From the IMG/VR virus record IMGVR_UViG_3300012017_000922, positions 1 to 28,216 of that record: a stretch of DNA of 28,216 nucleotides. One strand, given 5' to 3'. A program made the position numbers and the translations under genes. The notes beneath the pieces were generated by a model. The model had not been told where the DNA came from, ran no database searches, and saw only the letters and a program-made list of their open reading frames with translations. The DNA is from a virus. Position 1 is the first letter of the stretch; each line of letters starts with the position of its first letter. Below are positions 1-28,216 of the stretch, piece after piece.

Positions 1-299
1 AGATAGGAAGGAGTTGAAGATGTTGATGATGGAGTAGGTGTTAATGATGGTGTTACACTTGGAGTTGCTGAAGGAGTAACACTTGGGGTTTCAGATGGAG
101 TTTCTGAAGGAGTAACACTTGGGGTTTCAGATGGTGTTACACTTGGAGTTTCTGAAGGAGTAACACTTGGGGTTTCAGATGGTGTTACACTTGGGGTTTC
201 AGATGGTGTTACACTTGGAGTTTCAGATGGTGTTATACTTGGAGTTAATGATGGGGTTGGAGTTGGTGATAATGTTGGTGTTGGGGTTGGAGTAACATA
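1..299 (-). repeat. Thr-Pro-Ser coding repeat tract (second rod of the giant adhesin)
   Basis: Near-identical 12-base units encode ETPS/VTPS repeats, with alternate cores tctgaaggagta and tcagatggtgtt. The tract joins the cysteine-rich insert (303-605) to the first delta-60 block across the circular junction, so the 55-base closing overlap lies at its edge. Confidence 0.85.
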
Positions 300-1928
300 T
301 GGTGCAAAATTTACAATAGTTGGACATGCACATGCCGACGTATCAACATTGTTCACACTAAAACCTGTTACACATTCACCAGGTTGTAATACAGGATTTA
401 AATTAAAACTATGATTATGGTCTCCTTGTGCGATTGTTTCAGTTCCACAATAAATCGTACCTAAATCACCATATGCACATCCTGATACAATATAATTGCA
501 AAATGCGTTTGCTGGACTTGTAAATGATGGGTCATTAAATAATGATAATTGAAAATTATGACAACCACCAAAATCAACTTCCAAATATTGTGTAATAATT
601 TGACAACTCGGAGTTATCGATGGAGTTAATGATGGTGTCGGTGTTAAAGATGGAGTTTCACTTGGTGTTACACTCATAGATGGTGTCAATGATGGGGTTA
701 CACTCGGAGTTTCAGATGGAGTAACACTTGGGGTTTCTGATGGGGTTAATGATGGTGTAGGTGTTAAAGATGGAGTTTCAGATGGTGTTACACTCGGAGT
801 TTCTGATGGGGTTGCAGTTGGGGTTTCAGATGGTGTTAATGATGGTGTCGGTGTTAAAGATGGAGTTACACTTGGAGTTGCAGTTTCTGATGGAGTCGGA
901 GTTGGACTTTCAAAAGGAGTAACACTTGGAGTTTCTGACGGGGTTGCAGTTGGAGTTTCTGAAGGAGTTAATGATGGTGTAGGTGTTAAAGATGGAGTTT
1001 CTGAAGGAGTAATACTTGGGGTTTCTGATGGGGTTAATGATGGTGTAGGTGTTAAAGATGGAGTTTCACTCGGTGTTACACTTGGAGTTTCTGAAGGAGT
1101 TAATGATGGTGTAGGTGTTAAAGATGGAGTTACACTTGGAGTTTCTGATGGGGTTAATGATGGTGTCGGTGTTAAAGACGGAGTTTCACTCGGTGTTATA
1201 CTCGGAGTTTCTGATGGGGTTAATGATGGTGTAGGTGTTAAAGATGGAGTTTCTGAAGGAGTAATACTTGGAGTTTCACTCGGTGTGACACTCATAGATG
1301 GAGTAATACTTGGGGTTTGACTTGGTGTAATACTTGGGGTTTCTGATGGAGTCGGAGTTGGGGTTTTAGATGGGGTTAATGATGGTGTAGGTGTTAAAGA
1401 TGGGGTTCCTGAAGGAGTAACACTCGGAGTTTCTGATGGGGTTGCAGTTGGAGTTGGGGTAAGAGTTGGAGTTGGTGTTGGAGATACATACTGGTCGCAT
1501 GCATTAATATCTTCAAAATATACTATATTAATATCCAATGCAACACCACCAATATGGTCATTGAATCTTTCAACAAATGTGTTTGATATAACAGGTACAA
1601 CAACATCAAAATAATCATAAAATGTTCCACCTTTATTTGAAATCTGACTCATGAAATCTCTTGCTGCAAGACTCATATCACTTACAACATCAACCTGATT
1701 TGATAAATCTGTATTAACAATATCACCAAAAATTATGGATAAATTTGCTTGTGTTGTATTTTCATCATAAGTAAATTGAAGTGGTGTTACAAACATTAAT
1801 GGATATAATGTGTTCTCATTTCTTTCACCAAAATAAACGATATCTCCATGACCAAAACTCTTCATTTTGATTGGAAGATTATCTTTAATTAATTCAATTA
1901 ATTTGTAATATGTTAAGTAATGTTGCAT
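1..1928 (-). CDS. Giant adhesin, N-terminal part (gene continues across the circular junction at 28161)
   Basis: The ATG is at 1928 and the frame runs open off the left edge. It continues in the same frame at 28161 and stops at 25797, giving about 1430 residues in all. Residues 1-145 closely match the start of the neighbouring 570-aa protein (shared motifs DIVNTD, SDM, RDF, FYDYFD, ERFNDH, NACDQY). Then come a long Thr-Pro-Ser rod (xTPS units, 604-1490), a globular insert of about 100 residues with eight cysteines (about 303-605), and a second rod (1-300). I checked the insert codon by codon and found no stop. The N-terminal domain probably anchors the protein to the virion; its size and position suggest a tail-terminator or neck protein, which is inference. 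The rods resemble stalks that carry the receptor-binding parts. The ATG lies 16 bases after the stop of the paralogue, so the two are probably co-transcribed. Confidence 0.85.
604..1490 (-). repeat. Thr-Pro-Ser coding repeat tract (long rod)
   Basis: A run of 12-base units encoding x-Thr-Pro-Ser, mixed with 6-base Thr-Pro units. A longer motif encoding [11 protein letters not shown] starts at 625, 745, 835, 967, 1033, 1099, 1153, 1219 and 1375. All spacings (54, 66, 90, 120, 132, 156) are multiples of 6, so changes in copy number keep the frame. This is typical of a slippage- and recombination-prone stalk. Short-read assembly may have collapsed or rearranged the tract. Confidence 0.9.
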
Positions 1929-1944
1929 ATTATATATATGAATC

Positions 1945-3657
1945 TTAATTTAATGACATTGAAGTTAATGAACCTACATTAAATCCTGTTCCAAGATTTG
2001 TATAGAATGCAGTATCTTCGGTTCCGTCATTATTTAATCTAACTAATCTATTTCTTGTTAATCCATTAAATGTTGAATATGCACCAGCTACCAATATTTT
2101 ACCATCAGGTTGTTCCATAAGAGAAGTTACAGTACCACCAAATGCTGACCCTAAATTTGTATAGAATGCAGTGTCTTCTGTTCCATCATTATTTAATCTA
2201 ATTAATCTATTTCTTGTTAATCCATTAAATGTTGTAAAATTACCAGCAATTAGTATTTTTCCATCAGATTGAATTAAGATATCGTTTGGACCAATAGTAA
2301 ATGCTGTTCCTAAGTTTGCATAGAATGCAGTATCTTCGGTTCCGTCATTATTTAATCTAGCGATTCTGTTTCTAGTATTTCCATTAAATGTTGTGAATCC
2401 ACCAACAATTACTATTTTACCATCGGATTGAGGAGCAACATAATTAATCTGACCACTAAATCCTGTTCCTAAATTTGTATAAAATGCAGTATCTTCTGTT
2501 CCATCAGAATTTAATCTAACAATTCTAAGTCTAGTATTTCCATTAAATGTTGAATATGAACCAACTACCAATATTTTTCCATCAGATTGAATAGCCGAAT
2601 GAAATAGTTGAGCACCAAATCCTGTTCCAACATTTGTATAAAATGCAGTATCTTCAGTTCCATCACTATTTAGTCTAACAATTCTGTTTCTAGTATTTCC
2701 ATTAAATGTTGTGAATCCGCCAATAACTACTATTTTTCCATCGGATTGAAGTGATGCCCAATTTAAAATAAGATTAAATGATGTACCTAAATTTGTATAG
2801 AATGCAGTATCTTCTGTTCCGTCATTGTTTAAACGAATTAAATATATTCTTGTTAATCCATTAAAAACACCAAAAGTACCGGCTAATATTATTTTTCCAT
2901 CAGGTTGAGTTATTGTTGTATTAACACCACCAGTGGTAAATGCTGTACCTAAATTTGTATAAAATGCAGTATCTTCTGTTCCATCACTATTTAATCTAAC
3001 AATTCTATTTCTAGTATTTCCATTAAATGTTGTATAACTATTACCAACTATTGTCATTCCTGTAAAAGTCACTGGTATAGATGATGGTGTTGGTGTTGGA
3101 GTTGGTGTTAAAGATGGAGTTACACTCGGAGTTTCTGATGGAGTTACACTCGGAGTTATTGATGGAGTTAATGAAGGTGTGGGTGTTACACTTGGAGATG
3201 GACTTGGAGATGGGATTGGTTCGTATTGGTCACACGCATTCATGTCCTCAAAGATTGTTACAGGAATATTTAATTCGACACCTCCCAAATGGTCATTAAA
3301 TCGTTCCAGAAACGTCGTTGATGTGTTTGGTAGGTCTGTATCAAAATAATCATAAAATACACCCAGCTTAATCTGTGATAGAAAATCCCTACATGCAAGA
3401 TTCATATCACTTATGACATTAACCTCATTACTCATGTCAGTGTTTACAATATCACAAAATAAAATGTTTAGTGTAAACTGAGTTGTATTTTCATTATATG
3501 TTATTTGATTTGGAACAACGTGCATCAAAGGATAAAGTGTTGGATTATTTTCTTTACCCAAATAACTTAAATCACCAGTATTAAAACTTTTAATTTTAAT
3601 TGGAAGATTTTGCGATATTAACTCAATTAGTTTTTTATAAGTTAAATAATGTTCCAT
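1945..3657 (-). CDS. Adhesin paralogue: neck/tail-terminator-like domain, Thr-Pro-Ser rod, one seven-repeat propeller block
   Basis: The protein has 570 residues. Residues 1-145 are the paralogue of the N-terminus of the next gene (start at 1928). Residues about 146-195 form a Thr-Pro-Ser rod (3074-3222). The rest holds seven repeats of about 52 residues with the core [19 protein letters not shown], resembling delta-60 repeats and probably one seven-bladed beta-propeller. The leading domain, with its LYPLM and RDF-type motifs, has the size of a siphovirus tail-terminator protein. That is inference, and it could be another neck or tail anchor. The gene sits between the chaperone-like gene and its longer tandem copy, 16 bases before the latter. 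Short and long forms may be mixed on one virion, or one may be a reduced version of the other. Confidence 0.85.
1951..3070 (-). repeat. Seven delta-60-like repeats (block A)
   Basis: Seven tandem units of about 156 bases, each with an FNG motif, an RLN[SN]DGTEDTAFY core and a Q.DGK end. The last unit lacks the DGK end and closes the protein. The DNA is also similar between units and with blocks B and C, which gives ample homology for recombination. Confidence 0.85.
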
Positions 3658-3674
3658 TCTTTAATAAATACTTT

Positions 3675-3986
3675 TTAACGAACGTTATTTTTACCCTGCA
3701 TTTTTTTCATTTCATTCTTCATTTCAATTGCCTCGTCCTTTTTATAAGATAAAAAATTCAAACATAGAATTACATTCATATTATTGATTTGTTCCATTTT
3801 TGTTATGTCATCATTACAGAGAATCATCAAGCATTTCCAATAAAACCTCGCAGTTTGGTTTTTATCTTTTGGAACATCTTCTTGAACTTGTTCTTTATCC
3901 TCGTCTTGACCATCTGTATTTGACTCTTCTGTTTCAAAGAATCCGCTAAAACTTTTGTGAATATTGTTACGCTTTGCAAAAAAAAA
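3675..3986 (-). CDS. -1 frame extension of the chaperone-like gene (fusion product about 268 aa)
   Basis: After a -1 slip in the T9 run, the frame stays open for 100 codons to TAA at 3675. It holds an acidic linker (ESNTDGQDEDKEQVQEDV), then a compact helical segment with FYWKCLMILC and LNFLSYKKDEAIEMKNEM. The same frame has an ATG at 3827, overlapping the zero-frame stop as TGATG. A separate 50-residue protein (MILCNDDITK...) is therefore an alternative or additional product by coupled re-initiation. A third option is a one-base error in the homopolymer, which would make one 268-residue gene. The linker composition and low third-position G/C support real coding in this frame. Confidence 0.6.
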   Translation of the reverse strand, partial: FFFAKRNNIHKSFSGFFETEESNTDGQDEDKEQVQEDVPKDKNQTARFYWKCLMILCNDDITKMEQINNMNVILCLNFLSYKKDEAIEMKNEMKKMQGKNNVR

Positions 3987-4480
3987 CCTGATACACTTAA
4001 ATAAAATTCTAATGGTAAATCCAAGAATTCTTCTGCTCGTTGTTCAATATCATTTGAATTATAATTTTCAATTTGATATTTGTTATTTTTTAATTTCTTA
4101 ACAACAGGTCGATATAATATGGCCATAATCTTATGAATGTTATCCAATACATTTTCACCATTTGAATATACCTCAAGGTCAACCCATTCTGCCATGGTTA
4201 ATTTATAAAAGTCTTGGACCAATCCATATTCCTTATCATTGTGTTTAAATTGAAAAATAATTTTACTTGGTTTTTCAACATGTAACATGGGTACTAGTTT
4301 CTTTTCAAGGAAATTAAAATTATCGGGTTCCAATTCTTTTAATTCATTTTCAGGAATACCAGTCAAAACAGAAATAATTTGAAATGTGTTTGGGTTACCA
4401 ATCTTGGTTAAAGTTTGGTAATGTCTAATTGTTAATGTTTCAGGTAATTCTATTTTTTGGTCGTTATTGTATATTATCAT
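3827..4480 (-). CDS. Tail-assembly-chaperone-like protein, zero-frame product
   Basis: The zero-frame product has 217 residues. The ATG overlaps the stop of the large terminase gene by a few bases (TCAT at 4477-4480). Visible motifs include VLTGIPENEL, LTMAEWVDLEVY and KIMAILYRPV, on a mostly helical alpha/beta core. No known fold is certain. Near the end, a run of nine T (minus strand; 3978-3986) lies where the frame reads GGT TTT TTT TTG. A -1 slip there opens a further 100 codons. The zero-frame tail after the run is Lys-rich and uses more G/C in third positions than the -1 frame, so it may be the less natural reading. This core-plus-frameshift layout is the hallmark of siphovirus tail chaperones, which coat the tape measure during assembly. 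An unusual point is that the gene lies far from the tape measure gene. Confidence 0.65.
   Translation of the reverse strand: MIIYNNDQKIELPETLTIRHYQTLTKIGNPNTFQIISVLTGIPENELKELEPDNFNFLEKKLVPMLHVEKPSKIIFQFKHNDKEYGLVQDFYKLTMAEWVDLEVYSNGENVLDNIHKIMAILYRPVVKKLKNNKYQIENYNSNDIEQRAEEFLDLPLEFYLSVSGFFLQSVTIFTKVLADSLKQKSQIQMVKTRIKNKFKKMFQKIKTKLRGFIGNA
3978..3986 (-). promoter_or_regulatory. Candidate -1 frameshift slippery run (T9)
   Basis: On the minus strand the zero frame reads GGT TTT TTT TTG. The T TTT TTG heptamer allows both tRNAs to re-pair after a one-base backward slip. I did not identify a clear downstream pseudoknot by eye. Confidence 0.5.
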
Positions 4481-5631
4481 ATGATTAATAGTTTTGATTT
4501 ATTGTCCAGGAATTGAACCACCACATATTTTGTGGCATCAATTAAGTGGTCTTTTCCTGTTGTTGTATTTGTTATGTTACCAATACGGTCCTTCTTAAAT
4601 TTATAGTTTGAGAATTCATTTATCAAATCAACTGAATCTTCATGTACATAAATTGAGAATTGTTTTAATTTTTGGATTGCATATAAGATACTGGTCTTGC
4701 TAACCGGTCTAACATTTAATCCATGTTTTTTTAATTCACTGATTGATTTTGGTTCTGCTGAATCACAGACAATGTTTGCGTTTCTGTCAATACCAATCTC
4801 TTTTATTTTAAATGCAAGGTCTTCGTTTGTTAATCCCAAATCATATATAATTTGTTTTATATATATATTTTTTCCATCCACATTTACTTCGACCATTGCA
4901 CATTCATCATTGGAAAAACCAAAGTCAATACCATAATATTTCGATTTAATTGTTGGAGGTAATGATGTATATGTTTTTGGTTGGGTGAATATCTTTTCTT
5001 TTGGTTCGACTATGAGACCTAAATTATATATTTGATATAAGTCCTCATCAACATTTTTTAAATCTTTGATTGCTTGAATTGTTGCATCATCCAAAAATGG
5101 ATTTTGATTAAATGTTGAATGTATCATTATTCCATTCTCTTTATTTTCATAATCCAAACCCCACCAATCCATTGGAATTTCGGGGTTATAACAACAGATA
5201 ATATATTTGGATGTTCTTATATCGAGTTGAACAAATTCGTTCTTATTACACGTGTTTATTTCATCCACAAGAACAATGTCACTCTTTAACCCACGGAGTT
5301 TACCAGTAGAATCATCAAGACCAATAAATCTTACAATTGAACCATTATCAAATTTATATATAAGTTCTGACTTATTGAAATTTTCATCTTTGAATATATC
5401 TAATGATTCCAAGATTGATTTGAAATCTTGAATGATTGTTGCTTTAAGACTGACTTGGGTTGCTCTGGCAATGGTTAATGTTATTTTATTTAATAAACAT
5501 TCAACCACCACATTTTGTGTTGCAGCATAAGTTTTACCACTACGAGTTGAACCACGCAAAAAGATATATCTTTTGTTATCAGTCTTTGCGTTTTCTATTT
5601 TTTCATATAGTTCACTTACCTGAAGCTTCAC
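4477..5631 (-). CDS. terL: Terminase large subunit
   Basis: This is the ATP-driven motor that packages DNA through the portal and cuts it. The protein has 384 residues, slightly short for the family. Walker A is GSTRSGKT at residues 27-34. Walker B is IVLVDEIN, with the acidic pair at about 123-124. The C-terminal RNase-H-like nuclease has GIDFGFS (Asp236), VCDSAEP (Asp about 290) and KDHLIDATK (Asp361/365). The start is a GTG at 5631, inside the end of the 56-aa small gene, preceded by an A/G-rich stretch. The small terminase lies upstream, which fits a packaging cassette. Its stop overlaps the start of the chaperone-like gene. The call is secure. Confidence 0.96.
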   Translation of the reverse strand: MKLQVSELYEKIENAKTDNKRYIFLRGSTRSGKTYAATQNVVVECLLNKITLTIARATQVSLKATIIQDFKSILESLDIFKDENFNKSELIYKFDNGSIVRFIGLDDSTGKLRGLKSDIVLVDEINTCNKNEFVQLDIRTSKYIICCYNPEIPMDWWGLDYENKENGIMIHSTFNQNPFLDDATIQAIKDLKNVDEDLYQIYNLGLIVEPKEKIFTQPKTYTSLPPTIKSKYYGIDFGFSNDECAMVEVNVDGKNIYIKQIIYDLGLTNEDLAFKIKEIGIDRNANIVCDSAEPKSISELKKHGLNVRPVSKTSILYAIQKLKQFSIYVHEDSVDLINEFSNYKFKKDRIGNITNTTTGKDHLIDATKYVVVQFLDNKSKLLII

Positions 5632-5782
5632 TCTTTTTTTCTTTTAAAAGAATAGCTATCGCTCCATCAACCGTTGTTTCATTTTTAAGTGCCAGATAAC
5701 GAATCTGATGATGTACCTCGGGACTTACCCATAATGCACGATAGTTGTAATTGTATTCTTTGCCGTCGCGTTTAAATTTCAT
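5612..5782 (-). CDS. Small ribbon-helix-helix-like protein between the terminase genes
   Basis: An unlisted reading frame of 56 residues starts with an ATG at 5782. That ATG overlaps the TGA of the small terminase as ATGA, and the gene ends 20 bases inside the large terminase gene. The sequence has a short strand, WVSPEVHHQI, followed by two helices, RYLALKNETTVDGAIAILL. This matches the pattern of ribbon-helix-helix DNA-binding proteins (strand, helix, Thr-Val turn, helix). Tight coupling on both sides argues that it is real. Roles in packaging initiation or in repressing the late genes are both plausible; neither is shown. Confidence 0.7.
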   Translation of the reverse strand: MKFKRDGKEYNYNYRALWVSPEVHHQIRYLALKNETTVDGAIAILLKEKKSEASGK

Positions 5783-6168
5783 AATATATCTTTTGGTTTG
5801 ATTATTTCTATTTGTAATTTATTTTCTTGAATTTTTTCACCCTGACTGGTAACATCTACTTGTTGTTTATCGGACCAATTTTTTCCGAACTTATTCCTCA
5901 TAATTAGCGACCATAATCTTGCGTTATAGTTACGTCCACCATTTTCAATCATGTGATTGTGTGCATTGTTAAACCACCATTGTTCACAAAGTTTCTGATA
6001 ACTACTTACGGTCTCATGGTACTCTTTATTTCGGTCCAATAATTTGTCGTGTGCTTCCCAAGATATATTAAGTTTAATTAAAAAATCAGTAATATGTTTT
6101 CCTTCTTTACCCGATTCTAAAATTAATTCTTTCCAATTTTCAGGAAATGTGGTTTCTACTTTTTTCAT
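5779..6168 (-). CDS. terS: Terminase small subunit
   Basis: This is the DNA-recognition subunit of the packaging motor. I chose the ATG at 6168 (MKKVETTFPENWK, 129 aa), four bases after the stop of the HNH gene. The longer frame, from about 6225, overlaps that gene and adds an unlikely hydrophobic leader. The core YQKLCEQWWFNNAHNHM, then WSLIMRNKFGKNWSDKQ and a DVTSQGE tail, resembles small terminases of Bacteroidetes phages. These end in the same NKFGW-DKQ-TSQGE pattern. The position directly upstream of the large terminase supports it. Confidence 0.85.
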   Translation of the reverse strand: MKKVETTFPENWKELILESGKEGKHITDFLIKLNISWEAHDKLLDRNKEYHETVSSYQKLCEQWWFNNAHNHMIENGGRNYNARLWSLIMRNKFGKNWSDKQQVDVTSQGEKIQENKLQIEIIKPKDIL

Positions 6169-6172
6169 GATA

Positions 6173-6670
6173 TTATATATGTTTCCACTTTTTATTATTA
6201 AGTATTCTGCTAACTTGACTAACACTTAGTAGAAATATATTTGCTAAATCTTTTTGTTTGTAACCACCAGTTTTATACATTGAACGTAAATTTTGAACTT
6301 CAAATTCAGTAAGTTTTGACATCCCATTTTTTTCGCCCTTTAAAGGGTCTTTTAGATTATTTGCAAATGCATGTTTCATATTTTCACTACAAGTTACCCA
6401 TTCCAAATTTTCAATGTTATTATCCGTTTTAATTCCATTGATATGATTACATTGAAGAGTTTTATCATCGGTGGGTTTAAAGGTTTCTAGTATCATCCTA
6501 TGTACTTTTTTCGTGATTTTTTTACCATCGATATGGATTGATGTACAAACATATCCTTTGTTGTTTATTGTGGTGGCCATTTTTTTTAATTCCCCTGATT
6601 TATTGGAATATACATCTCCTTCTTCTGTTACATAATAGTCGGTTTTTTCATACTGTTTTAAATTGGTCAT
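6173..6670 (-). CDS. HNH endonuclease with NUMOD4-like start and helix-turn-helix tail
   Basis: The protein has 165 residues. An N-terminal YYVTEEGDVYSNKSGE segment resembles NUMOD4. Next comes the HNH core, VHRMILETFKP, then CNHINGIKTDNNIENLEWV, with the catalytic His-Asn-His pattern intact. The C-terminal helix-turn-helix is KLTEFEVQNLRSMY ... YKQKDLANIFLLSVSQVSRIL. This is the architecture of free-standing homing endonucleases in phages. It sits just upstream of the small terminase, a site where HNH genes often occur and sometimes help packaging. Its tail is homologous to those of the genes at 7566 and 8911. I read it as a mobile gene. Confidence 0.9.
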   Translation of the reverse strand: MTNLKQYEKTDYYVTEEGDVYSNKSGELKKMATTINNKGYVCTSIHIDGKKITKKVHRMILETFKPTDDKTLQCNHINGIKTDNNIENLEWVTCSENMKHAFANNLKDPLKGEKNGMSKLTEFEVQNLRSMYKTGGYKQKDLANIFLLSVSQVSRILNNKKWKHI

Positions 6671-6676
6671 ATTGTT

Positions 6677-6874
6677 TTAAAGTGTTAATTTTTTCAAAAC
6701 CTCCAACGCATTTTCATAAGTTGTTGGTTTTGAATTTGGATACATGCGATGATAAAAATCAAATATTTTATTCGCGTCGAATTCAGGTGTATCAACCAAA
6801 TAATCTCTTATTTCTTTTTTTAAGTAGATATCCTTCTCGTTGTTAATAACATATTTTTTGCAATTACATCCCAT
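6677..6874 (-). CDS. Small protein of unknown function, CxC start
   Basis: The protein has 65 residues and begins MGCNCKKYVINN, followed by charged helices (IYLKKEIRDYL, ANKIFDFYHRMYPNS, ENALEVLKKL). I do not recognise it. The CNCKK start could bind metal, but two cysteines alone are weak evidence. The ATG lies about 31 bases after a candidate promoter (6906-6930). The gene ends six bases before the HNH gene, so it heads the packaging operon. Confidence 0.7.
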   Translation of the reverse strand: MGCNCKKYVINNEKDIYLKKEIRDYLVDTPEFDANKIFDFYHRMYPNSKPTTYENALEVLKKLTL

Positions 6875-6905
6875 ATATCTGTTTTTATAGATTTAATCTA
6901 TATTA

Positions 6906-6930
6906 TAAATATATAAATAATTAGCAAAAG
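6906..6930 (-). promoter_or_regulatory. Promoter candidate, CTTTTG-N11-TATATTTA
   Basis: On the minus strand CTTTTG (6930-6925) is followed after 11 bases by TATATTTA (6913-6906). It lies 31 bases before the ATG of the 65-aa gene. The same 14 fixed positions with the same spacing occur at 7304-7328 (minus) and 7523-7547 (plus). Confidence 0.5.
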
Positions 6931-6931
6931 T

Positions 6932-7297
6932 CTAAACCTTATCAATTTTTTTATATATCCATTTTTCCATAAATTGTATATGCACACTTTTTTCTCCATC
7001 AGTATCGTAACCCATCATTCTTAAAAATTCTTGGGTATTCTCAAAATCTTCATCAGTTAATTTTGAATAATGCAAATGTTTGTTGTCTTCTTGTGCTTGA
7101 CGTTCTTCTTTGGTTAATCTATTGTTTTTGAGATAATGTGAACGGCATACTTCATTTTTACCATACACCCCATTTTTTTTGCGATAGAAACTTGTCTCTG
7201 GTTTCCACGTTCCACACATTTTACAGAAATACATCATAATCCCTTCTTCATTTAGATATCTCAACCCAATATTTTTTTTTAATCTTTCATCACCCAT
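6932..7297 (-). CDS. Zinc-finger protein (treble-clef or endonuclease VII-like finger)
   Basis: The protein has at most 121 residues. FCKMCGTWKPETSFYRKK ... VCRSHYLKNN places Cys-x2-Cys and Cys-x2-His as a zinc site. This resembles the zinc-binding half of endonuclease VII-like and other HNH-related proteins, but I see no complete nuclease motif. The rest is acidic and helical (KLTDEDFENTQEFLRMMGYD). The start is uncertain: the ATG at 7297 lies only six bases from a promoter candidate, giving almost no leader. An ATG near 7237 (MMYFCKMCG) would start directly before the finger, as such proteins often do. It is the first gene of the leftward set and so may be an early regulator. Confidence 0.7.
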   Translation of the reverse strand: MGDERLKKNIGLRYLNEEGIMMYFCKMCGTWKPETSFYRKKNGVYGKNEVCRSHYLKNNRLTKEERQAQEDNKHLHYSKLTDEDFENTQEFLRMMGYDTDGEKSVHIQFMEKWIYKKIDKV

Positions 7298-7303
7298 TAT
7301 TTT

Positions 7304-7328
7304 TAAATATAAATAATTTTATCAAAAG
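7304..7328 (-). promoter_or_regulatory. Promoter candidate for the leftward transcript
   Basis: On the minus strand CTTTTG (7328-7323), then 11 bases, then TATATTTA (7311-7304). This is identical in fixed bases and spacing to the copies at 6906-6930 and 7523-7547. It lies just before the zinc-finger gene. Confidence 0.5.
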
Positions 7329-7390
7329 TTGAGATATTTATATATTATAAGGAGTCTTTGTCGACTTCCATTTTTTATTTTATTTTTATT

Positions 7391-7422
7391 AACCCGGGAT
7401 TTTGAAATCTCGGGTTTTTTTT
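7391..7422 (+). terminator. T-run hairpin, plus strand
   Basis: The arms AACCCGGGATTT and AAATCTCGGGTT pair with one G-U, followed by eight T (7415-7422). No plus-strand gene lies upstream. A weak GGAGTC/GACTTCC hairpin (about 7352-7370) stands before it, so the two could bound a short RNA. Confidence 0.7.
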
Positions 7423-7431
7423 GTATATTTG
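7401..7431 (+). promoter_or_regulatory. Bacteroidetes-type promoter candidate between two terminators
   Basis: TTTG (7401-7404), 19 bases, then TATATTTG (7424-7431) matches the TTTG / TAnnTTTG pattern of Bacteroidetes primary promoters. Transcription from here would meet the hairpin at 7471 within about 40 bases. Confidence 0.4.
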
Positions 7432-7470
7432 ATTTGGATTTATAATATAGGTCCAGTTTTTGTTTTTGTA

Positions 7471-7509
7471 AGTCCAGCGATTTTGGTGTAGTCGCTGGAC
7501 TTTTTTTTT
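7471..7509 (+). terminator. Strong intrinsic terminator, plus strand
   Basis: A perfect 10-bp stem, AGTCCAGCGA / TCGCTGGACT, with an 11-base loop and nine T (7501-7509). An upstream GGTCCAG (7450-7456) repeats the left arm and could compete for the right arm, so an attenuator is possible. Confidence 0.75.
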
Positions 7510-7515
7510 GATTTA

Positions 7516-7547
7516 TTTTGAACTTTTGATTTTTTTTTGTATATTTA
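7516..7547 (+). promoter_or_regulatory. Promoter candidate for the replication genes
   Basis: TTTTG (7516-7520), 19 bases, then TATATTTA (7540-7547). The shorter-spaced CTTTTG (7523-7528) plus N11 gives the motif shared with 6906-6930 and 7304-7328. It lies 18 bases before the ATG at 7566. Confidence 0.55.
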
Positions 7548-7565
7548 TAATAAAAAAAACAAACT

Positions 7566-8060
7566 ATGAAAAATTTTTTTGAAAACTATTATGTTACACA
7601 ACACGGTGAAGTCTACCAAAAGACTGATAACGAGTATGTTTGGGTTGAACCAAGAATGTGGCAAGGACTAAGGGTGCTCGATTTATTTGATACCAAAAAT
7701 AGAAAGAAAATACGATTTAAAATTCATCGACTGGTTGCGGAAACATATATTCCAAATCCAGAAAATCATAATGAAGTTATTCATATTGATTTTAATAAAT
7801 TAAATAATCATGTTGATAACTTAAAATGGGTCCCTCGATACTATTCACTGCATTATACAAAACATCAAAATCATAATGCAAGTGGTGAAATGCACGGTAA
7901 TGCAAAAATAAGGGAAGAACAGGTTATCTTTATCCGCGAAAACTTTTATCAAATGGGTATAACTCAAAAAGCAATGGGACAAATGTTTGGTATTAATCAA
8001 CAAACTGTTAGCAATATTTTACATAATAAAAGTTGGAATAAAATCAAAGATAATGAATAA
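7566..8060 (+). CDS. HNH endonuclease with helix-turn-helix tail (second copy)
   Basis: The protein has 164 residues. NUMOD4-like N-terminus (YYVTQHGEVYQKTDNEYVW), HNH core (IHRLVAETYIPN, VIHIDFNKLNNHVDNLKWV), and C-terminal helix-turn-helix (ITQKAMGQMFGINQQTVSNIL). The HNH region reads IHIDFNKLNN rather than the usual NHxxGxKxNN, so activity is less certain than for the copy at 6173. It is the first gene of the plus-strand operon and ends 8 bases inside the replication gene. I read it as a mobile homing-type gene in the early operon. Confidence 0.88.
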   Translation: MKNFFENYYVTQHGEVYQKTDNEYVWVEPRMWQGLRVLDLFDTKNRKKIRFKIHRLVAETYIPNPENHNEVIHIDFNKLNNHVDNLKWVPRYYSLHYTKHQNHNASGEMHGNAKIREEQVIFIRENFYQMGITQKAMGQMFGINQQTVSNILHNKSWNKIKDNE

Positions 8061-8862
8061 AAGAATAAATCGAGCAAGTGACACTATTGGAATTAAAGGG
8101 ACAATTCCAATAAAAAAAGAAACATTACATCCAAAAAAAAATTATAGTGTTGATGAACAGATTATTTTACTTTATTTACTATCTTTACCTCCGCAATGGA
8201 ATTTGAAGCAAGATTGGATAATACATCAGTATGATGGTATAATGGGTAGGAATAGAATTAAGAAAGCTTGGGCATCCTTAAAATTGAAAGGTCATTTAAT
8301 TAAAAAAACCGGTACCAACTTTACTGATGTATATTGGATAGTTTATGAATTACCGGTAGACCGGAATCCGGTATACCGAGAACCGGTATACCGGGAATTG
8401 GTACACAATAATACTAAGATTAAAGATACAGATAATAAAGAAACAGATAATAAAGAAAATACTAGTATTATACTGGGTAAATTTGAAAATAAAGAAAAAG
8501 ATACTTATATTTTAAAAAATGATGAAGAAATGAAATACACGCAAGAACAATACCAAAAATATTTTGAAGAATATAAAAAGCAAAATGCTTATAAACTGGG
8601 TATCAAAATTCAAGATGAAATTCCATTACCAAAAAAAGTTGATGGATTTGTTGCAAAACAAAATTTAGTTGATATAGAATATCAATTGCAAAATGAATTT
8701 TATAAAATTGATAAAAATTTATTATTTGAATACATCAAAAATAATCAAGAAGATAGATTACCATTAATCATGGGCAAACAATTAACTATGTCGCAACAAC
8801 AATTGTGTGAGAAGTATAGAGAAATGATTTCCCAACCGAACGTTAGTGAAGGAAATCTTTGA
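8053..8862 (+). CDS. Replication initiator / replisome organizer (winged helix)
   Basis: The protein has 269 residues from the ATG at 8053; the longer frame to 7987 lies inside the HNH gene. Residues about 30-100 (NYSVDEQIILLYLLSLPPQW ... RIKKAWASLKLKGHLIKK) form a winged helix of the type found in phage and plasmid replication initiators. Then LPVDR-NPVYR-EPVYR-ELVHN, a five-residue period, is the translation of DNA iterons. A charged helical C-terminus (EMKYTQEQYQKYFEEYKKQ) probably contacts host replication proteins. Iterons inside the initiator gene recall lambda O. No polymerase or helicase was recognised, so the phage probably borrows the host replisome. Confidence 0.75.
   Translation: MNKRINRASDTIGIKGTIPIKKETLHPKKNYSVDEQIILLYLLSLPPQWNLKQDWIIHQYDGIMGRNRIKKAWASLKLKGHLIKKTGTNFTDVYWIVYELPVDRNPVYREPVYRELVHNNTKIKDTDNKETDNKENTSIILGKFENKEKDTYILKNDEEMKYTQEQYQKYFEEYKKQNAYKLGIKIQDEIPLPKKVDGFVAKQNLVDIEYQLQNEFYKIDKNLLFEYIKNNQEDRLPLIMGKQLTMSQQQLCEKYREMISQPNVSEGNL
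8353..8412. repeat. Iterons, probable replication origin
   Basis: Four units at an exact 15-base period start at 8353, 8368, 8383 and 8398. The second and third hold the palindrome CGGTATACCG, the first reads CCGGTAGACCGG, and the fourth is diverged (TTGGTACAC). A related CCGGTACC lies at 8309-8316. An A-rich stretch follows (about 8412-8540), suitable as an unwinding element. The units lie in the initiator gene just after its winged helix. Confidence 0.65.
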
Positions 8863-8910
8863 TAAAATGAACACCTCACCTCTTAGTGTAACCAATTAAA
8901 AACAAAAAAA

Positions 8911-9111
8911 ATGAAAAACCCTAAACATCGATATGGCGAGAATCATGGTCGCAGTAAACTAAGAGAAGACCAAGTGAGAGATATTCACTACCTTTATAAC
9001 ACGGGTAATTTAACCCAACAAGAAATTGCAACAGAATTAGGTGTGAACCAACGAACAGTTTCCAACATTGTTAACGGTAAAAGTTGGAGACATCTAAAAC
9101 TTGACGAATAA
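8911..9111 (+). CDS. Orphan helix-turn-helix protein derived from an HNH tail
   Basis: The protein has 66 residues. SKLREDQVRDIHYLYNTG followed by LTQQEIATELGVNQRTVSNIVNGKSW matches the last 55 residues of the HNH protein at 7566 (shared GE.HG..K.RE.QV, TQ.., GVNQ/GINQ, TVSNI...KSW) and also that at 6173. There is no nuclease domain. It is probably a DNA-binding domain left after loss of an HNH gene, or a domain recruited as a regulator. It is the last gene of the plus-strand operon. Confidence 0.75.
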   Translation: MKNPKHRYGENHGRSKLREDQVRDIHYLYNTGNLTQQEIATELGVNQRTVSNIVNGKSWRHLKLDE

Positions 9112-9114
9112 GAC

Positions 9115-9160
9115 ATTATTTTTGTTAGGTGGTATACTGATACCAAAAACAAAAAATAAT
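9115..9160. terminator. Long imperfect inverted repeat between convergent genes
   Basis: The left arm ATTATTTTTGTT and right arm AACAAAAAATAAT pair around an inner GGTAT/ATACC stem with loop ACTG. It separates a plus-strand and a minus-strand gene that face each other. It lacks a clean T-run, so a terminator role is tentative. Confidence 0.4.
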
Positions 9161-9197
9161 TCAACCTGATTAATCTGGTGAAGAAACTCGATAAGTT

Positions 9198-9488
9198 TTA
9201 AAGGTTAATGTTGAGTTCCTTTAACTTTTCCTTCAGAAATTGATTCTCACCCTCAAGTTTTGCCATATGTTTTTCCATTTCAAATATCTTGGTTCCCATA
9301 CTAACAATATCATCTTTTAATTTTTCAATTTCTTCTTTTTGTTGTTGACTAGTCTCACGCCACATTTGTAAGACTTCTCTAGCATTTTGTATTTCACTTG
9401 TCGTGGCTTGAAATTTACCGGCAGTAAACCAAGTAATTACACCGGTTATAATTGCAACAATAACTTCTGATATTGGTATTTGGTCCAT
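9198..9488 (-). CDS. Membrane-anchored coiled-coil protein (holin- or spanin-like?)
   Basis: The protein has 96 residues. One hydrophobic segment near the N-terminus (VIVAIITGVITWFTAG, about 9-24) is followed by a long charged coiled coil (EEIEKLKDDI ... KLEGENQFLKEKLKEL). It is the last gene of the portal cluster, starting two bases before the end of the connector gene. The layout fits a small phage membrane protein such as a holin, spanin subunit or membrane-associated lysis factor. No known family is certain, but it is the only lysis candidate I see in the genome. Confidence 0.6.
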   Translation of the reverse strand: MDQIPISEVIVAIITGVITWFTAGKFQATTSEIQNAREVLQMWRETSQQQKEEIEKLKDDIVSMGTKIFEMEKHMAKLEGENQFLKEKLKELNINL

Positions 9489-9489
9489 A

Positions 9490-10077
9490 TTAAGAATTAG
9501 TTACGTGACCGTACCAAGCGGGATAGGGACAATTTCTTTCATCAAACCAACCCCAATTACCTGGCATTGAAATAGGTGATTTGAACGCAGTATTTTGACT
9601 TGGTTGCAATTGTTCCTTTTGGTTATCCGTATATTCGGGAAAAAGATTTGAATTAAATATAAGATATCTTCTCATCATATTGTTATTAAATTCAGCATCA
9701 TCTTTAACATTTGTTTTTAGTTGAAGATATGTTTTGAATTCAATCTTTTGACCTTGTTCAGAACTATTTGATACCAATCCAATTGATAAGAATTTTGCAA
9801 TGAAATTATCCAATGCACGATAAATAGAAAACCCAATTAAAGTGGGTTGGATATATTTGTCCAATAAAGTTTTGTAATGAATATTACCGGCTTGATTGAT
9901 TGTATTATTATCAACCAAATCCAAAATTTTATTGTATAATTTTGTTCCAAGTGTTTCTTGGATTTCAATATTTTGACTGGTTAAAATTGAATATCTTAAT
10001 TCATTGGCTTGAACATTTTCACCAATGTAACTATAAGATTTTAATACATTCTCTGATATTAATAATATGTTATTCAT
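9490..10077 (-). CDS. Head completion / head-tail connector protein
   Basis: The protein has 195 residues. The start MNNILLISENVLKSYSYI...NVQANELRYSILTSQNIEIQ followed by GTKLYNKILD is typical of a connector-like protein found next to portals in Bacteroidetes phages. A helical bundle (HYKTLLDKYIQPTLIGFSIYRALDNF) fits an adaptor that stacks below the portal. The C-terminus is aromatic and proline-rich (NWGWFDERNCPYPAWYG). The ATG overlaps the portal stop. The function comes from position and pattern. Confidence 0.6.
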   Translation of the reverse strand: MNNILLISENVLKSYSYIGENVQANELRYSILTSQNIEIQETLGTKLYNKILDLVDNNTINQAGNIHYKTLLDKYIQPTLIGFSIYRALDNFIAKFLSIGLVSNSSEQGQKIEFKTYLQLKTNVKDDAEFNNNMMRRYLIFNSNLFPEYTDNQKEQLQPSQNTAFKSPISMPGNWGWFDERNCPYPAWYGHVTNS

Positions 10078-11132
10078 TATTCTAAAATTTTGTTTTGTAT
10101 TATTTTTAAATCAACATTCTCATCCAAATGTATTAGTTTAACAATGTTATCTAGTTCTCCTATTAAATACTTTTGAAATGGTTTAATTGTTGTTGATAAG
10201 AATAAATTATACGATGTGGTTAATTGGTCTGCAGATGAAGAAAAACCTTGTGGTGATGGTAAACCGATGATTGCACCATCGATAATTTTATGACCACTCA
10301 TGATTTGTCTTTGTACCAATTCAAAGATACTACTGAAATAACCATCTTCAACATTGGTTTGGATTTGAGTAATCTCCGGTTTTTGTTCTGACTCGCCATA
10401 ACTTATAATTACCCTTCCCGCATTCTCTGCACCCTGATATCTTTCTTCAATCTTTCGCAACACTTGGAATTGTTCATTCTCACTTTCAGGTTGTTGTTGA
10501 TTAAAGTGAACCCACAATGATGGACTTAGACCATTCTTAATGTTATGTAAATTGAAAACAGATATCTGTTCATTTAATTTAACGTCATTGATAACACTAA
10601 TCCAATCAGGACAACCGTAATAATCAAATGCAGCGTGTTCTTGTTTTATGTGGATTACTTGACGATTTTCTCTATCTTCAGAATTAAAACTCGCAAATTC
10701 AATCACATTTTTTTTGGTTGGTTTCCACCATTCTCTGCAATAAAAATAATTATCATCTTTTCCGACCCTCATGTATTTTGCTGGTAAAATATGAACACCC
10801 GCCAAACCTTCGTTTCTATCACGTCTCCATACTGCTTCCAAAAATAAATTACCTGTCACCATATATTCAAAGACCATTTTTCTAAACAAAAAATTCAATG
10901 AATCAGATTCATTCATCATATAGTTTTTCTCAAATCCCATTCCCACAATTGCATCAATCTTGGAACGAAGACATGCGTTATGAATTGGAGAAACGTCTGT
11001 TAATCTCAATAATTCATAAGGGTACATATTGTTTGCACCCCATCGAATATATGGTTCATTTTTATTTTCTGTGACCTCAATGAAAGTTTCAGTTGTGTCA
11101 TATTTTGAAAAGTCTAATCTATGTATTTTCAT
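10077..11132 (-). CDS. Portal protein
   Basis: The dodecameric portal forms the DNA gate of the capsid. I chose the ATG at 11132 (MKIHRLDFSKYD, 351 codons). The longer frame to 11198 lies inside the upstream gene and adds an unlikely leader. Portal features: YIRWGANNMYPYELLRL near the start, then SPIHNACLRSKIDAIVGMGF, FEYMVTGNLFLEAVW, HIKQEHAAFDYYGCPDWISV, and a late ISYGESEQKPEITQIQTNVEDG segment, as in HK97/PBSX-like portals. Unusually, it comes after the capsid genes and beyond two terminators. Confidence 0.85.
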   Translation of the reverse strand: MKIHRLDFSKYDTTETFIEVTENKNEPYIRWGANNMYPYELLRLTDVSPIHNACLRSKIDAIVGMGFEKNYMMNESDSLNFLFRKMVFEYMVTGNLFLEAVWRRDRNEGLAGVHILPAKYMRVGKDDNYFYCREWWKPTKKNVIEFASFNSEDRENRQVIHIKQEHAAFDYYGCPDWISVINDVKLNEQISVFNLHNIKNGLSPSLWVHFNQQQPESENEQFQVLRKIEERYQGAENAGRVIISYGESEQKPEITQIQTNVEDGYFSSIFELVQRQIMSGHKIIDGAIIGLPSPQGFSSSADQLTTSYNLFLSTTIKPFQKYLIGELDNIVKLIHLDENVDLKIIQNKILE

Positions 11133-11574
11133 ATACTTTAAATTGTATTTCTGATAAGTTATTTGATGTATTTCCTGTGTTACTATCGTAAGTTTCAAAT
11201 GTTATATTTTCTGTCACACGTAATATACTTTCGTTTACAACATTATAAGAATTGATTGGATTTAAATTCGTTGATGATGTTTGCTCATAAACCAATAAAT
11301 AATATTCGCCAGGAATTAAATGAAGATTAACATTGGTTATTGATGTTCCCGTATATATTTCTGCAGCATTTGGATTAACATCAATGTTAAAATGGTCTTC
11401 TGCGGGAAGATAACTAACACTGGGTGGAATACGATAAGGTATTGCTCTCCATATTTGGTTGGTTACCTTATGTTTAAAATTAAAAAGATAATAAACTGTA
11501 CCCGATAATAACTTATTCCTCGAACAAGTTAAATACATGGTTTGACCTGTTGTGTCACCAGAAAGATATATCAT
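11119..11574 (-). CDS. Beta-rich virion protein, unknown
   Basis: The protein has 151 residues: MIYLSGDTTGQTMYLTCSRN, an aromatic strand run (YYLFNFKHKVTNQIWRAIPYRI), and a PGEYYLLVYEQ segment typical of a beta-sandwich. It starts inside the end of the 73-aa gene and overlaps the portal by 14 bases, so it is probably translated together with the portal. A structural role is likely; I cannot name the family. Confidence 0.6.
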   Translation of the reverse strand: MIYLSGDTTGQTMYLTCSRNKLLSGTVYYLFNFKHKVTNQIWRAIPYRIPPSVSYLPAEDHFNIDVNPNAAEIYTGTSITNVNLHLIPGEYYLLVYEQTSSTNLNPINSYNVVNESILRVTENITFETYDSNTGNTSNNLSEIQFKVYENT

Positions 11575-11792
11575 ATTTTATACTTATTTAATTCTTGTTC
11601 AACAAATTTTATTAAATTTTCATTTGTTATATTATTATCGCTTTTGGCGGGATAGTTTATAACTATTGAACATTTACGTTGTATTTCATCATCACCGAAT
11701 TCAATGAGAATTTGACACTCATTAAAATCAATATCAAAACAAACTTGTTTGATTATATAATACGCATATAATGTATTATTAATTGAAAACAT
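11571..11792 (-). CDS. Small protein, unknown, first gene of the portal cluster
   Basis: The protein has 73 residues with alternating strands (CFDIDFNECQILIEFGDDEIQRKCSIVINYP) and a C-terminal helix (ENLIKFVEQELNKY). It is not recognised. It is the first gene after the double terminator at 11837-11967, and its stop overlaps the next start (11571-11574). Confidence 0.6.
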   Translation of the reverse strand: MFSINNTLYAYYIIKQVCFDIDFNECQILIEFGDDEIQRKCSIVINYPAKSDNNITNENLIKFVEQELNKYKI

Positions 11793-11836
11793 CTATAATA
11801 AATACCTAATTTGAAGAAGAAAATCAGATTTATAAC

Positions 11837-11874
11837 AAAAAACCCTGCTATTCATTAAGAATTAGCAGGGTTTT
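11837..11874 (-). terminator. Hairpin with T-run, minus strand (before the portal cluster)
   Basis: A 12-bp stem, AAAACCCTGCTA / TAGCAGGGTTTT, with a 12-base loop. On the minus strand it ends in six T. It lies after a promoter candidate (11898-11927), so it could act as an attenuator for the portal genes as well as a back-up terminator. Confidence 0.75.
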
Positions 11875-11897
11875 GATATGACCAACATTCAATAACA

Positions 11898-11927
11898 TAA
11901 ATATACGAAATATTTTTATTTTTTCAA
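11898..11927 (-). promoter_or_regulatory. Promoter candidate for the portal cluster
   Basis: On the minus strand TTG (11927-11925), 19 bases, then TATATTTA (11905-11898). The spacing equals that of the candidates at 7401-7431 and 7516-7547. It sits between two terminators, where a new promoter for the portal cluster would be expected. Confidence 0.45.
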
Positions 11928-11933
11928 TAATAT

Positions 11934-11967
11934 AAAAAAAAACCCCCGAATTTCTTCGAGGGTTTTT
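11934..11967 (-). terminator. Strong intrinsic terminator after the capsid genes
   Basis: On the minus strand the stem CCCTCGAA / TTCGGGGG closes a GAAA tetraloop, with one G-U pair, and is followed by a run of nine T. It lies 19 bases past the stop of the structural protein at 11986 and ends the long capsid transcript. Confidence 0.85.
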
Positions 11968-11985
11968 AATCAGATTTAATTCCAA

Positions 11986-12525
11986 TTATTGAACAGTGAT
12001 ACCTGTCATGACCGCTTGGAGGGTAGTGGTCACATCAATTTCCATGGATGGATTAGGTTCACCACCTGACATAGTAAATGTCACACCGTTGGCATCGTTG
12101 TAAGCCTGACCCATTAACATGGAACCTGCACTTACGGTAAGACCATTTTCTTGGCCAACCAACCAATAACGACCGTTATTGTCTTCAATTATGATTATTA
12201 AATCATTGGGTTTGATAAGGTCAAACCATTTTGTACGTAAAATTTGGTCTAATTTAGGTAATGTTACAACTAAACTTGGGACAAATACTACTGATTGGGC
12301 TGTCTCGTTCACCTGAAGTTCTTCAGTAAACGAAGAAGACTGTTTTACAAGTTCGTACTTGTAAAATGTTCCTGTACCCGCAATCGCAGTGATGCCACCT
12401 GTTTGAGTTGATGTTACACCTGTAATTGCATTACCAGCTCCGCCTAAAACCCAAAGGGCTTTAACACCACCAGTACTTGCATTACGACAATCTAATGTAT
12501 GACCGCTCGAAATATAACAACTCAT
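11986..12525 (-). CDS. Virion structural protein (head decoration or tail tube)
   Basis: The protein has 179 residues. SGHTLDCRNASTGGVKALWVLG at the start, GTFYKYELVKQSSSFTEEL, and a C-terminal IIIEDNNGRYWLVGQENGLTVS-AGSMLMGQAYNDANG pattern of beta strands with Gly turns. It follows the major capsid gene by 35 bases and shares its terminator, so high expression is likely. This fits either a decoration protein or the major tail tube protein. No other clear tail tube is seen, which makes the second option attractive. Confidence 0.6.
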   Translation of the reverse strand: MSCYISSGHTLDCRNASTGGVKALWVLGGAGNAITGVTSTQTGGITAIAGTGTFYKYELVKQSSSFTEELQVNETAQSVVFVPSLVVTLPKLDQILRTKWFDLIKPNDLIIIIEDNNGRYWLVGQENGLTVSAGSMLMGQAYNDANGVTFTMSGGEPNPSMEIDVTTTLQAVMTGITVQ

Positions 12526-12560
12526 AGTTTTTTATAATTTTTAATTTTAAGGTTTATGCA

Positions 12561-13505
12561 TTATTTGCAGATTGCGAAAGACGCTACGTCGAATACACCA
12601 AGACCATAAGTTACATTGGCCATGATTTTAACGATATCCTCGAACGGGTCGTAGACAGCTTTAACAGTCATTATCTCGGAATTCATACCGAACAAGTAGT
12701 AACCAGCAGGACCGGCGTAGTATGCGGACACACCATCAAGACCTACGGTTGGGATTACTCTTACATTGGTACCAGGTAACATCAACGACCATTCTTCACC
12801 GGTTGCGACACCTGCACTATCCATTGTAAACAAGTTAACAAAAGAAGAATTTCTCATGCTTGAAACAAGTCCACGATAGTTGGCGTAAGAACAGTAAATG
12901 ACAAGGTCATCACGATGTAATACGTTGGAAGGAATGTTTTCATAGATTTTGGTGAATACATCCAAACCGTTGCTTGAAGTAGCACCTGTGTATGCAATTT
13001 GTGTTGCACCGTTACCAGAGGTAATCAAGTATTCAACACCATTGAAACACTGAGAGTTAAATTCAGTAGCACCAGTTGCGGTTGTATTTCTCCACAATGC
13101 TTTTTCAACTTTGTTTGCAATTCTGTTAGAGATATCTTCCAAAATTACTTCTTCGAATGGAACATTCTCTTGGAAGTTCGCATCACTCAAAGATTGAGAA
13201 AGATATGTGTCATATAAAGAATAAGGACACAAAGTTTGGTTTACTTTTTTGTTACACAAATCAACGGTAACAAGGTTTTGGGTGGTTGTACCAGATTGGT
13301 TAAATCCGCAAGATAAATCTTGCAAATAAACGTCGTTTGTTACGAAACCAACTTTTTCGGTAGTACCTTTCAAATTAGGTCTTACCGTAGCATATTTTGG
13401 AAGAGTCAATCCCAAAACTGCTTTAATTAACATATCCGAACCATATGAATTGTAGGTTGGGAGATTTGTTAAATCATAAGCGAAATTTAATTTCTGTTTA
13501 TTCAT
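12561..13505 (-). CDS. Major capsid protein
   Basis: The protein has 314 residues. An N-terminal segment is followed by a long helix region (NRIANKVEKALWRNTT, about 130-150, like the HK97 spine helix). The rest has strands such as DDLVIYCSYANYRGLV, TMDSAGVATG, PGTNVRVIPTVGL and AYYAGPAGYYLFGMNSEIMTVKAVYDPF, the usual A-domain and P-domain pattern of HK97-fold capsids. Between the scaffold and a structural protein, 11 bases after the scaffold gene, its position is also diagnostic. Its transcript ends at the strong terminator near 11940. Confidence 0.88.
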   Translation of the reverse strand: MNKQKLNFAYDLTNLPTYNSYGSDMLIKAVLGLTLPKYATVRPNLKGTTEKVGFVTNDVYLQDLSCGFNQSGTTTQNLVTVDLCNKKVNQTLCPYSLYDTYLSQSLSDANFQENVPFEEVILEDISNRIANKVEKALWRNTTATGATEFNSQCFNGVEYLITSGNGATQIAYTGATSSNGLDVFTKIYENIPSNVLHRDDLVIYCSYANYRGLVSSMRNSSFVNLFTMDSAGVATGEEWSLMLPGTNVRVIPTVGLDGVSAYYAGPAGYYLFGMNSEIMTVKAVYDPFEDIVKIMANVTYGLGVFDVASFAICK

Positions 13506-13516
13506 TTTTTTAATTT

Positions 13517-14053
13517 TTAAATACTGTTTAGTTTTTCAAAATCACGAATCATTTTTAATTTGAAGTCACCTCTGTTAGCAACTTCTTTGATTGATTTTTG
13601 TGTTTTATGTACAGGCTCTTTTTCTGCACTAAGTTTAAATGCTTTAAATTCGCTGGAAAGTTTTTCCATACGCTTATTAATCTCGGCTAATGTAGCCACA
13701 TAAGTTTTAATAAGTTTTCTCATTTCTTCCTCATCATCTCTGTTTACATCTTCTGCAACTCTATCTGCTTCAGACTCACCTTCTCTCTCATCTTCTTTTT
13801 CATAAATGGCCACAATTTGACCGGCCTCATCTACTTCAAGAACAAAACCTTCGGTGGTTTCGTGTTTGCCAGCAGGAGCGGGAGATAGTGTGGATTCTTT
13901 CTGAATATAAAGATATTGACCAACTTCAAATTCTTGGGTTTCTTCGTTGTTAGAAACAACGGTTCCATCCAATAAAGTTGCGGTTGCGAACTTCAAAGAT
14001 TCAAATTCTTGTTTGAAAAAACCTTTAACTTTTTCTATCAAGCTATTTTTCAT
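13517..14053 (-). CDS. Capsid scaffold-like protein
   Basis: The protein has 178 residues. A barrel-like N-terminal region (ATATLLDGTVVSNN ... PAPAGKHETTEGFVLEVDEAGQIVAI) precedes a very acidic segment (EKEDEREGESEADRVAEDVNRDDEEEM) and a long helix (IKTYVATLAEINKRMEKLSSEFKAF). Acidic linkers with coiled coils are typical of scaffolding proteins that are cleaved by the head protease. It sits between protease and major capsid genes, as expected. Confidence 0.75.
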   Translation of the reverse strand: MKNSLIEKVKGFFKQEFESLKFATATLLDGTVVSNNEETQEFEVGQYLYIQKESTLSPAPAGKHETTEGFVLEVDEAGQIVAIYEKEDEREGESEADRVAEDVNRDDEEEMRKLIKTYVATLAEINKRMEKLSSEFKAFKLSAEKEPVHKTQKSIKEVANRGDFKLKMIRDFEKLNSI

Positions 14054-14072
14054 ATAATAATTTTTTAATTTA

Positions 14073-14104
14073 TGTTATTGATAACATTTATAAATATAAA
14101 TGTT
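14073..14104. repeat. Adjacent palindromes upstream of the scaffold/capsid genes
   Basis: TGTTATTGATAACA (14073-14086) overlaps a 10-bp inverted repeat AACATTTATA-AA-TATAAATGTT (14083-14104). They lie in the 79-base gap between the protease and scaffold genes and contain TATATTTA on the minus strand. A binding site for a regulator of capsid-gene expression is possible. Confidence 0.45.
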
Positions 14105-14132
14105 TAATTAAATGATATTTTTTATTACAAAA

Positions 14133-16367
14133 TTAATTTAAGATAAAATTACCTTCAACAGATAATCCTTTTACTTCACCATCTTTGATTTTCTTCCATA
14201 ACATATTTCCTTCTTCACTTTCAATAATATAGAAAACACCAACCCATGAACCAAATGGAACATCATCTTTGGTAAAATAATTGTAAATTTTATCGTTCTC
14301 ATTTTCAACCAACCAATTTTCAACCAATACAGCATCTTTCATTGATTCATCTGAATTATGTTCAAGATTGGTATTTCTCATTCTTCCCTCCAAATTATAT
14401 TTTCTTTGGATTTGTTCAATGGTTTGAGGTGAGAATTTTACATAATATTTCTCACCATTTACCTCGTTTCTTCTTGGAATCAAAATATGAGGTATCATCA
14501 ATGGACTTACCACCAATCTTTTTTCCTCGTTTACAAAACGGAAGGATGATTTAAAGTTTTTTTTTACTTTCTCTTCAATGATATCAAGATGATTTTCCAC
14601 AAAAGTTAAATCATATTTCTCACCTTTTAAGATTTCAATTTGTTCAAAGATTTCATAGAAATCATTTTTCAATTTTATTGCATTTTGATAATCTTCCTCG
14701 GTAATTTCTTCTTTTGCTTCAATCTCAAAAATTTGGTCGACAATAACTGCCGCAATTCTAATCATTACAACTTCATCTCTCGTATTTTCTTCTGAAACTA
14801 ATTTTTTAAATAATTGTTGGGCTATTGCACACAAATAAAAATATTTTGTGGTATAACCGAATATTGTCATTTCCATAGATTTAAAATTTTTAAAATCTGA
14901 TATACAGATTGCAATTGCTTGGTCTTGTTTGTATCCCTCACCAATTAATACGGGGATACAACGACCAAGGTAATCGTCTTTTGATTCGCCAGGTAATCTC
15001 TCAACAAAATTAATTTGAGACATCCTTGGGTTTAAATAACCACGATTTGGTTGGTCAAACATTGGTGTACCGGCTTTACCTCTTGCAGGTCCTTTGGATT
15101 CTTGATTACGTAATGTTGCATATACTTTCTGCCAATAATGTTTACAGTTCGGTCCACCTTTATAAAACCATATATCATAGGTTGATGAACCATCAGGACC
15201 AAAACCAGCATTGACCGCAATGTTATTGGCTTGTTTAACTTCCTCATACGTATAGAGTCTATTAAGACCCATCAATTGACGACAAAAATCTCGTTCAGGA
15301 TTTGGACCAGTGTATTTGTAAAATGTTCTACCTTTCTTTTCATCTCTTGGTAAGATATCACCTTCACCCCATGGAATTTCAGCAGCATCAGCAAACTCCA
15401 TTTTGAATTGTTCTTCGGTAATTCCGCAATTTGAGAAATATTCAATTAACATATCGTTATCGGTTTTACCCGTTGGATAATTTACATATTCAGGAAGATT
15501 TGAAACATCGATTTCCATATCTTCTGATTTACCCTTTTTTGGATGACCACTTGGTAATAAATCATTATCGGTAACATATTTGCTATTTTCAGGACGACCA
15601 TTCTTTACCAAATAAAGAAACGCATTAACACGAGCCATCGCCCATTGTTTTGCTGAATTTACATTGGGTGAATGACTTGTATTGTATGCTCCCATTCCTC
15701 GTTGATAAACTGATTTCAACATTCCCACGGTTGTACCATATCCCAATTTATCTTTATACTTCTCATTGAATTCATCCGACTTTTTTTGCAAAGATTCTTC
15801 GGTTTGTTTATCAACTTCCGCTGAACGTGTGTCGGATGCTTTACCACGAGCAGAACCTTCTCCTTTTGGATTTGGATTGGGTGTATCTGATTTTGGTGCT
15901 TTGGGAGATTCTTTAATTCCACCACGAGGACCAATTTCGGCCATTTCTTCTCTGATTTGACCTAACTTTCTTTGTGCCCATTCCACACCTTCATCACCAC
16001 CCCATGCATCCCACATGAGTTTTCCACAACCTTCACCATATGGCGTTTCAGAATTTTGTCTGTGTCTTTCAAATGCTGCCATCCTAGCGATTGTTTCTTC
16101 TGTAACATTTTCTCCATTACACAATTGATTTGCACGAATTTTTCCCACGGGAGTTCCACAAGAACCCCATCCGTTTTCTTCGGCCCATTTGATGGCTCTA
16201 CATGCATTATTTTTTGCTGCTTCAGGATAATCATTATAACTTTCAAATTCTTCAGAATTGAAATATATAAATTTGGTTTCAATCGCAGGATTCTCAACAA
16301 ATGCTACCGCATCGACTCCACTATCTTCTGCAAATAAATCCTCAATTGTTAGTTCTATAATTTTCAT
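14133..16367 (-). CDS. Multi-domain head maturation protease (XkdF / S78_2-like)
   Basis: The protein has 744 residues, far longer than the usual protease. The N-terminus VDAVAFVENPAIETKFIYF and the C-terminus, with His about 670 (NTNLEHNSD), GSWVGVFYI and GEVKGLSVEGNF (Ser about 736), match the two ends of XkdF-like (S78_2) capsid proteases. Inserted between them are a Cys-rich domain (NACRAIKWAEENGWGSCGT, CGKLMWDAWGG; about 50-140), a Pro/Ser linker, a DUF5824-like segment (GMLKSVYQRGMGAY, QWAMARVNAF; about 210-260), a segment with GFGPDGSSTYDIWFYKGG (about 390-420), and a Cys-containing motif (LGRCIPVLIGEGYKQDQAIAIC; about 475-495). The inserts may bind DNA or the scaffold, or control timing; their role is unknown. 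It lies between tape measure and scaffold genes. Confidence 0.8.
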   Translation of the reverse strand: MKIIELTIEDLFAEDSGVDAVAFVENPAIETKFIYFNSEEFESYNDYPEAAKNNACRAIKWAEENGWGSCGTPVGKIRANQLCNGENVTEETIARMAAFERHRQNSETPYGEGCGKLMWDAWGGDEGVEWAQRKLGQIREEMAEIGPRGGIKESPKAPKSDTPNPNPKGEGSARGKASDTRSAEVDKQTEESLQKKSDEFNEKYKDKLGYGTTVGMLKSVYQRGMGAYNTSHSPNVNSAKQWAMARVNAFLYLVKNGRPENSKYVTDNDLLPSGHPKKGKSEDMEIDVSNLPEYVNYPTGKTDNDMLIEYFSNCGITEEQFKMEFADAAEIPWGEGDILPRDEKKGRTFYKYTGPNPERDFCRQLMGLNRLYTYEEVKQANNIAVNAGFGPDGSSTYDIWFYKGGPNCKHYWQKVYATLRNQESKGPARGKAGTPMFDQPNRGYLNPRMSQINFVERLPGESKDDYLGRCIPVLIGEGYKQDQAIAICISDFKNFKSMEMTIFGYTTKYFYLCAIAQQLFKKLVSEENTRDEVVMIRIAAVIVDQIFEIEAKEEITEEDYQNAIKLKNDFYEIFEQIEILKGEKYDLTFVENHLDIIEEKVKKNFKSSFRFVNEEKRLVVSPLMIPHILIPRRNEVNGEKYYVKFSPQTIEQIQRKYNLEGRMRNTNLEHNSDESMKDAVLVENWLVENENDKIYNYFTKDDVPFGSWVGVFYIIESEEGNMLWKKIKDGEVKGLSVEGNFILN

Positions 16368-16382
16368 ATATATATAAATATT

Positions 16383-19313
16383 TTATAATGTCGTTAATTG
16401 TTCCAATTTTCTGTTGATGGTTTGTGCATTGGTAATATCTGATTCAAATACATAAGCACGAATTGGTTCTTGTCTACCTTTTGCAAGAACTTCAACCAAA
16501 CGAGAATCAAGAACATTGTTGATGATTGGACGACCTCCACCCGATTCATTAATTGATGATAACAACCCACCATAATTTAAGGATGATTGACGATTAATTA
16601 CAGCCTCACCACCTTCTAATTCGAATCTTCCAAAATCAACACCACCTTGTTCGTGAGATGGACCCACGACCATACCACCAGTTGCCATTTGTTTTTTAAT
16701 CTTACCACCACGTCTCAATGATTGTGCTTGAGCAATTTGTTGACGAATGGTAGCAATGGACGCTGTGGCCAATAACCCTTCAATACCAATGATGATGGCT
16801 TTTCCTGCGGGACCAAGATTTGGATTGGCCAATGTCGTTACAACCGCTTGTGCTGCACTTGCAATCGTTTGAATTAAGGTCGCTTGAAGAGATGAAATTC
16901 TTGCTTGTTTTTCAATCTGTTTCTTTTTTTCTTGATAGATTTTTTCGGCTTCTGTTCTTTTTGCATTTGCTTCAACCGTATCACCAACAATATTATCCAT
17001 TGTTTTTTGATAGTCACTTTCCAATTTTTCCAATTGCATTGAAAATTGTGTTTGTGTTAATTGACCAATTGTATTAATTGCATTTGAAAAAGTTTGAAGA
17101 TAAGTTTGAATATTACCTAACGCAGTTTGGAATGAATCATCAGCTGGTTTTACATTAGTTGCGGTATTGATTGCGGTTTGTAATTCTAATGCACGATTTT
17201 TTAATTTCTCAAGTTCAACAGGGTCAATAACACCTGCAACATAATCATTGATTTGTTTTTTAACTCTCGCCAATTCACCTTGGATTGCCGCCAAATCTTC
17301 TTGAGGAGTTATTCCTTCAATAAATGGTCCACCAAATTCCGTTGTTAATCTTCCTTCTAATTGTGCTCTTCTTGTATTGAGAGCATTTAAATCCTGATTA
17401 TATTTTTCATATATACGGATTTTTTCATCAACCAATTTTTTCTCCGTTTGTAAATCACGGAGTTTTCTCTGGTTGTCAAGATTTGTAATTTCTCTATCTA
17501 ATCTTTCCTTATCACCTTTATAGGTTTCTTGGAGTTTTAATAAATCAGTAAAATATTGTTTGTCGTTTTGTAAAACTTCCTCATTGGATTTCTTTTCCGC
17601 TTGAGTTATTTCATTAACTAATTTTAAACGTTCAATATTAATTTTTCGTAATAACTCTAAACTTTTTTGATATCTGTCGGTTTCTAATTTTACTATTGCG
17701 GCTAATCTTGATTGTTCTATAAAAGTTAAATCTCTATTTTGACCTTGTAAAATTTTTTCTTTTTCTCTAAATTCAACAAAAGATTTAAATTTATTTAATT
17801 CGGCTGTTTCAAATTGTTTAAATTCTCTTTCATATAATTCAATTTGATTATTTAGATTTTGTTTTCCTAAATTTTCTTGTAATTCATTTAAAGATTTTAA
17901 CCCTTCAATAATTTGTTTATTAGCAAATTCAACAGCATCAGTACGTTGTTTTTGTGTTAATCTTTCTAAGATTATATTTTTCTTAAAATATTCTGTATCA
18001 TAAATTTCAAAGTAGTCTTGAAAGAATTTTTGAAATTGTTCTAAAGTTCTTTTTTGAGATAAAGCAAATTTATCAGATTCACTTAAAAAATTCTCTTCTT
18101 GTAAATCATCAATTGTTTTGAAAAAAGTTTCATAAATTTTTGCTCTATCTTGATTATATTTTTTCTCAAGATTAAGTCTATCTTGTTTTCTTGTTTTATC
18201 AATTTTATCTAAATCAGTATTAAATTTTTCTTCTAATGTGGCTAATTCTCTTAAAGTTTGATTTTCAATAAGACTAATTTCTAACGCTCTACTTTCAGCT
18301 CGACGTTCTTTATTAATACGAGCTTGTTCTTCACGTTGTTTTTTCTTTTCATTGGTGATTTCAATCTCATTTTTCAATTGTTGATTACCTAATGTAATTA
18401 AAGAATTGGTGGTCGTAACGTAATCCTTATTTAATTGTTTAAGTAAATCAAGTTCTTCTTTTGTTGCCCTTCCTGTTGCTTTTAAATTTGATAATCTTGC
18501 AATTTGATTATTTAATTGTTGTTGTAGAAGTGTTAACATTCTACGTTCATTATCAACACCCTGTTGTCTTAATCTAGCAATTTCTTGTTCTGATGCTCCA
18601 CGTTTTTCAGCCAATAAAACTTGTTGTTCATCAAGTAATTTTTGTCTTGCGATTTCTTGATTTGTATTTTGTGCCGCATTTTGTAGTTTTTCTAAACTAA
18701 CAGCCGCTTCATCCACAGAATCACTAAACGCAAGATATGCGGCTGCTAACGCACCAACTACCGCAAGTATTGCTGTATATGGATTCGCTAATAAGGTTGC
18801 ATACAACGCTCTCAAATTGGCGGTGAGTCCTCTTGTTGCAATTGTTTGTGCCGTGGTCGCAAGGGTTGCCGCTTTGGTTGATGCAACTTGAATTAATGTA
18901 TTCGCACTGACCGCAACTTCTGCAATGGCTCTAGCACCTAATGCTACTGTTAATAAATTTTGTGCGGTTGTTGCCGCCTTGGTAATCTGTTCTTGAGATT
19001 CTTGTTCAGCACCCAATAATTGTGCTGCTGCAGTAGCCGCAGCAAAACCAGCGGTAACACCTCCTGTGAATTTCCCTACCGCTTCAATTTGACGTTCAAG
19101 AGATATCCCTTCTGACCTTTTATTAAAGTCTTCTAATTCACCTGATGCGGCACGTAATTCACCTTGTAAACGTTTAAATTCATCACTCCCAATCGCAACA
19201 CCTTTTAATCTCTGTTGGAGATTTTGAATTTCAGTTTCAAGTTCTTTAATTGATGATACTGTTTTACTTACACCATCAATTTTAATTTCTAAACCAATTG
19301 TTCTAACTGCCAT
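16383..19313 (-). CDS. Tape measure protein
   Basis: The protein has 976 residues. It sets tail length and helps DNA entry. Coiled coils cover most of residues 210-720, rich in Gln, Lys and Glu. Hydrophobic segments lie near 165-200 (LLANPYTAILAVVGALAAAYLAF) and 840-885. The C-terminus has ATGGMVVGPSHEQGGVDF ... ELEGGEAVINRQSS, a motif common at the ends of tape measures. Scaled at about 1.5 Angstrom per residue, it implies a tail of roughly 145 nm. It lies 15 bases before the protease gene. Confidence 0.95.
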   Translation of the reverse strand: MAVRTIGLEIKIDGVSKTVSSIKELETEIQNLQQRLKGVAIGSDEFKRLQGELRAASGELEDFNKRSEGISLERQIEAVGKFTGGVTAGFAAATAAAQLLGAEQESQEQITKAATTAQNLLTVALGARAIAEVAVSANTLIQVASTKAATLATTAQTIATRGLTANLRALYATLLANPYTAILAVVGALAAAYLAFSDSVDEAAVSLEKLQNAAQNTNQEIARQKLLDEQQVLLAEKRGASEQEIARLRQQGVDNERRMLTLLQQQLNNQIARLSNLKATGRATKEELDLLKQLNKDYVTTTNSLITLGNQQLKNEIEITNEKKKQREEQARINKERRAESRALEISLIENQTLRELATLEEKFNTDLDKIDKTRKQDRLNLEKKYNQDRAKIYETFFKTIDDLQEENFLSESDKFALSQKRTLEQFQKFFQDYFEIYDTEYFKKNIILERLTQKQRTDAVEFANKQIIEGLKSLNELQENLGKQNLNNQIELYEREFKQFETAELNKFKSFVEFREKEKILQGQNRDLTFIEQSRLAAIVKLETDRYQKSLELLRKINIERLKLVNEITQAEKKSNEEVLQNDKQYFTDLLKLQETYKGDKERLDREITNLDNQRKLRDLQTEKKLVDEKIRIYEKYNQDLNALNTRRAQLEGRLTTEFGGPFIEGITPQEDLAAIQGELARVKKQINDYVAGVIDPVELEKLKNRALELQTAINTATNVKPADDSFQTALGNIQTYLQTFSNAINTIGQLTQTQFSMQLEKLESDYQKTMDNIVGDTVEANAKRTEAEKIYQEKKKQIEKQARISSLQATLIQTIASAAQAVVTTLANPNLGPAGKAIIIGIEGLLATASIATIRQQIAQAQSLRRGGKIKKQMATGGMVVGPSHEQGGVDFGRFELEGGEAVINRQSSLNYGGLLSSINESGGGRPIINNVLDSRLVEVLAKGRQEPIRAYVFESDITNAQTINRKLEQLTTL

Positions 19314-19343
19314 ATTAGATAAATATTATTTTTTATAACCATT

Positions 19344-21977
19344 TTATGGAATAGTACATGGACTTGGTAGAACTTCTTCAATCATTCCACCATAATCTGC
19401 AACTACACATAATGGTGTTGTTGATACTCTTCTTAAGAATGTTCCAAATGGTAACACATTGAAGTTCGTATCATATACAATGGTTCCTGTAAAATTAAAT
19501 GTTCCAAACCAACGTAATTGGACATATGATGCTGTACTATCACATACCTCATCATAATTAACACTCACATAGAAATAATCTTGAGAATATCCTGTTAATT
19601 GTGGTGCAAGTGCGTTTGGTTCTAAACTATATACTGGTGCTGGTAAATCTGTTGATGTCTGTTTATAATATTCTACAATATCTCTAACCAAAATAACATC
19701 AGTTAATTTTTCAACAGTTAAATCTGCATCGGTTATCTTTTCAATTCGATAACTAGCATTCTTTATATATATTTTATCAGTTAAACTGACATCCGCGATT
19801 TCTTGTGGTGTCAACCATATCTTTGCTTGAACCTTTCTAAATTCTTTGGAATATATTCCATTAATCAAATCCGACCAAAAGAAATTAAATAAGGTGTTTT
19901 GTGTTGAGAATACTGATAATGTTGTATTCCTTGAGAAGAAATCAAAATCAGAATTGAATGATAAATCTGAAACAAAATTTGGGTCAAGAATATCCAAATT
20001 GCTTAAGTGAGAAACGCATGGATAGGTTGTCCATGGTTGTGCCACAAAACTGTCATTAAAAATATAATATGGTTGAACAAATGACTTGGTATCACCACTA
20101 TACGCGTAGCGATTTCCAACCCAAAAGAATATATGTGGATTAGCGTTGTATTGTTCATAAGTTCCTGTATCTGAGTTAAATCTACTTGTGTTTGGAATAA
20201 TAAAGTTTGGAGCACCAGGTAATCCATCAGTTGGTAATGGTGAGAATATCAATTCATATTTTTGTTCATCCGTTAAAATGTTGGATGATGACACAAATCG
20301 TTTTCTACCAAATACATAAGTGTTTTGGTCTTCAAACATTTTGTTTAAATACTCATCTTCACCACTTAGATATGACCATTCTTGAATTTTGGCTAGTTCA
20401 AAATTATTCGGAGAAATTTTATAGGTTGAATCTAAATCAAGTTTTTTGTTCCAATCTTTTTTGATTCTACTTGTTTCATCAAAATACCAATTGTATGGAA
20501 CCATTCTAATTGTTCTTGATTCATCATCGGTAACAATAACCAAATTAAACATGGTCACCAACGATTTAATGAAATCAACACAACTCGTATTAACAATACC
20601 TTGATTTATGTTAATCACTGTTGCTGGGTCAATTCCCGGTGAATTATACAATTCAAACATCGGTGCTTGTTTTGTTATTCCACCAAAATTATATGGATAC
20701 AATACGACGTTTGCTTCGGGTCCATTACCAGCATTAAGAACTAAAAATAGTTTTATATATTCACCCGCATTTAAATTAACATTGAAAAATAAATTCTGTG
20801 GAACAAAATCAGTTGGAATACCATTAACAAACAATGTATTTGTGGAATAGACAATCGTCCCATTCACCAATCCTGATGTTGATGATGATTTTCTTGCAAT
20901 GATTTGGAAATAAGCAATTCGACCAGGGAAATTAAATGATGCTGCAAAATTGAACATCAAATTAAAATAATATTGTCCCGTTCTTGGTGCTCTAAAATAG
21001 TTGTTGATTGGTGGTGTTGATGAAGATGAAAAAAAGATATAATTATTCAAATTATCATACCCATCTGTTCCAAAAGAATTAAATTGAATTTCTTGTTGTC
21101 TTGATGTGGTAAATGGTGGAGCAAAAACATTTGAATTATGAAAAAATGTTTGTTCACTTGGGGAGTATATTCTAAAAAGATTTTGATTGGTATTACCTGA
21201 TTGACTTAGTTCTTCTGAATTAAATCCATTAGAAAATAAATCCATATATATGGATTTAAAATAATCGGTATCAAAAAATTCTGAATTGATTGTAAATGTT
21301 GTATTTTCAGCAATTCTGTCAATAACAGTTTTAATTTGAATTGCTGGTTTGAAATAATCTGTTGGGATTGCATAGATTGGATTGGTTATCGTTCGTCCTG
21401 AATTATAGGTGAATTCCCATTGTGGAATGGTCGTACCAGTACCACCAGGATTGTCATATCTCAATCCATAGTTAATCATGGGGTAAATTATCTTACCACC
21501 AAATAAACCACTTACACCGTCTCCATTTGCTTCCCAACTTGTTGTTACATTGGAATAAGTTCTGTCATGTATCAAATCACCAAAATCCAATTCTTGTAAT
21601 TGGTAATCTTTGATTTGACTAAAAAAATCTGTTAGATTGGATACAACAAAAACTTCATATTCGTAACTGGTATTGTTAATTGTTACAGAATTAAGTCTTA
21701 AATATCCCTGAAATAAAATGGTTGTTTTACTTGTAATAATACAAGGTATTTTTTGTAATGCATCAAAATCCGTGGATATTAATGAATAAAAATTCTTGAA
21801 GAATTTGTTATTGGTATTTGTGCCAGGTATTGTAAATGTTTTTGAGAAACTCGATTTTCTTGCATCAACTTGAAGAACATCGGTCTCTTGGATAGTTACA
21901 GAAATAGGAATCTCATCGAACAGGTCGAGACTGTCCCATCGGTTTTCTGCTATCTGAACAAGTAATTGTGTTTCCAT
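19344..21977 (-). CDS. Large tail / baseplate protein
   Basis: The protein has 877 residues, beta-rich, with no membrane segments. The start (QIAENRWDSLDLFDEIPISV) and the segment RKSSFSKTFTIPGTNTNNKFF, then YEYEVFVVSNLTDFFSQIKDYQL, resemble baseplate or tail-tip proteins of Bacteroidetes siphophages. A later part (FVKSLVTMFNLVIVTDD...RTIRMVPYNWYF) has the look of a hub domain. The C-terminal region (QLRWFGTFNFTGTIVYD) is beta-sandwich-like. It is next to the tape measure, where the Tal-type protein is usual. The identity as tail-associated hub is inference. Confidence 0.7.
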   Translation of the reverse strand: METQLLVQIAENRWDSLDLFDEIPISVTIQETDVLQVDARKSSFSKTFTIPGTNTNNKFFKNFYSLISTDFDALQKIPCIITSKTTILFQGYLRLNSVTINNTSYEYEVFVVSNLTDFFSQIKDYQLQELDFGDLIHDRTYSNVTTSWEANGDGVSGLFGGKIIYPMINYGLRYDNPGGTGTTIPQWEFTYNSGRTITNPIYAIPTDYFKPAIQIKTVIDRIAENTTFTINSEFFDTDYFKSIYMDLFSNGFNSEELSQSGNTNQNLFRIYSPSEQTFFHNSNVFAPPFTTSRQQEIQFNSFGTDGYDNLNNYIFFSSSSTPPINNYFRAPRTGQYYFNLMFNFAASFNFPGRIAYFQIIARKSSSTSGLVNGTIVYSTNTLFVNGIPTDFVPQNLFFNVNLNAGEYIKLFLVLNAGNGPEANVVLYPYNFGGITKQAPMFELYNSPGIDPATVININQGIVNTSCVDFIKSLVTMFNLVIVTDDESRTIRMVPYNWYFDETSRIKKDWNKKLDLDSTYKISPNNFELAKIQEWSYLSGEDEYLNKMFEDQNTYVFGRKRFVSSSNILTDEQKYELIFSPLPTDGLPGAPNFIIPNTSRFNSDTGTYEQYNANPHIFFWVGNRYAYSGDTKSFVQPYYIFNDSFVAQPWTTYPCVSHLSNLDILDPNFVSDLSFNSDFDFFSRNTTLSVFSTQNTLFNFFWSDLINGIYSKEFRKVQAKIWLTPQEIADVSLTDKIYIKNASYRIEKITDADLTVEKLTDVILVRDIVEYYKQTSTDLPAPVYSLEPNALAPQLTGYSQDYFYVSVNYDEVCDSTASYVQLRWFGTFNFTGTIVYDTNFNVLPFGTFLRRVSTTPLCVVADYGGMIEEVLPSPCTIP

Positions 21978-21998
21978 TCATTGTTAATTAGTTAAATA

Positions 21999-22775
21999 TT
22001 AAGTAAATGGAGAATCAATAATTTGATTTGATTTAATTGTAAAAGTTCGTGTTGCTGCGCCAGAACTATTAGTGTTTCTAAAAACATATACAATATTAAC
22101 ATAATCTCCCGAAGAAGGAGTTTGAGATGTGCCTGTTAAATTGTAGGTATATGTTGTATCTGTTGAAAGGACTTCATCAAACGTATCTGCACATATTGTT
22201 GATTGATTTACATTAGAACTATTAACTCTACAAACATATATTTCATACAATCTAATACCAGTTGGCATGGTTGAACTTGTCCTTAATCTAACTGTCCAAG
22301 TACCACTATTCCAATTAGTACCACTGTTTATTGTTAATTTAGATTGTAAACCCCATTGAACTGATGAATTATCAATTTGACAAGTAATGTCTGATGTACC
22401 TGCTGCTCCACCAATAGTAGCTGTCCTTTGATTATAAGTATATACGGGACCATATGGTGAACAAGCATTGCTATCACCATTTGTAAAAGTATTATCAGTT
22501 TGTTGAAATGATAAAATTGCTAATGCAGATGTACTAGGTGTTGGAGTTACTGATGGGGTAACACTAGGTGTTACTGAAGGACTAACAGATATCGATGGAG
22601 TAACACTCGGAGTTACACTTGGTGTTGGACTCGGACTTGGAGAAGGAATATCTTCTTTTTCAACATTCATTATTATTTGACCATCAAATCTGGCACCATA
22701 AACATTACCTTGCCACTTCTTTTCACCGAGTGGTTTTAAGAGTTCCTCAATGGGATATTTTATCTTTCTTTTCAT
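21999..22775 (-). CDS. Tail-associated protein with Thr-Pro-Ser rod and beta-rich tip
   Basis: The protein has 258 residues. A short N-terminal anchor (YPIEELLKPLGEKKWQGNVYGARFDG), then a rod of xTPS/VTPS units (about 43-80), then a beta-rich tip of about 170 residues with three cysteines (NACSPYG, DITCQID, YVCRVN). The rod matches those of the adhesins, so this is another stalk-and-tip protein. The start overlaps the previous stop as ATGA (22772-22775), so translation is coupled to the upstream tail gene. It may decorate the tail tip or take part in adsorption. Confidence 0.75.
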   Translation of the reverse strand: MKRKIKYPIEELLKPLGEKKWQGNVYGARFDGQIIMNVEKEDIPSPSPSPTPSVTPSVTPSISVSPSVTPSVTPSVTPTPSTSALAILSFQQTDNTFTNGDSNACSPYGPVYTYNQRTATIGGAAGTSDITCQIDNSSVQWGLQSKLTINSGTNWNSGTWTVRLRTSSTMPTGIRLYEIYVCRVNSSNVNQSTICADTFDEVLSTDTTYTYNLTGTSQTPSSGDYVNIVYVFRNTNSSGAATRTFTIKSNQIIDSPFT

Positions 22776-23314
22776 CTGTTGTTACCTACTAATGCTATAT
22801 TATTCGCATAAACATAAGTTATCTCCAAATTATAAATAGGTTGGAAATTTTCTATTTTTCTTACGTACTCTGCGTTAGTTATATTTACTGGTCTTAATTG
22901 ATTATCATCATTGATAATATACACTTCTGAACTTGTCATCAATTCTTCTAACCACTGAAATTCTTCCAATGATATGAATCCTGTATTTACGATGTGAGTT
23001 TCAATAATAGAAACATCTGCGTCAGTAAGACCTCTATCGTATCTTTGTTTATTTAAATTGGCCAATTTATCTGTCCAAGAAACTGACCATGTTTTATAAC
23101 TTTGTCGTGATATTCCCAATCCTTCTTCAATACTTCCTTTGAACCACATATAATCATATAATCCAAATCTGTTTTTGAACATGAATTGTTTTTGGTTATA
23201 ACCACGCGTGCAATCGGGTTCAATCTCAAATGTAAATAATTCTGAGACTGCGGTATATGTTTGACAATTACCACTTATATAACTGGTTGGTACTGGATTT
23301 ACTGGAACACTCAT
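22772..23314 (-). CDS. Tail protein (tail-tip domain)
   Basis: The protein has 180 residues. FTFEIEPDCTRGYNQKQF-MFKNRFGLYDYMWFKG is a segment found in tail proteins of Bacteroidetes phages, followed by helices (SIIETHIVNTGFISLEEFQWLEELM). It starts about 10 bases after the end of the 637-aa gene. The two may correspond to parts of one protein in related phages, because the upstream gene starts with a typical N-terminal tail domain and this one looks like its continuation. That is a hypothesis. Confidence 0.6.
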   Translation of the reverse strand: MSVPVNPVPTSYISGNCQTYTAVSELFTFEIEPDCTRGYNQKQFMFKNRFGLYDYMWFKGSIEEGLGISRQSYKTWSVSWTDKLANLNKQRYDRGLTDADVSIIETHIVNTGFISLEEFQWLEELMTSSEVYIINDDNQLRPVNITNAEYVRKIENFQPIYNLEITYVYANNIALVGNNR

Positions 23315-23324
23315 ATATTAATTT

Positions 23325-25238
23325 TTAACCTGGAGGTGGACAAGCACCATTTAATGTTATTACGATATTTTTACCAGGTGGAATTGATTCAGGTAAACTA
23401 CATGAACAGAATGTTGATGTAGCACCTGCACCAATAACTACTGAAGTTGATTGACCTGTTGTACAACTTGTATATCCGACCGTTGTTGAAGTTGCTTCGT
23501 TATTTTGTACGGAATATTCACTACATGCACAAGGTGTGGATGATGGAGTCGGTGTTGGTGTTGGTGTTAAAGTTCTCGTTGGAGTTGGAGTTGGTGTTTG
23601 AGTTCTCGTTACAGTTGGTGTTGCACTTGTTGATGGAGTTGGACATGGACAAGAATTACATACATAAATTATCTCAATAAATCCATCTTCAGTGGTTGGG
23701 AATGTACAACTACAAACTTGAATAACTGTATTCTTACTTATACTTTTTCTGGTTAATACTTTTGTTGTGCAATCAAAATATTCATATGTTCCAACATCTA
23801 ATAAACTACCATTTGTTATTTGATATGTTTCACAAGTACATGGAGTTGTAGATGGTGTTAAAGTTGGGGTTAAACTTGGGGTAACTGATGGTGTTCTTGT
23901 TAAACTTGGAGTCACAGACGGTGTTAAAGTTTGACTTGGCGTTGGTGTCAGAGATAAATTAATACTTGCAGATGGTGTGGGTGTTGGACTTGTTGATGAC
24001 GTTAATGATGGGGTAACCGATGGTGTTGGTGTTTGACTTCTCGTTACACTTGGCGTTGGTGTTAATGAGGGTGTTGAACTTGGAGTTGGTGTTACTAATA
24101 CACATGCACCATTGTCAGTCACGTCAATAATTGGTGGATATAAAATAGAATCAATACATGCACAAATTGTCTGACTTTGTAATGCTCGAATCGAACCTGT
24201 GATTCTTGTCTTTATTGTACAATCAATATAAGAATATACTTGTTCATTTATCGCATCATTATTTGTCAACGTATATTCATTACAAACGCAATCAGGAGTT
24301 GTGGATGGGAATGGAGTTGCGGTTGGTGTTGGAGAAACATCTTCAACCGAACCTTGATATCCACCAAATAATTGTACCGTATATCTTTTCGTATTTGCTG
24401 GCATTATCGCATCCAAATTCTTTGGACCAGCACCAACATATAATATATTGTAATCTGTTACAAATTTGGTAAATACAAATCCAAGATAATTGGCGTTACA
24501 ATCATTTCTTGGTCCACCACCATTTTGTAATATATTATCGTATGTTACAGTTGATAATAAATTATTATTGACATCATAAAATTTATATTCAACATAATAA
24601 GGTTCTGACACTCTTACATTACTAATCCACCAGTTTGTAAATCCTAATGTAAACCAATCTCTTTCACGTATATATGTGGTTCTTGGTGCATTGGTCATGA
24701 ATCTACCTAAGTCAGGTAAACCATCCATAACAATAGTTTGATAATCAAAATTTTCTAAATCAGAATCTTGGTTTGAACCCATCGTTCCGTTATAGACCTT
24801 ATATGTACCATTTTGTTGTGCGGGACTACCGACATTACTTCCAATACCTGTAAATCCTGTTACAGTTCCAAATTGGGTTGATGAATATTCTTCACCACAT
24901 CGAACCACATAATATTTTACAAATGTGTTACCAGTTCCCGTTTCAATATTTGGATTGGAAAATGGAAATGTTTGGTGAACATAAATTGATGTCCCTGACC
25001 AACTACTGACTGGTTGATTGTTTAAATAATTCTTTAATATTTCTGATACATCAATTGTCCCTAGACCATATGGATTTGGTGTCGTTTTTCCTGCATAAAT
25101 TTGAACACCATTAACTGAAACAGTAAATGTATATTTGTAATCAAATTTATTTGTTGTATCACCACTAACGATGAAATACAATCCATCACTCAAAACGGGA
25201 CTAAATGGTTCAGGACTGCGTACAATTGATATCGCCAT
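23325..25238 (-). CDS. Tail protein with three cysteine modules joined by Thr-Pro-Ser rods
   Basis: The protein has 637 residues. Residues 1-300 form a beta-rich tail domain ([43 protein letters not shown]). Then Thr-Pro-Ser linkers separate three modules of about 70 residues starting near 316, 465 and 567. Each reads C-x-C-x-x-Y-x-[VLI]-x-N, then Y-x-x-C-T, then C-x-C ([30 protein letters not shown]). The modules are probably disulphide-stapled small folds exposed on the virion, suited to binding. The repeated layout looks like duplication. It is the first gene after the neck protein and has a TATATTTA element before its ATG. Confidence 0.75.
23848..24100 (-). repeat. Thr-Pro-Ser coding tract between cysteine modules 1 and 2
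   Basis: Repeated xTPS/LTPS units with the same 12-base cores as in the giant adhesin. A shorter tract (23536-23640) separates modules 2 and 3. The shared DNA could support recombination between genes. Confidence 0.8.
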
Positions 25239-25258
25239 ATATTGTAAATATAAATATT

Positions 25259-25795
25259 TTAATTAAAATCCAAATTCTCCTTTATGTAATTCTCGAAATA
25301 TATCTTTGCTGCTTCACCAATCTTTTCTTCAATTTCATCAATTGTTGTATTGATTGCATTCTCCAAAAATTTAATTCCGAATATACCATATTTTCCAATT
25401 GAACGTCTGATTAAATAAACCAACGATTTTCTTGGAATAAATCTACCTTTCTCATCTCTAGCTGGTTTAACTCTTCTTACGGTCCATCTATCTATCGGAC
25501 CTAATGGTGGATAACGACCAGGTCTTCTTCCATTTTCAACATATTCCCAATAATCAGCAGAACCAAAATCAACAACCAATTTTGGAAGACCATCATCAAA
25601 ATCAGATACCCATTCAACATTAACTGAATTATATAAATTACCACTTGCAATCTTATTTGCAATGGGTGTTGGATATCGACCACTTACAGGTTTTGCTTGA
25701 CCCGAATAAGTTCGTGATGGATAATTCTTTTTTAAATTGGACTGAATATTTGTTTTTAACAAATCAGCAATTTGATTTAATATCTGTTCTTCCAT
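25259..25795 (-). CDS. HK97 gp10-like neck / head-tail joining protein
   Basis: The protein has 178 residues. N-terminal helix ([21 protein letters not shown]), a basic loop ([20 protein letters not shown]), [24 protein letters not shown], then [19 protein letters not shown] and a C-terminal helix. The [FY][14 protein letters not shown] motif is typical of the HK97 gp10-like neck family. It starts one base after the stop of the giant adhesin, so a neck protein directly follows two genes with neck-like N-termini. Confidence 0.75.
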
Positions 25796-25796
25796 A

Positions 25797-28216
25797 TTAA
25801 CTTAATTGAACTGAAGTAACTGAAGAATTAAATGCTGTTCCAAGATTTGTATAGAATGCGGTATCTTCGGTTCCGTCTGAATTTAATCTAACTAATCTAT
25901 TTCTTGTTAATCCATTAAATGTTGTATATAAACCGCCCACTAATATTTTTCCATCGTTTTGGGCATTAATAAAATTAGTAGCACTAGTACCAAATGCTGT
26001 TCCTAAATTTGTATAGAATGTAGTATCTTCGGTTCCATTACTGTTTAAACGAATTAATCTATTTCTAACATTACCATTAAATAATGTAAATGCACCACCA
26101 ATTAGTATTTTTCCATCAGATTGAATTAAGATATCGGTTGCACTTGTAGTAAATGCTGACCCAAGATTTGTGTAGAATGCAGTATCTTCAGTTCCATCAC
26201 TATTTAATCTAATTATTCTATTTCTAACATTACCATTAAATCCTGTAAAATTACCAACTATTACTATTTTTCCGTCAGATTGTAATTTAACATCACTAGT
26301 AATAGCACTAAATGATGTACCTAAGTTTGTATAGAATGCCGTATCTTCGGTTCCATCATTGTTCAATCGAACAAATCTATTTCTTGTAATACCATTTAAT
26401 GTTGTATATTGACCAGCAACTAAAATTTTTGTATCGGATTGTTCTTGAAATCCTCTCACAACATCACCAAATCCTGTTCCTAAATTTGCATAAAACGCGG
26501 TATCTTCAGTTCCGTCTGAATTTAATCTAATTATTCTATTTCTTGTATTTCCATTAAAATTAGTAAATAAACCACCCACTAATATTTTTCCGTCAGATTG
26601 TACAAATATTGCTTCGACACTAAAACTAGCACCAGTAAAAGCAGTTCCAAGATTTGTATAGAATGCCGTATCTTCGGTTCCATTACTATTTAAACGAACT
26701 AATCTATTTCTTGTATTTCCATTTAATGATGTTATAGTACCTCCAACTAATATTTTTCCATCAGATTGTATTGTTGTACAAGCTATATTACCAACAAATC
26801 CTGTTCCAAGATTAGTATAAAATGATGTATTTTCTGTTCCATCATTATTTAATTGAATCATTCTGGCTCTTGACAATCCATTAAAAGTAGCAAAATTACC
26901 ACCGACTAATATTTTTTGAAGAGGCAATGTTGATGGTGTAGGAGATGGTGTAACACTTGGTGCGCCTCCTTGACTTGGTGTTGGAGTTGGAGTTGGGGTT
27001 AATGATGGTGTTATGCTTGGTGTTGGTGTTGGAGTAACCGGTGGAACGGTACCAAAATTTAATAATATTGCTAATACTGTTAAATTAAATGATGCTCCTA
27101 AGTTTGAATAAAATGAGGTATCTACAGTTCCATCTGAATTTAATCTCATTCCATATAATCTAGATACACTATTTAATTGTGTAAATGCACCACCAACAAC
27201 TATTTTCCCATCAGATTGAATTTCAATATCATGAACAGTATTATTATAACCCGTTCCAAGATTTGTGTAAAATGAAGTATCTTCTGTTCCGTCTGAATTT
27301 AATCTAATTAATCCATTTCTAGTATTACCATTAAATTGTGTTATAGTACCACCTACAACTATTTTACCATCTGATTGGATTTTACAACTATATACTTGAC
27401 CTGTAAATCCTGTTCCTATATTTGTTGTAAATGATGTGTCTTCTGTTCCATCTGAATTTAATCTAACTAAATCATTTGTAGTATTTCCATTAAATGTAGT
27501 CCAATTACCTGCTATCAATAATTTACCATCAGATTGAATAATGATATCATTAATCGGACCATCAAATGCTGTTCCTAAATTTGCATAAAACGCGGTATCT
27601 TCAGTTCCATCACTATTTAAACGAATTAATCTATTTCTTGTATTTCCATTAAATGAAGTATATACACCACCTACCAATATTTTTCCATCAGATTGTTCAT
27701 TTTGTACTCGAACAGTATCAGCAAATGATGTACCTAAATTTGTATAGAATGCAGTATCTTCAGTTCCATCACTATTTAAACGAACTAATCTATTTCTTGT
27801 ATTACCATTAAATGTTGAAAAAACACCTCCAACTAATATTTTTCCATCAGATTGTATTTTTACACATTGAGTAGTAGTATTAAATGCCGTTCCAAGATTT
27901 GTGTAGAATGCCGTATCTTCAGTTCCATCGCTATTTAAACGAACTAATTTATTTCTTGTAATACCATTTAATGTTCCGAATGAACCAGCAAGAATTATTT
28001 TATTATCAGATTGTCTATCTGCCCAATTAATCTGACCATTAAATCCTGTTCCTAAATTACTATAAAATGTTGTATCCTGTGTTCCACTTTCATCTAATTG
28101 TAAGGCTCTTTGTCTTACTTGACCATTAAATTGTGTAAATTGACCACCAAATAATAATTTAAGATAGGAAGGAGTTGAAGATGTTGATGATGGAGTAGGT
28201 GTTAATGATGGTGTTA
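25797..28216 (-). CDS. Giant adhesin, C-terminal part: two blocks of seven delta-60-like repeats
   Basis: This is the downstream part of the gene that starts at 1928; bases 28162-28216 duplicate 1-55. I translated from 28216 to 27678 by hand and found no stop, so an internal start near 27677 is not needed. After the rod come seven repeats of about 52 residues (pattern [32 protein letters not shown]...Q.DGK), then a short Thr-Pro-Ser linker (26932-27045), then seven more, ending at the stop. The repeats resemble the delta-60 family, which is expected to form beta-propellers, and seven per block fits a seven-bladed propeller. The likely role is receptor or glycan binding on the virion surface. 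The neck-protein gene starts one base after the stop. Binding specificity cannot be read from the sequence. Confidence 0.85.
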   Translation of the reverse strand, partial: TPSLTPTPSSTSSTPSYLKLLFGGQFTQFNGQVRQRALQLDESGTQDTTFYSNLGTGFNGQINWADRQSDNKIILAGSFGTLNGITRNKLVRLNSDGTEDTAFYTNLGTAFNTTTQCVKIQSDGKILVGGVFSTFNGNTRNRLVRLNSDGTEDTAFYTNLGTSFADTVRVQNEQSDGKILVGGVYTSFNGNTRNRLIRLNSDGTEDTAFYANLGTAFDGPINDIIIQSDGKLLIAGNWTTFNGNTTNDLVRLNSDGTEDTSFTTNIGTGFTGQVYSCKIQSDGKIVVGGTITQFNGNTRNGLIRLNSDGTEDTSFYTNLGTGYNNTVHDIEIQSDGKIVVGGAFTQLNSVSRLYGMRLNSDGTVDTSFYSNLGASFNLTVLAILLNFGTVPPVTPTPTPSITPSLTPTPTPTPSQGGAPSVTPSPTPSTLPLQKILVGGNFATFNGLSRARMIQLNNDGTENTSFYTNLGTGFVGNIACTTIQSDGKILVGGTITSLNGNTRNRLVRLNSNGTEDTAFYTNLGTAFTGASFSVEAIFVQSDGKILVGGLFTNFNGNTRNRIIRLNSDGTEDTAFYANLGTGFGDVVRGFQEQSDTKILVAGQYTTLNGITRNRFVRLNNDGTEDTAFYTNLGTSFSAITSDVKLQSDGKIVIVGNFTGFNGNVRNRIIRLNSDGTEDTAFYTNLGSAFTTSATDILIQSDGKILIGGAFTLFNGNVRNRLIRLNSNGTEDTTFYTNLGTAFGTSATNFINAQNDGKILVGGLYTTFNGLTRNRLVRLNSDGTEDTAFYTNLGTAFNSSVTSVQLS
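25803..26920 (-). repeat. Seven delta-60-like repeats (block C)
   Basis: The C-terminal seven units of the giant adhesin, from KILVGGNFATFNG to the final FNSSVTSVQLS. Units are about 52-54 residues long. As in block A, the block starts with a lone ILVGG strand and ends without DGK, as expected for a propeller closed by its first and last strands. Confidence 0.85.
27046..28185 (-). repeat. Seven delta-60-like repeats (block B)
   Basis: Seven units directly after the second rod. The first (YLKLLFGGQFTQFNG) and the last (ending LAILLNFGTVPP) are the most diverged, as expected for the edges of a closed propeller. The block is separated from block C by the linker at 26932-27045. Confidence 0.8.

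Follow-up and report, generated by a model that had tools for sequence, protein, structure and literature searches.

The window, that is, the whole 28,216-nucleotide stretch of IMG/VR record IMGVR_UViG_3300012017_000922, encodes two paralogous proteins, copies A and B, whose shared N-terminal domain (N-domain) is best explained as a tail terminator, the duplicated copies carrying adhesin-like fibres that would stand at the neck as a second host contact. We put the probability of this reading at about 0.7. It draws on the homology of the two copies, the predicted fold of the N-domain, its gene context and recurrence in relatives, repeated independent fusions, selection on both copies, and the movement of a module from copy B to copy A.

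The phage and its structural genes

The ends of the window carry an exact 55-bp direct terminal repeat (positions 1-55 are the repeat). The contig is therefore circular, and the gene starting at 1928, which crosses the contig ends, is accordingly a single protein. The window is a small long-tailed phage (siphophage). Its structural and packaging genes, all on the minus strand, include the terminase large subunit (4477..5631; PF04466, 1e-23), the conserved g217 upstream of the candidate terminator gene (3827..4480; phrog_32199 in phage P12024L), the portal protein (10077..11198; PF04860, 2.7e-15), a DUF6712 protein next after the portal (9490..10077; PF20459, 3.4e-16) and a 976-aa tape measure protein (16383..19313; phrog_25337, 2.6e-9). 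A profile search also finds an S78-type protease domain, and 12561-13505 is probably the major capsid protein. Gene g179 (11986..12525, minus strand) probably encodes the tail tube protein: its AlphaFold2 (AF2) model (pLDDT 76) has weak Foldseek matches, mostly tail tubes (Mu, SPP1, lambda; best E 0.0097), and its family, phrog_19091, may be proposed as tail tube protein.

Judging by P12024L and the terminase kin, the host group would be Bacteroidota. As read from the sequence, the ORFs at 6173-6670, 7566-8060 and 8911-9111 may be free-standing homing endonucleases of HNH/NUMOD type, plus a DNA-binding fragment related to them.

Architecture of copies A and B

Copy A is the minus-strand ORF 3657..1945 (570 aa), and copy B is the minus-strand ORF starting at 1928. 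Joined over the 55-bp repeat, copy B reads in frame across the contig ends to 25797 as one 1430-aa protein, and it is unbroken in two independent IMG/VR contigs (1434 aa in L002, 1450 aa in L003). The sequence-only reading had called the first 145 or so residues of the two genes homologous, and this is borne out: residues 1-145 of A and 1-147 of B share 67% identity in a global alignment, and the N-domain plus linker of one finds the other at E 9e-70 (BLASTP), far beyond chance.

Copy A consists of the N-domain (residues 1-145, 3223..3657; family HMM 1.2e-53, fold assigned by homology to the copy B model), a 57-residue PT/PS-rich linker (residues 144-200, 3058..3228) and a seven-bladed DUF5122 beta-propeller (1945..3057). 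Copy B is longer: N-domain (residues 1-147, 1488..1928; AF2, Foldseek and family HMM), a 298-residue PT/PS-rich linker (residues 146-443, 600..1493), a Cys-rich island read from the sequence (residues 444-540, 309..599), a 105-residue second linker that runs over the contig ends (1..308 before the in-frame join), and a remainder at 25797..28216 that holds the end of linker 2, propeller 1 (about 28154-27057), the 48-residue linker 3 (27056-26913) and propeller 2 (26912-25797). All these parts lie on the minus strand, and the first linker of each copy was delimited by a composition scan. DUF5122 (PF17164) stretches number seven in A (E 1.4e-91) and 14 in B (E 4.6e-174); at seven repeats per propeller, A has one propeller and B two. 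By eye, Cys-rich stretches like the copy B island also occur in copy A of L004, L005 and L007, and in L025 and L041.

The gp10-like neck gene that was said to follow directly is indeed the next gene (PHROG_5, 'tail completion or Neck1', 3.3e-7), with its location corrected: this HK97-gp10-like gene, a conserved neighbour here called Neck1, lies at 25795..25259 on the minus strand, beyond the contig junction.

Predicted fold of the N-domain

The N-domain was modelled with AF2 from a 40-sequence alignment of diverse family members. The model (pLDDT 82.4, pTM 0.78) has the element order alpha-beta-beta-beta-alpha-beta-beta, and Foldseek searches of the PDB place tail terminators at probability 0.99-1.00: Pa193/E217 gateway, T5 p142, Mu, DT57C, lambda gpU, Milano, and T4 gp15. 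Neck, tail-terminator, collar or connector entries account for all 17 matches with E<=0.001, and the first non-terminator match, RmlT, has a probability below 0.7. Similarity to solved terminators by TM-score is moderate, about 0.4-0.6 (lambda gpU TMt 0.63). The names of the best 50 matches include no tube, Dit or BppU protein. The predicted structure thus has the terminator monomer fold (Foldseek probability 1.00) and not the BppU-like N-terminal beta-sandwich anchor of the neck passage structure (NPS).

By sequence, searches of Pfam, PHROG and the PDB assign the window N-domain to no family. The PDB sequence search with the N-domain family gave no meaningful match, and the nearest curated terminator family is PF20765, found weakly (0.033) by 1 of 40 members.

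From the model we conclude that the shared N-terminal domain is a tail-terminator domain. The sequence-only reading had named a gpU-like ring fold as the outcome that would support it, and structure prediction returned a gpU-like monomer fold, with lambda gpU, T5 p142 and Mu among the PDB matches; no tail-tip or head-fibre protein, the outcome named as refuting, was seen among those matches.

Relatives and gene context

Direct sequence searches with the N-domain reach near kin only; direct tblastn of the N-domain, Neck1, g180 and g877 in a phage collection gave no match, nor did a scan of a genome contigs collection. A pattern derived from the YPxM..DM..FND motif was applied to DNA, where some 40 in-frame homologs remained after about a dozen of 52 matches were dropped as out of frame or false. 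Alignment of the two remotest homologs then extended the set to 139 loci, 80 of them retained. Motif and profile searches together gave about 100 further contigs with the N-domain.

Stand-alone N-domain ORFs of 144-162 aa are common among these relatives. Most relatives have a single copy, either the domain by itself (about 145-165 aa) or the domain plus a short tail, and its gene lies next to Neck1 or right after the portal and DUF6712 genes; in remote relatives the DUF6712 gene directly precedes the terminator gene. Across 138 domain ORFs (all fetched loci, with some contigs fetched repeatedly), the part beyond the domain is at most 20 residues in 59, 21-100 residues in 28 and more than 100 in 51; 63 lie after the DUF6712/portal pair and 31 have g217 and Neck1 as their immediate neighbours on either side. 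Duplicate copies are confined to the window lineage, the other relatives examined having one. Predicted viral proteins (Foldseek, BFVD) likewise include many stand-alone forms, one annotated 'Tail completion protein'.

The cultured Nonlabens phage P12024L carries a stand-alone homolog without a fibre, gp42 (138 aa; phrog_30964, function not assigned there), in the same gene order as the window: terminase, g217-like, gp41, gp42, HK97-gp10-like. On its member at L149 3272-3688, phrog_30964 may be proposed as tail terminator.

The N-domain gene looks like a core structural gene, because the cultured P12024L and contig L014, which was fetched by Neck1 similarity and not through the domain, both carry it in single copy; most other contigs do not bear on core status, since they were found through the domain itself. 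An accessory role was considered because L014 and L015 lack a copy beside Neck1. It was rejected for L014, which has a domain gene directly after portal and DUF6712; contig L015 is too short to bear on the point.

The N-domain gene therefore sits in the head-tail joining module, beside the tail completion/Neck1 gene, and this context in relatives joins the predicted fold in supporting the earlier suggestion of a tail-terminator or neck protein. Terminators are structurally akin to the tail-tube domain of other ring proteins (PMC11784142; PMC7296036), and the N-domain might accordingly be a stopper, distal tail or minor tail protein of that fold class, with its fibres elsewhere, for example at the tail tip; tail-tip-like genes do lie downstream of Neck1. 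This is improbable. Foldseek ranks terminators at probability 1.00 and not Dit or tube, the neighbouring tube candidate g179 ranks tail tubes by the same method, and the domain adjoins portal/DUF6712 or Neck1 in most kin.

Selection and module exchange between the copies

Both N-domains of the window lineage are under purifying selection (dN/dS about 0.05-0.16), and core residues are retained in both copies. Copy B has the shorter branch (0.18 vs 0.35 for copy A) and the higher identity to the single-copy ortholog L040 (58% vs 49%). One copy, probably B, might thus be the working terminator, and the other a derived paralog, a minor decoration or adaptor docking beside the ring. The branch lengths and identities agree with this, as do the single copy outside the window lineage and L006, where copy B is nearly stand-alone and copy A still extended; the similar dN/dS and conserved core of both N-domains, and the propellers on both copies in the window, speak against it. 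We regard it as possible but somewhat doubtful. In L006 (5132-5665), copy B is cut down to the N-domain and a short stub (177 aa), and copy A keeps a non-propeller extension.

In L007, the PT/PS stretch of copy A changes over to a copy B propeller, with 99% identity to copy B of L005 over 808 nt. After the end of this propeller come the first codons of Neck1, and the A-B spacer is then rejoined at a shared 10-bp word, ACAAATATTA (L007 4441-4724). These alignments show that copy A acquired a propeller from copy B. An assembly chimera is unlikely: copy B still follows on the contig, which a simple assembly jump fails to explain, and the downstream joint combines 10 bp of microhomology with a Neck1 scar. 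A separate case is L004 (4343-8352), where a frame change in the PT/PS linker splits copy B into a 375-aa part with the N-domain and two propellers in another frame, by assembly error or in reality.

C-terminal extensions across lineages

The C-termini behind the N-domain vary widely: DUF5122 propellers in the window, YadA head repeats in L132, an arabinofuranosidase-like domain in L054, kelch-like repeats (read from sequence) in L027, and tail-fibre-like plus DUF285 (BspA-like) repeats in L148. BFVD relatives of 600-1035 aa bear names such as ConA-like lectin and collagen repeat. On the tree of the domain, fusions sit in clades far apart, which argues for repeated gain of fibre-like C-termini; the A/B duplication is found in the window lineage alone. 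A conserved anchor with swapped C-terminal modules is a pattern typical of receptor-binding proteins.

The extensions could instead be passive decorations that serve particle stability, diffusion or non-specific polysaccharide contact. Dispensable neck collars and NPS fibres are known (TP901-1, PMC4493119), and the DUF5122 propellers have no known ligand here. We consider this unlikely, given the anchor-and-module pattern (YadA head, lectin-like, BspA-like, propellers) and the carbohydrate-binding modules of lactococcal NPS, which bind host cells (PMC6669499).

Elsewhere in the window, the tail proteins g637 and g180 (22772-25238) together resemble a single 366-467-aa protein found in remote kin (L014, L015, L142), as if it had been split into two. 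PT/PS and Cys-rich modules close the first part of the pair, and a PT/PS linker also occurs in 21999-22775, so adhesin-like modules would be present at several places in the virion.

Proposed arrangement at the neck

The terminator of known siphophages is hexameric; it caps the tail tube and meets the head (PMC11784142, PMC10276861). In the window lineage the terminator gene would be duplicated, both copies bearing adhesin-like extensions in the form of PT/PS-rich rods tipped by one (A) or two (B) seven-bladed DUF5122 propellers. Whether the terminator ring mixes A and B or is assembled from alternative copies, it would then carry short and long fibres projecting from the neck, a second and exchangeable host contact besides the tail tip. 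The earlier suggestion that the rods and propellers hang at the head-tail junction if the domain is a terminator holds up well, neck mounting being well supported by fold and gene context.

An extended PT/PS residue spans about 0.31 nm, and each tape measure residue corresponds to about 0.15 nm of tail length. We infer purely from these values that the 451 PT/PS residues of copy B would span at most about 140 nm, next to a predicted tail of about 146 nm from the 976-aa tape measure; a B fibre mounted at the neck could therefore be long enough to touch the cell surface at the tail tip. That the C-termini exit on the outside is uncertain, because for T5 p142 a short tag at the C-terminus has been suggested to fold into the lumen (PMC11784142). 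Six folded propellers would be too large for the roughly 4-nm channel. In principle, the PT/PS-propeller proteins could also be made and not incorporated into virions.

Comparison with known systems

Like lambda gpU, SPP1 gp17 and T5 p142, the window domain has a predicted alpha/beta monomer fold with a core of about 140-160 aa; unlike them, it has no curated sequence-family match. Its gene adjoins a Z/HK97-gp10-like tail completion gene and is single-copy in most relatives, as for siphophage terminators, but the window protein runs on for 400-1300 aa (linker and propellers) and is duplicated.

The lactococcal 936/TP901-1 NPS is similar in layout: its fibres stand at the level of the neck, their N-terminal anchor conserved and their carbohydrate-binding C-termini variable (PMC6669499, PMC4493119). 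The NPS anchor, however, is a BppU-like domain in a proposed separate collar ring at the portal, whereas the window anchor would be the terminator itself. Neck fibres or spikes also occur as the fibritin whiskers of T4 and the collar spikes of XM1 (both PMC10491603), and as the neck whiskers of phage 812 (PMC12886913); they are separate collar, whisker or decoration proteins without terminator fusion. The open-access literature searched held no description of fibres fused to a tail terminator, and the terminator ring as docking site for exchangeable host-binding parts appears not to have been described there before.

Implications

More broadly, and at slightly under even odds, the tail-terminator ring may also serve a broad, probably Bacteroidota, phage group as a common base on which exchangeable receptor-binding fibres dock; in the window lineage a mixed ring would display short and long fibres on one virion, with modules swapped between the copies by recombination. 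The tail tip is where host recognition by siphophages is usually looked for. Should core terminator rings bear adhesins, many uncultured phages would have host-range determinants at the neck that went unnoticed, and genes labelled 'hypothetical' or 'fibre' would double as essential tail-completion genes. The family phrog_30964, previously without a function, gains a proposed one as tail terminator.

Follow-up and report, generated by a model that had tools for sequence, protein, structure and literature searches.

We found that a gene on the minus strand of a phage genome probably yields two tail-chaperone-like products, a core and a longer form extended in the -1 frame, through slippage of RNA polymerase on a run of nine T. 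We consider this the best explanation of the whole, and a likely one rather than a firm one. Comparison across relatives showed, at the level of sequence, that the extension is coding, homologous across the family, and fused to the core. The DNA analyzed here (28,216 bases in all, hereafter the window) carries a 55-base terminal repeat and is therefore circularly mapping. Its relevant features are:

1-55 and 28162-28216: 55-base direct terminal repeat, giving a circle of about 28.16 kb
4477..5631, minus strand: terminase large subunit (PF04466/PF17288), directly upstream of the core ORF
3980..4480, minus strand: putative chaperone-like core, 167 aa, with the motifs YGLVQDFYKLTMAEWVDLE and NIHKIMAILYRP
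3978..3986, minus strand: T9 slip run, GGT TTT TTT TTG (T9-T12 in nearly all relatives)
3675..3980, minus strand: -1 frame extension, 101 codons plus the stop TAA (3677-3675)
3864..3935, minus strand: acidic linker of the extension (ETEESNTDGQDEDKEQVQEDVPKD), from the translation
3678..3848, minus strand: conserved C-terminal domain of the extension (RFYWKCLMILCNDDITKM...LNFLSYKKD)
3827..3979, minus strand: basic zero-frame tail, 50 codons plus the stop TGA (3829-3827)
3825..3827, minus strand: ATG overlapping the zero-frame stop, which may serve the last 50 codons as a start, though not as the general one
16383..19313, minus strand: tape measure protein (phrog_25337), about 12.5 kb downstream of the gene on the circular map

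Reading frames of the gene and other features of the window

The zero-frame ORF (4480-3827, minus strand) encodes 217 aa and follows the large terminase (5631-4477). The run of nine T within it corresponds to A9 on the plus strand (3978-3986), and -1 reading across it gives ...SGFFFAKRNNIHKSFSGFFETEESNTDGQDEDKEQ... and ends at 3677-3675. An earlier sequence-only reading had proposed that a -1 slip at nine T opens 100 further codons down to 3675; this was borne out, with T9 at 3986-3978. Its prediction of a lower third-position G/C in the -1 frame than in the zero-frame tail also held (GC3 of 0.30 versus 0.48), and since the core has a GC3 of 0.21, the -1 frame resembles the core more than the zero-frame tail does. 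Translation recovered the acidic linker that had been described, and the ATG at 3827 does overlap the zero-frame TGA (3829-3827), the two having one base in common (TGATG).

The core bears the motifs YGF...TxGExVDLE and NLHKIMAILYRP, and its YRP, Y, and FF are invariant over 44 relatives. The linker of the extension varies in sequence, yet is acidic in most relatives, and the C-terminal domain reads WGWYxxxYxLAxxDIxK...LxxLxxxKD among them. Homologues that keep the zero-frame tail and drop the -1 frame had been named as evidence against a frameshift; the reverse was found, with the -1 frame kept and a tail whose length is not, ranging from 23 to 76 codons.

Elsewhere in the window, one tail-fiber-like gene crosses the joint of the circle (3..1928 and 25797..28214, minus strand). 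The tandem genes 1945-3657 and 3-1928 (minus strand) both carry a related N-terminal domain (about 160 aa in a relative), followed by low-complexity TPSVTPS linkers and then repeats; they appear to derive from duplication of one tail gene and to carry adhesin parts that can be exchanged. HNH homing endonuclease-like ORFs or C-terminal DNA-binding parts, recognized by eye at 6173-6670 (minus), 7566-8060 (plus), and 8911-9111 (plus), surround the small terminase and the replication side. A capsid-like gene (12561-13505, minus strand) is directly followed by a short gene (11986-12525, minus strand) that is tail-tube-like by eye and reads MACxLxxGRxxxCxDxxGGIKNIYF in relatives. The tape measure gene is at a large distance from this pair, a gene order that is unusual and common to the family.

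Conservation of the T run and coding of the extension

Relatives were sought in IMG/VR by motifs of the core protein, not by the T run, and distant ones, which share the same plan at 26-30% protein identity, were first reached through the adjacent terminase. T9 and the open -1 frame are identical in three contigs about 99% alike in protein and in three at 78%, all from separate metagenomes, which makes an isolated homopolymer error very unlikely. Scanning all loci with a profile yielded 91 distinct sites, with a homologous -1 extension behind T8-T12 in all but three. Among these exceptions, the sequence of L060 breaks off ahead of the extension. In L007, the run at about 3231-3238 is T8 instead of T9 and the extension is in +1, either because a T was lost in assembly or as a true variant. 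In L063 (3743-4498), the run is only T5, and core and extension read as one ORF, a natural in-frame fusion; the two-product scheme may have been abandoned here, or the short form may arise in another way.

Clustering of the 91 sites at 80% left 46 non-redundant lineages. Comparison of the -1 frame protein with phage relatives, as the sequence-only reading had advised, gave a homologous extension in -1 in 44 of these (31 with T9, 11 with T10, one with T12, and L113 with T8), reaching down to about 25% protein identity and spanning a locus GC of 27-56%. A second scan with other members as query added 32 lineages (29 with T9 and three with T10), all in -1. The open -1 frame behind the run has a median length of 92.5 codons (range 48 to 103, the shortest in L043), and the +1 frame meets a stop after a median of 5 codons. 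Since the run and the homologous extension recur in 44/46 and 32/32 lineages, the run is not an assembly error. The idea of a frameshift extension of a core was thus upheld, the -1 frame being conserved over a large family and one lineage having the two parts fused in frame. A motif search revealed no relatives in bacterial genomes, a sequence search of the window protein against named phages gave no meaningful match, and one against PDB returned nothing meaningful; the only named-phage relatives, Nonlabens P12024L/S, were reached through other relatives.

When the zero-frame tail of L001, the near twin of the window, was recoded synonymously, the -1 frame was open over the overlap in 0.05% of trials. 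The same recoding over 44 lineages gave a summed log10 p of about -72, a value that is overstated because related lineages were taken as independent. In 34 pairs of relatives, substitutions at positions 1/2/3 of the -1 frame numbered 356/205/401 inside the overlap and 195/124/412 beyond it. Codon position 3 of the -1 frame coincides with codon position 2 of the zero frame, and the fact that substitutions in the overlap fall mostly on it argues that the -1 frame is under selection there too. Additionally, the stretch from the run to the conserved domain contains no ATG, GTG, or TTG in 23 of the 44 lineages, and several extensions are without any ATG. Selection on the -1 frame in the overlap, the lack of start codons in these 23 lineages, and the in-frame fusion of L063 together indicate that the extension is produced as a fusion with the core.

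The same comparisons bear on three other readings. Translation of the last 50 codons as a separate protein, started at ATG 3827 by stop-start coupling, would agree with the TGATG overlap in the window, with an ATG near the zero-frame stop in 11 of the 44 lineages, and with the annotation of Nonlabens phage P12024L (gene 41); it is nevertheless very unlikely, because that ATG falls within the first conserved block (RFYWKCLM), selection on the -1 frame acts between the run and the ATG, and the 23 lineages with no start ahead of the domain rule out an independent gene as the general route. Separate initiation at this ATG may occur beside the fusion. Phase variation, in which the length of the T tract would change at replication and switch the extension on and off in the population, is even less probable: long homopolymers do mutate, and the T8 of L007 puts its extension in +1, but with run lengths of 9, 10, 11, and 12 the extension never leaves the -1 frame relative to the core, whereas phase variation would put about a third of the sampled genomes in frame. 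A normal single gene broken by a sequencing or assembly error would be conceivable at a homopolymer, but dozens of independent metagenomes and the cultured phage P12024L show the same run and frame, so that the comparison across relatives in practice refutes this reading and leaves it a negligible probability.

Level of the slip

With the fused extension as the preferred reading, we think that transcriptional slippage, which the sequence-only reading had not mentioned, is the more likely level of the slip, and we favor RNA polymerase with moderate confidence. On this proposal, the polymerase would stutter on T9, adding a U (or dropping two), and a fraction of the mRNAs would thereby be altered such that ordinary ribosomes read the -1 frame; on mRNAs one U short, translation would end within a few codons. 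The short product would consist of the core with a seemingly dispensable zero-frame tail, and slippage at T9 would give the long product, the core joined to the acidic linker and the conserved C-terminal domain.

The run is nine to ten long in all three codon phases, whereas 9, 8, or 7, depending on the phase, would suffice for an all-T heptamer. Elsewhere on that strand, runs of at least nine T are rarer than chance (2 observed versus 7.8 expected in 308 kb), as expected if such runs are slippage-prone, although they occur at the slip site in 43 of the 46 lineages. Loci of 46-56% GC keep T9 at the site, and it is the sole T9 on that strand within the stretches examined. A conserved, unbroken run of about nine or more A/T at the junction, the hallmark sought for transcriptional slippage, is therefore present. 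Predicted downstream structure, in simple folds without pseudoknots, had a mean z of -0.02 (50 nt) and -0.38 (80 nt) against -0.11 in controls, and a stimulatory RNA structure was rejected for want of any excess over controls. In many bacterial genomes, selection against A/T runs begins at a length of nine (Baranov 2005, PMC1088944), and slippage in bacteria is described on runs of nine A or T (Atkins 2016, PMC5009743). Polymerase slippage is favored because at least nine T are kept whatever the codon phase, because such runs are rare elsewhere, and because downstream structure is lacking.

Ordinary programmed -1 ribosomal frameshifting at U UUU UUU or U UUU UUG, with the T run as a strong slippery site, is a possible alternative, but a clearly less probable one. 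Every -1 site contains T TTT TTT in phase, the GGT TTT TTT TTG of the window resembles the GGT TTT TTG of phage P2, and well-studied tail chaperones use the ribosome (Xu 2004, cited in PMC3711429; PMC5009743). Such a site can also work without a strong structure, one lineage (L113) carries T8, and the last T could partly be held by amino-acid constraint in both frames. Conversely, 8 or 7 T would be enough for a ribosomal site in phases 1 and 2, yet the runs there stay at a minimum of nine, including those in loci of 46-56% GC; no X XXY YYZ heptamer other than all-T was seen in about 76 lineages, and the simple folds gave no stimulatory structure.

Chaperone identity and comparison with known systems

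By analogy, the gene fits a tail-assembly-chaperone-like gene of a siphovirus-type phage, while kinship with known chaperones is not established. The core ORF has a C-terminal extension reached by a frame change near the core end, as in the lambda G/GT type. The chaperone-like assignment of the sequence-only reading fits the architecture and the tail-module context, but database homology to known tail chaperones stayed below threshold. PF10109 (Phage_TAC_7) matched in six of the 44 relatives, at best with an E of 6.9e-5 and 23.2 bits, below the cut-off of 25, and the window core reached 15.1 bits against the Pfam tail-chaperone family, likewise below 25; an hhalign profile comparison with the Mu gp41/P2 E alignment was not significant. 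In PHROGs, the gene falls only in unnamed families (phrog_32199, with the split-off extension in phrog_38404), and the extension matches phrog_7255 weakly (E 0.005).

The position of the gene after the terminase and not beside the tape measure had been remarked on before; it is confirmed, and is normal for relatives of this gene. In the records searched for the terminase, the gene lies close behind TerL. Five relatives were mapped over their whole length; in these, the gene shares its strand with the large terminase and the tape measure gene and stands between the two, a few genes ahead of the tape measure. In the window, several genes and about 12.5 kb, counted across the joint of the circle, separate it from the tape measure gene, and no other chaperone candidate was seen beside that gene. 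Adjacency to the tape measure is usual for tail chaperones, not defining. The analogy to lambda G/GT and P2 E/E' suggests that the core would coat the tape measure protein and that the rarer long form would recruit the tail tube protein.

Tail chaperones made by frameshifting are a standard example of recoding by the ribosome. A large unnamed phage family, with the flavobacterial phages P12024L/S as cultured members, may well set the ratio of its two chaperones by polymerase slippage on at least nine T, the new part being the family-wide rule of nine or more T. If so, transcription and not ribosomal frameshifting would carry out the lambda G/GT scheme, and selection would keep the two-product scheme whichever machine makes it. 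A search of the open-access literature found no report of transcriptional slippage in tail chaperones; as far as that literature shows, these would be the first run in this way. Our results also offer a likely function for the unannotated phrog_32199 and its split-off extensions, and an annotation marker for such phages (HKIMAILYRP, then T9, then the WGWY domain in -1).

Tail chaperones with two products are a known kind (Xu 2004; PMC5009743). Lambda G/GT is similar in being a tail-module gene with a short core and a rarer product extended in -1 by a slip close to where the first ORF ends (gpG to gpGT, 30:1; PMC5009743). It differs in its slip site, which is not the T9-T12 of the window family, and in its place, G/T sitting between the major tail gene and the tape measure, whereas the window gene sits behind the terminase; no sequence kinship between the two was detected. 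P2 E/E' shares a -1 extension and a slip site, GGT TTT TTG, close to that of the window, and together with Mu gp41 (PF10109) it is linked to the gene by the sub-threshold Pfam match. Its run is, however, only T6 (T6G), its gene adjoins the tape measure, homology with the window gene is not established, and E' is annotated as a translational frameshift. Thermus dnaX, Shigella mxiE/spa13, and IS-element orfA-orfB resemble the window gene in that A/T runs give two products per gene, with runs of nine in dnaX and many IS elements (PMC1088944, PMC5009743), although none of them is a phage tail gene. The true relatives are genes 40 and 41 of Nonlabens P12024L/S, in which TerL is followed by the core (phrog_32199), T9, and a -1 extension resembling phrog_38404. 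The P12024L record annotates them as two hypothetical proteins and is without mention of a frame change; at 11989-12683 of L104 (JQ823123.1 23946-24640), they look like the core and the -1 extension of one gene.
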